Positions 1 to 51,084 of a stretch of DNA of 51,084 nt are shown here, piece by piece. Location of the stretch: positions 1-51,084 of the forward strand of contig NZ_FOTC01000011.1 in NCBI RefSeq assembly GCF_900114455.1. The letters run 5' to 3'. The position numbers and the translations under genes were made by a program. The notes under the pieces were generated by a model. The model did not search any database, was not told where the DNA came from, and saw only the letters and a program-made list of their open reading frames with translations. Numbering within the stretch: the first letter of the stretch is position 1; each line of letters starts with the position of its first letter. This DNA is from Halogranum rubrum (GTDB lineage: Archaea > Halobacteriota > Halobacteria > Halobacteriales > Haloferacaceae).

Positions 1-335
1 TGTTCAAGAATCATGGGACTGATCCGGCGGCTGCGTTTCTCCACGGCGTTTGCGAGAAACACGACTGTTCAGACGCGGTGTTTCTCGCCGATGCCTTCGG
101 TTATCGGACTGCCTTCTCTCGATTAGGGTTGAACGGTCGGGTCGACTACACAGAGCGAAACCTGATCGAAAAGTGGTTTCACACGTTCAAAATGAGGGTC
201 GACCGTTTCCACAACTCATGGGTGGGCAGTCGGCTGAGCGTCCGCCGGTGGCTTGCAGTGTTCGTTCATTACTATAATTTTCAGCGACCGCATCAATCGC
301 TCGGTGGTCGAACGCCAGCTCAGGAGGTTAACTAG
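1..335 (+). CDS. IS6-family transposase, C-terminal part (cut by window edge)
   Basis: DDE-type transposase that catalyses replicative transposition of its own element. The frame is open at the left edge (codons in phase from base 3), so only about 110 residues are seen. Visible are a catalytic-Asp region (DAVFLADAF), then ERNLIEKWFHTFKMRVDRF. This carries the third catalytic Glu followed seven residues later by Lys, the IS6 E(6)K signature, and then the typical tail YNFQRPHQSLGGRTPAQ. No frameshift is visible in this part. Whether the whole gene is intact cannot be judged here. Confidence 0.85.
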   Translation, partial: FKNHGTDPAAAFLHGVCEKHDCSDAVFLADAFGYRTAFSRLGLNGRVDYTERNLIEKWFHTFKMRVDRFHNSWVGSRLSVRRWLAVFVHYYNFQRPHQSLGGRTPAQEVN

Positions 336-343
336 ACAGTGCC
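1..343 (+). mobile_element. Right end of an IS6-family insertion sequence
   Basis: The window opens inside an insertion sequence. It holds the C-terminal part of an IS6-type transposase (stop at 333-335) followed at once by the terminal sequence TTAACTAGACAGTGCC (328-343). Its reverse complement, GGCACTGTCTAGTTAA, has the look of haloarchaeal IS6-family termini. The left end lies outside the window, so the target duplication cannot be checked. The glycosyltransferase start codon is only about 10 bases beyond this end. Confidence 0.8.
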
Positions 344-352
344 CTATAATTG

Positions 353-1714
353 ATGAGCAACGCAACGAGAGACACGAATACGAACGGGAAGAGCCAAGCA
401 ATCGGTCTCATCGCGACAGAGGCGAATTTGGGAAGGCTCGCGCGACGAATCGTTCAGGCGAACGGACGAGGATACAAGTCGTTGGTTACCTACGAACGGG
501 GGATGAACCTCGACCAACTCCGTTTCGTCGAACAGCTTGGTGGTTCACTCATTCACCCGGACGGCGTGGTAGAAGGTCGGAACGAACTGTGTAGGAAGTT
601 AGAGAGTGAAGCAGAGCGACTGAACTATCGGATAGTGCTATCAGGTGATGGTCCCGACCTGTTTCGAGGAGACCACACTCTCGTCGCGACAGAAGACGCG
701 CTGGCCTCGACTGTCGATGCGACTGCGTCGGTGGCTCAGGATAGAGAAGACAAGGTTGCCACTACAGAGACTATCGTGGCGATTCCAGCCTACAACGAGG
801 CACAGACAATCGGGGACGTAGTGAGGAGAGCGAAGCCGTTCACCGACGAGGTCATCGTGGTCGACGATGGTAGCTCCGATTCGACCGTCAGCGTCGCTCG
901 CGAAGCAGGCGCGACTGTCGTCGAACACGTCGAGAACCGAGGCTACGGTGCCGCGCTCCGGACGGCGTTCAGAGAAGCATACCGTCGAAACGCGACACAA
1001 CTCGTCACGTTGGACGCCGATGGACAGCACGACCCACGTGATATCCCAAAACTACTGAACTCACAGAAGAAACTCGATGTAGAGGTCGTCGTGGGAAGCC
1101 GGTTCGTCGACGACGGCTCGTGTGATGCCCCCCTGTACCGACTGTTCGGGCTCCGTGTGATCAACCTACTCACAAATCTGAGCCTCGGTGTCGTCCGGAG
1201 TGATTCGTGGGTCACCGACACGCAGAGTGGATTTCGGGCGTACGACGAGCGAGCGATAAAGACACTCGCAACGGATCGGACAATCGGAGAATCGATGAGT
1301 GCGAGCACAGATATCCTCTATCACGCGCACCGACACGGATACTCTATCAAGGAGGCCGGTATCGACGTCAGTTACGACGTCGATAGCCCGAGCAGTGTGA
1401 ACCCGCTCGTTCATGGACTGACGCTCGTTACGAACATCCTGAATACAGTCGAGCGAGAACGTCCACTGTTGACGTTCGGTCTCCCAGGACTACTTCTGAT
1501 CCTCTTTGGAATCTCCTTCACGCTCGTAGCGACGATGGGGTACATAACCACAGTGCCCCCTCTCGGCCTGACAATCACCTCGATTACCGTCACGATGGTC
1601 GGCATCTTCTCGTGTTTTACTGCGTTGATACTCCACTCGGTGGCTGGACTCCTCGAACGAGAACAGTACGAGAGACAGGACGACTATCACCAAGACACCA
1701 TCTTTCCAAGATGA
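353..1714 (+). CDS. Family 2 glycosyltransferase with N-terminal extension and two C-terminal membrane helices
   Basis: Likely transfers a sugar from a nucleotide sugar to a lipid carrier such as dolichyl phosphate at the cytoplasmic membrane face. Of 453 residues, about 1-135 form an extra domain I do not recognise. The GT-A domain starts near 141 (IVAIPAYNEAQTIGDVV), with VVDDGSS at 169-175 and the metal-binding DADG at 221-224. Two hydrophobic helices lie near 373-395 and 407-430. The layout resembles dolichol-phosphate hexosyltransferases and Agl-type enzymes of haloarchaeal protein glycosylation. ATG at 353 is preferred over the in-frame TTG at 350. The start is about 10 bases after the IS6 end, so its native upstream region has been displaced and the N-terminus could be altered. 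An epimerase gene follows. Confidence 0.8.
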   Translation: MSNATRDTNTNGKSQAIGLIATEANLGRLARRIVQANGRGYKSLVTYERGMNLDQLRFVEQLGGSLIHPDGVVEGRNELCRKLESEAERLNYRIVLSGDGPDLFRGDHTLVATEDALASTVDATASVAQDREDKVATTETIVAIPAYNEAQTIGDVVRRAKPFTDEVIVVDDGSSDSTVSVAREAGATVVEHVENRGYGAALRTAFREAYRRNATQLVTLDADGQHDPRDIPKLLNSQKKLDVEVVVGSRFVDDGSCDAPLYRLFGLRVINLLTNLSLGVVRSDSWVTDTQSGFRAYDERAIKTLATDRTIGESMSASTDILYHAHRHGYSIKEAGIDVSYDVDSPSSVNPLVHGLTLVTNILNTVERERPLLTFGLPGLLLILFGISFTLVATMGYITTVPPLGLTITSITVTMVGIFSCFTALILHSVAGLLEREQYERQDDYHQDTIFPR

Positions 1715-2464
1715 TATTTGCACAGCACAAAGGATGTCAGTGCGACGAACCAGCGCCCGGTGACGAGCGCCTCGTCGACACCGAGTGATGTTCGTGTCTC
1801 GTTCGTACATCAGAACGCCTACGCTCTGAGTCTCGCATGACCGGTATCGGATGCTCGTTCCGGTCGACACCTCATCATGAGTGTGAGAGGAGCGAGCACC
1901 ACGATGCAAGTCGCGGTTGACGGATTCGCGGTCAACCAGAGACAGTCAGTAATGTTTAGAGTGAGCAATATTCGCAAGTAAACGGATTTTTGTCGAACTA
2001 ATGCCTAGAAGTGCAAATTTAGGATATTAGCCATATTCCTCCTCGTTCAAATTCCATAAATCCTGGATATTTCAGATAATACCGGGATAAAGTTCCGAGA
2101 AGTGTTGCTAGACTCTCGCGCGTGAAAACGAATCCAGGTAGCCGGCCGGTGTAGAGCGGTTGTGCCTCTGAAACGCTCTTAGAGCAGATAGAGGCCAGGT
2201 GCCGTTTCATTGGGTCAGTAGTGAGTTGCCGACGGGCGAACAGGAGTATTGTATTGTATAGGAACGACAGCGAACGTCAACAGTTGCAACATCGTCCGAG
2301 AGACCGACGTCAGTCCAGGAGTTTGCTATACCAGATTCTGTCGCGACTCTACCCCAACCGACAGAGTATATCGTCCGAATACAGATACATAAAGGCCGAT
2401 TTATCCGAACGGGGTTCTAGTTTGGCGGCTTACAACTTTACCGTAGGTCACACAACTACCGCCG
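1715..2464. other. 750-bp intergenic stretch, lower GC, no convincing gene
   Basis: I see no ORF with haloarchaeal codon use here; the short frames at 2019-2210 (minus) and 2221-2634 (plus, mostly overlapping the next gene) look random. AT-rich patches occur around 1960-2080 and 2235-2265. The only assignable element is the probable promoter of the next gene. The low GC and the nearby IS suggest a scarred or foreign segment. Confidence 0.5.
2429..2440 (+). promoter_or_regulatory. TATA-like promoter element of the epimerase gene
   Basis: CTTACAACTTTA lies 25-36 bases before the ATG at 2465, the spacing expected for a leaderless haloarchaeal transcript. Confidence 0.4.
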
Positions 2465-3445
2465 ATGGTCAAACAGTTACGAGGAAAGACGATTCTCATC
2501 ACAGGCGGCGCCGGATTCATCGGCAGTCATCTCGCCGAGACACTGGTCTCAGACAATCGTGTTCGGATACTCGACAACCTGTCCGGTGGAGACGTACGGT
2601 ACGTTCCCGACGCGGCGACGCTCGTCGAGGGTGACATTCGAGGCCCGATGCTCTCCGAGGCAATGGCAGACGTCGACATCGTCTTTCACGAGGCAGCAAT
2701 CGTCGACCCACAGGCTTCCGTGAAAGAGCCGTTCAGTACGAACGACGTCAACTGTAACGGAACGCTCGCGGTGTTAGATGAAGCACGCAAACGAGACGCG
2801 CGTGTAGTCGTGGCGTCCAGTGCAGCGATTTATGGACGGCCCGAGACCGTTCCAATCCCCGAAAGTCACAGCCTCAAACCGCTCTCACCCTACGGGTTGC
2901 AGAAGTTGGCGATAGACAGGTACGCGACACTGTACCACGATCTGTACGGATTGGAGACTGTCTCGCTACGATACTTCAACGTCTACGGCTCACATCGAAG
3001 TGCCAACAAGTACAGTGGTGTTATCCGTGAATTCCTCCGACGGGCCTCCCAGGGTGACCCACTCACGGTGTACGGTGATGGAACCCAGACGCGTGATTTC
3101 GTCCACGTCGACGACGTCGTCGCTGCAAACATTCGTGCAGCAACGACGGAACACGTTGGTGAGGCGTACAACGTCGGTACAGGCGAATCGGTGACGGTTC
3201 AGGAACTCGCAGAGGAGATTATTCGGATTACGGATAGTTCCTCGTCCATCGAATACGGCGACGACCGTCCGGGCGATATCAAACACAGTGTCGCAGATAT
3301 CACGAGAACACAGAACCGTCTCGGACTCGAGCCTTCCATCGACCTCAGCACCGGTATTCGCCGTCTCGTGGAGAAGCCAAAGGCACTGACAGAGGGTGTC
3401 TCCTCTCTCGGCACGGCCTCTCGAAACAGCGGCGAGTCGAGTTGA
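2465..3445 (+). CDS. NAD-dependent sugar-nucleotide epimerase/dehydratase (UDP-glucose 4-epimerase-like)
   Basis: Extended short-chain dehydrogenase/reductase of 326 residues, probably interconverting or dehydrating a UDP-hexose for glycan synthesis. The Rossmann glycine motif GGAGFIG is at 14-20, SSAAIYG near 118-124 supplies the catalytic Ser, and Y143/K147 in SPYGLQK form the YxxxK pair. The later motifs TRDFVHVDDV and YNVGTGESVTV are typical of GalE/RmlB-like enzymes. Length is normal for the family. It follows the glycosyltransferase with a 750-bp gap, so a shared role in surface glycosylation is likely although they need not be cotranscribed. Exact substrate cannot be read from the sequence. 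Confidence 0.85.
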   Translation: MVKQLRGKTILITGGAGFIGSHLAETLVSDNRVRILDNLSGGDVRYVPDAATLVEGDIRGPMLSEAMADVDIVFHEAAIVDPQASVKEPFSTNDVNCNGTLAVLDEARKRDARVVVASSAAIYGRPETVPIPESHSLKPLSPYGLQKLAIDRYATLYHDLYGLETVSLRYFNVYGSHRSANKYSGVIREFLRRASQGDPLTVYGDGTQTRDFVHVDDVVAANIRAATTEHVGEAYNVGTGESVTVQELAEEIIRITDSSSSIEYGDDRPGDIKHSVADITRTQNRLGLEPSIDLSTGIRRLVEKPKALTEGVSSLGTASRNSGESS

Positions 3446-3481
3446 GTCGCACGTCGTGTTCGTGCCCTCTATGTGACACCC

Positions 3482-4450
3482 CTACTCGTGCCCAGACACC
3501 TGAACCGGTTCGTACGGTTCCTCCAGATACTCCAACTCGCTGTCGCTCAGGTCGATGTCGAACGCTTCGACGGCGGATTCGAGGTGGTCGACGCTCGACG
3601 TACCGAGAATCGGCGTCGTGACCACGTCTTTGTGCAGGAGCCACGCCATCGACAACTGGGCCATCGAGTAGCCCTTCTCGTCGGCGAGTTCCTGGACGCG
3701 CTCGTTTATCTCGACGCCGCCACCCTGCTTGTAGGGTCGGCCGAGGCCATCTTCGTGCTCGCCGCGGGCCGTCGCGTCGAACTCCTCGTGCGGGCGCGTG
3801 AGATACCCCGCACCGAGCGGCGACCACGGCATGACGCCGACGTTCTCTCTCGCGCACAGCGGGAGCATCTCGCGTTCTTCCTCCCGGTAGGCGAGGTTGT
3901 AGAGGTTCTGCATCGTCTGGAACCGTTCGAGTCCGAGTCGTTCAGACGTGTGTAGTGCCTCCGCGAACTGGTGTGCCCACATCGACGACGCGCCGACGTG
4001 TCGGACTTTCCCGCGACGGACGGCGTCGTCGAGTGCCCGAAGGGTCTGCTCGATAGGCGTGTCGTAGTCCCAGCGGTGAATCTGGTACAGGTCGACGGTG
4101 TCCATTCCGAGTCTGTCGAGCGAGTTGTCGAGTTCCTGTTCGATAGTCTTTCGCGAGAGACCGGTGGCGTTTTCGTGTTCTGTCGCGCCCGAGAACCGAA
4201 CCTTCGTGGCGACGACCATCTCGTCGCGGTCGTACTCCGCGAGGACGTCGCCGAGGATGGACTCGCTCTCGCCCGCCGAGTAGACGTTGGCGGTGTCGAA
4301 GAAGTTGATACCCAACTCGATGGCGCGTTCGACGAGTTCCGCGCCCTCCTCCTCGTCGAGCATCCAGTCGTGGCCGCTCCCGAAGCTCATACAGCCGAGA
4401 CAGAGTCGGCTGACGGTCGTTCCAGTGTCACCGAGTGTCGTGTACTCCAT
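3482..4450 (-). CDS. Aldo/keto reductase
   Basis: NAD(P)H-dependent TIM-barrel oxidoreductase of 322 residues. The catalytic tetrad is visible: D52 and Y57 in FFDTANVYSAGESE, K83 in VVATKVR and H125 in YQIHRWDYDTPIEQ. The C-terminal VVTTPILGTSSVDHLESAVEAF motif binds the cofactor. It belongs to the broad group that includes YajO/Tas-like and potassium-channel-beta-like reductases, and its substrate is unknown. The gene is convergent with the epimerase (36-base gap) and is 136 bases downstream of a small hypothetical gene on the same strand. A second reductase of the same superfamily lies at 6805. Confidence 0.87.
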   Translation of the reverse strand: MEYTTLGDTGTTVSRLCLGCMSFGSGHDWMLDEEEGAELVERAIELGINFFDTANVYSAGESESILGDVLAEYDRDEMVVATKVRFSGATEHENATGLSRKTIEQELDNSLDRLGMDTVDLYQIHRWDYDTPIEQTLRALDDAVRRGKVRHVGASSMWAHQFAEALHTSERLGLERFQTMQNLYNLAYREEEREMLPLCARENVGVMPWSPLGAGYLTRPHEEFDATARGEHEDGLGRPYKQGGGVEINERVQELADEKGYSMAQLSMAWLLHKDVVTTPILGTSSVDHLESAVEAFDIDLSDSELEYLEEPYEPVQVSGHE

Positions 4451-4586
4451 GTGAGAGCGTTCCAGAGAGAGCCGTAAGTGCGTTAGCCTCGGGGAAAAGC
4501 GTTCGAGAGCGAAGGGGAGGTGTCACTAACGAGACGAGAGGGACAAGCCCGGAGAGTGACTGTGTGGAAGTGGACGGCGAAGCCGG

Positions 4587-4916
4587 CTACTCGAACGTCT
4601 CCAGTGACCCGGCGGCGCGTTCGTCGAGCGCCGAGAGTATCGGTGCGGAGGTGTCCTCGCGGAGTCGAACGAGGTTGTCGAGCGCCATGTGGAACGTCTC
4701 TTCTTGCTCTCTGGTGGTCCCGGACTGGAGGACGTCTTGGATGACCAGCGACTCCTCTCGGAGGGCTGTCGCGAGGGCGTCGAACTCGCGGGTGTGCGGA
4801 TGCTCGGACTCGCCCGCGAGCGTCGTCGCGAGGCGTGCGAGCGTCTCCAGATTGGCCGATAGCACACTGAGGCGAGTGCGAACGTCCATCTGCCACGTAT
4901 CGGTGTCGTCGCTCAC
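4587..4916 (-). CDS. Small helical hypothetical protein (109 aa)
   Basis: Not recognised. An acidic, soluble, almost wholly helical protein with leucine spacing that could form a short coiled coil (DVRTRLSVLSANLETLARLA, then ALREESLVIQDVLQSG). No membrane segment or cysteine is present. The start is GTG at 4914-4916; an internal ATG ten codons later is the alternative. It lies last in a run of minus-strand genes after the HtpX-like protease and two other small proteins. Codon use matches neighbours, which supports it as real. Confidence 0.6.
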   Translation of the reverse strand: MSDDTDTWQMDVRTRLSVLSANLETLARLATTLAGESEHPHTREFDALATALREESLVIQDVLQSGTTREQEETFHMALDNLVRLREDTSAPILSALDERAAGSLETFE

Positions 4917-4956
4917 ACGCTACTGTAGTAGCTCCAGTGTCTTGTCGTTTTGCAGG

Positions 4957-5148
4957 TTAATCCGAGCCGTCCTCACGCTCCACCCGTGACTCGTCGTCGA
5001 CGTCTCGCCTGGCGATTCGCTCCGCCGAATCGCGGTCCATCACCGGTAAATCGGTCGTCTCGGCGGAGACCAGCGCATAGAGGACGAGCGGTCCGAGGAG
5101 GGCGAGTGCAAGGACGAGGACGAAGACCAGACCGAATTCGCCAGCCAT
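4957..5148 (-). CDS. Small single-pass membrane protein (63 aa)
   Basis: Residues about 5-27 (FGLVFVLVLALALLGPLVLYALV) form one hydrophobic helix. A short charged tail of about 33 residues follows, rich in Asp, Glu and Arg, most likely cytoplasmic or surface-exposed depending on topology. The function is unknown. It sits between two other small genes downstream of the HtpX-like protease, so it may act with or be a client of that membrane protease, but that is only inference from position. Confidence 0.6.
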   Translation of the reverse strand: MAGEFGLVFVLVLALALLGPLVLYALVSAETTDLPVMDRDSAERIARRDVDDESRVEREDGSD

Positions 5149-5233
5149 ACTGTTTCAGTCGCGTGCGTGCGAGAAAACGATTCGGTCGACACGTTCGTCG
5201 CCATCCGCTCTACGACACACGACCTCTCACCGT

Positions 5234-5476
5234 TCAGCGAACGACGCTTCGGAGTTCGCCGAGGTCGAAGCCGTCCGCGGTGACCTGAAACACCGACTCG
5301 TCGCGGAGCCAGACCGTGTAGAGGCTCTCGCCGTCGTCGAGCAGATACGGCGGGTCGACCTTCACGACTGTCGCGTCCACGTCGTCTCGCTCGTCCGGGC
5401 GAGCGACGGGTTTGACGATGAGCGAGACTCGTTCACCGAGTGTGAGTCGGTCGAGCGTTCCTTCGAGGTCGGTCAT
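5234..5476 (-). CDS. Small hypothetical protein (80 aa), beta-rich
   Basis: Not recognised. The sequence alternates hydrophobic and charged residues in a way that suggests a small beta barrel (GERVSLIVKPVARPDERDDV, then ATVVKVDPPYLL, YTVWLRDESVFQVTADG). No cysteine, signal peptide or membrane segment is seen. It begins 20 bases after the stop of the HtpX-like protease on the same strand and is probably cotranscribed with it. Confidence 0.6.
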   Translation of the reverse strand: MTDLEGTLDRLTLGERVSLIVKPVARPDERDDVDATVVKVDPPYLLDDGESLYTVWLRDESVFQVTADGFDLGELRSVVR

Positions 5477-5496
5477 ACAGTGGCTCTCGGCGGGGA

Positions 5497-6450
5497 CTAC
5501 TGAATAGGTATCGTCGTCGCGTCATGCGGGGGTCCCTCGGCACGCTCGACGAGGCGTTCCACTCGCGCATCCATCGGCGGATGTGTCGAGAGCAACCGCC
5601 CCAACGAACTCTCCTCGCTCCCGTAGATGGTCAATGGCGAGCGAATTCCCCACGTCGGTTGCGAAACGCGTTCGATGCGGCGGAGTGCGCGTGCCAGTGC
5701 GAGTGGGTCGCCCGTCACGTCGACGGCGCGGTCGTCAGCCGCGAACTCTCGTCGTCGCGAGTGCACGCGGATGAGCAGCGTGAGTGCGACGAGGAGTAAG
5801 GCGAGCGCCTGGCCGATACGCTCGCGAAGCCGTCCGAACGGCGAGTCGGTCCACGTCGCTGGACGGCCGGTGAACCACCCGAACGCCTGCGCGAATCCGG
5901 TCACGACGAGGACGAACGGGAGCGAGACGACGAAGACGAGGCCGACGAGTGTGCGCATCACACTGTACGCGAGCGTCTGGACGAGACCGTCGTGACTCTC
6001 CAGATGCGAGAGTTCGTGGGCCAAGATTGCCTCGAACTCCGCGGGCGACAGGAGCCACAGGAGCGATCGGTCGACGACGAGGACGCCCTGCCGGGCGGTG
6101 CCGAGCGCCATCGCGTTCGGCAGTTGCATCTGTGCGACGAACACCGTCGGCGTATCGACGTTCATCTCGGCGGTCAGCCAGTCGAGGCGGCGGTACAAGC
6201 CTCCCCCGCGCTCTCTGTCGAGTTCGACAGCGTCCAGCGAAGCGAGGAGGGTGGTGGTGCCGAAGCGATAGCTGAGGACGCCGAACACGACGGCGAACAC
6301 GACGACGAGACCGACCGTCGTCACCAGGTCTGTCCGCGAGGAGACCACCGTCGTGATGACGACGGTTCCGAGTGCTGCCAACCCGAGGTACAGCGCGAGC
6401 AGCAGCAGGCCGATGGCGGCCATCAGGAGGCGGAGTCCGAGTCGACGCAT
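5497..6450 (-). CDS. M48 family zinc metalloprotease, HtpX-like
   Basis: Membrane-bound zinc protease of 317 residues, probably involved in quality control of membrane proteins. Two N-terminal hydrophobic helices (about 8-34 and 42-60) are followed by the catalytic domain with HELSH at 145-149. The third zinc ligand is E235 in RRREFAADD. Two further hydrophobic stretches at about 163-190 and 213-229 fit the HtpX topology. The C-terminal GRLLSTHPPMDARVERL is the family's usual ending. It is the first gene of a minus-strand run with three small genes downstream (20, 85 and 40-base gaps). Confidence 0.88.
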   Translation of the reverse strand: MRRLGLRLLMAAIGLLLLALYLGLAALGTVVITTVVSSRTDLVTTVGLVVVFAVVFGVLSYRFGTTTLLASLDAVELDRERGGGLYRRLDWLTAEMNVDTPTVFVAQMQLPNAMALGTARQGVLVVDRSLLWLLSPAEFEAILAHELSHLESHDGLVQTLAYSVMRTLVGLVFVVSLPFVLVVTGFAQAFGWFTGRPATWTDSPFGRLRERIGQALALLLVALTLLIRVHSRRREFAADDRAVDVTGDPLALARALRRIERVSQPTWGIRSPLTIYGSEESSLGRLLSTHPPMDARVERLVERAEGPPHDATTIPIQ

Positions 6451-6507
6451 AGCTGAGAGAGGAGACGAGACGCAAAACCGCTACCGATTGTCAGAACCGT
6501 CGACGGC

Positions 6508-6681
6508 TCACGGTGCGTGCTGGTCGAGGAAGACGTCGATAATCTCGCTCTTGCGGTGGTGTTCGTGGAGATGGTCACGGAGGTGGTTCCTGTGTGAGCA
6601 TTGGTGGTCGCAGAGCGGACAGTTACACGTGGTGTCGCCAGTGTCGCCGGTATTTCCGGTGTCGCCGGTATCGGTGGCCAT
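6508..6681 (-). CDS. Small zinc-finger protein (57 aa) with TGD-rich head
   Basis: A start at ATG 6679-6681 gives 57 residues. The first 17 are repeats of Thr-Gly-Asp, followed by CNCPLCDHQCSHRNHLRDHLHEHH, a C2H2-like finger (C21, C24 and a run of histidines). Such short fingers are common in haloarchaea and are thought to bind nucleic acid or protein, but the role of this one is unknown. It lies 57 bases upstream of the HtpX-like gene on the same strand. The head is encoded by an imperfect microsatellite of GTG(T/A)CGCC-type triplets. Confidence 0.6.
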   Translation of the reverse strand: MATDTGDTGNTGDTGDTTCNCPLCDHQCSHRNHLRDHLHEHHRKSEIIDVFLDQHAP

Positions 6682-6804
6682 GAGTATATACAGGGGCCGA
6701 GACGAGAAAGCGACACCGCCGCCTACTGTCTCGGGAGAGAGACGAACCCGACGCGGGTTTCCCCTGCCCAAAGGGATTACTGACGCTCGGACGACTATTC
6801 GAGT

Positions 6805-7653
6805 ATGGCAATCACCAACGAGAGCGACGTGTTCCACCTCGACGGCGAGACGCCCGTCCACCGCCTCGGCTACGGCGCGATGCGACTCACCGGCGACGAC
6901 ATCATCGGCGAACCGGAGAGCACCGAGAACGCCCACAAAGTCCTGCACACGGCCCTCGCCCGCGGCGTCGACTTCATCGACACCGCCGACTCCTACGGTC
7001 CCGCCGTCAGCGAGCGACTCATCGGCGAGGCGCTCCACCCCTACCCGGACGACGTCGTCGTCGCCACGAAAGGGGGACTGCTCCGCAACGCCGACGGTGA
7101 GTGGCTCCCGAACGGCGACCCCGATTACCTCCGAAACGCCATCCTCGGTAGTCTCGACCGCCTGCGCGTCGACACCATCGATCTCTATCAGTACCACCGA
7201 CCGGACCCCGACACGCCGTTCGAGGACTCGGTCAACGCACTCGCCGAACTCAAAGATGAGGGGAAAATCGAGCACCTCGGTCTGAGCAACGTCTCGGTCG
7301 AACAACTCGACGAGGCCCGCGACATGGTCGACGTCGCGACGGTCCAAAACGAGTACAACGTCGGCAACCGCGAATCCGAGGAAGTGCTGCAAGCCTGCGA
7401 AGAGGCAGACGTCGGGTTCATCCCGTGGTTCCCGCTGGGTGCCGGTGACCTCGGTGAGAAGGAGTCCGTCGTCGAGGACGTCGCCGACGCCCACGACGCG
7501 ACTACGCAGCAGATTTCGCTGGCGTGGTTGCTCCAGCACTCACCTGTGATGCTTCCGATTCCGGGGACGTCGAGCGTCGACCACCTCGAACAGAACGTCG
7601 CCGCGTCGAGCATCGAGTTGACCGACGACGAACTGTCGCGACTGACCGAGTAG
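6805..7653 (+). CDS. Aldo/keto reductase
   Basis: NAD(P)H-dependent oxidoreductase of 282 residues. The tetrad residues are D59 and Y64 in FIDTADSYGPAVSE, K89 in VVATKGG and H131 in YQYHRPDPDTPFED. The cofactor-binding end is LPIPGTSSVDHLEQN. It is shorter than the reductase at 3482 and belongs to a different subgroup. Its substrate is unknown. It converges on the HTH-10 regulator gene with one base between the two stop codons. Confidence 0.87.
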   Translation: MAITNESDVFHLDGETPVHRLGYGAMRLTGDDIIGEPESTENAHKVLHTALARGVDFIDTADSYGPAVSERLIGEALHPYPDDVVVATKGGLLRNADGEWLPNGDPDYLRNAILGSLDRLRVDTIDLYQYHRPDPDTPFEDSVNALAELKDEGKIEHLGLSNVSVEQLDEARDMVDVATVQNEYNVGNRESEEVLQACEEADVGFIPWFPLGAGDLGEKESVVEDVADAHDATTQQISLAWLLQHSPVMLPIPGTSSVDHLEQNVAASSIELTDDELSRLTE

Positions 7654-7654
7654 T

Positions 7655-8356
7655 TCAGTCGGAGGTAGGCGCAGACTGGAGATAGTCGTACAGTTCAGAC
7701 ATCACCTTTCCTTCGGCGCGCTTGAGATGTTCCCACGCCGTCGTCGGTGCGACGCCGACGATGTCTGCGAGTTCCTCGATAGAGGTGTCGCGGCCTCGCT
7801 CGTAGTAGCCTTCGCGGATAGCGAGTGTCAGCACTTCGCGCTGACGCGGCGTGAGTTCTTGGACGAACTCGAACATGTCGAGTTGGTTGGTGACGCCGAC
7901 CTCACTCAACTCGACGTTCCGGACGAGTTCCGTGTCGTTTCCGGCGGCTTCCAGCGACGTGCGAATCTCGTTGATGTCGTCGTCGTCGTCGAGATAGAGC
8001 GTCCAGCGCTCCCACCCGGCCGTGATGGTCGTCCCGTTGCGGTAGTGAACCTCCATATCGGAGAGTCGCTCGGAGATACTGTCCCACTGGTAGGCGTCGT
8101 AGGTCATCGCGACGTACACTCGGTTGCGGTCGACGGGTGACAGCGGTTCGAGGTCGAGGATGGGGTCGGCCTCGCCGAACTCTTCTAAGAACGCGGGGAT
8201 GACTTCGGGGTTCCCCGACACTTCGATGATGCGCTTTCTACTGTTAGTCCGCCCCGTCATCGACGAACGTGAACTGAGTGTGACCTGTGGATAGTTGGCA
8301 GTCACGTCGCTCTCGGGTTCACCGTGATGACGAATGAGGAGTGTTACCTCTCTCAT
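7655..8356 (-). CDS. HTH-10 (bacterio-opsin activator-type) transcriptional regulator
   Basis: DNA-binding regulator of 233 residues. The C-terminal region beginning ELTPRQREVLTLAIREGYY and continuing ELADIVGVAPTTAWEHLKRA is the HTH-10 domain found in Bat-like haloarchaeal regulators. The N-terminal 165 residues are a sensor-like domain I cannot assign to a ligand. The ATG at 8354-8356 is chosen because the frame continues upstream without haloarchaeal character and because an AT-rich TATA-like stretch (about 8382-8393) lies at leaderless distance. The gene is divergent from the ABC transporter at 8505, so it probably regulates that operon. Confidence 0.82.
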   Translation of the reverse strand: MREVTLLIRHHGEPESDVTANYPQVTLSSRSSMTGRTNSRKRIIEVSGNPEVIPAFLEEFGEADPILDLEPLSPVDRNRVYVAMTYDAYQWDSISERLSDMEVHYRNGTTITAGWERWTLYLDDDDDINEIRTSLEAAGNDTELVRNVELSEVGVTNQLDMFEFVQELTPRQREVLTLAIREGYYERGRDTSIEELADIVGVAPTTAWEHLKRAEGKVMSELYDYLQSAPTSD

Positions 8357-8469
8357 CGTAAAATACACTTCTTTTTCGAGCGGATAGATATTCGTTCGTT
8401 CATTTTTCTCACCCACAGATTGTCGTCTCTCGATCTTTTGTGGTGGTGAACCAAATATATTCGGGTGAC

Positions 8470-8478
8470 CATATATGC
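8470..8478 (+). promoter_or_regulatory. TATA element of the ABC transporter operon
   Basis: CATATATGC lies 27-35 bases before the ATG at 8505. Another AT-rich element, AAATATAT, lies at 8453-8460. The two sit in the 148-bp divergent region with the HTH-10 regulator, which may bind here. This spacing is the reason for choosing the 8505 start over the ATG at 8475. Confidence 0.55.
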
Positions 8479-8504
8479 AATACGTTCTCATACGTCGCAG
8501 TGTA

Positions 8505-10193
8505 ATGACTGCACCCGACGACAGCGGGTTCACCGAGGACGACCTTAGCGGCCCAGTGATCGACCGACGAACGACCGTCAAACTGCTCGCAGCGGCCGGT
8601 GTGACCGGCCTCGCTGGTTGTACCGGCGGCGACGGCGGTAGTGGCGGTGACGGCGGCAGTACCGACAGCACGGAAGATACCCAGAGCGGCGACTCGACGG
8701 CGAGTAGCGGGTCGATGGGTGGCCGACTGAGCGCGGGTTGGTTCACCGGCAGTATCGACGTACTCGACCCACCGTACATCAGCGTCGGTCAGTACTTCCA
8801 AATCGCGGCCAACGTGTTCAACGGCCTCGTCACGCTCAAGAAAGACCTCACCGTGCGCGGTGACCTCGCGAAAGACTGGACCGTCGAGAACGACGGCAAG
8901 ACCATCCGGTTCAACCTGCGCGAGGGCGTCAAATTCCACAACGGCGACGAGTTCACCGCCGAGGACGTCAAGTACACCATCAACCGGACCATCAGCGAGG
9001 AGGCGCCGGCGGCGTCGAAACTCGGGACGCTGAAACCCGTCGACGAGGACGGCGTCGTCGTCGACGACGACTACACGGTGACGCTCAACTTCGAACAGGC
9101 GATGGCTCCCGCGCTCATCTACCTCACGCGCGGACCGGGGCGGGCGGCGACCATCGTCTCGAAGACGGCCATCGAGGAGATGGGTGCAGAGGAGTACAGC
9201 ATAAAGCCCGTCGGGACGGGCCCGTTCAAGGTGAGCGAACACGAAGTCGGGTCGAAACTCACCCTCGACAAGAACGAAGAGTACTTCGAGACCGACGACG
9301 ACGGAAACCAACTCCCCTACCTCGACGGCATCGACGTCAGACCCATCCCGGAGGCGGCGACCCTCGTCAACGCCCTTCGGAGCGGCGACATCGACTTCGC
9401 GAACCTCGTTCCACTACAGAACCTCGACCGCATCGAGGAGTCCGACGGCGTGAGCGCCTCGGTCGCACCGGGTGTGAACTGGTACGGGCTGGCGATGAAC
9501 CAGCGCCGCGACATCTTCAGTTCGCGGGAGGCCCGAATGGGCATCGCGAAGGTCATCGACAACGAGAAGTTCATCGAGACGGCGTACTTCGGCAACGCGC
9601 TCGCCGCGAAAGGTCCCATCAACAAGGCGACCAACTGGGTCTACCGCGAGGACAAACCCGACGACCAAGCCTACGACATGGAGGCCGGGAAACAGCTCAT
9701 CGAAGAGGCCGGCATCTCCGGTGAGAGCTTCTCTATCCTCGTCACGCAGGGCGACACCCGCGCGGCGAAGGCGATGCGTCAGCAACTCAACGCCGCCGGG
9801 TTCCAGGTCGAACTGGAGCAAGTTACCTCCTCGACGTACTGGGAGCGCTACGAGAAAGGCGACTACGACACCACCATCAGCGGCAGCGTCGGCGACCCGG
9901 ACCCCGACCAGTCGCTCTACAACTTCTACCGCCTACCCGACGAGGACGGCGTGTGGAACTGGGTGAACTTCCAGGACCAGCAGGTCCACGACCTGCTGTC
10001 CGAGCAACGGCAGGCACTGGACCGCGAGGAGCGCAAACAGATCCTTCAGCAGTTGGAGGACCGCCTCATCGAGCAGGTGCCGCACGCCTACCTCGTCCAC
10101 CAGAACGACATCGCTGCGCTCAGCGACTCGGTGTCGAACTTCACTCACATCCCGTTCATGCGTGACTTGTCACAGGTGATGTTGGACGGCTAG
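8505..10193 (+). CDS. ABC transporter substrate-binding lipoprotein, family 5 (peptide/oligosaccharide)
   Basis: Extracellular solute-binding protein of 562 residues that delivers peptides, nickel or oligosaccharides to the permeases encoded next. The N-terminus has twin arginines at 21-22 (DRRTTVKLLAAAG), a hydrophobic core and the lipobox LAGC with C39, indicating Tat export and lipid anchoring. A Gly/Ser/Asp linker follows. The body shows the family 5 signature NDGKTIRFNLREGVKFHNGD with TAEDVKYTINR. The start at 8505 gives a proper Tat signal and a leaderless promoter. First gene of a five-gene operon; the next begins one base after its stop codon. Nearby galactose genes make an oligosaccharide ligand possible, but this is unproven. 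Confidence 0.9.
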   Translation: MTAPDDSGFTEDDLSGPVIDRRTTVKLLAAAGVTGLAGCTGGDGGSGGDGGSTDSTEDTQSGDSTASSGSMGGRLSAGWFTGSIDVLDPPYISVGQYFQIAANVFNGLVTLKKDLTVRGDLAKDWTVENDGKTIRFNLREGVKFHNGDEFTAEDVKYTINRTISEEAPAASKLGTLKPVDEDGVVVDDDYTVTLNFEQAMAPALIYLTRGPGRAATIVSKTAIEEMGAEEYSIKPVGTGPFKVSEHEVGSKLTLDKNEEYFETDDDGNQLPYLDGIDVRPIPEAATLVNALRSGDIDFANLVPLQNLDRIEESDGVSASVAPGVNWYGLAMNQRRDIFSSREARMGIAKVIDNEKFIETAYFGNALAAKGPINKATNWVYREDKPDDQAYDMEAGKQLIEEAGISGESFSILVTQGDTRAAKAMRQQLNAAGFQVELEQVTSSTYWERYEKGDYDTTISGSVGDPDPDQSLYNFYRLPDEDGVWNWVNFQDQQVHDLLSEQRQALDREERKQILQQLEDRLIEQVPHAYLVHQNDIAALSDSVSNFTHIPFMRDLSQVMLDG

Positions 10194-10194
10194 C

Positions 10195-11151
10195 ATGCGA
10201 CAGTACATCCTCAAACGGGTCGCCCACGCGGTGTTCATCATGTGGCTCGTCGCCACCACCGTGTTCTTCGGCCTTCGCGCCATCCCGGGTGGCCCAGTGG
10301 CGACGATGCTCGGACAGGAGGCGACGCCCGCCGCCAAGCGCGCGCTCCGCGAGCAACTCGGTCTCGACCAGCCGTGGTACGTCCAGTACGTCGACTGGAT
10401 GGTCGACCTCGCGACGTTCAACTTCGGCCAGAGTCTCACCAACAACCAGGCCGTCTCAGACCTCGTGATGCAGGCCGCACCGCGGACGCTCTCTATCGGC
10501 ATCGTCGCCGTCGTCGTCGGCCTCAGCGTCGCGGTTCCGGCTGGCATCGTCAGCGCGACGCGGAAGCGCGAACCCGTGGACTACGTGGCGACTGTCGTCG
10601 CGTTCCTCGGTCTATCGATGCCGGCGTTCTTCGTCGGCATCCTGCTCGCGCTGGTCTTCGGCGTCTGGCTGGACCTCCTGCCAGTGTTCGGCTACGTCCC
10701 CATCTCGGAGGGTCTCGTCCCGTGGTTCGAGAGCATCCTCTTGCCGGGACTGGCCGTCGGACTCCCCTACGGCGCAGTCGTGATGCGGATGATGCGCTCG
10801 TCGCTGCTCGAAGTGCTCGACGAACCGTACATGAAGACGGCGCTCGCGAAGGGCGTGAACTCGCGCGTGCGACTCTACAAACACGCGCTCCAGAACGCGC
10901 TCATCCCCGTCGTCACCGTCGCGGGTATCCAACTCGCGCTCGTGCTCGTCGGGAGCGTCACGGTCGAACTGGTCTTCGGGATTCAGGGACTCGGCCGCCT
11001 GCTCGTCGACTCGATGCTCGACCGTAACTACCCCGTGACGCAGGTGGTCATCCTACTCGTCTCGGCCGTCCTCGTGTTCACGAACCTCGCCGTCGACTTG
11101 GCGTACACCGCCATCGACCCGCGCATCCGCTACGGGAGTGAGAGTGCATGA
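10195..11151 (+). CDS. ABC transporter permease, DppB type
   Basis: Integral membrane subunit (318 residues) of the family 5 peptide/oligosaccharide importer. It starts MRQYILKRVAHAVFIMWLVATT, the typical DppB/OppB first helix. The segment FFGLRAIPGGPVATMLG follows and six membrane helices in total are expected. The EAA-type coupling loop is visible as DEPYMKTALAKGVNSRVRLY, which contacts the ATPases. The C-terminal helix ends in LAYTAIDPRIRYG, also standard. The stop overlaps the next start (ATGA). Confidence 0.9.
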   Translation: MRQYILKRVAHAVFIMWLVATTVFFGLRAIPGGPVATMLGQEATPAAKRALREQLGLDQPWYVQYVDWMVDLATFNFGQSLTNNQAVSDLVMQAAPRTLSIGIVAVVVGLSVAVPAGIVSATRKREPVDYVATVVAFLGLSMPAFFVGILLALVFGVWLDLLPVFGYVPISEGLVPWFESILLPGLAVGLPYGAVVMRMMRSSLLEVLDEPYMKTALAKGVNSRVRLYKHALQNALIPVVTVAGIQLALVLVGSVTVELVFGIQGLGRLLVDSMLDRNYPVTQVVILLVSAVLVFTNLAVDLAYTAIDPRIRYGSESA

Positions 11152-12131
11152 GCACCGACTTCGGCGAGAACCGCGGCACCTACGGACCCGGCGAGATGCC
11201 GGCGGAGTACGAACAATCGGAAGCCGTCGAGGAGTACAAGAGCACACGACAGCGACTCGTCGAGGGCGTCCTCAGAGACAAACTCGCACTCTTCGGCGCA
11301 ATCGTCATCGTGCTCTTCGTCCTGACGGCGGCGCTCGCGCCGGTCATCGCCCCCTACGGCGAGGAAGAGACGTTCGGATTCATGAAGGAACCCGGAAGTT
11401 CCTCGCAGGCCGACGTCGACGGCGACGGCCAAGTCGAGCAGGTGTTCCATCCCCTCGGAACTGACTCGTTCGGCCACGACATCCTCACACGCCTCATCTA
11501 CGGTGCGAGGGTGTCGTTGCTGGTCGCGTTGGCGACACTCGCACTCGCGTTCACTCTCGGGACGGCCATCGGCATCCTCGCGGGCTACCACGGCGGGTGG
11601 ATAGATAGCCTGCTGATGCGCTACGTCGACTTCCAGTGGGCCTTTCCCGAGTTGATTCTCGGCGTCGCCATCATCGCACTCTCCGGCGGGTTGGGGGTGG
11701 TGAACGTCGTCATCGCCATCGGTATCGCGTACATCGACGACTTCGCCCGCCTCATCCGCGGGGAGGTGCTCTCGATTCGCGAAGAGGAGTACATCATGGC
11801 TGCCCAGACGGTGGGCATGTCCGACCGCCGCATCATGATCAAGGAGATCCTTCCAAACGCCGTCGCCCCGCTCATCGTGCAGGCGACGCTGATGATTCCG
11901 TTGGCGATTCTCGCGGAGGCCGGTCTGTCGTTCCTCGGTCTCGGCGTCAAACCGACGACGCCGACGTGGGGGCTGTTGCTCTCGGACGGGCGGCAGTTCA
12001 TCAGCGAGGCGTGGTGGATTTCGGTGATGCCCGGACTCGCCATCATGCTGACCGTCCTCGCGTTCAACATGTTCGGTGACGGCCTGCGCGACGCCTTCGA
12101 CATCGACGAAGGGGAGGTGGAGGCGCGATGA
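11148..12131 (+). CDS. ABC transporter permease, DppC type
   Basis: Second permease subunit (327 residues). It has the longer hydrophilic N-terminus usual in DppC, the first helix near 45-70 (LALFGAIVIVLFVLTAALAPV), a periplasmic-side loop with FHPLGTDSFGHDILTRLIYGAR (diagnostic of DppC/OppC) and the coupling loop EEEYIMAAQTVGMSDRRIM. It ends with FNMFGDGLRDAFD, the family's normal C-terminus. It overlaps both neighbours by four bases (ATGA), indicating translational coupling. Confidence 0.9.
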   Translation: MSTDFGENRGTYGPGEMPAEYEQSEAVEEYKSTRQRLVEGVLRDKLALFGAIVIVLFVLTAALAPVIAPYGEEETFGFMKEPGSSSQADVDGDGQVEQVFHPLGTDSFGHDILTRLIYGARVSLLVALATLALAFTLGTAIGILAGYHGGWIDSLLMRYVDFQWAFPELILGVAIIALSGGLGVVNVVIAIGIAYIDDFARLIRGEVLSIREEEYIMAAQTVGMSDRRIMIKEILPNAVAPLIVQATLMIPLAILAEAGLSFLGLGVKPTTPTWGLLLSDGRQFISEAWWISVMPGLAIMLTVLAFNMFGDGLRDAFDIDEGEVEAR

Positions 12132-13219
12132 GTTCGGACCGCGCGTCTCCCTCGACCAACGAGTCGAGCGACTCGACGACGGGGTCGAGCCTCCTCGAAG
12201 TCAAGAGTTTGAAGACGCAGTTCCCCACGTCGCGGGGGACCGTCACCGCAGTCGACGGCGTCGACCTGACGGTCGAACGCGGCGAGATTCTCGGTCTCGT
12301 CGGCGAATCAGGCTCTGGCAAGAGCGTCTTCGCCCAGAGCATCATGGGCATCGTCGACGACCCCGGGCGTATCGTCGACGGCGACATCCAGTTGGCTGGG
12401 GAGTCGCTGCTCGACAAGTCGGCTGGAGACCTCGAAGCGCTCCGCGGAGGGCAACTCTCGATGATCTTCCAGGACCCGATGAACAGCCTCAACCCGACGC
12501 TCACCGTCGGCGAGCAGATAGCCGAGACCGTCCGACTCCATCAGGACGTCGGCGAGTCCGTCTCGCTGCCCGCCGAACTCAAGCGCAAGCTGTTGGGGGC
12601 GACGAAAAATAGTGAGGCGTGGCGGCGCGCCATCGAGATGCTCGAAGCCGTCGAGATTCCGGAGGCCGAGAGCCGTGCGGGCGACTACCCCCACGAGTTC
12701 TCCGGCGGGATGCGTCAGCGCGCGATGATCGCGATGGCGCTCTCGTGTGAACCGGACCTGCTCATCGCCGACGAACCGACGACGGCGCTCGACGTGACCG
12801 TCCAGGCGCAGATTCTGGACGAACTCCGCGACCTGAAAGACACGTTCGACACCTCCATCCTGCTCATCACGCACGACCTCGCGGTCGTCTCGGAGGTCTG
12901 CGACCGCGTCGCCGTCATGTACGCGGGCGAAATTGTCGAACGGGCGAGCGCCCGCGAGTTGTTCTCGAACCCGCAACACCCCTACACGCAGGGACTCATC
13001 GCCAGCACGCCGCGACTGGACGCACCGGACGACGAACTCACGCCGATCCAGGGGAACGTCCCCGACCTCATCGATATCCCCTACGCCTGCCACTTCGCGC
13101 CGCGGTGTCCCGAAGCCGAACGCGAGTGTTTCGAGGTCGACCCCGACTTCCGCGAGGTGGGCGAGGGCGACCACGAGGCGGCGTGTCTCCGTCGTGGTCC
13201 GGAGGAGCGACGACTATGA
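12128..13219 (+). CDS. ABC transporter ATP-binding protein, DppD type
   Basis: ATPase subunit of 363 residues. Walker A GESGSGKS is at 59-66, the signature FSGGM at 191-195 and Walker B LLIADEP at 211-217. The C-terminal oligopeptide-transporter domain has the cysteine motif [17 protein letters not shown], which in related ATPases can bind an iron-sulfur cluster. The residue range is normal for DppD. Overlaps dppC and the next ATPase gene by four bases each. Confidence 0.9.
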
Positions 13220-14580
13220 CCAGACAGAGTAGACAGAGTCAGACGAAGCCGAGTCCGACCGACGAACCGACACGCGACTCGACCGCCGAGGGAGACGTCG
13301 TCCTCGAAGCGACGGGGCTGAAGAAGTACTTCGCCCAGTCGGACGGGTTTCTCGACCGACTGGTCGGCGAGACCGGGTCGGTGAAAGCGGTAGATGGCGT
13401 CGACCTCTCCGTTCGCGAGGGCGAGACGCTCGCCGTCGTCGGCGAGTCGGGGTGTGGCAAGAGTACGCTCGGACGTACCCTCTTGCAACATCACGCCGCC
13501 ACGGCGGGGAGCGTCGAGTACCGCGGTGACGAACTCACAGGCCTCTCGAACCGCGAACTCAGGACGTACCGGCGACACATCCAGATGGTGTTTCAGGACC
13601 CGTTGGCGTCGCTCAACCCGCGCCAGACGGTCGGGCAGATTCTGAAAGCGCCGATGGAGGTCCACGGAATCGGCGACTCCGACGCGGAGCGAACCGAGCG
13701 GGCACGTGACCTCTTAGAGCGCGTCGGCCTGAAGGCGAACCACATGGACCGGTACCCGAAACAGTTCTCGGGCGGGCAACAGCAACGTGTGGGTATCGCC
13801 CGGGCACTGACGCTCGAACCGGACGTCATCGTCGCCGACGAACCCGTCTCGGCACTCGACGTGAGCGTGCAGGCGCAGATTCTCAACCTACTGGAGGAGT
13901 TACAAGAGGAACTGGACCTCGCACTGCTGTTCATCACCCACGACCTCTCTGTCGTGCGGTATCTCGCCGACCGCGTCGCCGTGATGTATCTCGGCGAACT
14001 CGTCGAGACGGCACCGACCGACGACCTGTTCGACAACCCACAGCACCCCTACACGAAGTCACTGCTCTCGGCAGTGCCGCGTATCGACCCGGCGGCGCGG
14101 ACCGACAGAATCCTCCTCGAAGGGACGGTTCCATCACCCATCGACCCGCCGTCTGGCTGCCGATTCCACACGCGCTGTCCGGCGGTCGTGCCGCCGGACG
14201 ACTGGCCGGGCACCGACGACGCGTTCCGGCGAGCGTTCAGATTCCGGACGCGCGTCACCGCGGGCGAACTGGACCCGGAGGCGGCGAGAGACCGTCTGCG
14301 GGCCGAAGGGCACCCTACCGACGACGACCACGTCGTCGACCACCTCGTCGACGGGACGCTCACGGGCACACGTGAGAGCCTCCCGGACGACGCGGTCATC
14401 ATCATGGAAGAAGCGACTTCCGCTGTCGTCGCGGGCAACGACGAGCGAGCGGCGTCGATAGTCGAAGAGGCGTTTCCGTCGCCGTGCGCGAGCGATACGC
14501 CGACGACGGTTGCCGTCGACGCGGCGCACACGGCGGCGTGTCATCGTGTCGGACCGCACAGCAACTACAGCAATTCGTAG
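13216..14580 (+). CDS. ABC transporter ATP-binding protein, DppF type, with long C-terminal tail
   Basis: Second ATPase of the importer, 454 residues from the ATG that overlaps the dppD stop. An upstream frame extension to 13105 overlaps dppD and is rejected. Walker A GESGCGKS is at 76-83, FSGGQ at 184-188 and Walker B VIVADEP at 204-210. The family cysteine motif is [12 protein letters not shown]. After it the protein runs on for about 100 residues ([20 protein letters not shown] and a region with [20 protein letters not shown]) before ending in a His/Cys-containing tail. DppF proteins usually stop soon after the cysteine motif, so the tail is an insertion whose role is unknown. Confidence 0.88.
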
Positions 14581-15175
14581 ACGCCTCGACGCGACCACAC
14601 TCGCGCGAGAAACCGCTACGGTCGCCGCGACGTGAGACTCTTCGCGCAGACCTAGCCCGTGATTGTGGGGACGGAGTTCGAGAAGGAACTAACAGATTTA
14701 GAGAATGAGTCGGAGCATATAGAATTGTGAGAAGATAGCACAACTGTGACGAGCGTACAGAAGAGACGATTCGGTCAGAGAACCGTGAAACGAGAACGTG
14801 AACAACACAAGTACCACCGCGGCCCAGTGACAGCGACGTCGACTCGCTCGAAACTACTTTCGGAAGGAGAGCGACAGTAGTCACGAGGTGAGCGATGGCA
14901 GCACGCTAACTAGAACGGGCAGTAGAGACATAGATAGTCGAGAGAGAAGCGAACGACCCATACTGTCACGGTCTAGCAGTTCGTGTCTGACGTAGAGTGC
15001 CCTGCCAAAAGTATTGTTATAATAGGGCAATATATCCCTCCAAATGATACAGATTTGGCGGGTATTTGATTATTTGCCGAAGAGAGACAACAGCCCAGTG
15101 AGATTGTAGAGCGGAAGTTACAGCGGTAGTGCTGTAATACTACGAGTACGTCCACCACTCACCGGGAGAAAGACT
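14581..15175. other. 595-bp intergenic region before the galactonate dehydratase gene
   Basis: No ORF with haloarchaeal codon use is seen. AT-rich stretches lie at 14690-14740 and 14995-15075, the latter with TATTGTTATAAT (15012-15023), which could be a distal promoter with a long leader. The proximal promoter region is listed separately. A partial resemblance to the 9-bp arrays near 14725 is too weak to count. Confidence 0.5.
15126..15143. promoter_or_regulatory. Inverted repeat in the galactonate dehydratase promoter
   Basis: GTAGT-N8-ACTAC, with the spacer and right arm also forming an AT-rich TATA-like TGTAATACT about 35-43 bases before the ATG at 15176. A regulator bound here would block transcription start. 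Candidate operator only. Confidence 0.35.
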
Positions 15176-16372
15176 ATGCAATCAGACACACAATCCACAG
15201 GACAAGAGACGATGAACACGAACCCGATTATCGACTACGAGTTGTTCGAGGTACCACCGCGATGGATGTTCCTGCGCGTCGAGACAGCCGACGGAACGGT
15301 TGGCTGGGGTGAGCCAGTCGTCGAGGGCCGTTCACACACGGTTCGCGCCGCCGTCGAGGAACTGATGGACAACTATCTCGTCGGCGAACCGGCCAACGCC
15401 ATCGAGGACCACTGGCAGACGATGTATCGCGGCGGGTTCTATCGCGGCGGACCGATTCTGATGTCGGCCATCGCCGGCATCGACCAAGCGCTGTGGGACA
15501 TCAAAGGCAAGTCGCTCGACGCGCCCATCTACGAACTCCTCGGCGGAGCAGCACGCGACAGCATCCGCGTCTACCAGTGGATCGGCGGCGACCGACCCTC
15601 CGAAGTCGCCGACGAAGCGGCACAGAAAGTCGACGCGGGCTTCTCCGCACTGAAGATGAACGCGACGGAGGAGTTAGAGCGCGTCGACAACCCCTCTGCC
15701 GTCGAAGACGCCGTCGACCGACTGCGGAAGGTCAGAGACGCCGTCGGCGACGAAGTCGACATCGGCGTCGACTTCCACGGACGTGTGACGAAACCGATGG
15801 CGAAGCGTCTCGCGAAGGCGCTCGAACCCTACGACCCCATGTTCATCGAGGAACCGGTGCTCCCGGAACACAACGATGCGCTGCCGGACATCGCCGCGCA
15901 CACGACGATTCCCATCGCGACCGGCGAGCGGATGTACTCTCGATGGGACTTCAAGGAGGTCTTCGAAGACGGCGCAGTCGACGTGATTCAACCGGACCTC
16001 TCGCACGCCGGCGGCATCACCGAGGTCAAGAAGATTGCCAGTATGGCCGAAGCCTACGACGTCGCACTCGCGCCGCACTGCCCGCTGGGACCCATCGCAC
16101 TCGCGTCCTGTATCCAAGTGGACGCCTGTACGCCGAACGCGCTCATCCAAGAACAGAGTCTGAACATCCACTACAACGAGACGTCCGACGTCCTCGACTA
16201 TCTGGAAGACGTGACGGTGTTCGACTACGACGACGGCTACGTCTCTATCCCCGACGGGCCGGGACTCGGCATCGACATCAACGAGGAGCACGTCCGCGAA
16301 CAAGCCGAGAAGACTGTCAACTGGCACAACCCCATCTGGCGGCACGAAGACGGGAGCATCACCGAGTGGTAA
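15176..16372 (+). CDS. dgoD: D-galactonate dehydratase
   Basis: Enolase-superfamily enzyme of 398 residues that dehydrates D-galactonate to 2-keto-3-deoxygalactonate, in the cytoplasm. The match to enterobacterial DgoD is long and clear, for example PPRWMFLRVETADG, YRGGPILMSAIAGIDQALWD, QPDLSHAGGITE and the end WRHEDGSITEW. Ligands and catalytic residues are D199 and H201 (VDFHGR), E225 (FIEEP), E251 (GERM) and H301 (LAPHCPLGP). The first ATG has a GGGAGA element before it; an ATG at 15212 fits the shorter bacterial N-terminus and is an alternative. It is followed by the GH42 gene and, on the other strand, an aldolase, which supports galactose catabolism. Confidence 0.9.
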   Translation: MQSDTQSTGQETMNTNPIIDYELFEVPPRWMFLRVETADGTVGWGEPVVEGRSHTVRAAVEELMDNYLVGEPANAIEDHWQTMYRGGFYRGGPILMSAIAGIDQALWDIKGKSLDAPIYELLGGAARDSIRVYQWIGGDRPSEVADEAAQKVDAGFSALKMNATEELERVDNPSAVEDAVDRLRKVRDAVGDEVDIGVDFHGRVTKPMAKRLAKALEPYDPMFIEEPVLPEHNDALPDIAAHTTIPIATGERMYSRWDFKEVFEDGAVDVIQPDLSHAGGITEVKKIASMAEAYDVALAPHCPLGPIALASCIQVDACTPNALIQEQSLNIHYNETSDVLDYLEDVTVFDYDDGYVSIPDGPGLGIDINEEHVREQAEKTVNWHNPIWRHEDGSITEW

Positions 16373-16455
16373 CGGGGCATCCCGCTGCTCGAACTCTAGT
16401 GACTAGTTCACTCAATCGAACCGTATCTTTCACGAAGCGTTCGGCGGTCCGCACG

Positions 16456-16466
16456 TTGATATACTA
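16456..16466 (+). promoter_or_regulatory. TATA-like element of the beta-galactosidase gene
   Basis: GTTGATATACT lies 21-31 bases before the ATG at 16487, supporting that start (MSIGVCYFPEHW) and a leaderless transcript rather than the GTG/ATG at 16472-16477. Confidence 0.45.
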
Positions 16467-16486
16467 CCACCGTGATGGGCACACGT

Positions 16487-18511
16487 ATGTCGATAGGCGT
16501 CTGCTACTTCCCGGAGCACTGGCCAGAGGAGCGACTCGAAGCCGACATCGAGCAGATGGCGGCGGCGGGGCTGGAATACGTTCGAATGGGTGAGTTCGCC
16601 TGGTCGAAGTTCGAACCGGAACCGGGCGAGTACGACTTCGAGTGGCTGGACCGCGCCGTCTCGCTCGTCGGAGACCACGGGATGCAGGCGGTGTTGTGTA
16701 CGCCGACGGCGGCCCCGCCGAAGTGGCTCGTCGACGAGTATCCCGACGTTCGACAAGAGGAACCAGACGGGACGGTCCGAGACTACGGTGGTCGCCGACA
16801 CTACTGTTTCAACTCGCCCGTCTATCGTCGCGAGAGCCGTCGAATCGTCGAGAAGCTAGCGAACCACTTCGCCGACCATCCGGCCGTCGCCGGATGGCAA
16901 ACCGACAACGAGTACGGCTGTCACGGGACGTTACACTGTTACTGCGACGACTGCGCGAGCGCGTTCAGAGACTGGTTACGCGCGACGTACGACGACGTCG
17001 ACGACCTGAACGACTGTTGGGGAACCGGCTTCTGGAGTCAGGACCTGAACTCGTTCGCGCAGGTCGACCCGCCGCGGCACACGGCCGCCGACCACCACCC
17101 CTCGCGGTTGTTGGACTACGACCGGTTCACCAACGACGGCGTCGTCGCCTACAACCGACTCCAAGTCGAGGCGCTCCGCGAGGCGAACGACGAGTGGTTC
17201 GTGACGCACAACTTCATGTCTCACGACGGCCTGAACGCCTACGACGTGGCCGAAGACCTCGACTTCGCGTCGTGGGACTCCTACCCGACGGGACACGTCC
17301 AAGCGCATCACGAGTCGGTGTCGGCCGACGAGTTCCGCGCCGGCAACCCGGACAACCTGGGCATCGACCACGACATCTACCGGAGCATGACCGACGCACC
17401 ACACTGGGTGATGGAGCAACAGCCGGGCGACATCAACTGGCCGCCGTACTCGCCGCAGCCCGCCGACGGTGCGATGCGACTGTGGGCGCACTACGCTGTC
17501 GCCCACGGTGCGGACGTCGTCGCGTACTTCCGCTGGTGACGGTGCCTGATGGGACAAGAGCAGTACCACAGCGGCCTGCTCAGACAGGACGGCGAACCCG
17601 ACGCGGGCTACCACGATGCGGTCGAAGCGGCGGCAGACCTCGACCGACTCGCGGCGGCGACGGACGACGACAAAGCCGACGCGGCGACAGGCGACGTCGC
17701 ACTCCTCCACGACTACGACAACCTCTGGGCACTGGACAAAGAGCCGAACACGCCCGAGTTCGACTACTGGCAACATCTGGAGACGTACTACGCGGCGCTC
17801 CGCCGTCGGTCGGTCACCGTCGACGTCGTCTCTCCAACGACACCGCTCGCCGACTACGAGGCAGTCGTCGCGCCGACGCTCTACCTCACGGACGACGAAC
17901 GCGCCGAGACGCTGGAGTCGTACGTCGACGGCGGCGGTGAACTACTGCTGACGATGCGGTCCGGCGTGAAAGACCCGTACAACAAACTGCACGACGCCCC
18001 GCAACCCGGACCGCTCCGGTCGCTCGTCGGTGCCACCGTGGACCAACACGAGAGCGTCCCCGAGTCGTTGGCCAATACGGTCGACTACGCGGGCCGGCAG
18101 TTCGACAGTCACGTCTGGAACGAGTGGCTGGTTTCCGACGACGACACGGACGTACTCGGTCGGTACGACGACGGTCCCGCCGACGGGACGGCCGCCGTCG
18201 TCCGGAGCGAGCGAGGAACGGGGTCGACGACGTACGTCGGTACGTGGCCGAAACCGGCGTTCGCAGACGCACTCGTCGGTGACCTACTCGACCGAACTGG
18301 CGTGGAGACGACAGACCCACTTCCCGACCACGTGCGGTTCACCCGGCGGGGCGACCTGACGTGGGTCGCGAACTTCGGTGGCGAGGCCCTCACCGTCGAC
18401 GCACCCGCAGACGTCACGTGGGAACTCGGCGGCGAGACGGTCGGCGCCTGCGACGTGTCGGTGACGGACGCGGCCCCGTCTGCGCTGTCGATTCGCGAGG
18501 AGTCTCGATAG
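16487..18511 (+). pseudogene. bgaH: GH42 beta-galactosidase interrupted by an in-frame TGA
   Basis: The gene would encode a 674-codon beta-galactosidase close to haloarchaeal BgaH, which splits beta-galactosides to galactose. The frame is intact from 16487 to 18511 except for one TGA at 17537-17539 (codon 351). The two halves are in the same frame, so this is a nonsense change and not a frameshift. The sequence around it reads AYFRW, stop, RCLMGQEQYHSGLL; in known BgaH the stop position is Arg (FRWRRC), so CGA to TGA is the simplest explanation. The acid/base E142 (QTDNEYGCH) and nucleophile E310 (WVMEQQPGDINW) lie in the first half. The second half (from 17540) carries the remaining barrel end, the trimerisation-type domain and a C-terminal beta domain. 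A GTG or ATG restart (17549 ATG) could make a separate C-terminal fragment. Pseudogene unless read through. Confidence 0.85.
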
Positions 18512-18666
18512 CACGCCGGGTCGCCCTTTCGGGTCGACGCCGACAGTACCGGGACGACAGCGAACCGCTCGGCGAGCCAGTTCGGCCAGTAGACCGAGAG
18601 ACCGAGAGACCAGACGGACGTCGAGAGCGGCGAGCGGTCTCGACGTGCGGTCGATGCGCAGTCGCG

Positions 18667-19320
18667 TTACTCGGCGCGAGCAGTCTCGACGGCGTCGACG
18701 AACTCGGCGGCGCGTGCTTCGACGGCGTCCATGTCGCCACGCTCGATGGCCTCGTAGTCGACGAGTGCCGACCCGGCACCGACGGCGACGGCACCGGCGT
18801 CGAAGTAGTCGGCCGCGTTGTCCGCCGACACGCCACCGGTCGGCATGATGGGGATGTCACCGAGCGGTCCGCGGAGTGCGCCGACGTGGTCGGGGCCGAC
18901 GACCGACGCGGGGAACAGTTTCAGGATGTCCGCACCGGCTTCCAGCGCGTCGACGGCTTCCGTCGGCGTCATGACGCCCGGGATACAGACCACCTGTGCT
19001 CGATTACAGCTGTCGACGACCGCTTCGTCGAAGTTGGGCGCGAGGACGAACTCTGCGCCGGCGTCGATTGCGCGTCTCGCCGTCGGTTCGTCGAGAACGG
19101 TTCCCGCGCCGACGACGGCGTCAGTCTCCGCCAGTGCGTCGTCGATTGCCGCAATCATCTCTGCGTAGTCTCCGGCGTCAGCCGTGACTTCAAGTGCGGT
19201 GACGCCGCCCGCGTGAATCGCCTCCGCGACGTCGACGATTTGGTCTCTGGGGATTCCACGGAGCACAGCGACGACGCCGCTGTCGATGAGCTGCTGCTGG
19301 ACGGACTGCTTTCTCGTCAT
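18667..19320 (-). CDS. KDPG/KDPGal-type aldolase (Eda family)
   Basis: Class I aldolase of 217 residues that splits 2-keto-3-deoxy-6-phospho-gluconate or -galactonate into pyruvate and glyceraldehyde 3-phosphate. R21 in VAVLRGI, E44 in ALEVT and the Schiff-base K134 in DILKLFPAS are visible, with PTGGVS near the C-terminus binding phosphate. Start ATG is at 19318-19320; upstream in-frame codons lack coding character. It converges on the broken beta-galactosidase (155-base gap). With dgoD nearby the galactose isomer is the more likely substrate, but no kinase or galactose dehydrogenase is seen in the window. Confidence 0.88.
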   Translation of the reverse strand: MTRKQSVQQQLIDSGVVAVLRGIPRDQIVDVAEAIHAGGVTALEVTADAGDYAEMIAAIDDALAETDAVVGAGTVLDEPTARRAIDAGAEFVLAPNFDEAVVDSCNRAQVVCIPGVMTPTEAVDALEAGADILKLFPASVVGPDHVGALRGPLGDIPIMPTGGVSADNAADYFDAGAVAVGAGSALVDYEAIERGDMDAVEARAAEFVDAVETARAE

Positions 19321-19339
19321 GAATCGCGCTTCGCGTGAC

Positions 19340-19381
19340 GCCGAGAAAAAGTTACCCCGTGACGTGGAGGGAAGCCACGGG
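19340..19381 (-). promoter_or_regulatory. Aldolase promoter with inverted repeat
   Basis: On the minus strand an AT-rich CTTTTTCTC (reverse of 19343-19351) sits 23-31 bases before the start at 19320, a TATA-like position. Just upstream is the inverted repeat CCCGTG (19356-19361) and CACGGG (19376-19381), a candidate regulator site. Confidence 0.35.
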
Positions 19382-19514
19382 CGAAGGAGAGAACTGTCGA
19401 GCGACGAGAGACGACCGACTCCCACCTCGTAGATAGAGTAAGTTGGAATAAGTCGGGGGCGGGTGCAGTACACGAGGATTGAACAGGGCGTGTCGGGAGC
19501 GACCGAGAAGAGAC

Positions 19515-19559
19515 TGTTCAAGAACTGTAGACATTCTACAATTTTTAGAAATCGTTCCG
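19515..19559. repeat. 9-bp-unit array A
   Basis: Consecutive 9-mers ACTGTAGAC, ATTCTACAA, TTTTTAGAA (19524-19550), all variants of ATTGTARAA or its reverse complement. They include the perfect inverted repeat TGTAGA-CAT-TCTACA (19526-19540). It lies in the 429-bp gap between the aldolase and DUF1028 genes. See the related arrays at 28652, 48561, 49933 and 50092. Confidence 0.6.
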
Positions 19560-19749
19560 AGAAACAGTTTGTATCCGCTCTGAGGGAAAAGAGAGATGTC
19601 GTCGAAGAGAGGATACCGCTCACGTGGGTTCGGGACACGAGAGTCGTTCGTCTCGTCGTGTGTTTCGATTCGGATTTTTTCCCACTCCTAATTTGTACAA
19701 GTTGTTGCGTCTGCTGTATCCGCAGTAGGATGGTCGTGAGCGGTGTCGT

Positions 19750-20400
19750 TCAGTCGAAGATTCTGGACTTCTTTGCCTCGGTGAACTGCTCGCTGGCCTC
19801 GCGGGCAGCCTCGTACACCCGCCGGAGTTCCGCGATGGGCGTCTCGTGTTCGTCCACCCGCAGGTCGTGGTAGATGGTCGTCTCGGGGGCTTTGACCTTC
19901 AGCGCCGCGGAGGTGTGGCCGCGTTTGTCGCCGCCGGCCTCCTTGCCCGCGGCGAGGGCGTCGACGAGGCGTTCGCCGACCTGCCCGTCGCTCTCTCGAT
20001 ACGCCTCGACGGCGGCCGAGAGCGTCTCACCGTTCGCGAGCATGTTACCGGCGACGGTGATACCCTCGTCGCCGTGGACTTCGTGGCCGAACCAGCCGTC
20101 GCACTCGTCGCCGGAGAAGGCGTAGGCGTTCCCTCGAAAGTCAATGCCGTGGACCTGCCGGAGTTCGCGGTGGTCGTCCTGTGTGAGGAGTCCAGAGAGC
20201 GCGTCGTCGACGGCGAGGTCCGGCAGTAACTCGATACCGCGTCGACCGAGGCGGACGTTGACGAAGCTTTGGGTGCTGATGACTCCGTCGTGAGAGATAC
20301 ACGGAGCGAGCGCGCCGACGGCGGGAGCGTCTGTCGCGACGGCGACACCGAAGACGGGGCCGTCGTCTGTCTCTTCACGGACACAGATGGAGAACGTCAT
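19750..20400 (-). CDS. DUF1028 family protein (Ntn-hydrolase-like)
   Basis: 216-residue protein of the DUF1028 group, recognisable from the opening TFSICVREETDDGPVFGVAVAT and from VGALAPCISHDGVISTQSFVN, LTQDDHRELRQVHGID and TVAGNMLANGETLSA. The fold is predicted to resemble Ntn hydrolases, but an established reaction is not known to me. It lies divergent from gamma-glutamyltransferase, itself an Ntn hydrolase. Such pairing is suggestive of related amide or peptide substrates. The start ATG is at 20398-20400. Confidence 0.82.
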   Translation of the reverse strand: MTFSICVREETDDGPVFGVAVATDAPAVGALAPCISHDGVISTQSFVNVRLGRRGIELLPDLAVDDALSGLLTQDDHRELRQVHGIDFRGNAYAFSGDECDGWFGHEVHGDEGITVAGNMLANGETLSAAVEAYRESDGQVGERLVDALAAGKEAGGDKRGHTSAALKVKAPETTIYHDLRVDEHETPIAELRRVYEAAREASEQFTEAKKSRIFD

Positions 20401-20482
20401 AGCTGAGAGTCAGTGTCGCGGGAGGTATAGTCTCCACCGAACTCATTCGGGTGGTGACATACCGAATAGGTTTGGTGGACGG

Positions 20483-20490
20483 TTTTATAG
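20483..20490 (+). promoter_or_regulatory. TATA element of the gamma-glutamyltransferase gene
   Basis: TTTTATAG lies 24-31 bases before the ATG at 20514. This supports starting at 20514 and not at the upstream in-frame GTG at 20451. Confidence 0.6.
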
Positions 20491-20513
20491 GGTGTGTCCA
20501 AACCTTGTGGTAT

Positions 20514-22130
20514 ATGGTAGACATCGACAAATACCACTCCCGTCGGTCGACCGTCTACGGTCAGCGCGGCGTCGTCTCGACGAGTCAACCGCTGGCGGCA
20601 CAGGCGGGCATCGAGATGCTCAGGCGCGGCGGCAACGCCTTCGACGCGGCCGTTGCCTCGGCGGCGGCGTTGAACGTCGTCGAGCCGACCAGTACGGGTA
20701 TCGGTGGCGACGTCTTCGGCCTCTATCGGACCGCCGACGGCGACGTCGGCGCGATGCGCAGTTGTGGCGGCGCGCCCGCCGAGGCGACGATAGAGAACGT
20801 CCGCGAGGCCGTCGCCGAAGCGGAGGACGAAGATCCGGAAGACGTCGAGATGCCGGACACCGGTCCGCACACCGTCACCGTCCCCGGAACCGCCCGCGGG
20901 TGGGAGACGACAATCGAGGAACTCGGTCGACTCACGCTCTCGGAGGTGCTCGAACCCGCGATTCGCTACGCGAAAGAGGGCTACCCCGTCACCGAGGTCA
21001 TCGCCAGCCACTGGACCTACGCCGAGGAGTTGTTCGAGGACGACCACGCCCGCGAGGCGTACCTGCTGAACGACCGCGCCCCGAAGATGGGCGAGACGAT
21101 GCGGCTTCCGAACCTCGGCGAGACGATGCAAGCCATCGCCGACGAGGGCGCAGACGTCGTCTACGAGGGCCACGTCGCCGAGGCCATCGCCGAAGAGATT
21201 CAGTCGAAGGGCGGGTTCATGACCGTCGACGACCTCGCCGAGTTCGAACCGGAGTTCCTCGACCCCATCAGTACGACCTACAACGGCGTCGACGTCTACG
21301 AACTGCCGCCGAACAATCAGGGACTCATCGCGCTCGAAGCGCTCAACATCGCACAGGTCCGCGGCGCGGGCGACCACGACCTGCACTCCGTCGAACGCGT
21401 CCACGAGTTCGCCGAGGCGACCCGACTCGCCTTCCACGACGGCCACCGCTACATCACCGACCCGAAGTACGAGGAGATTCCGCCGCTGAACTCGCAGACG
21501 TATGCAGAGGAGCGCGCCGCCAACATCGGCGACGAGCGGATGGAGGACGTCTCCTTCGGCGTGCCGGGAGCCAACGCAGAAGACGCCGACACCGTGCTTC
21601 TGTGTGTCGCCGACGACGAAGGCAACGTCGTCTCCTACATCAACTCTCGGTTCGCCGGGTTCGGCAGCGGCCTCGTCGCTGGCGACACGGGCATCGCACT
21701 CCAGAACCGCGGGGCGTCGTTCTCGCTAGACCGCGACCACCCGAACCGTCTCGAACCGGGGAAGCGTCCGTTCCACACGCTCGTCCCCGCCGTCGCCCAA
21801 CTGGGAGAAGACGACTGGGCGGCGTTCGGCGTGATGGGCGGCTACATGCAACCGCAGGGCCACGTACAGGTCATCTCCAACATCGTCGACTACGGGATGA
21901 GCCTCCAAGAGGCACTGGACGAACCGCGCTGGCGATACCGCGAGGACGGCACGCTCGCCGTCGAGGAGCACATGGCGTCGGGTATCCCGACGAAGTTGGC
22001 TCGGAAGGGCCACGACGTGCGCATCCTCCCCGGCTTGCAGTTCGGTGGCGCACAGATCGTCCGTAACGAGGACGGGACGCTCTCCGGAGCGACAGAACCA
22101 CGCAAAGACGGGCTGACCATCGGGTACTGA
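20514..22130 (+). CDS. Gamma-glutamyltransferase family protein
   Basis: Ntn-type hydrolase of 538 residues that would transfer or hydrolyse gamma-glutamyl groups, or act on related amides. It matures by self-cleavage before a Thr, here probably T360 in EDADTVLLCVADDEGNVVSY, with VSYINSRFAGFGSG as the following active-site strand. Also visible are EPTSTGIGGDVFGLYR at 58-72, GTARGWE and PPNNQGLIALE. No signal peptide is present, so it is cytoplasmic, unlike the secreted bacterial enzyme. Its stop is followed after one base by the MFS transporter start, so they form an operon, and the DUF1028 gene is divergent. The true substrate may be a peptide or amide taken up by the transporter. Confidence 0.88.
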   Translation: MVDIDKYHSRRSTVYGQRGVVSTSQPLAAQAGIEMLRRGGNAFDAAVASAAALNVVEPTSTGIGGDVFGLYRTADGDVGAMRSCGGAPAEATIENVREAVAEAEDEDPEDVEMPDTGPHTVTVPGTARGWETTIEELGRLTLSEVLEPAIRYAKEGYPVTEVIASHWTYAEELFEDDHAREAYLLNDRAPKMGETMRLPNLGETMQAIADEGADVVYEGHVAEAIAEEIQSKGGFMTVDDLAEFEPEFLDPISTTYNGVDVYELPPNNQGLIALEALNIAQVRGAGDHDLHSVERVHEFAEATRLAFHDGHRYITDPKYEEIPPLNSQTYAEERAANIGDERMEDVSFGVPGANAEDADTVLLCVADDEGNVVSYINSRFAGFGSGLVAGDTGIALQNRGASFSLDRDHPNRLEPGKRPFHTLVPAVAQLGEDDWAAFGVMGGYMQPQGHVQVISNIVDYGMSLQEALDEPRWRYREDGTLAVEEHMASGIPTKLARKGHDVRILPGLQFGGAQIVRNEDGTLSGATEPRKDGLTIGY

Positions 22131-22131
22131 G

Positions 22132-23436
22132 ATGGCGGACGACACCGACTACGGCGCGCGGGCACGCGAGGAACTGGGCTTCTCGCGGTGGTGGCTCGTC
22201 GCCGCCGCCGCGCTGGCGATGGCCGTCGTCAGTCCGTACCAGTACGTCTGGTCCTCCATCGAAGGACCACTCGCCTCGGACCTCGGCATCCCGCTGCCGC
22301 AGTTGGGACTCGTGTTCACGCTGTTCGTCATCGTCCAGTCGGGGTCGCAGTTTCCCGTCGGGTGGTGGCGCGACAGACACGGCCCGCGACTGCTCACGCT
22401 CGGGGCGGCCGTCCTCGCCGGCGGCGCGTACTACCTGCTGTCGTTCGCGACCGAGGTCTGGCAGTTGTACGTCCTCTACTCGCTGGGGGCGCTCGGCGTC
22501 GGCATCGTCTACACCATCTCGGTGAACACGGCGCTGAAGTGGTTCCCCGACCGGAAGGGCCTCACCACCGGCGTCGGCACGATGGCGTTCGCCGCCGGGG
22601 CGGCGCTGTTCATCCCGTACGTCCGAGGCAACGCGACGGCCGGTGGATACCCCGACGTGCTCCAGAACATGGGCATCGTCATCGGTGTCGGCATCCTCGT
22701 CGCGGCGGCCGTCCTCCGGGACCCACCGCAGTCGTGGTACGACGCCCGGAAAGCCGACCAAGCCGCTGCGGCCGAAGCCAACGGCACAGAAGACGCCTCG
22801 AAGCGCGACTACCACTGGAAGGAGATGCTCCGGACGTGGCAGTTCTGGCTGATGTACGGCATGTTCGTCGCCGTCAGCGGGGCCGGACTGATGCTCACGG
22901 CCAAAATCGTCTCGTTCGCGCAGGCGGTGTCGCTCGACGCCGGAACCGTGACGGCGGCGGCGGCGCTGTTGCCCGTCGCGGGCGGCGTCGGCCGCCTCGT
23001 CATGGGCGAACTCTCGGACCGTCTCAACCGAAGGCTCGCGATGGCCGCCTCGTTCAGCCTCTGTGGACTCGGACTCTTCGCCGTCGTCGCCTTCGGCCAG
23101 ACCGGAACGACTGTCGGCTTCCTCGCCGCCGTCGTCATCGCGACGTTCTTCTGGAGTCCGCAGTACACGCTCTTCCCGAGCATCGTCGCCGACTACTACG
23201 GCGAGGCGAACTCGTCGGCGAACTACGCGCTGCTCTACTCGGGGAAGATGTGGGGCGGCGTCTTCGGTGGGGCCGTCGCCGGGTGGGTCGTCACGCAAGT
23301 TGGCTGGACGACGACGTTCCAACTCGGCGGCGTGCTCGCCCTCGTGGCCGGAATCGCGGCGCTCGCGCTCCGTTCGCCGGGACCCGCACCAGAGAGCGTC
23401 ACTCGCCCGATAGCGACGACTGGCGAGGACGACTGA
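22132..23436 (+). CDS. MFS transporter, oxalate/formate antiporter (OFA)-like
   Basis: Membrane transporter of 434 residues with about 12 hydrophobic helices split by a charged central loop near 205-225. The N-terminal stretch RWWLVAAAALAMAVVSPYQYVWSS, the loop GWWRDRHGPRLL after helix 2 and GLTTGVGTMAFAAGAALFIPY resemble the OFA group, which carries oxalate, formate and other small carboxylates. The C-terminal half keeps GGVGRLVMGELSDRLNRR, the MFS loop repeat. Cotranscribed with gamma-glutamyltransferase. The cargo is unknown and may be a substrate or product of that enzyme. Confidence 0.85.
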   Translation: MADDTDYGARAREELGFSRWWLVAAAALAMAVVSPYQYVWSSIEGPLASDLGIPLPQLGLVFTLFVIVQSGSQFPVGWWRDRHGPRLLTLGAAVLAGGAYYLLSFATEVWQLYVLYSLGALGVGIVYTISVNTALKWFPDRKGLTTGVGTMAFAAGAALFIPYVRGNATAGGYPDVLQNMGIVIGVGILVAAAVLRDPPQSWYDARKADQAAAAEANGTEDASKRDYHWKEMLRTWQFWLMYGMFVAVSGAGLMLTAKIVSFAQAVSLDAGTVTAAAALLPVAGGVGRLVMGELSDRLNRRLAMAASFSLCGLGLFAVVAFGQTGTTVGFLAAVVIATFFWSPQYTLFPSIVADYYGEANSSANYALLYSGKMWGGVFGGAVAGWVVTQVGWTTTFQLGGVLALVAGIAALALRSPGPAPESVTRPIATTGEDD

Positions 23437-23540
23437 TTGGTGAAGAGACGACCCTGTGGAGTGGTCGTCGGGAAGCGAGGTGAGGTACGGTGAGGTGAGA
23501 CGAGGCGCGCGCGACGAAAGCTGACTTCGAACGAGCGGTC

Positions 23541-23640
23541 ACGGGGGACGTCTTCGACGAAGGAGTGTCGACGGGGAACGTCCTCGACGAAGGAGTGTCG
23601 ACGGGGAACGTCCTCGACGAAGGAGTGTCGACGGGGACGT
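23541..23640. repeat. Tandem direct repeat, 30-bp unit, about 3.3 copies
   Basis: Units of 30 bp begin at 23551, 23581 and 23611 with the core TCCTCGACGAAGGAGTGTCG (first copy TCTTCGACGA). Differences between copies are one or two bases. A partial copy of about 10 bases precedes. On the minus strand the units would read TFPVDTPSSR in frame, but no convincing gene surrounds them. Confidence 0.8.
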
Positions 23641-23876
23641 ACGCGCCGTAACGCGAATTGACGGGCACCGTCGCTCGCGAGTGAGATATAACAGCGCGGG
23701 AGAACTGGCGTCAGGCTTCGTGTACCCCTACCCGAAGACCTGCCGCACGGTCCCGCGTTTCGTACCCGATAGTGGGGACACCATGGATATATGTTTTGTG
23801 TCGTACGACCGTCTGACGGAGCAAAGGTTACGAGCCAGAGAATCGAGAGAGGAGTGCCTCAGAAGGCGAAAAACGT

Positions 23877-23910
23877 CGATTGACGCACGGGCACGCGAGT
23901 GCGTCAATCG
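23877..23910. terminator. Perfect 12-bp hairpin downstream of the 42-aa gene
   Basis: CGATTGACGCAC (23877-23888) and GTGCGTCAATCG (23899-23910) pair perfectly with a 10-base loop. It lies 20 bases beyond the stop of the minus-strand small gene and is probably its terminator or 3'-end stem. A protein-binding site is the alternative. Confidence 0.5.
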
Positions 23911-23930
23911 CGTACGGGAGGAGGAAGGGG

Positions 23931-24059
23931 TTAGTCGCCCGGGTTGTTGCCGCGCTGATACTGCGCGACCATCTTCCACATGGTGTTGTCGAGCGTCCCT
24001 TCGCCGGATGCGTCGACGAGTTGCCGGTAGAGGCTCTCGGAGACGGTGATTTCTGGCAT
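23931..24059 (-). CDS. Conserved-looking 42-residue protein
   Basis: ATG at 24057-24059 to TAA at 23931-23933 gives 42 residues: MPEITVSESLYRQLVDASG, then EGTLDNTMWKMVAQYQRGNN and PGD. The opening beta strand ITVSESLYRQL followed by helices resembles a ribbon-helix-helix or antitoxin-like N-terminus, and short haloarchaeal proteins of this look, ending in RGNNP, are familiar to me. The family name is uncertain. A clear TATA element lies at leaderless distance and a strong hairpin lies just downstream, so it looks like a stand-alone expressed mini-gene. Confidence 0.7.
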   Translation of the reverse strand: MPEITVSESLYRQLVDASGEGTLDNTMWKMVAQYQRGNNPGD

Positions 24060-24080
24060 CACCACTGTGTAGGTCGTGAG

Positions 24081-24092
24081 GATATAAAATAG
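24081..24092 (-). promoter_or_regulatory. TATA element of the 42-residue protein gene
   Basis: On the minus strand the sequence reads CTATTTTATATC, lying 22-33 bases before the ATG at 24059, as expected for a leaderless start. Confidence 0.6.
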
Positions 24093-24145
24093 TACTGTAA
24101 TACGTAATCGAGTAAGTTGTCGGATGCGCAGGGTGTGGAGAGCGC

Positions 24146-26467
24146 TCAGTCGCGGCGGCGTCCGGCGAACAGGGCACAGAGCGCCAGCGCGACGAGGGCG
24201 AGCACCAGACCGAATCCGGGACTCGTCGTCGCCGTCTCCGGCGTCGTCACCACGTCAGTGGGAGCGTCGTCAGACAGGTCGTCCGCCGAAGCCGTCACGG
24301 TTTCGACGGGCGTCGTCGCCTCGGCGTCGACAATCGGCGCGTCAGTCTCGGCCTCCACCGCTCCGATGACGAACAGCGAGAGGCCGGGGACGGTCGCACG
24401 GAACGTGTAGGTGTCGTCCGTCTCCTCGACGAGGTTGAGGTCGTAGGTGACCCACTCGCCGTCGACGAGACGGTACAGCACGAGCGACTCTGGCGTTGCG
24501 TTCTTCGCTTCAATGGTCGAGCGGTTCACGTCGAAGGTGAACGTCACCGACTCGACGGACGCGTCGCTCATCTCGTGGTCGACGCGGAGGTAGCCAACCG
24601 ACGACTGGCCGTCGGGGTCGGGCGTCTCGGCGTCGAACGTGGTCGGACTGTACTCGACGCGGAAGTCGAAGTCGGCCCGTTCAGCGAACGTGACGCTCAT
24701 CTCCGAGAGTGTCGCCCCGTCGCGGACGGTGCGGGTGGTGACGTTCACCGGGTCGAAGGTGACGTTGACCGTACTGCCTGCAGTCGCCTGCGTGATTCGG
24801 ACGCTCGTCTCCGTCTCCGAATCGACGGCCGTGACGCTCGCGAGTCCGTCGTCGACGTGGGTCAGGAGTGTCGGAACCGGGGTCGGTTGCTTGTGCTTCT
24901 TGCTCTTCGTCGGGACGTCGACGTCGAACGTCCACGTGGTGGTTCCGACGTTACCAGTCGTATCCTCGACCGACAGCGTCACGCGAATCTTCTGCTCGTC
25001 GAGTTGGAGACCGGCCTCCTTCGGCGAGAAGGTGAGTTCACCGGTTGTAGTGTCAACACTGACGCCCGCAGACGAGGACGTGGCGTCGTGGACGTACAGT
25101 TTTGTCTCGTCGGCGCGTTCGACCGTCACGGCGAGCGTCTTCCAGTCGACGTCGTTCGCGTCAGCGACGGTGGCACTGATGGTCGACGTTCGAGACGAGA
25201 CGCGGGTCGTCGGCGAGGGGCCGGAGAACGTCGGCGCAGTCGTATCGAGCGTCACGGTGTCCGAGAGTGTCTCCGTGTTCCCAGCCGTGTCCGTCGCCAT
25301 CACGGTGAGCAAGACGGGGCCGTCGGCGGCCGATGGCTTGGTGACGACGAACGTGCCGTACCAGCCCTCGGTGTCGTGAGACGGAATGACGTTGATGTGT
25401 AGGAGATGTTGCTTCTGGAGCGCGACTGCCTCCGATCCACCGAGCGGGGAAGCGTCGACGGTCACACTGTCGACGTCCGAAGTCGGGTCGACCGCCTGCA
25501 CCGAGACGACGACGGTGTCGCCCTCGGTGACGAACTCGCTGCCGTCGGACCCGACGACTTCGAGTTTCGTTATCGTCGGGGCGGTGGTGTCGACGGTAAT
25601 CGCACTCGGATTCGTGAGGGACTTTCCAGCCCTGTCGGTCGCAACCACGGGAATCCAGACGATTCCGTCAGTGAGCGTCTCGTCTTCGAGCGTATAGGTC
25701 GCCTCGAAGCTATCGCCCTCCGTGTGGTCGAGGGAGAGTTTCGAGGGGCCGCCGAGTGCAGTGACGTCGGCGGTCACAGCGTCGAGCCCGGAGAGCGCGT
25801 CGGTGGCCGTCGCAGAGATGACCACCGTTCCGCCGACGCCGACCGTGTCGCCACCGGCCTGATTCGAGACGGTGACGTCGGAGAGCGACGGGGACGTGTC
25901 GTCGACGACGACGGCGTCCGATTCGGTCACGGTACGAGTGTTACCCGTGAGGTCTACGACAGTGAGCGTGAGGTCGTACGTTCCCGGTGAGAGCGATTCA
26001 CCCGAGACGGTGTACGTCTGTTCAGTTCCGGACCCGAGGCTGGAAATCGGGGTCTTTCCGGTCAACGTCAGCGACGTCGTCGAGACGCCCCCGGCGTCCG
26101 TGGCACTGTAGCTGACGTCGAAGGAGTCAGACGACGTGACGTACACCGGCGAAGCCGACGTCGGCGAAGTGATAGATGCCGTCGGCTTGGTGGTGTCGCT
26201 GGGAGTCGACGTTGGTGTTGGCATCGGCGTCAGTATCGGGTAACAGCCGGGATAATACGGGTCAACGGAGCAGATCGGATCATCGTACGAGGCCGTCTCA
26301 GCACCGCCAGCAGTTCCGTCGCCGCTAAAGTGTACGGACGATATCGAGGCGAACTCCGGAACTGTTCCTGCGACAGCGATACCCGGAATACTCGCGAGCG
26401 TCCCGAGCAGGACACAGCAAATCAGGAGGATGTTCACCGCTCGTCGTCCGAATATAGAATCGTGCAT
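24146..26467 (-). CDS. Large surface protein with Ig-like repeats, PGF-pre-PGF domain and PGF-CTERM tail
   Basis: Secreted cell-surface protein of 773 residues. Start ATG at 26465-26467 gives MHDSIFGRRAVNILLICCVLL, a Sec-type signal peptide; an earlier in-frame start at 26488 is less likely. A Thr/Pro linker (PMPTPTSTPSDTTKPTASIT) is followed by several Ig-like beta domains of the type DTTAPTF/ITKLEVVGSDG, each introduced by D-T-(T)-A/S-P. Near the end is a PGF-pre-PGF-type domain (FTFDVNRSTIEAKNATPESL, VLYRLVDGEWVTYDLNLVEE). The tail TSPGFGLVLALVALALCALFAGRRRD has the PGF motif, a helix and a basic end, so archaeosortase A should process and lipid-anchor it. Many N-x-T/S sites allow N-glycosylation. 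Its role may be adhesion or wall association. Confidence 0.87.
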   Translation of the reverse strand: MHDSIFGRRAVNILLICCVLLGTLASIPGIAVAGTVPEFASISSVHFSGDGTAGGAETASYDDPICSVDPYYPGCYPILTPMPTPTSTPSDTTKPTASITSPTSASPVYVTSSDSFDVSYSATDAGGVSTTSLTLTGKTPISSLGSGTEQTYTVSGESLSPGTYDLTLTVVDLTGNTRTVTESDAVVVDDTSPSLSDVTVSNQAGGDTVGVGGTVVISATATDALSGLDAVTADVTALGGPSKLSLDHTEGDSFEATYTLEDETLTDGIVWIPVVATDRAGKSLTNPSAITVDTTAPTITKLEVVGSDGSEFVTEGDTVVVSVQAVDPTSDVDSVTVDASPLGGSEAVALQKQHLLHINVIPSHDTEGWYGTFVVTKPSAADGPVLLTVMATDTAGNTETLSDTVTLDTTAPTFSGPSPTTRVSSRTSTISATVADANDVDWKTLAVTVERADETKLYVHDATSSSAGVSVDTTTGELTFSPKEAGLQLDEQKIRVTLSVEDTTGNVGTTTWTFDVDVPTKSKKHKQPTPVPTLLTHVDDGLASVTAVDSETETSVRITQATAGSTVNVTFDPVNVTTRTVRDGATLSEMSVTFAERADFDFRVEYSPTTFDAETPDPDGQSSVGYLRVDHEMSDASVESVTFTFDVNRSTIEAKNATPESLVLYRLVDGEWVTYDLNLVEETDDTYTFRATVPGLSLFVIGAVEAETDAPIVDAEATTPVETVTASADDLSDDAPTDVVTTPETATTSPGFGLVLALVALALCALFAGRRRD

Positions 26468-26587
26468 TGGTTCTCTCCGAGAAGACACGTCTCTCTCGAA
26501 TCGTCGACAACGAGGCCAAATACGGCGAAATCGGCATCAAGACTGCGAGAGAGCCGCGGTATTTTCTCGCCAACAGTCTGTTGTACA

Positions 26588-26604
26588 AGTATATAAAATA
26601 CTAT
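26588..26604 (+). promoter_or_regulatory. AT-rich promoter element before the amidohydrolase gene
   Basis: AGTATATAAAATACTAT is a strong TATA-type sequence, 56-72 bases before the ATG at 26660, giving a leader of about 35-45 bases that contains GAGGAAGG directly before the ATG. Alternatively translation could begin at GTG 26615, but that peptide extension looks random. Confidence 0.5.
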
Positions 26605-26659
26605 ATGATAGAGAGTGACTCGCCGGGTTCATGTACCCGGACCCCTTTCGCGAGGAAGG

Positions 26660-27955
26660 ATGCTACTCAGCGGAACGGTCGTCGCCGATTCGGCGACGGT
26701 CATCGACAACGGCGCGGTCGTCGTCGACGGGACGACCATCGAGGCGGTCGGCGAGCGCGAAGCACTCGTCGACCAGTACCCGGACCACGAGCGACGCGAG
26801 TACGACATCATTGCTCCAGGAATGGTCGGCAGTCACATCCACTCGGTGCAGAGTCTCGGCCGCGGCATCGCCGACGACACCGAACTGCTCGATTGGCTGT
26901 TCGACCACATCCTCCCGATGGAGGGGTCGATGAGCGCCGAAGAGATGCGGACGGCGGCGACGCTCGGCTACCTCGAACTCGTCGAGAGCGGCACGACCAC
27001 CTGTATCGACCACCTCTCGGTCTCTCACGCCGACCAGGCGTTCGAGGCCGCCGGCGAAGTCGGAATCCGCGCCCTGATGGGCAAGGTGCTCATGGACAAG
27101 GAGTCCCCGGAGGCACTACAGGAGGACACCGAGGACGCACTGGCGGAGTCCGAGCGACTGATACAGCAGTACCACGGCGCCTTCGGCGACCGGGTTCGAT
27201 ACGCGGTGACGCCGCGGTTCGCGGTTACGTGCTCCGAAGCGTGTCTCCGCGGTGCTCGGCGACTGGCCGACGAGTACGACGGCGTCCGAATTCACACACA
27301 CGCCAGCGAGAACTTGGGCGAAATCGCCGCCGTCGAGAAGGACACCGGGATGCGCAACGTCCACTGGCTGGACGAAGTGGGACTGACGGGCGAGGACGTC
27401 GTGCTCGCACACTGCGTCCACACCGACGCCTCCGAGCGCGAGGTACTCGCAGAGACCGGCACACACGTCACGCACTGCCCGTCGTCGAACATGAAACTCG
27501 CGAGCGGTATCGCTCCCGTGTTGGACTATCTGGACCGCGGCATCAACGTCGCACTCGGCAACGACGGCCCGCCGTGTAACAACACGCTCGACCCATTCAC
27601 CGAGATGCGACAGGCCAGCCTCCTGCAGAAAGTCGACGAGTTGAACCCGACGGCGTTGCCCGCGGCGACGGCCTTCGAGATGTCGACTATCAACGGCGCG
27701 AAGGCGGCCGGATTCGAGACCCTCGGAGAGCTGAAACCGGGGTGGAAAGCCGACATCGTGGGCCTTCGGACCGACACGAGTCGAGCGACGCCGGTCCACG
27801 ACGTGCTCTCGCATCTCGTCTTCGCGACCCACGGCGACGACGTGGCGTTCACGATGGTCGACGGCGAGGTACTGCTCGACGACGGCGACGTCGTCGGCGT
27901 CGACGCGGAGTCCGTTCGAGCGCAGGCCCAGGAGTACGCCGACCAGTACAGCTAA
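26660..27955 (+). CDS. Amidohydrolase, SAH deaminase / chlorohydrolase-like
   Basis: Metal-dependent hydrolase of 431 residues, probably a cytoplasmic deaminase or dechlorinase acting on a purine-like or aromatic amine ring. The metal site is visible: H59 and H61 in VGSHIHSVQSLGRG, H212/H214 in RIHTHASEN with E217, H251 in LAHCVHTD and D302 in GNDGPPCNN. This pattern is that of the MtaD/SsnA/TrzA group (S-adenosylhomocysteine or methylthioadenosine deaminase, atrazine-type hydrolases). Start at 26660 gives the usual short N-terminal beta domain. The gene is divergent from the surface protein. The substrate cannot be fixed. Confidence 0.85.
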   Translation: MLLSGTVVADSATVIDNGAVVVDGTTIEAVGEREALVDQYPDHERREYDIIAPGMVGSHIHSVQSLGRGIADDTELLDWLFDHILPMEGSMSAEEMRTAATLGYLELVESGTTTCIDHLSVSHADQAFEAAGEVGIRALMGKVLMDKESPEALQEDTEDALAESERLIQQYHGAFGDRVRYAVTPRFAVTCSEACLRGARRLADEYDGVRIHTHASENLGEIAAVEKDTGMRNVHWLDEVGLTGEDVVLAHCVHTDASEREVLAETGTHVTHCPSSNMKLASGIAPVLDYLDRGINVALGNDGPPCNNTLDPFTEMRQASLLQKVDELNPTALPAATAFEMSTINGAKAAGFETLGELKPGWKADIVGLRTDTSRATPVHDVLSHLVFATHGDDVAFTMVDGEVLLDDGDVVGVDAESVRAQAQEYADQYS

Positions 27956-28008
27956 TCGAACCGGGCTGCCACAAGGGATTACTGCGTTCCCGGCGAGTTC
28001 CGAGACAG

Positions 28009-28083
28009 ATGTCTTCGACAGCGCTCGCTAAGACTGACGGACGCTCTGCCGACGTGACAGTGGTCCTGGAGGCGTCGGCGTGA
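28009..28083 (+). CDS. Possible 24-residue ORF coupled to the next gene
   Basis: ATG at 28009 encodes MSSTALAKTDGRSADVTVVL plus four more residues and ends in TGA overlapping the GTG of the next ORF (GTGA). It is too short to recognise. The overlap suggests translational coupling, a leader peptide or an old frameshift joining both pieces into one gene of about 90 codons. Confidence 0.35.
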   Translation: MSSTALAKTDGRSADVTVVLEASA

Positions 28084-28283
28084 CGGCAGTCGACCCACCG
28101 CTCTCGGACGACCTCTGGGAGGAAGACGTGCCCGAAGCGCCGAGCGCCCGGCCCGAGTCGGACCTCGTCGCCGACGCGATGGCGGCGTTCTCGCTGTCGA
28201 CGACCGAGGCCGAGACGCTGCTCGACTCCTACACGCCTCGACAGGTCGAGACGTTGCTGTTGCGACACTGGACGTCGGCGTAA
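28080..28283 (+). CDS. Small acidic hypothetical protein (67 aa)
   Basis: GTG start overlapping the stop of the 24-codon ORF. The protein begins MTAVDPPLSDDLWEEDVPEA and then has a helical segment LVADAMAAFSLSTTEAETLLDSYTPRQVETLL. It is acidic and soluble with no cysteine. I do not recognise a family. It is followed by a short inverted repeat and then a zinc-ribbon mini-gene. Confidence 0.45.
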   Translation: MTAVDPPLSDDLWEEDVPEAPSARPESDLVADAMAAFSLSTTEAETLLDSYTPRQVETLLLRHWTSA

Positions 28284-28294
28284 TCGTCTGGTTA

Positions 28295-28309
28295 CCCAAA
28301 CTGTTTGGG
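28295..28309. promoter_or_regulatory. Inverted repeat CCCAAA-CTG-TTTGGG
   Basis: Perfect 6-bp arms with a 3-base spacer, 12 bases after the stop of the 67-residue ORF and 40 bases before the zinc-ribbon gene. It may be an operator for the downstream gene or part of a short terminator. Confidence 0.4.
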
Positions 28310-28348
28310 CATGACAACTATGCGAATTCACTTCCTTACAATGTTCGT

Positions 28349-28504
28349 ATGCCGGAATGCAGCAACTGTGGGTCATTCGTCACCGTGGACTACGTCCGCG
28401 TCTTCGCGCCGAACGAGATGGACAACCCCCGGGTCTGTCCACACTGTGAAGATATGGTTCGAGACGGCTCAGGTGTTCGAAAAGCCCGTAGCGTTCGACA
28501 GTAA
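28349..28504 (+). CDS. Zinc-ribbon mini-protein (51 aa)
   Basis: ATG at 28349 to TAA at 28502-28504. The 51 residues carry CSNCG (C4, C7) and CPHC (C30, C33), a four-cysteine treble-clef or zinc-ribbon site, around VTVDYVRVFAPNEMDNPRV and a basic tail. Small haloarchaeal proteins with this MPxCxxCGxFVT opening are familiar to me and unassigned. It may bind nucleic acid or serve in regulation. Confidence 0.65.
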   Translation: MPECSNCGSFVTVDYVRVFAPNEMDNPRVCPHCEDMVRDGSGVRKARSVRQ

Positions 28505-28651
28505 CGTCACACCACACCGACGTCCGACAGTCGGTCGGTGAACTACACACTCCTTCACACCGCACAACACGCCGCACAGTCGAGACACAACTCACTACTC
28601 CAGCAACATCCAGAGGGGTGACAAAAGTTTAATTATTAACATTTTTTGAGA

Positions 28652-28687
28652 ATTGTGGAAATTGTAAAAATTGTAGAAATTTTGTAT
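28652..28687. repeat. 9-bp-unit array B
   Basis: Three perfect-register 9-mers, ATTGTGGAA, ATTGTAAAA and ATTGTAGAA (28652-28678), followed by ATTTTGTAT. It gives the clearest consensus of the family, ATTGTRRAA. It sits in a 532-bp gap, not near a partition gene. Confidence 0.7.
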
Positions 28688-29005
28688 TCGGGCTATCTGG
28701 GGCGTCTCGACTGAATATCTCCTGAGTTGTGGACAGATTCCGGAGAGAGGAGCAAGATAGAACTGGACACTTCGTGTTTTTGATTCACCAACAGCTGATT
28801 CGTCGAGTCGCCGCCGTCTCGTCGACGAGACACGAATCGAACGCACGTCCGCGTGGCCGACTCGCTCTCGCGAAGCTATCGGGGGACAAGTCGTCGACGA
28901 AGGCCCCGTCGAAGGAACTGGGCGAAGACGAGTCTCCTCCTAAACAGATACCTCGACGTCGGCCTCTGAACCGCACTTCCTTCGCGAGACTGTGACTGAC
29001 GAAAA

Positions 29006-29016
29006 CGTATTTAACG
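29006..29016 (+). promoter_or_regulatory. TATA element of the CoA ligase gene
   Basis: CGTATTTAACG lies 21-31 bases before the ATG at 29037, supporting that start over the upstream GTG at 28992. Confidence 0.5.
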
Positions 29017-29036
29017 GTAGACGGTGGCGATTCTGT

Positions 29037-30323
29037 ATGATCTATGATGAGGTAGAGACCGCGTCACGGGAGGACCTCGAAGACCTACAGAGTGAACGCC
29101 TCCGGGAGACGGTGGCGCACGCCTACGACCACGTCGAGTACTATCGCGAGGCACTGGACGAGGCGGGCGTCTCGCCCGACGATATCGAGAGCGTCGACGA
29201 CATCTCGTCGCTCCCCTTCACGAAGAAAGAGGACTTCCGCGACGAGTACCCCGACGGGATGTTCGCCGTCGACTGGGCGGAGGTCAACCGTATCCACGCC
29301 TCCTCCGGAACGACGGGAAAGCCGAAAGTCGTCGCCTACACGGACGAGGACCTCGGCGTCTGGCGCGAGGTGATGGCCCGGTCGCTCTACGCGGCGGGCG
29401 TCCGCGAGGACCACGTCGTCCAGAACGCCTACGGCTACGGCCTCTTCACCGGCGGTCTGGGTTTCCACGACGGGATTCAGGAACTGGGTGCCTGCGTCAT
29501 CCCGACCGGCGGCGGCAACACGGCGAGACAGATAGACATGCTCCAAGACCTCGAGAGCGACGTGCTCTGCTGTACGCCCTCCTACTGTCTCTACCTCGCC
29601 GAAGCGGCAGAGAAGCGCGGTATCGACGTACGCGACCTCCCGCTCTCGACAGTCGTCATCGGGGCAGAACCCTTCACCGACCCGATGCGCGAGGAGATAG
29701 AGGAAGCACTGGGCGTCACCGCCGTCGACGTCTACGGCCTTTCGGAGATTATCGGCCCGGGCGTCTCCATCGAGTGCGCCGACGCACAGGACGGCCTCCA
29801 CATCTGGGAGGACCACTTCTACCCCGAAGTCGTCGACCCGACCACGGGCGAAGTCTTACCCGAAGGTGAAGAGGGCGAACTCGTGTTGACGACGCTCTCG
29901 AAGCAGGCCCTTCCGGTACTTCGCTACCGCACGGGCGACATGACGACGCTGAACTACGAGACCTGTGAGTGCGGGCGGACCGCCGTCCGCATGGGCAACG
30001 TCACCGGCCGCGCCGACGACCTGCTCATCGTCCGCGGCGTCAACGTCTATCCCAGCCAGATAGAGGAGGTCATGCTCGAACTCGACGAGGTGGCCCCGCA
30101 CTACCGCATCGACCTGCGGCGCGAGGACAGCCTCGACCGCCTCGAACTGACGGTCGAACACCACGAGGAGTACCACGGGTCGACCGAGTCACTCCGCGAG
30201 GAAGTACAGGCCAAACTGGAGAGCGTCCTCGACGTGAAACCCGACAGTCTCGACATCGTCCCGCCGGGAGAGATCGGCCGCACCGAGGTCGGAAAAGTCC
30301 AGCGCGTCTTCGACCACCGCTGA
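29037..30323 (+). CDS. Phenylacetate-CoA ligase-like enzyme (PaaK family)
   Basis: Adenylate-forming ligase of 428 residues that would activate an aryl or fatty acid with ATP and CoA. The ATP-binding motif ASSGTTGKPK is at 88-97, followed by the PaaK-type blocks AYGYGLFTGGLGFHDGIQELG, VYGLSEIIGPGVSIEC and the C-terminal AMP-binding RTGDM with GRADDLLIVRGVNVYPSQIEE. The final domain has the catalytic Lys in GRTEVGKVQRV. The start at 29037 follows a TATA element. A PaaI-like thioesterase lies next on the opposite strand. Phenylacetate is only one candidate substrate; no ring-hydroxylating paa genes are seen here. Confidence 0.85.
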   Translation: MIYDEVETASREDLEDLQSERLRETVAHAYDHVEYYREALDEAGVSPDDIESVDDISSLPFTKKEDFRDEYPDGMFAVDWAEVNRIHASSGTTGKPKVVAYTDEDLGVWREVMARSLYAAGVREDHVVQNAYGYGLFTGGLGFHDGIQELGACVIPTGGGNTARQIDMLQDLESDVLCCTPSYCLYLAEAAEKRGIDVRDLPLSTVVIGAEPFTDPMREEIEEALGVTAVDVYGLSEIIGPGVSIECADAQDGLHIWEDHFYPEVVDPTTGEVLPEGEEGELVLTTLSKQALPVLRYRTGDMTTLNYETCECGRTAVRMGNVTGRADDLLIVRGVNVYPSQIEEVMLELDEVAPHYRIDLRREDSLDRLELTVEHHEEYHGSTESLREEVQAKLESVLDVKPDSLDIVPPGEIGRTEVGKVQRVFDHR

Positions 30324-30382
30324 CACCGACTGACGACGAGTTTTTCGAACTCCGAGAACGCTGCCGTCCGGATATTAGACGG

Positions 30383-30889
30383 TCAGGGTCGGTAGACTCG
30401 CCCGCGGAAGGTGGCGAGACGTTCGCCGTCGCCTTCGGTGGTGAGGACGACTTCGTACTCGGCGGTGCGTCTGGTTAGGTGCGTCTCCGTCGCCGTCGCG
30501 AGAATGGTCGAACCGACTTCGACTGCCGACAGGTAGGAGATGTTCGTCTCTAGTGCGACGGCCGTCTCACCGTGGCTGTTGGAGGCGGCGGCGAACGCGG
30601 CGTCGGCGAGCGAGTAGATAGCCCCGCCGTGCGGCGTTCCGTGGAAGTTCACAAGGTCGTCGGTGACGGTCAACGCCGTCGTCGCCGACCCGGGTTCGAG
30701 CGCCCGGAGTTCGATGCCGAGCGTCGCACAGTAGGGGTCCGATTCGATACGTTCGCGGACCGCCGGAGCCACCGGCGTCGGCGTCTCCGCACTCGTCGTG
30801 GGTCCCGCCTCGTGTGTGCGAATCTCGCGAGAGTCCCCGTTCGCAGCGTCTCCACCGTCCCCAGAGTCGCCATCTCGTGGGTCGCTCAT
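30383..30889 (-). CDS. PaaI-like hotdog thioesterase
   Basis: Acyl-CoA thioesterase of 168 residues. About 45 N-terminal residues form a low-complexity acidic head (DGDSGDGGDAANGDS). The hotdog domain then shows LVNFHGTPHGGAIYSLADAA, with the catalytic Asp/Gly region of the PaaI family, and ALETNISYLSAVEVGSTILA. PaaI enzymes hydrolyse dead-end aryl-CoA esters, which fits the neighbouring CoA ligase. Its start overlaps the stop of the VOC-like mini-gene (ATGA), so the two are coupled. Confidence 0.83.
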   Translation of the reverse strand: MSDPRDGDSGDGGDAANGDSREIRTHEAGPTTSAETPTPVAPAVRERIESDPYCATLGIELRALEPGSATTALTVTDDLVNFHGTPHGGAIYSLADAAFAAASNSHGETAVALETNISYLSAVEVGSTILATATETHLTRRTAEYEVVLTTEGDGERLATFRGRVYRP

Positions 30890-31038
30890 TCGACCCCTCC
30901 GCGTCCTCCGAGGGGGACGTTGACGGCGCGGATATCTGCGGTTTCGAGGCTGTCGACGAGGGCTGACACCGCCTCAGGAACCGACTCCACAGCGATACCG
31001 ACGTGGTCGACCCGAATCGGCGTGTGGTGTGTGGACAT
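30886..31038 (-). CDS. Mini VOC-like protein (50 aa), possibly truncated
   Basis: ATG at 31036-31038, stop overlapping the PaaI start by four bases. The 50 residues MSTHHTPIRVDHVGIAVESV and on to IRAVNVPLGGRGGVE look like the first beta-alpha-beta unit of a glyoxalase/methylmalonyl-CoA epimerase (VOC) domain, with metal-ligand-type His in VDHVGIAV. A full VOC module needs about 120 residues. It may be a remnant or a dimerising half unit. The overlap with paaI suggests it is still translated. Confidence 0.55.
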   Translation of the reverse strand: MSTHHTPIRVDHVGIAVESVPEAVSALVDSLETADIRAVNVPLGGRGGVE

Positions 31039-31257
31039 GGTTGATGACTCGGTGCTGTCGTCTTAACCGTATTTACCGAACCGTTCGTGTCGAATCTACG
31101 ATCCGTCACCGGGACGACGACTCCCCCGCGTTGGCAGTTCTGTAAAGAAATGCCCCGGAACGCCGTCGTTCTTTCGCCGAAATCGCCACTTTCCCGACGA
31201 CTCTGTGATATCGTATCCCACACAATAGTTAATACAGATTGGAGAGCATGTTCGGCT

Positions 31258-31419
31258 ATGGACTCCGCCAGTCCGACCGCCGACCGCATCGTTGGCAGTG
31301 AACACGTCTCTACCCACGGAGGGCTGACACTGGCGGAGAAATTTTTCGCGATATCCACAGCACGCTGGACGAGCGGCCGACTCGACGGGAGAGCAACCGA
31401 CGGAGCCGGCCACGTCTAA
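31258..31419 (+). CDS. Possible leaderless small protein (53 aa)
   Basis: ATG at 31258 has a TATA-like AGTTAATACAG (31227-31237) 21-31 bases upstream, so a transcript probably starts at or near it. The peptide MDSASPTADRIVGSEHVSTH, then GGLTLAEKFFAISTARWTSG and a polar tail, is not recognised. It could be a real small protein or simply the 5' leader of the E1 transcript. It ends 14 bases before the GTG at 31433. Confidence 0.35.
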   Translation: MDSASPTADRIVGSEHVSTHGGLTLAEKFFAISTARWTSGRLDGRATDGAGHV

Positions 31420-31576
31420 CCACGGACCCATCGTGTCCGACGACGACACGTCGCCCGACGACTCGACACCGTCGGACGCGACGAACACGAGCACGAACGA
31501 CGTGCCGAACGAACGAATCGACCGACGACAGCATAGCAACCACCGACCGGACAGCCCAAACCACGAATCACTCCCC

Positions 31577-32695
31577 ATGAGCGTACTCGACCACTCAACC
31601 GACGAATCGACGCGGTATCAGCTCTTGACCCTCGACGGGTCGAGAACCGACGAACCACTCCCCATCGACGTCGACGACGACACCCTGGTGGGTATCTACG
31701 AACACATGCGACTGGCGCGCCGCTTCGACGAGCGGGCGGTCAGCCTCCAACGACAGGGACGCATCGCCACCTATGCACCCCTCGCAGGCCAAGAAGCCTC
31801 GCAGGTCGCCAGCGCCTACGCACTGGACGCCCAAGACTGGCTCTACCCGACCTATCGAGACCACGCCGCGAAGGTGGTTCGCGGCGTCCCCATCGAGTCA
31901 CTCTTGCTCACGATGATGGGCCACGGCGACGGCTATCGGGTTCCGGAGGGCGTCAACGTCATGCCGGAGTATATCCCCATCGCGACGCAGATTCCGCAGG
32001 CGGCGGGCGCGGCGATGGCCTCGCGCTACCTCGACGAGGATAGCGTCTACTGCTGCTACTTCGGTGACGGCGCAACCAGCGAGGGCGACTTCCACGAGGG
32101 ATTGAACTTCGCGGGCGTCTTCGACGCTCCAGTCGTCTTCTTCTGTAACAACAACCAGTGGGCTATCTCCGTCCCTCGGGAGAAGCAGACGGCCAGCGAG
32201 ACCATCGCTCAGAAGGCCGACGCCTACGGCTTCGAGGGAATCCAAGTCGACGGGACGGACCCGCTGGCCGTCTACGTCGCCACCCGAGAGGCCGTCGAGA
32301 AGGCGCGTAACCCGGGACCGGGTGAGACCCGACCGACGCTCATCGAGGCCGTCCAATACCGCTTCGGCGCACACACCACCGCCGACGACCCGGACGTCTA
32401 CCGCGAAGGTGTCCCCGACGAGTGGCGTGACCGCGACCCCATCCCACGCTACGAGACGTTCCTCCGCGAGACGGGACGACTCGACGACGAGACGAAAGCC
32501 GAAATCGAAGACCGCATCGAATCCCGTCTCGCAGACGCGATCGAGACGGCAGAGTCGACGACGCCCGAACCCGTCTCGGCGATGTTCGAGCACGTCTACG
32601 CCGAACCGACGCCCGAACTCGACCGCCAACGCGAGGAACTGGAGCGACTCGTCGAGCGCTATGGAGAAGATGCCTTCCGGAGGGACCACTCGTGA
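31577..32695 (+). CDS. 2-oxoacid dehydrogenase E1 component, alpha subunit
   Basis: Thiamine-diphosphate-dependent decarboxylase subunit of 372 residues, part of a pyruvate, acetoin or branched-chain 2-oxoacid dehydrogenase. The thiamine motif spans 163-193: GDGATSEGDFHEGLNFAGVF to CNNN. Earlier YPTYRDHAAKVVRG and TQIPQAAGAAMASRYL are typical. ATG 31577 is chosen over the in-frame GTG at 31433, whose 48-residue extension (acidic and Asn/Ser rich) looks non-domain. The beta subunit gene overlaps by four bases. No E2 or E3 gene follows. Confidence 0.88.
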   Translation: MSVLDHSTDESTRYQLLTLDGSRTDEPLPIDVDDDTLVGIYEHMRLARRFDERAVSLQRQGRIATYAPLAGQEASQVASAYALDAQDWLYPTYRDHAAKVVRGVPIESLLLTMMGHGDGYRVPEGVNVMPEYIPIATQIPQAAGAAMASRYLDEDSVYCCYFGDGATSEGDFHEGLNFAGVFDAPVVFFCNNNQWAISVPREKQTASETIAQKADAYGFEGIQVDGTDPLAVYVATREAVEKARNPGPGETRPTLIEAVQYRFGAHTTADDPDVYREGVPDEWRDRDPIPRYETFLRETGRLDDETKAEIEDRIESRLADAIETAESTTPEPVSAMFEHVYAEPTPELDRQREELERLVERYGEDAFRRDHS

Positions 32696-33699
32696 GTCTC
32701 TCGTCCGCGGACTCCGACCAACTCACGCTCGTCGACGGCGTCCGTGAGGCCCTCCGGAGAGAGATGGCCGACGACGACCGGGTGCTCGTCCTCGGCGAGG
32801 ACGTCGGGAAGAACGGCGGCGTCTTCCGTGCGACGGGCGGCCTCTACGACGAGTTCGGTTCGGCACGCGTCATCGACACGCCGCTGGCGGAATCCGGCAT
32901 CGTCGGGACGAGTATCGGGATGGCGACGAAGGGACTCCGTCCCGTCGCCGAGATGCAGTTCATGGGGTTCATCTACCCCGCGTTCGACCAACTCGTCTCC
33001 CACGCTGCCCGCCTTCGAAACCGCAGCAGAGGACGATACACCTGTCCGATGGTCGTCCGCGCGCCCTACGGTGGCGGCATCCGCGCACCCGAACACCACT
33101 CCGAGTCGATGGAGGCGCTGTTCGCCCACCAACCGGGGCTGAAGGTGGTCGTCCCCTCGACGCCGAGCGACGCCTACGGTCTCCTCCGGGCGTCGATTCG
33201 TGACCCCGACCCCGTGGTCTTCCTCGAACCGAAGCGCATCTACCGGTCCTCCCGCGAACCGGTCGACTTCGACGCGGCACTCCCCGAGTTGGGCGAGGCC
33301 GTCGTCCGCCGCGAGGGGTCCGACGTCTCGGTGTTCACCTACGGCGCGATGGTCCCGGAGACGCTGGAGGCCGCAGAGATGGCCAAGGAGGACCTCGGAA
33401 TCAGCGTGGAGGTGGTCGACCTCCGGACGCTCTCCCCGCTGGACCGCGAGACGATGGTCGACTCGCTGAAGCGGACGGGCCGCGCCGTCGTCGTCCACGA
33501 AGCGCCGCTCTCGGGCGGACTCGGCGGCGAAGTCGTCAGCGCGCTGCAAGAGGAGGGACTCTACCACCTCGAAGCGCCCATCAAGCGCGTCGGTGGGTAC
33601 GACACGCCCGTGCCGCTGCACGCGCTGGAGGACTTCTACCTACCCGCACCGGTGCGCATCGCCGAGGGCATCCGCGAGACGGTCGAAGCCGAAGCCTGA
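32692..33699 (+). CDS. 2-oxoacid dehydrogenase E1 component, beta subunit
   Basis: Transketolase-like E1 beta subunit of 335 residues, forming the alpha2-beta2 decarboxylase with the preceding protein. Typical blocks are VLVLGEDVGKNGGVFRATGG, DTPLAESGIVGTSIGMATKG, MQFMGFIYPAFDQLVSHAAR and the C-terminal VDLRTLSPLDRETMVDSLKR. It starts with GTG at 32692 overlapping the alpha stop (GTGA). The sequence is closest to branched-chain/pyruvate type E1 beta; the actual oxoacid is not known. Next is a thioesterase gene with its own promoter. Confidence 0.88.
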   Translation: MSLSSADSDQLTLVDGVREALRREMADDDRVLVLGEDVGKNGGVFRATGGLYDEFGSARVIDTPLAESGIVGTSIGMATKGLRPVAEMQFMGFIYPAFDQLVSHAARLRNRSRGRYTCPMVVRAPYGGGIRAPEHHSESMEALFAHQPGLKVVVPSTPSDAYGLLRASIRDPDPVVFLEPKRIYRSSREPVDFDAALPELGEAVVRREGSDVSVFTYGAMVPETLEAAEMAKEDLGISVEVVDLRTLSPLDRETMVDSLKRTGRAVVVHEAPLSGGLGGEVVSALQEEGLYHLEAPIKRVGGYDTPVPLHALEDFYLPAPVRIAEGIRETVEAEA

Positions 33700-33717
33700 G
33701 TTCGAGAGCGCCGACCC

Positions 33718-33726
33718 TATTTTTAA
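33718..33726 (+). promoter_or_regulatory. TATA element of the thioesterase gene
   Basis: TATTTTTAA ends 25 bases before the ATG at 33751, indicating a leaderless transcript separate from the E1 genes. Confidence 0.6.
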
Positions 33727-33750
33727 GACGAGCGGGGGTGACACCCGCAC

Positions 33751-34134
33751 ATGGACATCGAGGAGTTCTTCGAGACGATGCCGTTCGCCGACCTCTTGGG
33801 CGTCGAAATCACCGAAGCCGCAGACGGCCACGCCGAAGGACACATCGAGATGCGCGACGAGTTGTCGTGGAACACAGAGCGACAGATGGCCCACGGCGGC
33901 GTGACGTTCACCCTCGCCGACACGGTGGGTGGGGCGGCACTCGTCTCGCTCGTCGACCAACCCGTCCCGACCATCGACATGCGCATCGACTATCTGAGCG
34001 CCGGAACCGGTGACCTCCAAGCCGTCGCAGACGTAGTGCGACTCGGCGGCGACATCGGCGTCGTCGACGTCGACGTGTTCACCGAGGACGACGAACGCGC
34101 CGCGCAGGTTCGCGGCGTCTACAAGACGGGGTAG
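33751..34134 (+). CDS. PaaI-like hotdog thioesterase
   Basis: Single-domain thioesterase of 127 residues. WNTERQMAHGGVTFTLADTV carries the HGG turn and catalytic Asp of the hotdog PaaI/YbgC group, and TIDMRIDYLSAGTGDLQAVA the outer strands. It is a second thioesterase in the same 5-kb stretch as the CoA ligase. It probably hydrolyses an aryl- or acyl-CoA made nearby, but specificity cannot be told. Confidence 0.85.
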   Translation: MDIEEFFETMPFADLLGVEITEAADGHAEGHIEMRDELSWNTERQMAHGGVTFTLADTVGGAALVSLVDQPVPTIDMRIDYLSAGTGDLQAVADVVRLGGDIGVVDVDVFTEDDERAAQVRGVYKTG

Positions 34135-34184
34135 GCAGAGAGAGGGAGAGAGCGAATTTTTTGCGCGCCGACCGGCCGGTAGGC

Positions 34185-34370
34185 CGGTGGGTGGGGTGGA
34201 GGGGAGCGAAAAGAGGGTGGGAAGCGGAGAGGAGGGGGTGTGGGGGAGGAGAGGTGAAGGGAGGGAGTCGAGGTCACTCGAGTCGAGCGGCGCTATCGTC
34301 GACGACGACAGACCACAGAGAGATGTGGAGAGGGGGGTGTGGGGGGAGAGGCGAAGAGAGATGCGTACAG
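34185..34370 (+). repeat. Polypurine, G-run-rich tract upstream of the flavin protein gene
   Basis: The plus strand is almost pure purine in blocks such as GGGTGGGGTGGAGGGGAG (34188-34206), GAGGAGGGGGTGTGGGGGAG (34231-34250) and GAGAGGGGGGTGTGGGGGGA (34328-34347). Repeated runs of four to six G allow G-quadruplex or triplex formation. A matching tract lies after the gene at 34907-34975. Confidence 0.7.
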
Positions 34371-34387
34371 GCGGCGAACAGACAGCG

Positions 34388-34906
34388 ATGACGAACACGG
34401 CGGACAGAGACGGCGGTCAGACCGAGCGAGAGATGACTCGGAGCAGACCAGAGACCGAAGAGAGCTACGGGATTCCCGAGGAGAGCGACGGACTGCTCCC
34501 GTGGTCGTTCGTCGAGGAGACGCTGGCCGACGACCGGAACTACTGGGTGTCGACGACACTGCCCGACGGTCGACCGCACGCTCGACCGGTCTGGGGCGTC
34601 TGGGTTGACGGGACGATGCACTGCGGCGGCGGCGAACGAACGCGGTGGGTCCGGAATCTCGCACAGAACCCCGCGATTACGATTCACCGCGAAGACGCCG
34701 AGACGGTTGTCATCGTCGAGGGGACGGCCGAGCGATACATGGAAGGCGAGGCGGACCCCGAGATACTGGAGCGCATCGACGACGCCTACGAGGAGAAGTA
34801 CGGGATTCGACACGGAACGCCCGTCTTCGCGATTCGACCCGAGCGTGTGCTCGCGTGGAGCGACTATCCGAGCGACGCGACGCGGTGGACGTTCGGTAGC
34901 GAGTGA
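34388..34906 (+). CDS. Pyridoxamine 5'-phosphate oxidase-like flavin/F420-binding protein
   Basis: 172-residue member of the split-barrel PPOX superfamily, which bind FMN or coenzyme F420. The core is FVEETLADDRNYWVSTTLPD, GRPHARPVWGVWVDGTMHCG, WVRNLAQNPAITIHRED and FAIRPERVLAWSDYPSDATR. ATG at 34388 is chosen because the frame before it is a G-rich low-complexity tract; an ATG at 34433 is also possible. It lies between two polypurine tracts. The substrate is unknown. The next gene, a luciferase-like oxidoreductase on the opposite strand, may use a related cofactor. Confidence 0.8.
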   Translation: MTNTADRDGGQTEREMTRSRPETEESYGIPEESDGLLPWSFVEETLADDRNYWVSTTLPDGRPHARPVWGVWVDGTMHCGGGERTRWVRNLAQNPAITIHREDAETVVIVEGTAERYMEGEADPEILERIDDAYEEKYGIRHGTPVFAIRPERVLAWSDYPSDATRWTFGSE

Positions 34907-34975
34907 GCGAGGGGGGTGCGGGGGGAGTAGAGGAAGAGAGGAGTTGGGGAGGGTGCGGGAGGGGAAGAGGAGTCG
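34907..34975 (+). repeat. Polypurine, G-run-rich tract downstream of the flavin protein gene
   Basis: Blocks GAGCGAGGGGGGTGCGGGGG (34907-34926) and GTTGGGGAGGGTGCGGGAGG (34942-34961) resemble the tract at 34185-34370. It separates two convergent genes. A transcription-terminating or structured-DNA role is possible. Confidence 0.65.
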
Positions 34976-34979
34976 AACT

Positions 34980-35984
34980 TCAGGCGAGGTTCGGCGCAAC
35001 CTCGCTACCGAGACGCTCGATACACTCGGCCATCGCGTCGGTGCCGATGCCGGGGTGGTACGTTCGGAAGATGAAGTGCACGTCGTCGCCGAGCGCCTCG
35101 TGGTAGGTTTCGAGTTCCTCGGTCACCTGCTCGGGCGTGCCGAAGATGGCCTGCTCTTTCAGTTCCTTCTTTCGTTCGTCGGAGAGTTCGGTGACTTCCT
35201 CGCCGGAGAAGATTTCGGCGTACCGGCGCTGGATGTAGAGATAGCCGTCTTTCATCGTGTTCCACGCCTCCTCGCGGGAGTCGCCGACGAACCCGTGTTG
35301 GAGGACGTAGATCGTAAAGTCGTCGTCGAGTCCTTCCTTCTCACGCACCTGCCGGATGTCGTCGACGCGTTTCTTCACGCCGCCGACAGAGAGCGACGAG
35401 GGCGCACACCACCCGTCGGCAGTGCGGGCGGCGCGGCGAACGGCGGGCTTGGCCCCGCCGCCGAGCATGATGGGCAAGTGGCCGTCGGGTTTGGGCGTGA
35501 CGGAGGTGTCGGGCGAGACGTCGTTGAACGGCGACTCGTGGCCGATGGGACCGTCGGACCACGCGCCTCTGAGGAGTTCAACGGTGTCGGCGAGACGTTC
35601 GACGCGTTCCTCCTCGGGGACGCCGAACTCCGCGAACTCGCGTGGGTTCGACCCGATGGCGAGACCGAGCGTGAGTCGGTTGTTCGAGACGAGGTCGACG
35701 GTGGCGGCGTCTTCAGCCAGCCTGACGGCGTTGTAGAGCGGCGCGAGCGCGATACAGGAGCCAATCTCTATCTCCTCGGTCTCGGCGGCCAGCGCGCCCA
35801 GTGCGGGCATCACGCCGGAGAGGTAGCCGTCGTCGAGGAAGTGGTGTTCGGAGACCCACGCGCTGTCGAGGCCGGCGTCCTCGATTGCTCGGGTGAGGGT
35901 CAGCATCTCGTCGTAGATGGCGCTCATCGACCGGTCGTCGTCCGGGCGGCGCTGGCAGGTGAACAAGCCCGTGCCGAGTTTCAT
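34980..35984 (-). CDS. Luciferase-like (LLM class) flavin/F420-dependent oxidoreductase
   Basis: 334-residue TIM-barrel oxidoreductase, either FMN- or F420-dependent. The start MKLGTGLFTCQRR, the catalytic-site strand AWVSEHHFLDDGYLSG, SCIALAPLYNAVRLAEDAAT, RLTLGLAIGSNPREFAEFGV and IMLGGGAKPAVRRAARTADG are characteristic. The last part ending GTPEQVTEELETYHEALGDD matches the family. The start ATG is 35982-35984 with no other candidate nearby. It converges on the flavin-binding protein gene. Substrate unknown. Confidence 0.87.
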   Translation of the reverse strand: MKLGTGLFTCQRRPDDDRSMSAIYDEMLTLTRAIEDAGLDSAWVSEHHFLDDGYLSGVMPALGALAAETEEIEIGSCIALAPLYNAVRLAEDAATVDLVSNNRLTLGLAIGSNPREFAEFGVPEEERVERLADTVELLRGAWSDGPIGHESPFNDVSPDTSVTPKPDGHLPIMLGGGAKPAVRRAARTADGWCAPSSLSVGGVKKRVDDIRQVREKEGLDDDFTIYVLQHGFVGDSREEAWNTMKDGYLYIQRRYAEIFSGEEVTELSDERKKELKEQAIFGTPEQVTEELETYHEALGDDVHFIFRTYHPGIGTDAMAECIERLGSEVAPNLA

Positions 35985-36490
35985 GGTCGAGAGTCGGATG
36001 GGTGGAACTTAACGGTTTATCAGGGATTAGGCTGAGTCGAGTGTGAAGCCAGCCGTGGTCGGAACTGGAGAGATAGCAGGAACACGACCACGACCACTTG
36101 ACAGACGAGACACCCACACCCTCCCCAACCGATTCGCTCACTCGCTTGCGCTCGTTCACTCATCCCTCGCGTGTGTGGTTCGCGGCCGTCGCCGCGAAGC
36201 CACGCGCCACGATGGTTGGTCAGTCCACGGGCGCTGGCCGCGCGACGGCGCGGCCGAAATGGGGGAGGGTAGGCGCGGTTCGGTGCTGTCCTCGGCGGAC
36301 TTGCAAAGGGCGAGTGCTCTCGTCGGTTCCCGGAGGAAGTAAGCACCGCAACTGAGTGAAGCGAGGTGAGGAGCACAACGACTCCCGGAACCACGAGAGC
36401 GCGAGGGCTTTGCCGAGTAGCCCGTACCGTCGCTGATTCCACGCTACAGTTTCGCACCTGACCTAAAACTGGAAATGCCAAAAATCCCAA
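35985..36490. other. 506-bp intergenic region with a dispersed repeat
   Basis: Between the LLM oxidoreductase start and the M24 hydrolase stop. It carries repeat copy 1 (36096-36170) and further GC-rich palindromic sequence such as GGCCGCGCGACGGCGCGGCC (36236-36255). No gene is visible. Confidence 0.5.
36096..36170. repeat. Dispersed intergenic repeat, copy 1
   Basis: Shares with 39269-39341 the blocks CTTGACAGACGAGAC, CCACACCCTCCCCAACCGAT and TCATCCCTCGC, in the same order, with a variable CTC-rich middle. Such ...CTCCCCAACCGATTCGCTC... sequences look like the intergenic repeats I associate with haloarchaeal genomes. Confidence 0.65.
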
Positions 36491-37765
36491 TCAGTAGTCG
36501 ATGGTCGTAATCTCCTCGACGGGCCACTGACTCAGAATCTCGACGCCATTTTCGCGAACCACGACCATCTCCTCGACGCGGACGCCCTGCCGCTCTGCTG
36601 GCTCCTGCGTCTCGACGGCCATCACCATCCCCTCCTCTAGTTCGATGGGGTGGTCCTCGGAGATGCCGCGCCAGATGAGCGGTACCTCGTACAACTGGAG
36701 ACCCAGTCCGTGCGCCCAGTGGTTCGTCGTCATCTGCCAGTGGTCGTCGGCGTCGTACCACTCGGCGTGTTCGCCGTCCATGTCGGGGAAGCCCTGCGAG
36801 ACGTCGTCGGTGGTGGCTCCGGGTTCGATGCGTTCGAGCACGTCGTAGAGGTTGTCGCGGGCCGTCTCGTAGGCGTCCTGCTGGGCCTGCGTGGGTTCGC
36901 CGAGCGAGAAGGTGCGGTAGTAGCAAGAGCGGTAGCCGAGATAGCCGATATTGTACATGTCGGCGTAGACGAGGTCACCGGGGCGCATCATCCGGTCCGT
37001 CGTGTTGGCTTGGTGCTTCGGCCACGTGTTCGGCCCCGAGGTCAGATAGCCGCCGCCGACGAACGCGCCGTGTCGCCAGAGTTCGCGGGTGACGTCGCCC
37101 CAGACTTCCGACTCTCTCCGCCCGGGGCGAGCGTTCTCAACGACCTGCTGGAATCCGGCCTCCGCGATGGCCGCGACCATGCGCAGACACTCGATTTCGT
37201 CCTTCGTCTTCACCTTCCGCGCGTCTTCCATCACGGCCCCACAGGTTTCGGTGTCGACGTCGACGCCCTGTTGTTCGAGGGCGTCCACGAGGCCCGCGTT
37301 GCCGACGTCGAGACCCATCGGTTCGCCCTTCAGGTCGTAGTCCGAGAGCGCCGTGGCGACCGTCTCGGCCATCTTGTCGAGGAGGAACTTCCGGGCCGAG
37401 GGGCTGCCGGAGGCACGCGGAACGTTGCCGAGACCAGGACACGCGTAGCGGATGTCGTTCAGCCACGGACAGTTGAACCGCTGGTTCGAGGCGTGGTCGG
37501 CGGTGTCCCAGTGGACGACGTTCCCGTCTTCGAGCAAGAGGGAGTAGTGGTCCGCGCCGCTACCGCCAGTCATCGCGAGGCCGGTGACGTAGCGGATGTT
37601 CGGGTCCGAGAGCAGGAGCATCGAACTCAGACCGGCGTCACGCATCCGTTCGAGCGCGCGCTCCTTTCGCTCGTTGCGCATGCGCTTCGTGTCGATGCGC
37701 TCCTCCCAGTCGACGGCCATCGTCCCGCGAGTACCCTCCATGAAGTCGCGTTCGTAGAACGTCAT
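36491..37765 (-). CDS. M24 family (Xaa-Pro aminopeptidase/creatinase-like) hydrolase
   Basis: 424-residue pita-bread-fold hydrolase that would act on an Xaa-Pro dipeptide or a creatine- or ectoine-like amidine/amide. The N-terminal creatinase domain is at 1-180 and the catalytic domain at 185-424. D269 (VYADMYNIGYLGYRS) fits the first metal Asp, H352 (WAHGLGLQLYEVPL), E385 (AVETQEP) and E398 (GVRVEEMVVV) fit later ligands. The position of the second metal Asp, usually in a SDxTRT motif, is C281 (YRSCYYRTF), so one ligand is missing. That is closer to the metal-independent creatinase branch or to an enzyme with altered chemistry. ATG at 37763-37765 is chosen; the frame upstream belongs to shadows of the next gene. 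Confidence 0.82.
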   Translation of the reverse strand: MTFYERDFMEGTRGTMAVDWEERIDTKRMRNERKERALERMRDAGLSSMLLLSDPNIRYVTGLAMTGGSGADHYSLLLEDGNVVHWDTADHASNQRFNCPWLNDIRYACPGLGNVPRASGSPSARKFLLDKMAETVATALSDYDLKGEPMGLDVGNAGLVDALEQQGVDVDTETCGAVMEDARKVKTKDEIECLRMVAAIAEAGFQQVVENARPGRRESEVWGDVTRELWRHGAFVGGGYLTSGPNTWPKHQANTTDRMMRPGDLVYADMYNIGYLGYRSCYYRTFSLGEPTQAQQDAYETARDNLYDVLERIEPGATTDDVSQGFPDMDGEHAEWYDADDHWQMTTNHWAHGLGLQLYEVPLIWRGISEDHPIELEEGMVMAVETQEPAERQGVRVEEMVVVRENGVEILSQWPVEEITTIDY

Positions 37766-37807
37766 GCTCTCTCGTCCGCAGTCCGGTCTCTTAATTCCTC
37801 CCTCATG

Positions 37808-37815
37808 ATTTATGC
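37808..37815 (+). promoter_or_regulatory. TATA-like element of the EthD-type gene
   Basis: ATTTATGC lies 26-33 bases before the ATG at 37841 in the 75-bp divergent gap with the M24 gene. Confidence 0.45.
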
Positions 37816-37840
37816 TCACGAACCGAGACAGTCGAACTGA

Positions 37841-38563
37841 ATGAGTCTCTACAAGCACATCGCACTCCTCGTTCGGAAGGAGGGGATGAGTCACGACGAG
37901 TTCGTCGACTACTGGCAGACGAATCATACACCTATCGCCCGCGAGATAGAGGGCGTCGTCAAGTACAGTACGGTGCAACCAGTGACGCCCAAGGCGGCGG
38001 AGTTCGACGGCCTCGCTGAGTTGTACTTCGAGGACCTCGATGCGCTCCACGACGCACTCGGCAGTGAAGGCTCGCGCGACTACGACCCCGCGAAAGGGAA
38101 AGCCAAAGAAGCGAGAGAAGATGTAGACAACTTCCTCGATATCGAGAAGCGTCCGCGATTCATCGGCGAAGTCGTGGTGCAGAGAGACGACGTCGACGGC
38201 GACACAGACGGTCTCTACAAGCACTCGGCGTTCCTCGTCCGGAAGGACGGCATGACCCACGAGGAGTTCGTCGACCACTGGCAGAACAACCACACGCCCA
38301 TCGCCCGCGAAATCGAGGGCGTCGTCAAGTACGACACGGTACTCCCGACGAATCCCGAGAAGGCGGAGTTCGACGGCGTCGCGGAACTCTACTTCGAGGA
38401 CCTCGATGCGCTCCACGACGCCCTGGGGAGCGAAGGCTCTCGCGACTACGACCCCGCGAAAGGCAAGGCCAAGGAAGCCAGAGAGGACGTGAACAACTTC
38501 CTCGCCATCGGCGAGCGCCCGCGCTTCATCGGGAAGGAGACCGTCCAGAAGGACAGTCGATAG
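37841..38563 (+). CDS. EthD-type protein made of two tandem domains
   Basis: 240-residue protein whose halves, beginning LYKHIALLVRKEGMSHDEFV and LYKHSAFLVRKDGMTHEEFV, are copies offset by exactly 122 codons. Each carries the EthD-like stretch DYWQTNHTPIAREIEGVVKY (or DHWQNNHTPIAR...) and an identical block EGSRDYDPAKGKAKEAREDV. EthD-type proteins form dimeric ferredoxin-like folds with roles in degradative pathways, so the fusion probably makes a built-in dimer. Two bases separate it from the HD hydrolase gene. Substrate unknown. Confidence 0.8.
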   Translation: MSLYKHIALLVRKEGMSHDEFVDYWQTNHTPIAREIEGVVKYSTVQPVTPKAAEFDGLAELYFEDLDALHDALGSEGSRDYDPAKGKAKEAREDVDNFLDIEKRPRFIGEVVVQRDDVDGDTDGLYKHSAFLVRKDGMTHEEFVDHWQNNHTPIAREIEGVVKYDTVLPTNPEKAEFDGVAELYFEDLDALHDALGSEGSRDYDPAKGKAKEAREDVNNFLAIGERPRFIGKETVQKDSR

Positions 38564-38565
38564 CC

Positions 38566-39168
38566 ATGTCGAGTGATTTCTCCGACCAGCGAGGACAGGT
38601 CGAGGAAGCGTTTCCCGAACTCGGGGAGATAGAGTCCGAGGACCTTCGCGAGAAAGTCGTCGAGGCGTGGTGTCTCGGCCTCGCTCGCGGTGGGTGGCGC
38701 GACATCCACGACATCCCCTACGCGTGGAACATCCACGAGACGGACAACGTCGAGCACGTCCGCGGCGTGACCCGCATCGCCGTGAAAGCGGCCGAGGAAC
38801 AGCGCGACTTCCACGGCGCGGACCCGGATTTCGACGTCATCGTCGCTGCCTGCCTCCTGCACGACGTGGGCAAATGTTACGAGTACGTCGACTTCGTCGA
38901 CGAGGACACGTTGGATTCGCCGGACCCCGAGTACGCGACGAGCGAGGTGCCGCACTCCATCTCTGGCTACGCGCTCGCGCACGAAGTCGGCTGCCCACTG
39001 GCCGTGCAGCGAGCGATTCCGCACTTCCTCGGCGAAGTGCCAAAACGGACGCTCGAAGCGGAGTTGGTCAAGAGTGCGAACTCCGCGTCGTCGAACGCGA
39101 TTACCTACGCGACGATGGGCATCAGCCTGAAAGAGTGGGTCGCCGAGTACTCACAGACCCAGGAGTGA
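38566..39168 (+). CDS. HD domain phosphohydrolase
   Basis: 200-residue metal-dependent phosphohydrolase. The HD pair is H99-D100 in ACLLHDVGKCYE, with an earlier His in NVEHVRGVTR (64) and later His residues in PHSISGYALAHEVG and IPHFLGEVP. HD proteins hydrolyse phosphate esters or nucleotides; this one may act on a small metabolite with the EthD-type protein, with which it forms an operon (two-base gap). It ends in a short polar tail. Confidence 0.83.
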   Translation: MSSDFSDQRGQVEEAFPELGEIESEDLREKVVEAWCLGLARGGWRDIHDIPYAWNIHETDNVEHVRGVTRIAVKAAEEQRDFHGADPDFDVIVAACLLHDVGKCYEYVDFVDEDTLDSPDPEYATSEVPHSISGYALAHEVGCPLAVQRAIPHFLGEVPKRTLEAELVKSANSASSNAITYATMGISLKEWVAEYSQTQE

Positions 39169-39494
39169 GTATTTGAGGAAGGTGCAGGTTCGAGTTTGCT
39201 GACTATCGTTTCTTGACGTGTTCACGTTGTAAGCGACCGAAGAGATGTGGAGAACACGACTCACGACTGCTTGACAGACGAGACGCCACACCCTCCCCAA
39301 CCGATTCCTTCGCTCCTTTTAGTCGCTCAGTCATCCCTCGCAAGAGCGAAGCTCTTGCTGCCCTTCACTCGCTCCGCTCGCGAAGACCTCGCACGCGACT
39401 GACGTGACACGGAGGTCACGTCAGCGCGCGCCATCAACAGAGTGGGTGCAAAACCGAGCGCACCTTTTTCAGATTGCCACGAGAAGCGCCACCG
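39169..39494. other. 326-bp intergenic region with a dispersed repeat
   Basis: Contains repeat copy 2 (39269-39341), a hairpin-like CAAGAGCGAAGCTCTTG (39341-39357) and, near 39460, a T-rich TATA-like CTTTTT before the cupin gene. No gene seen. Confidence 0.5.
39269..39341. repeat. Dispersed intergenic repeat, copy 2
   Basis: Matches copy 1 at 36096-36170 in the blocks CTTGACAGACGAGAC, CCACACCCTCCCCAACCGAT and TCATCCCTCGC. The middle differs (CCTTCGCTCCTTTTAGTCGC here). The two copies lie about 3.1 kb apart, both intergenic. Confidence 0.65.
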
Positions 39495-39854
39495 ATGCAC
39501 GACCAAGTCAACCTCGACGAACTGGAAGCCCGCGAACTCGACGACTTCGGCCCGCGACTGAAAGGCGTCGGCTACGAACTCCGCCCCGAGAAGATGCGCC
39601 CGAGCGTCTGGGTGTTCGACGAGGGCGAGAAGATGCGACGCCACTACCAGGAGGAACAAGAGGAACTCTACCACGTCCTCTCGGGGCGCTTCGAGATGCG
39701 CTTCGGGGAGGCAGAGACGGCGGAGTTGGAGGCAGGCGACGTGATGGTCGTCTCACCCGACGAGGTTCGGCAACTCGTCTGCGTCGAACCCGGCGAGGTG
39801 TTCGTCGTCGGGTCGCCGGCGACGAAAGATGACGGCGTCGTCGTCGAAGAGTAG
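39495..39854 (+). CDS. Cupin-fold protein
   Basis: 119-residue single-domain cupin. The first cupin motif region is visible as RRHYQEEQEELYHVLSGRFE at 48-67 with its His and Glu ligands, and the second as AGDVMVVSPDEVRQLVCVEP, with few His. It may be a metal-dependent isomerase or a sensor; cupins are too diverse to call. Start ATG at 39495 is chosen over TTG at 39474. A T-rich TATA-like element is at about 39462-39470. Confidence 0.78.
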   Translation: MHDQVNLDELEARELDDFGPRLKGVGYELRPEKMRPSVWVFDEGEKMRRHYQEEQEELYHVLSGRFEMRFGEAETAELEAGDVMVVSPDEVRQLVCVEPGEVFVVGSPATKDDGVVVEE

Positions 39855-39892
39855 ACAGAAGACACTTAGCAGACACCTCCGACCGGTGAGCC

Positions 39893-40609
39893 ATGCCCCG
39901 AACCCGCCGACGCGCCCTCCGCTCGCTTGCCGCCGTGGTGACCATCGGTCTCGCTGGCTGTACCGGGACGGATGCACAGGGCAACGAAGAAACTGGCTCG
40001 CCTTCGACGACGACCACAGAGACATCGACAGCGCGGAGCGACGCTCCGCGAGCGACCGGACGTCGTCCGGGAGCACCGACCGAGACACCACGACCCACCG
40101 CGACGGCGTCGCCGACGCCCCGCGCACCCGACGCGTTGGCCCTCGAGGAACTGGACTCCGTCAGTCGCTCCGTACCGGATGCGCTCGACACGACCGATGT
40201 CGCTTCAACGCCGTTTCTGGCGTTGAGCGTGGGCGAACGGAGTCAGGTCCAGTCGGAACACAGAAAACCGCATCAGGTCTGGGTCTGGAACGACGCCGAC
40301 GAACCTCACGACCTGACGCTGACGCTCTCGAACGCACGAGGAACCATCGTCGAGCGCACCGTGTCGTTCGCGGCGAACTCGAAACTCGTCGTCGTTCTGC
40401 AGGTTCCATCGGCGTACGAGTTCACCGTCGCCGTCGGCGGCGAGGGTGCGGGCGAAATCGACGCCAGCGAGACGGTCGAGATTCCGTTCTCGCAGTTCGA
40501 CTGCAACGACTCGGCGACGGACGTCGTCGTCCGCGACGACGGAAGCATCGAGTCGAGTAGCGTGACGACAGAGGTGGCCTGTACGGCACTCACGCCCGGA
40601 CTGGACTAG
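39893..40609 (+). CDS. Tat-exported lipoprotein, hypothetical
   Basis: 238-residue secreted protein. It opens MPRTRRRALRSLAAVVTIGL with LAGC lipobox (C23), a Tat-type signal. A Thr/Pro/Ser-rich linker covers 25-85 and suits a cell-wall-spanning stalk. The mature domain is beta-rich (SEHRKPHQVWVWNDADEPHD, LTLTLSNARGTIVERTVSFA), suggestive of an Ig- or cupredoxin-like fold without copper ligands. Function unknown. It converges on the epimerase gene. Confidence 0.72.
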   Translation: MPRTRRRALRSLAAVVTIGLAGCTGTDAQGNEETGSPSTTTTETSTARSDAPRATGRRPGAPTETPRPTATASPTPRAPDALALEELDSVSRSVPDALDTTDVASTPFLALSVGERSQVQSEHRKPHQVWVWNDADEPHDLTLTLSNARGTIVERTVSFAANSKLVVVLQVPSAYEFTVAVGGEGAGEIDASETVEIPFSQFDCNDSATDVVVRDDGSIESSSVTTEVACTALTPGLD

Positions 40610-40640
40610 CCCCAAACAGAGCCAGAAGAGCCAAACCGAG

Positions 40641-41606
40641 TCAGACCGGGTCGAGTCCCGCTTCTTCGCGCAACACGCCGATGTACTGTCGGAAGCCGGC
40701 TTCGAGGTCGTACTCGGGGTCGTAGCCCAAGTCCGCCTGTGCCTTCGTCATGTCCAACTTCTGCGTCCACGGCAGTTCGCCCTCGTCGGAGACGGTAACG
40801 TCGGCGTCGGGGAGAATCGTCTCGACCGTCTCGGCGGCCTCCCGAATCGTCGCGAGTTCGCCGCGGACGTTGTAGATGCGCTGAGTCAGGTCCTCCTCGG
40901 GTGCGAAGGCGGCACAGCGGAACGATTGGGCGATGTCGCGGACGTGCTGCCAGTCGACGTGTTGGTCGCCGTACTCCACCGAGAACGACTCGCCGACGGC
41001 GGGTTTCTCGACGATGTTGGCGAGGAACGCCGACCCGCCCGTCTCCCGGTACGGGCCGTAGGCGACGGTAGGCCGGAGGCCGACGTGCGAGACGCCGAAG
41101 TCCTCGTGGTAGACCTTCGCCTGGTGCTCGTTGTACTCCTTCGTCGCCCCGTAGAGCGTGTCGGGGTAGACCAAATCCTCTTCTGTCACCCACCAGTCGC
41201 TCCCGTCGTCGTAGTTCGTCGGCGGCGCGTAGACGGCGGCGCTGGAGGCCCACGCGACACGTTCGACCTGTTCGTCGAGCGTCCGGGCGGCCTCGAAGAC
41301 GTTGTTCGTCCCTTGGACGTTCACGTCGAGGGCGAGGCGCGGGTTCTCGCGGGCGGTAGTCGTCAAGAGTGCGGCGAGGTGGACGACGTGCGTCGCACCC
41401 GTCTCCTTGATAGCGCGAATCACGTCAGTGGAGTCCGAGACGTCGCCGCGGCGAATCTCCACGTCGTCGGCGATGCCGAGTTTCTCCAGAATTCGAGGGT
41501 CCGTCGAGAGGTCGTACGCGACGACGTCGTGGCCGTGTTCCAGCAGGTCTTCGGCGACGTAGGAACCGATGAACCCGGTCCCGCCGGTTACCAAGACGGT
41601 AGACAT
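40641..41606 (-). CDS. NAD-dependent epimerase/dehydratase
   Basis: Extended SDR of 321 residues. GGTGFIGS is at 8-15, ASSAAVYAPP holds the catalytic Ser region, and TLYGATKEYNEHQAKVYHED supplies Tyr and Lys (YxxxK). Later blocks QHVRDIAQSFRCAAFAPEED and RIYNVRGELATIREAAETVE fit NDP-sugar epimerases or reductases. The start ATG at 41604-41606 is taken over an upstream in-frame start with no coding character. Substrate unknown; no glycosyltransferase adjoins it. Confidence 0.85.
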   Translation of the reverse strand: MSTVLVTGGTGFIGSYVAEDLLEHGHDVVAYDLSTDPRILEKLGIADDVEIRRGDVSDSTDVIRAIKETGATHVVHLAALLTTTARENPRLALDVNVQGTNNVFEAARTLDEQVERVAWASSAAVYAPPTNYDDGSDWWVTEEDLVYPDTLYGATKEYNEHQAKVYHEDFGVSHVGLRPTVAYGPYRETGGSAFLANIVEKPAVGESFSVEYGDQHVDWQHVRDIAQSFRCAAFAPEEDLTQRIYNVRGELATIREAAETVETILPDADVTVSDEGELPWTQKLDMTKAQADLGYDPEYDLEAGFRQYIGVLREEAGLDPV

Positions 41607-41672
41607 ACTCGAAAGAGGAGGCGACGCCAGCAAAAAGGTTTCCCAGAAACGATTGTGTGGAATCGGGTCGAA

Positions 41673-41792
41673 TCAGCAGTAGCGCTGGACGAGCCACAGC
41701 CCGCCAGCACCGACGCCGAGTCCGAACGCGCCGAAGGCGACCAACCCCGCGAGGTTCGCGAGGAGTTCGACGAGCGCGAGGGGTTCAATCAC
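41673..41792 (-). CDS. Tiny single-pass membrane protein, module copy 1 (39 aa)
   Basis: GTG at 41790-41792 encodes MIEPLALVELLANLAGLVAF and GAFGLGVGAGGLWLVQRYC, essentially one hydrophobic helix with a charged Arg end. The start overlaps the stop of the 95-residue gene by eight bases, showing translational coupling. A sister protein ending AAAGFWLLQRYF is encoded at 42126-42227, also coupled to a paralogous partner. The shared motif is a small-residue-rich helix followed by (L/W)LxQRYx. Function unknown. Confidence 0.62.
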   Translation of the reverse strand: MIEPLALVELLANLAGLVAFGAFGLGVGAGGLWLVQRYC

Positions 41793-42072
41793 GGCCGCGC
41801 TCCCGGGCCACTTTGGAGACGTTCGCGATGGGCTTGGCTTCCATCTGCGCCCGCTTACGAGCGTTGGCGACGAACCCCCCAACGAGTGACGCGACGAGAC
41901 TCGCGAGAGCGAGTGCGGCGAGCAGCAGTCCGAGCAGGACGCCGACGAACTCGTCGGCGACGTAGTAGTACACCACTCCGGGCGCGAGCGTCAGTACTGT
42001 TGCAATCGCCGCGTGGGTCGCGAGCCACGAGGCGCGGGTGCGGACACGTTCGGCGGCGGTCAGCGTCGTCAT
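41785..42072 (-). CDS. Two-helix membrane protein, module copy 1 (95 aa)
   Basis: MTTLTAAERVRTRASWLATH begins a protein with two hydrophobic helices (about 20-40 and 45-72) and a polar C-terminus, VANARKRAQMEAKPIANVSK. It is a clear paralog of the protein at 42224-42499: both start with MT(T/D)LT(A/P)AERVR(T/S)RASWLA. The start is ATG 42070-42072. The gene overlaps the tiny downstream ORF. The function is unknown. Confidence 0.68.
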   Translation of the reverse strand: MTTLTAAERVRTRASWLATHAAIATVLTLAPGVVYYYVADEFVGVLLGLLLAALALASLVASLVGGFVANARKRAQMEAKPIANVSKVARERGRD

Positions 42073-42125
42073 GGGCCGGGTTGGTCCCGGTTTCGTACAT
42101 AAAGGTACGGCCGTGTGGGCCGAGG

Positions 42126-42227
42126 TCAGAAGTAGCGTTGGAGGAGCCAGAATCCGGCGGCGGCGACGCCGATAGCGACGAAGCCGAACACGGCCAGTCC
42201 GACGAGGTTCGCGACGATGCCACTCAT
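42126..42227 (-). CDS. Tiny single-pass membrane protein, module copy 2 (33 aa)
   Basis: ATG at 42225-42227 overlaps the stop of the 91-residue gene by four bases (ATGA). The 33 residues MSGIVANLVGLAVFGFVAIG and VAAAGFWLLQRYF are one helix. Related to the 39-residue protein at 41673. Confidence 0.62.
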   Translation of the reverse strand: MSGIVANLVGLAVFGFVAIGVAAAGFWLLQRYF

Positions 42228-42499
42228 CGGAGGCGCTCCTCGGCGACGTCGCTGATAGAGCGCGGTTCGGCCTCCGAACGCTCCTCGCTGTTCGCGACGA
42301 ACCCCGCCGCGAGCGAGACGGCGAAGCTCGCGAACGCCACGACGGCCAAGACGGCCCCGACTTGGACGACGACCATGTCCTCGGTGACGAAGGCGTACAC
42401 ACCGCCGAGCGAGATGGCGAGGAGCGTCAGACTGGCCGCGTTGATGGCGAGCCACGAAGCCCGACTGCGAACGCGTTCGGCGGGGGTGAGGTCGGTCAT
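42224..42499 (-). CDS. Two-helix membrane protein, module copy 2 (91 aa)
   Basis: MTDLTPAERVRSRASWLAIN opens a two-helix protein (about 20-42 and 46-68) with an acidic-basic tail SEERSEAEPRSISDVAEERL. It is the paralog of 41785-42072. Each is followed by an overlapping single-helix mini-gene, so the unit was duplicated as a pair. The pair lies downstream of the ThDP enzyme gene on the same strand with a 48-base gap. Confidence 0.68.
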   Translation of the reverse strand: MTDLTPAERVRSRASWLAINAASLTLLAISLGGVYAFVTEDMVVVQVGAVLAVVAFASFAVSLAAGFVANSEERSEAEPRSISDVAEERLR

Positions 42500-42547
42500 A
42501 GTCGCACGTTCACGTCAGCGAAGCATTAAATTGTGGATGGGAACAGC

Positions 42548-44245
42548 CTACTCGTGTAACCCCCCGACCTGCGCGTAGAACGACGACTGGAGCGTCTCGG
42601 CCATATCCTGCTCGCGGTCGATACGGACGTCGACGACGGTGGGGACGTCGCTGGCCTTCCCCTCGCGCAGGGCGTCCGAGAGATCGTCCGCCGTCGTCAC
42701 TCGGTGGCCGACTGCGCCGAAGCCTTCCGCGACTTTCACGAAGTCCGTATCGTGGAACTCGACGCCCGAGATGTCGTCCTCGCCGTGCTGCATCTGTCGG
42801 ACCATCCCGAGACTCGTGTCGTTGAGGACGACGAACGTCGGGGCGACGCCGTACTCGACGGCCGTCTCGACGCTCGTCATCGTCATCGTGAACCCGCCGT
42901 CGCCAGCGACGGCGACGACGTCTTTGTCCGTCGCGAGCGCCGCCGAGACGGCGGCGGGGTTGGCCCACCCCATCCCGCCGACGCCGCCGCTGCCGAAGTA
43001 CGTTCTGACCGCCGGCGTCTGGAGGTAGTTCAGGAGCCAAAAGCGGTTGTTCCCCGAGTCGGCCGTGACGATGGTGTCGGCGTCGACGACGGCCTCTATC
43101 TCCTTGACCGCGCGCTGTGGAAGGATGGGCGAGTCGTCGGAGTCGCACTCCGGCGCGGTGAACGACTCGCGGGCGTCTCGCGCTCTGTCGAGCGCCCAGT
43201 CGCTCTCGCCGCCGCCAGCCTCGGCGAGTTCGCGTAGCGACTCCTTCGCGTCGCCGACGAGGCCCACGTCGGCCGGGTAGACCCACCCCGCGTTTCGGGT
43301 GTCGATGTCGGCGTGGACGATGGTCTGCTCGTCGGGGCGGATGAACGAGGGTGCCTGCCAGTTAGTGTCCATCGGGTTCATTCGACAACCGACGACGAGC
43401 AGGACGTCTGCCTCGCTGACGACCTGATTCGCGCCCTCGTGGCCGAACGACCCGATGACGCCCGCCGCTCGCTCGTCGGTCTCGGGGAACGTCGACTTGC
43501 CGAGGTAGGAGGTGGTGACGACGGCGTCGTAGGCTTCGGCGACGGCCGCGAGTTCGTCGTAAGCCTTCGCGGCGTGGACGCCGTTACCGGCGACGACGAC
43601 CGGTCGTTCGGCGTCGGCGAGGGCGTCGACGGCGGCGGCCACGTCCTCGGCCGTCGGCCGCGACAGCCACGTCCGCGTCTGCTGAACCGGGTCCCAGACG
43701 GGCGGAATCGGGTCGTCCGGAACCTCGCCCGTCACGCCGTCGCCGTCGAGGACGACGGCGGTGGGACCGGGCCGTCCGGAGACGGCGTGTTTGAACGCCA
43801 GTTGGACGCTCCGCAGGGTCTCCGTTGGAGTGCGAGGGAACCAGTGTTCCTTCGTCACGCCGTCGAGAATTTTGGGTAAGTCGAGTCCGCCATAATCGCC
43901 GCGCGACTGCTGATACGGCGCGAGCGTCGAGTAGTTGCCGCGCTCACTCGCCTCCGTGAGGACGACCATCGGCGACGACGAGAGTCGGGCCTCCATCTGC
44001 CCGATAAGTCCCAGACTGCCGACCCACGGTCCCTGCCCGGAGAGGACACCGGGTTGGCCGGTGAGTCGGCCGTGCATCTCGGCCATCACGCTCGCCTCAC
44101 GTTCGTCGCGCGGGCGGACGAGTCGAATCTCCGACTCGGGGAGGTGGTCGAACAGTTCGATGACGCGCCCGCCGGGGTAGCCGAAGATACGCTCGACGCC
44201 GAGCGCTTCGAGCGTCTCGACGATGGCTTCGGCGGTTCCCGTCAT
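42548..44245 (-). CDS. Thiamine-diphosphate-dependent enzyme, acetolactate synthase-like
   Basis: Three-domain ThDP enzyme of 565 residues: N-terminal PYR domain (1-170), central FAD/transhydrogenase-like domain (190-340) and C-terminal PP domain with the thiamine motif AVAGDGGFTMTMTSVETAVE and VLNDTSLG. The PYR domain Glu is probably in RPRDEREASVMAEMHGR. The fold covers acetolactate synthase, glyoxylate carboligase, benzoylformate decarboxylase and sulfopyruvate-type enzymes. Lacking a regulatory-subunit gene nearby, it is unlikely to be the main biosynthetic IlvB. Its start overlaps the stop of a 34-codon ORF. Confidence 0.82.
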   Translation of the reverse strand: MTGTAEAIVETLEALGVERIFGYPGGRVIELFDHLPESEIRLVRPRDEREASVMAEMHGRLTGQPGVLSGQGPWVGSLGLIGQMEARLSSSPMVVLTEASERGNYSTLAPYQQSRGDYGGLDLPKILDGVTKEHWFPRTPTETLRSVQLAFKHAVSGRPGPTAVVLDGDGVTGEVPDDPIPPVWDPVQQTRTWLSRPTAEDVAAAVDALADAERPVVVAGNGVHAAKAYDELAAVAEAYDAVVTTSYLGKSTFPETDERAAGVIGSFGHEGANQVVSEADVLLVVGCRMNPMDTNWQAPSFIRPDEQTIVHADIDTRNAGWVYPADVGLVGDAKESLRELAEAGGGESDWALDRARDARESFTAPECDSDDSPILPQRAVKEIEAVVDADTIVTADSGNNRFWLLNYLQTPAVRTYFGSGGVGGMGWANPAAVSAALATDKDVVAVAGDGGFTMTMTSVETAVEYGVAPTFVVLNDTSLGMVRQMQHGEDDISGVEFHDTDFVKVAEGFGAVGHRVTTADDLSDALREGKASDVPTVVDVRIDREQDMAETLQSSFYAQVGGLHE

Positions 44246-44346
44246 GGTCGCTCCCCGTAGGTGTAACCGGTCTGGTCAACGAGCGTCTCGCAGTCGCCGT
44301 GGCTGGCGTCGTCGGGAGCGACGACGCAGTCGGCCGTCTTCGTCAT
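44242..44346 (-). CDS. 34-residue ORF coupled to the ThDP enzyme
   Basis: ATG at 44344-44346 encodes MTKTADCVVAPDDASHGDCE and TLVDQTGYTYGERP and ends in TGA overlapping the ThDP enzyme ATG (ATGA). Two cysteines are 11 residues apart (C7, C19). The overlap and the gene's position at the head of the unit argue that it is translated. It could be a leader peptide or a tiny subunit. No family is recognised. Confidence 0.55.
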   Translation of the reverse strand: MTKTADCVVAPDDASHGDCETLVDQTGYTYGERP

Positions 44347-44438
44347 GCTACCGAACATCACCGCGTTCGACTACTTTGCTCTATGGGTGAACGACGTCGT
44401 GAGCGAGTCGATTCACGACGCTTCGTCGTCCGGCTACG

Positions 44439-44463
44439 TTCGTATAACTCGAACAAGAGTTAT
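44439..44463. promoter_or_regulatory. Overlapping inverted repeats in the ThDP/IclR divergent region
   Basis: GTTCG-N7-CGAAC (44439-44455) and ATAACTC-GAACAA-GAGTTAT (44444-44463) overlap, 32-56 bases before the IclR ATG and 93-117 bases before the divergent 34-codon ORF. This is where an IclR-type regulator would control both directions. Confidence 0.45.
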
Positions 44464-44494
44464 GTAAGACCGGGACGGTTGATGATGTATAATC

Positions 44495-45265
44495 ATGAAT
44501 GAGACACAAAATCGGCCGGTGAAGACGGCCGAGACGTCGTTCGCACTGCTCGAACAACTCGCGCAGGCCGATGGCGACGCACTCGGCGTGACCGAGTTGG
44601 CACAGCGACTCGACTTGGCGAAGAGCACGGTCCACCGTCACGTCGGGACGCTCGAATCGCTCGGTGTCGTCGTCCGCGACGACGACGAGTACCGAATCGG
44701 GCTCCGACTACTCGACTACGGTCTCCGCGCTCGCGACCAGCACGCACTGTCTACTGTCGCTCGCCCGAAAGTCGAGGAACTGGCCGAAGAGACGGGCGAG
44801 AAAGTGTGGTGCATCACCGAACAACAGGGCCGGAGCGTCCACCTGTACGGCGCGTCCGGGAAGAACTCCGTGCAGACGAGCGCGCGAGCGGGTGCCTGGG
44901 GGTATCTCCATCAGCACGCCGCCGGAAAGGCCATCCTCGCGCATCTCCCAGCAGAGCGCGTCCAGCACATCGTCGACGGTCACGGTCTCCCAGCGAAGAC
45001 ACCGCACACAATCACCGACGAGAACGAGCTGTTCGAACAGCTCGAACAGATTGCCGACCGAGGGTACGCGTTCAACCGCGAGGAGTCGATTGCGGGTCTG
45101 CACGCTGTCGGCGCACCCATCACCGACGACGACGGTGTCGCCACCGGCGCAATCAGCATCTCGGGGCCCGCAAATCGCCTGAAGGGAGAGTGGTTGACCG
45201 AGACGCTTCCGGACCTGTTGCTCGGTGCGACGAACGAAATCGAACTCAACCTGAGTTTCTCGTGA
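44495..45265 (+). CDS. IclR family transcriptional regulator
   Basis: 256-residue regulator. The N-terminal winged HTH (GVTELAQRLDLAKSTVHRHV, about 30-50) is followed by the IclR effector domain, with HQHAAGKAILAHLPAERVQH, RGYAFNREESIAGLHAVGAP and SISGPANRLKGEWL. IclR proteins sense small organic acids. The divergent position relative to the ThDP enzyme suggests that it controls that gene and itself. Its ligand is unknown. Confidence 0.87.
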   Translation: MNETQNRPVKTAETSFALLEQLAQADGDALGVTELAQRLDLAKSTVHRHVGTLESLGVVVRDDDEYRIGLRLLDYGLRARDQHALSTVARPKVEELAEETGEKVWCITEQQGRSVHLYGASGKNSVQTSARAGAWGYLHQHAAGKAILAHLPAERVQHIVDGHGLPAKTPHTITDENELFEQLEQIADRGYAFNREESIAGLHAVGAPITDDDGVATGAISISGPANRLKGEWLTETLPDLLLGATNEIELNLSFS

Positions 45266-45414
45266 GCGGGTCGGACCATCGACACGTTCGAAGAGGTCGA
45301 ACAGAGCTAAAAGTGTTACACGACTACAGACGTAATAGTGAGAGAGTCGGTCGGGAAGTAGAGAGGGTACCGAAATCGGGGACGACCGACCCGTGAGCCA
45401 GCGAAAACGAGCGC

Positions 45415-47358
45415 TTAGATGCTCGTGACTCGGGCGTGGCGCTCGTCGACGGCGGCGGCGTCCTCCGGCAGGAGTGCGACGACGAGGTAGTCGGCGTAGT
45501 CGGTCATGTAGTCGATGAGCGAGGCGATGCGTTCGGAGTCGATAGCCTCCAAGGAGTCGAGGAGGATGAACGGGAGCGTCTCGTAGACGTCGTGGGCGAG
45601 ATAGCCCGCGAGCGCGAAGACGAGTCCGGTGACCTCGCGTTCACTCTCCGAGAGGTGGTCGACGGTGTCCTCGTAGGTCTTTCCGTCTTCGGTGCTGCGG
45701 ATGATGTGCAGCTCGAAGTGGCTCTTGGTGACCTTCCGACGACCCTCGCGGACCTGCCGCTCGGTTCGCTCGATCCAGATGCGGTCGATGTTGTCGTAGG
45801 CGAGTTCGGCGAGGACGGCGTCCATGTGCTCGTTGAACTCGTCGACCGTCTGCTGTTCGATGCGCTCGATGCGGGTTCGAAGCTCTTCGAGTTCGTCCTG
45901 AATCTCTTCGCGGCGTGCTTCCAGTTCCTCGCGCTCTCCCAGTCTGTCTTCGACGGAGCGAATCTCGTCGTCGACGGACGACTGCTCTTTCTGGAGTCGC
46001 TGCAACTCGAATTCGAGTTGGTTCGCCTCTTTGTGTCGGTCGAGTACCTCGCTGTACTCTTCGGTTTCGAGGTCGTCGACTTCCGATTCGAGGTCGGCGA
46101 GTTCGTCGACGAGTTCGTCCTCGCGTGCTTCCAGGTCCTCGATAGTCCCCTCGCGACGGCGAATCTCGTCTTCGACGTCGTCGAGGCGGCGGTCGAGACG
46201 CTGTTTCTTCTGTTGTGTTCCTTCGATGGAACGCTTCTCGGCCTGTAGGTCGTCTATCTCGGAGGTGAGTTCGTTCCGCGTCGAGAGTTTCGACGAGCGC
46301 AGGTCGCGAAGACGGTCGAGCGTCCCCTGAATCTGGTCGGTCTCTACTTCCGTCCCACAGGTCCAACAGACCGTGGTGTCGTCGCCCACCAACTGGTCCG
46401 TGACCGACCCGTTGGACTCCGGTTTGAGCGCGTTCGTCAACTCGCTTCGGCCGCCGTCGAGCATCTCCTCGTTGAACTGGATGATAGACTGGAGTTCGCT
46501 GACGACGGCGTCGATAGACTCGGCACGTCCGCGGAGACGCTGAATCTGCTTGTCGAGGTCGCCAATCTCGTCGTCGGGTGCGGTCGGCAGGTCCGACCGT
46601 TCGTCTTCCAACTCGTCGAGGTCGTTACGGAGCGCGTCGAGGCTGTCGCGTTCGGTCTCCATGTCGAAACGGACGTCTTCGAGCGCCGACTCCGTCTCGC
46701 GGAGTTCCTGCAGTTTCGCGTCCAGTTCCGACTGCTCCTCTCGGGACTCCTCGACGTCGGCGTCGAGTTCCTCTAGCGCGTCGCGCTTCTCCGAGAGTTC
46801 CTCCCGCTGTTCGTCGATTTGGGACTGGAGTTTCGTCCGGCGCTCTTCGAGTTCCGGGAGTCGGCGCTTCAGGCCGTCGAGGTCGTCCAGTTCGGCGTCG
46901 ATGTCACGCTTCGTCGACTGAAGGTCGCGAATCTGGTCTTGAATCGCGTCCGTGTCGACCGGCCGCATGATGAGTTCGTGGAGGTCGTCGCCGCGGGCGA
47001 CGGCCTGCCGCGCCTCGTTCATCTCCAACAAGAACGCAAAGAGGTCACCGAGTTCGGGGTCGTCGAGATACGGTGTGCCGTCGGCGACGATGGTGCCGTT
47101 CCGTCGGCGGAGGGTGCGCGTGTACGTCTCGTCGCCGAGTTGTAACTCGACGTGTGCCTCGTCGGCGTCGCGTTTGATAGAGACGTTCTCGCTCCCGAGT
47201 GCGGCCATGATTCCCTGGAGGAGAGACGTCCGGTTCGTCGCGTTTCGACCCGTCAGTGCCGTGACGCCGCGTTCGAGTGTGACGTTCGTCTCGTCGATGC
47301 CGCCGATGTTCGTGACGCGAAGTTCAGCACGTTCGACTGAAGACTGCCGAGATTCCAT
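45415..47358 (-). CDS. sph3: Sph3-like SMC/Rad50-related protein with a zinc-hook-type CxxC
   Basis: 647-residue coiled-coil ATPase-like protein. The N-terminal nucleotide-binding segment is LERGVTALTGRNATNRTSLL, where GRNATNRT at 37-44 takes the Walker A place but lacks the canonical GK pair. Long coiled coils run at about 140-300 and 350-510, with CWTC (C331, C334) between them resembling a Rad50 zinc hook. The C-terminal half ends with TGLVFALAGYLAHDVYETLP and FILLDSLEAIDSERIAS, a Walker B-like region. This matches the haloarchaeal SMC-related protein encoded with rdfA, linked in Haloferax volcanii to cell shape. rdfA lies next upstream on the same strand (149-base gap). Confidence 0.85.
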   Translation of the reverse strand: MESRQSSVERAELRVTNIGGIDETNVTLERGVTALTGRNATNRTSLLQGIMAALGSENVSIKRDADEAHVELQLGDETYTRTLRRRNGTIVADGTPYLDDPELGDLFAFLLEMNEARQAVARGDDLHELIMRPVDTDAIQDQIRDLQSTKRDIDAELDDLDGLKRRLPELEERRTKLQSQIDEQREELSEKRDALEELDADVEESREEQSELDAKLQELRETESALEDVRFDMETERDSLDALRNDLDELEDERSDLPTAPDDEIGDLDKQIQRLRGRAESIDAVVSELQSIIQFNEEMLDGGRSELTNALKPESNGSVTDQLVGDDTTVCWTCGTEVETDQIQGTLDRLRDLRSSKLSTRNELTSEIDDLQAEKRSIEGTQQKKQRLDRRLDDVEDEIRRREGTIEDLEAREDELVDELADLESEVDDLETEEYSEVLDRHKEANQLEFELQRLQKEQSSVDDEIRSVEDRLGEREELEARREEIQDELEELRTRIERIEQQTVDEFNEHMDAVLAELAYDNIDRIWIERTERQVREGRRKVTKSHFELHIIRSTEDGKTYEDTVDHLSESEREVTGLVFALAGYLAHDVYETLPFILLDSLEAIDSERIASLIDYMTDYADYLVVALLPEDAAAVDERHARVTSI

Positions 47359-47507
47359 TACTATTCAGCGTATGGTGCGCCGGGTATTTACCTTTCAGGG
47401 TATCGTGAGAGGAGGTGGTCGAGCGGACCTCGTCGACTGCGAGCGACTCTAGGTCGGTGTGAGCGACTGTGGGTACTGGCGTCCGTCCGTGGTTCCCCGA
47501 GAGATGC

Positions 47508-48101
47508 TCACTCTTCGCTACCGTCTGATTCGGCGCGTTCCTCGAACAGTTCGTTCACGTCGTACGTCTCGCCGCTCGCCGTCTCGATGACGCGAACGTC
47601 GACCATCACGTCGAAGTCGTCGATGTCGAGGCGCCCGGTATCACGGAGGTTCTCGATGATGTTCGTCGCGACGGCGCGTGTCCGCCCCTTCAACTGCTGG
47701 ATGGTCCGCTGGTTCTTCTCCAGTTTCTCTCGGTCGTCTTCGGGTTCAGTCTCCTTCGAGACACCGCGGTGTTTGGTCAGATAGGTGTGGATGGCCTGAT
47801 GCGAGACGAAGTCGCCGAGGACGGTTTCGACCTGCACGTCGTCGCGTTCGAGCGAGCGTCGTGCCTCGGTTCGAATCCCGCTGCTCACGTCGTCGCCGGT
47901 CAGCAGTCGATACGTGTTCTCCACCTCGCCGTTAATCGGGTTCAAGTCAGCCTGCTCCATCGCACTCGCGAGGACGCGACGGTTGAACTCGTCTGCCAGC
48001 GACCGAAGGCTCTCGCCGTCGTCGACCCATCGTTCGATGAGTTCGTCGCCGAGTCCGTCCAACGAGTACGCTTCGATGACACGGCTCACCTTGCTGTTCA
48101 T
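47508..48101 (-). CDS. rdfA: Rod-determining factor RdfA
   Basis: 197-residue protein matching the haloarchaeal RdfA type, needed for rod-shaped cells in Haloferax volcanii. The N-terminal MNSKVSRVIEAYSLDGLGDE, LIERWVDDGESLRSLADEFN and RRVLASAMEQADLNPINGEV form a helix-turn-helix-like region. The middle has SHQAIHTYLTKHRGVSKETE, and the C-terminus is acidic. A TATA-like CGAATAGTG (minus strand, about 48125-48133) lies 24-32 bases upstream. It is probably cotranscribed with sph3. Function beyond cell shape is not known. Confidence 0.82.
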   Translation of the reverse strand: MNSKVSRVIEAYSLDGLGDELIERWVDDGESLRSLADEFNRRVLASAMEQADLNPINGEVENTYRLLTGDDVSSGIRTEARRSLERDDVQVETVLGDFVSHQAIHTYLTKHRGVSKETEPEDDREKLEKNQRTIQQLKGRTRAVATNIIENLRDTGRLDIDDFDVMVDVRVIETASGETYDVNELFEERAESDGSEE

Positions 48102-48734
48102 CGAACCGACTCTCCGTCGTTCCGAGGCACTATTCGTTCGTCGGCATGGTCAGTCATTGTTCATCGTTACTCGGACACCTACTAAAAACTCTCGCCCGCC
48201 GTGTCTAGAGCGTAGATCACCGCCCCAGGCGACTGTATCTGGCGTGTTACAGCCGTAGACGTGTAATTCATAGAACGAGATGATGCACGCACGGCACCGT
48301 GCAGACTCGTTACCCGCTCTCTAAGATGTGTGTGAGGACGCGGTTGTGGCGGCGGTTCGGACACTCGACTGGACGCGTCTCAGATACGAACTGCAGGGAA
48401 ACCTGGAGGGAGGAACGAACACCTCGACGCCGAGAGGTGGTACGTAAGAGGGTTAGCTTCAGAGAGCGATCGACGTGTCGAAAGAACACACTCCAAAGTC
48501 GCGACGACGCAGGTGGGGGCAAACCATGTGGACTGTGAACAGAGTCGACCGTCTTCGAGAATTTTAGACATTGTACAATGTGTAGAAACTCTACACAGGG
48601 AAAAAGTTGCGTAGAGAGGCCCCTATGCGACAGATATCGAGGAGTCACCTTATCGAAGAGAGAGAGTTACGACGTCAATACGAGATAGAGAACCGCGATA
48701 GACAGACTCGAAGACAGCAAACTGGTGACGGAAA
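48102..48734. other. 633-bp intergenic region with array C
   Basis: Between rdfA and the ribbon-helix-helix-like gene, both on the minus strand. It has the rdfA promoter at its left, array C at 48561-48596 and otherwise no supportable gene (the 112-codon frame at 48310-48648 looks random). Confidence 0.5.
48561..48596. repeat. 9-bp-unit array C
   Basis: Four 9-mers: ATTTTAGAC, ATTGTACAA, TGTGTAGAA and ACTCTACAC. They contain the palindrome ACATTGTACAATGT (48568-48581) and the inverted repeat TGTAGA-AAC-TCTACA (48581-48595), with the same arms as in array A. It lies 139 bases beyond the stop of the parA-partner gene. Confidence 0.7.
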
Positions 48735-49103
48735 TCAGTCGTCGCGTGCGTCGAGAATCAGCTTAGCGACCGCCTCGGGGTCGGTGGCGACGGCCCGGAC
48801 GAGTGCGTCGTGGAACTCCCGTCCGGTCAAATCACGGACGTCGTGTTCTCGGCGTAGAATCGACTCGACTTCGAACTCCACGTCTTCCAACAGGTCCAGC
48901 GTCTCTGGGCGGACGTAGATGCTCTTGGCTCGCGTCGCTTCGAAAGTGAACGCCGGGCCGCCGTCGGCTCCCGCGTCGGGGTCCGAGGTGCTGGCAGGTG
49001 CGTCCCGGTCCGACGTTGGCGGGTCGTTGTCATCCACTTGTTCCACCTCGTCTTCATCGTCCATCTGCTCGCCGAGTCCGGCGAAGCGGTTCTCGTCAGG
49101 CAT
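48735..49103 (-). CDS. ParA partner, ribbon-helix-helix-like (candidate centromere-binding protein)
   Basis: 122-residue protein whose ATG lies within the last codons of parA (eight-base overlap), so it is translationally coupled. The first 55 residues are an acidic disordered tail. The C-terminal part, RAKSIYVRPETLDLLEDVEF, EVESILRREHDVRDLTGREF and HDALVRAVATDPEAVAKLIL, has a beta strand followed by helices like a ribbon-helix-helix DNA-binding domain. Partition systems of type Ib pair ParA with such small proteins, which bind repeated centromere sites and repress their own operon. The 9-bp arrays beside it are candidate sites. The assignment is inferred from context. Confidence 0.62.
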   Translation of the reverse strand: MPDENRFAGLGEQMDDEDEVEQVDDNDPPTSDRDAPASTSDPDAGADGGPAFTFEATRAKSIYVRPETLDLLEDVEFEVESILRREHDVRDLTGREFHDALVRAVATDPEAVAKLILDARDD

Positions 49104-49914
49104 CGGCGACACCTCCGTCTTCGACGATACGAGCCAACTCGTCGAGTCTCCCGAGCATGTCGTTGTCGGAGTCGTACTCACGCAGGGTCTTTCCCTCCCT
49201 CCACGCACGACTGAAGGCGATCCGGTGTCGGATACCCGGCCCCGGCGAATGCTCGAACTCGTCGCTTCGAGCGAACGACGGGAGATACCGCGCGAACGGT
49301 GACTCTTCGAGGTCGGCGATGATACGCTTCTCCTCGTTGTTCCCGCTCAAGTCGTTCGGAACGATAGCGAGAAGGTCGACACCGACCTCCTCACGGATGG
49401 GTCGAATCTGCTGTTCCCACATCCGCTCGAACCCGCTGACACTCGGTTCGCTCATCAAGAGCGGGACGATGACGTGACGAGCGCCGACGAGGGCGGCATC
49501 AGAGAGTGGTCCGAGACTCGGCGGCGAGTCGACGACGATGTAGTCGTACGTGTCGTCGAGTAGTGGTTCGACGATGCGGCGACGAACCCAAAGCATGCCG
49601 AACGTCGAGTTGCGAACCTTGTCCTCGACTTCGTCGAGATTCACGTGTGCGGGAAGGACGTCGAACCCGTCGCGTTCGTGAATCACCTCGCTGACGTCGA
49701 CCGGGTCGCTGTCGGTCAACACGTCACCGATGTGTGGTGAGTCCTTCTTGTAGAGATCTTTGAGTCCAACTCCTTCTGTCGCGTTTCCCTGTTGGTCGAG
49801 GTCCGCGAGGAGAACGTCGTGTCCACGCGCACTCAGTGCGTCCGCGAGGTTGATGGCGAGTGTCGTCTTGCCGACGCCACCCTTCTGTAACGAGACACTG
49901 ACTGCCCGGCCCAT
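49096..49914 (-). CDS. parA: ParA family partition ATPase
   Basis: 272-residue Walker-type ATPase. The deviant Walker A is KGGVGKTT at 11-18, DLDQQGN at 38-44 is Walker A-prime, and VVDSPPS at 127-133 is Walker B. These are the hallmarks of ParA/Soj/MinD-like segregation ATPases that form dynamic filaments or gradients. ATG at 49912-49914 has a strong GGGGAGGAG ribosome-binding site on the minus strand, and array D lies just upstream. The next gene overlaps by eight bases. The lack of an N-terminal HTH fits small type Ib ParA, but the size is near that of Soj. Confidence 0.87.
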   Translation of the reverse strand: MGRAVSVSLQKGGVGKTTLAINLADALSARGHDVLLADLDQQGNATEGVGLKDLYKKDSPHIGDVLTDSDPVDVSEVIHERDGFDVLPAHVNLDEVEDKVRNSTFGMLWVRRRIVEPLLDDTYDYIVVDSPPSLGPLSDAALVGARHVIVPLLMSEPSVSGFERMWEQQIRPIREEVGVDLLAIVPNDLSGNNEEKRIIADLEESPFARYLPSFARSDEFEHSPGPGIRHRIAFSRAWREGKTLREYDSDNDMLGRLDELARIVEDGGVADA

Positions 49915-49919
49915 CAGAC

Positions 49920-49928
49920 TCTCTCCTC
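49920..49928 (-). promoter_or_regulatory. Strong ribosome-binding site of parA
   Basis: On the minus strand, GGAGGAGAG ends 5 bases before the parA ATG. Most genes in this window lack such a site, so parA is translated from a leadered transcript. Confidence 0.55.
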
Positions 49929-49932
49929 CCCA

Positions 49933-49959
49933 ATTCCACAAATTGTGGAATTTGTGAAC
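49933..49959. repeat. 9-bp-unit array D (perfect inverted repeat at parA)
   Basis: Units ATTCCACAA, ATTGTGGAA and TTTGTGAAC. The first two make the perfect inverted repeat AATTCCACA-AAT-TGTGGAATT (49932-49952). It begins 19 bases upstream of the parA start and so overlaps the leader or promoter, an ideal place for autoregulation. Confidence 0.72.
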
Positions 49960-50091
49960 AGTTCGTGCTGTGCAGACCGTGCCACCTGTGTCCGCTGGGT
50001 GAACCGCGTGGACTGTCTCATTCCTACCGGATGGCTCAGACCGATTCGACTTAACGCTATCTCCATCGTGAGAACTGTGCGACGTTTAGGA

Positions 50092-50118
50092 TTTTCAAAA
50101 ATTGTAAACATTGTAAAA
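50092..50118. repeat. 9-bp-unit array E
   Basis: Units TTTTCAAAA, ATTGTAAAC and ATTGTAAAA, about 180 bases upstream of parA and 80 bases before the Rieske gene. It lies in the divergent region between these two genes. Confidence 0.6.
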
Positions 50119-50198
50119 GGCGTCGCTCAGAGTCGACGAGAGACGAAAAGTGACCTACAGGTTTTTGTGACTCAGCCGTCTCTGTGCAGAGCGAAGCA

Positions 50199-50618
50199 AT
50201 GAACGAACCGACACGAGTGACGGAACTATCTGAACTTTCTGCAGGCGAATCAGTACTCATCACCGTCCGTGACGCCGACGGCTCAGAAGAAGAGGTCATC
50301 GTCGTCCGAACCGACGAATGCGTCGCCGGTTGGAAGAACTTCTGTCAACACGAGACGGATCAACGACTGGACCGAGGGTTCGGCGCAGCGATTCGCGACG
50401 GCGACATCGTCTGCCCGAAACACGGGTCGATGTTCGACGGGTGTACAGGATACTGCGACAATGGGGAGGCTTCGGAGTCGACGCTGGTGGCCGTCGACGT
50501 CGACGTTCGAGACGACGTGGTCTACCTCACCGACGACGAGTGTGAGTATCTACACGAGGGTGGCATCGACGACGATGACGACGACATGCCGAGTTCGTCG
50601 TCTCACCTCACTTTTTAA
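50199..50618 (+). CDS. Rieske [2Fe-2S] domain protein
   Basis: 139-residue single-domain Rieske ferredoxin. The cluster ligands are C49 and H51 (WKNFCQHETDQ) and C72 and H75 (IVCPKHGSMFD), spaced as in Rieske-type small ferredoxins. A further GCTGYCDNG segment follows. The acidic tail DDDDDDMPSSSSHLTF is unusual. It may act as an electron donor, or as the small subunit of a nitrite-reductase-like enzyme. ATG 50199 is used; GTG at 50184 is in frame. It converges on the rRNA operon end. Confidence 0.85.
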   Translation: MNEPTRVTELSELSAGESVLITVRDADGSEEEVIVVRTDECVAGWKNFCQHETDQRLDRGFGAAIRDGDIVCPKHGSMFDGCTGYCDNGEASESTLVAVDVDVRDDVVYLTDDECEYLHEGGIDDDDDDMPSSSSHLTF

Positions 50619-50648
50619 CAGGCCCTCGGCTTATCGTTGAACGGGAAA

Positions 50649-50681
50649 CGCCCACCTTCGCGCAGTGCGCGATGGTGGGCG
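50649..50681. terminator. Large hairpin at the end of the rRNA operon
   Basis: Nested arms CGCCCACC/GGTGGGCG (50649-50656, 50674-50681) and TCGCGC/GCGCGA (50658-50663, 50667-50672) with an AGT loop, one T:T mismatch between them. It lies 120 bases beyond the 5S rRNA on the minus strand, and 31 bases after the Rieske stop on the plus strand, so it may end both transcripts. Confidence 0.6.
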
Positions 50682-50735
50682 TGCGTGTTTGACGACGACT
50701 GTTCCTCGCTGTCTGTGACAGTGCTGCCGCTCTGC

Positions 50736-50781
50736 GTTCGAAATGCGAACAGCCCCGACGAGCGCTGCTGCTCGTCGAGGC
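50736..50781. other. Two small hairpins just downstream of the 5S rRNA
   Basis: GTTCG/CGAAC (50736-50750) and CGACGAG/CTCGTCG (50756-50777, with AGCC/GGCT extension) are paired arms in the 5S trailer. No tRNA gene is seen where haloarchaea often have one. A role in 5S 3'-end processing is possible. Confidence 0.4.
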
Positions 50782-50799
50782 TGATGAATGTAAGTATGA

Positions 50800-50923
50800 G
50801 TGGAGGCGGCGAAGTGGTGTTTCCAGAGGCTCTCGCACTCCAGTACTTGCCACCACGCTGGTGAGCTTAACTTCCGTGTTCGGGATGGGTACGGGTGGAA
50901 CCTCACCGCTGTGGCCGCCGTAA
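50800..50923 (-). rRNA. 5S ribosomal RNA
   Basis: On the minus strand the sequence starts TTACGGCGGCCACAGCGGTG, runs through CCCGTACCCATCCCGAACAC and AGTACTGGAGTGCGAGAGCC, and ends near TTCGCCGCCTCCACT. This is the haloarchaeal 5S pattern with pairing of the two ends (GGCGGC/GCCGCC). Ends are placed to within a few bases. Confidence 0.92.
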
Positions 50924-50924
50924 T

Positions 50925-50965
50925 GCCGACCTATGGAATCGAACCATAGTGATACCAATGTCGGA
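50925..50965 (-). ncRNA. tRNA-like element before the 5S rRNA
   Basis: The minus strand has a T-arm-like stem CTATGG-TTCGATT-CCATAG (50931-50949, with the TTCGATT loop of a tRNA T arm) and an acceptor-like stem CCGAC (50960-50964) with GTCGG (50926-50930). In Haloferax volcanii a tRNA-like structure upstream of 5S is cut by tRNase Z to make the 5' end, so this is likely the same device. Confidence 0.65.
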
Positions 50966-51049
50966 TTCGACTTGATCGAACCTTGTGTACGTGCATTCCA
51001 GTTAGCACCTGGACCCGTGTATCGGACACGGATTTGATCCCATGCGGTA
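50966..51049 (-). other. 23S-5S spacer
   Basis: Spacer of the rRNA operon, including the hairpin CCGTGT/ACACGG (about 51016-51031). No tRNA gene is visible. Confidence 0.6.
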
Positions 51050-51084
51050 TGAATGTGGCTTGGACTGTTAGTGCTCGTGGGCTA
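51050..51084 (-). rRNA. 23S ribosomal RNA, 3' end (cut by window edge)
   Basis: Minus-strand TAGCCCACGAGCACTAACAG then TCCAAGCCAC resembles the last helix and 3' tail of archaeal 23S rRNA. The rest lies beyond the window and the exact 3' end is uncertain. It identifies the operon order 23S-5S. Confidence 0.6.

Follow-up and report, generated by a model that had tools for sequence, protein, structure and literature searches.

Among the structures in the PDB, the beta-galactosidase BgaH of Halorubrum lacusprofundi (6LVW) is the best match to both fragments of the interrupted GH42 gene described here, and the two are similar in length and alike in domains and active-site residues. The gene is located in the window, by which we mean the whole stretch of DNA analysed (contig C5 of the Halogranum rubrum assembly, 51,084 bases), and differs from the haloarchaeal BgaH enzymes in being interrupted by a TGA at codon 351. 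The GH42 enzyme of Thermus thermophilus A4 (PDB 1KWG) provides a second reference. Its catalytic residues Glu141 and Glu312 as well as Glu360 and His363 all have counterparts in the window frame, but the counterparts of Glu360 and His363 are cut off from the rest by the stop. Both of these are among the galactose-binding residues of the Thermus enzyme, and domain A of a relative comprises residues 1-390 while domain B is a site of trimer contacts (PMC7602713).

Two interrupted genes invite comparison. The bgaH gene of Halosimplex aquaticum (L086) exemplifies single-lesion pseudogenes with a paralogue and likewise carries one lesion in a gene that is otherwise well kept, although it changes frame near residues 313-320 without a stop there, whereas the window gene has a TGA. 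The recoded alpha-L-fucosidase gene fucA is, like the window gene, an interrupted archaeal glycosidase gene. It represents a frameshift for which recoding by -1 frameshifting has been shown (PMC8211752), whereas nothing at the window gene points to a recoding signal.

The BgaH-type GH42 frame extends over positions 16487-18511 on the forward strand, with 675 codons from an ATG at 16487 to a TAG at 18509-18511. Reading of the sequence revealed exactly one internal stop, the TGA at 17537-17539, and no frameshift, in agreement with an earlier note on this DNA that described a 675-codon GH42 gene in a single frame with a lone in-frame TGA. Because of this codon the gene does not have the one uninterrupted open frame of a GH42 beta-galactosidase. 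The profile for the catalytic domain (PF02449) nevertheless matches positions 16502-17647 with 487 bits (curated cut-off 21 bits), covering positions 1-375 of 376 in the profile and spanning the TGA, while the match to the trimerisation domain (PF08532; 190 bits) is located in the part downstream of the stop.

Alignment to 1KWG and 6LVW placed the catalytic residues Glu142 (16910-16912) and Glu310 (17414-17416) 5' of the stop, in an N-terminal fragment of the catalytic domain that is 350 amino acids in size and ends in the premature TGA (16487-17539, forward strand). The galactose-binding residues Glu358 (17558-17560) and His361 (17567-17569), identified by alignment to 1KWG, are located 3' of it. 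They belong to a C-terminal part that runs from an ATG at 17549 to position 18511 on the same strand and comprises the end of the barrel, PF08532 and the C-terminal domain, as judged from the sequence, the profile match and the alignment. The earlier statement that both catalytic glutamates precede the stop is thus true, but it could mislead, since truncation removes the galactose-binding Glu/His pair, domains B and C and the final portion of the barrel.

The premature TGA (17537-17539, forward strand) replaces a conserved Arg codon. In the alignment of homologous loci, codon 351 encodes Arg in 108 and Gln in 3 of the 111 non-self rows, which include some loci twice and hence represent fewer independent cases, and none of these relatives has a stop at this codon. 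CGA is among the Arg codons found at the site and is separated from TGA by one C-to-T step, so that both the replacement of a conserved Arg and the single-base route to it were borne out as previously described. CGA is likely to be the ancestral codon at 17537. As is typical of a pseudogene, the TGA at codon 351 is a disabling lesion in a gene that is intact in relatives.

We also examined the gene for other signs of decay. In a comparison of 56 haloarchaeal proteins, the window gene departs from only 2 of 167 near-invariant positions (conserved in 95% or more of the other proteins of the set), namely the stop itself and L592F. The other proteins, intact across 600 or more residues, show 0 to 11 such departures. 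Using the Nei-Gojobori method, the dN/dS ratios against four near relatives were estimated to 0.15-0.20 for the part preceding the stop and 0.34-0.41 for the part following it, as compared to 0.11-0.23 and 0.23-0.41, respectively, between intact relatives; such pairwise ratios mostly reflect shared history and show no more than that selection acted on the gene until recently, and the near-invariant positions are more telling. The CAI values of 0.73 before and 0.67 after the stop are inside the range of the genes in the genome, and GC3 is normal on both sides (0.85 and 0.82). Thus, with 2 of 167 departures and dN/dS ratios like those of intact genes, no relaxed selection or further lesions were seen in the gene, as a very recent lesion would predict. 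That selection, codon usage and GC3 are normal on both sides indicates that the lesion is either very young or not real. Dating of the change is precluded by the distance to the nearest relatives, whose full-length identity is only about 74%.

Taken together, it is probable that one nonsense change has only very recently inactivated the GH42 beta-galactosidase gene, with a nonfunctional N-terminal product and a loss made tolerable by a second GH42 gene. The simplest such change, a CGA codon turned into TGA at 17537, where the base is presumably real, would disable the gene. Translation would end after 350 residues and leave a barrel with its end missing and with neither the galactose-binding pair nor the trimerisation domain, while some ribosomes might restart at the ATG at 17549 and produce the C-terminal part. 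Judging from the sequence, the 350-residue product should be inactive because the barrel end, the galactose-binding Glu/His pair and the trimerisation domain are all encoded after the stop.

The second GH42 gene is located at positions 362559-363707 of contig C6 and is intact in a frame of 696 codons. Its identity to the window copy is about 54%, and it is thus an old paralogue. This copy would make the loss tolerable and presumably compensates for it, provided that the substrates of the two enzymes overlap. Most likely, no new mechanism is involved, and either a spare copy of the enzyme was lost very recently in the ordinary way or one base of the sequence is wrong. For annotation purposes, the locus would best be labelled a disrupted GH42 gene, with the intact C6 copy as the probable beta-galactosidase gene of this archaeon. 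Should the stop be real, gene loss has been caught here at its first step, and the locus offers a simple place to test the rescue of a split enzyme by haloarchaeal termination-reinitiation.

The strongest competing explanation, which we judge to be clearly less probable but still worth serious consideration, is that the organism itself carries an intact gene and that the TGA arose as an error during sequencing or assembly. A single-base difference suffices for this reading, signs of relaxed selection are absent throughout the gene, and a gene without other decay is equally expected under a base-calling error. Furthermore, the genome is a draft assembly of 4.57 Mb in 17 contigs (completeness 99.99%), in which the window constitutes a 51-kb contig of its own. 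On the other hand, no near-identical second copy of the site that could have served as the source of a mis-merge was found in the genome, and no interrupted gene was recognised in a census against a congener (G002). The census included 256 best alignments with 92,474 aligned codons and covered 1.5 of the 4.57 Mb, restricted to genes with relatives in the compared parts of G002. Conserved shared genes undergo real loss less readily than accessory ones. By the rule of three, false stops should occur at less than roughly 3 per 92,000 codons, which amounts to about 2% when scaled to a gene as long as this one. With zero interrupted genes the assembly seems to be good, and a single base error in the window is still compatible with this result.

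The internal stops that appeared in the census were interpreted as artefacts. Those near the 5' end preceded the likely start of stop-to-stop query frames, and others originated from queries on the wrong strand or in the wrong frame. The largest apparent interruption (C8:227179-229575) spans two genes, both of which read intact, and the remaining apparent stops were judged by frame length or by eye.

A different possibility, which we consider improbable, is that the locus encodes two working chains, such that translation stops at the TGA and reinitiates at the ATG at 17549, and the fragments assemble into an active or partly active enzyme. The ATG pointed out earlier is indeed present, at a distance of only 9 nt from the stop. 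Ten nt 5' of it and overlapping the stop is the sequence GGTGA (17534-17538, forward strand), a possible reinitiation signal that matches the Shine-Dalgarno core. Both fragments are well conserved, and termination-reinitiation is common in Haloferax volcanii, where Shine-Dalgarno motifs, which haloarchaea use for this process, aid it to a variable degree (PMC6728339). However, the ATG encodes a Met that is also present in intact relatives and is therefore not a new start, and GGTGA is the automatic product of a Trp codon followed by TGA. The break does not coincide with a domain boundary but splits the TIM barrel, with the nucleophile on one side and the galactose-binding Glu and His on the other, and domain A extends to residue 390 in a relative (PMC7602713). 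The C-terminal chain alone is without a catalytic Glu, so that activity would need assembly in trans across the split barrel. It is highly improbable that the nonsense change has given rise to a working two-chain GH42 enzyme, in which termination-reinitiation at 17549 supplies the C-terminal chain and the barrel is completed in trans, even though reinitiation is more plausible than readthrough.

Readthrough of the TGA into a full-length enzyme, be it as Arg via a suppressor tRNA, as Trp or programmed, is very doubtful despite the conserved downstream frame, since TGA, found at the end of 102 of 167 conserved genes, is the most used stop codon, the tRNA-Sec model yielded nothing above the gathering score in the genome (best 40.7 versus 47), no UCA anticodon was present among the tRNAs examined (part of 64 candidates), the 111 non-self rows contain no stop at the corresponding codon, and, according to a review, selenocysteine and pyrrolysine are the only cases of readthrough demonstrated in archaea (PMC8211752). 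Selenocysteine insertion and suppressor-tRNA readthrough were rejected on the tRNA-Sec score and the anticodons examined, and programmed readthrough is unlikely. Of the three options listed in the earlier note, recent loss and sequencing error stay viable.

The GH42 gene has a patchy distribution in the family, with a match in 47 of 170 genomes and no bgaH match in either of the two congeners searched. Short or split GH42 pieces in four genomes (G033:C18:438582-439633, G080:C3:223843-224001, G082:C2:361020-361220 and G093:C1:1803301-1803654) look like decayed copies. In the complete genome of Halosimplex aquaticum XZYJT29, the reading frame of the bgaH homologue shifts within residues 313-320 (L086:4930-4990), close to a run of C, so that this is either another haloarchaeal GH42 gene with a disruption or a mistake in the record. 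Loss of the gene seems to recur.

Directly upstream of the GH42 gene is a gene for an enolase-superfamily dehydratase (MR_MLE; galactonate dehydratase-like; 15176-16372), and positions 8475-14580, also on the forward strand, encode an oligopeptide/dipeptide-type ABC transporter with a binding protein, two permeases and two ATPases, the substrate of which is probably a galactoside or oligosaccharide. Downstream and on the opposite strand are the genes for a KDPG/KHG aldolase (18667-19638) and a DUF1028 protein. In plasmid records, bga is found near dgoD, in Haloferax alexandrinus also together with kdgK1 and eda. From its gene content, the locus reads as a cluster for galactoside uptake and degradation. 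A phage or plasmid origin of the window copy was rejected, with no phage match and a best plasmid homologue of about 74% identity over 67% of the query.

Further to the right, positions 29070-47331 of the window match the first 20 kb of contig C7 in G002 with identities of about 60-73%, the matches being spread over several frames and in part on the wrong strand, indicating that this part of the window is shared within the genus. Elsewhere in the genome, contig C13 contains a tRNA array at positions 160615-164451 (L240, L262, L263 and L267), in which 15 or more tRNA genes share a strand, including those for Trp(CCA), Leu, Ser, Glu and Lys. None of the tRNAs read in this array has a UCA anticodon. 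Dense tRNA arrays can be carried by large viruses or megaplasmids.
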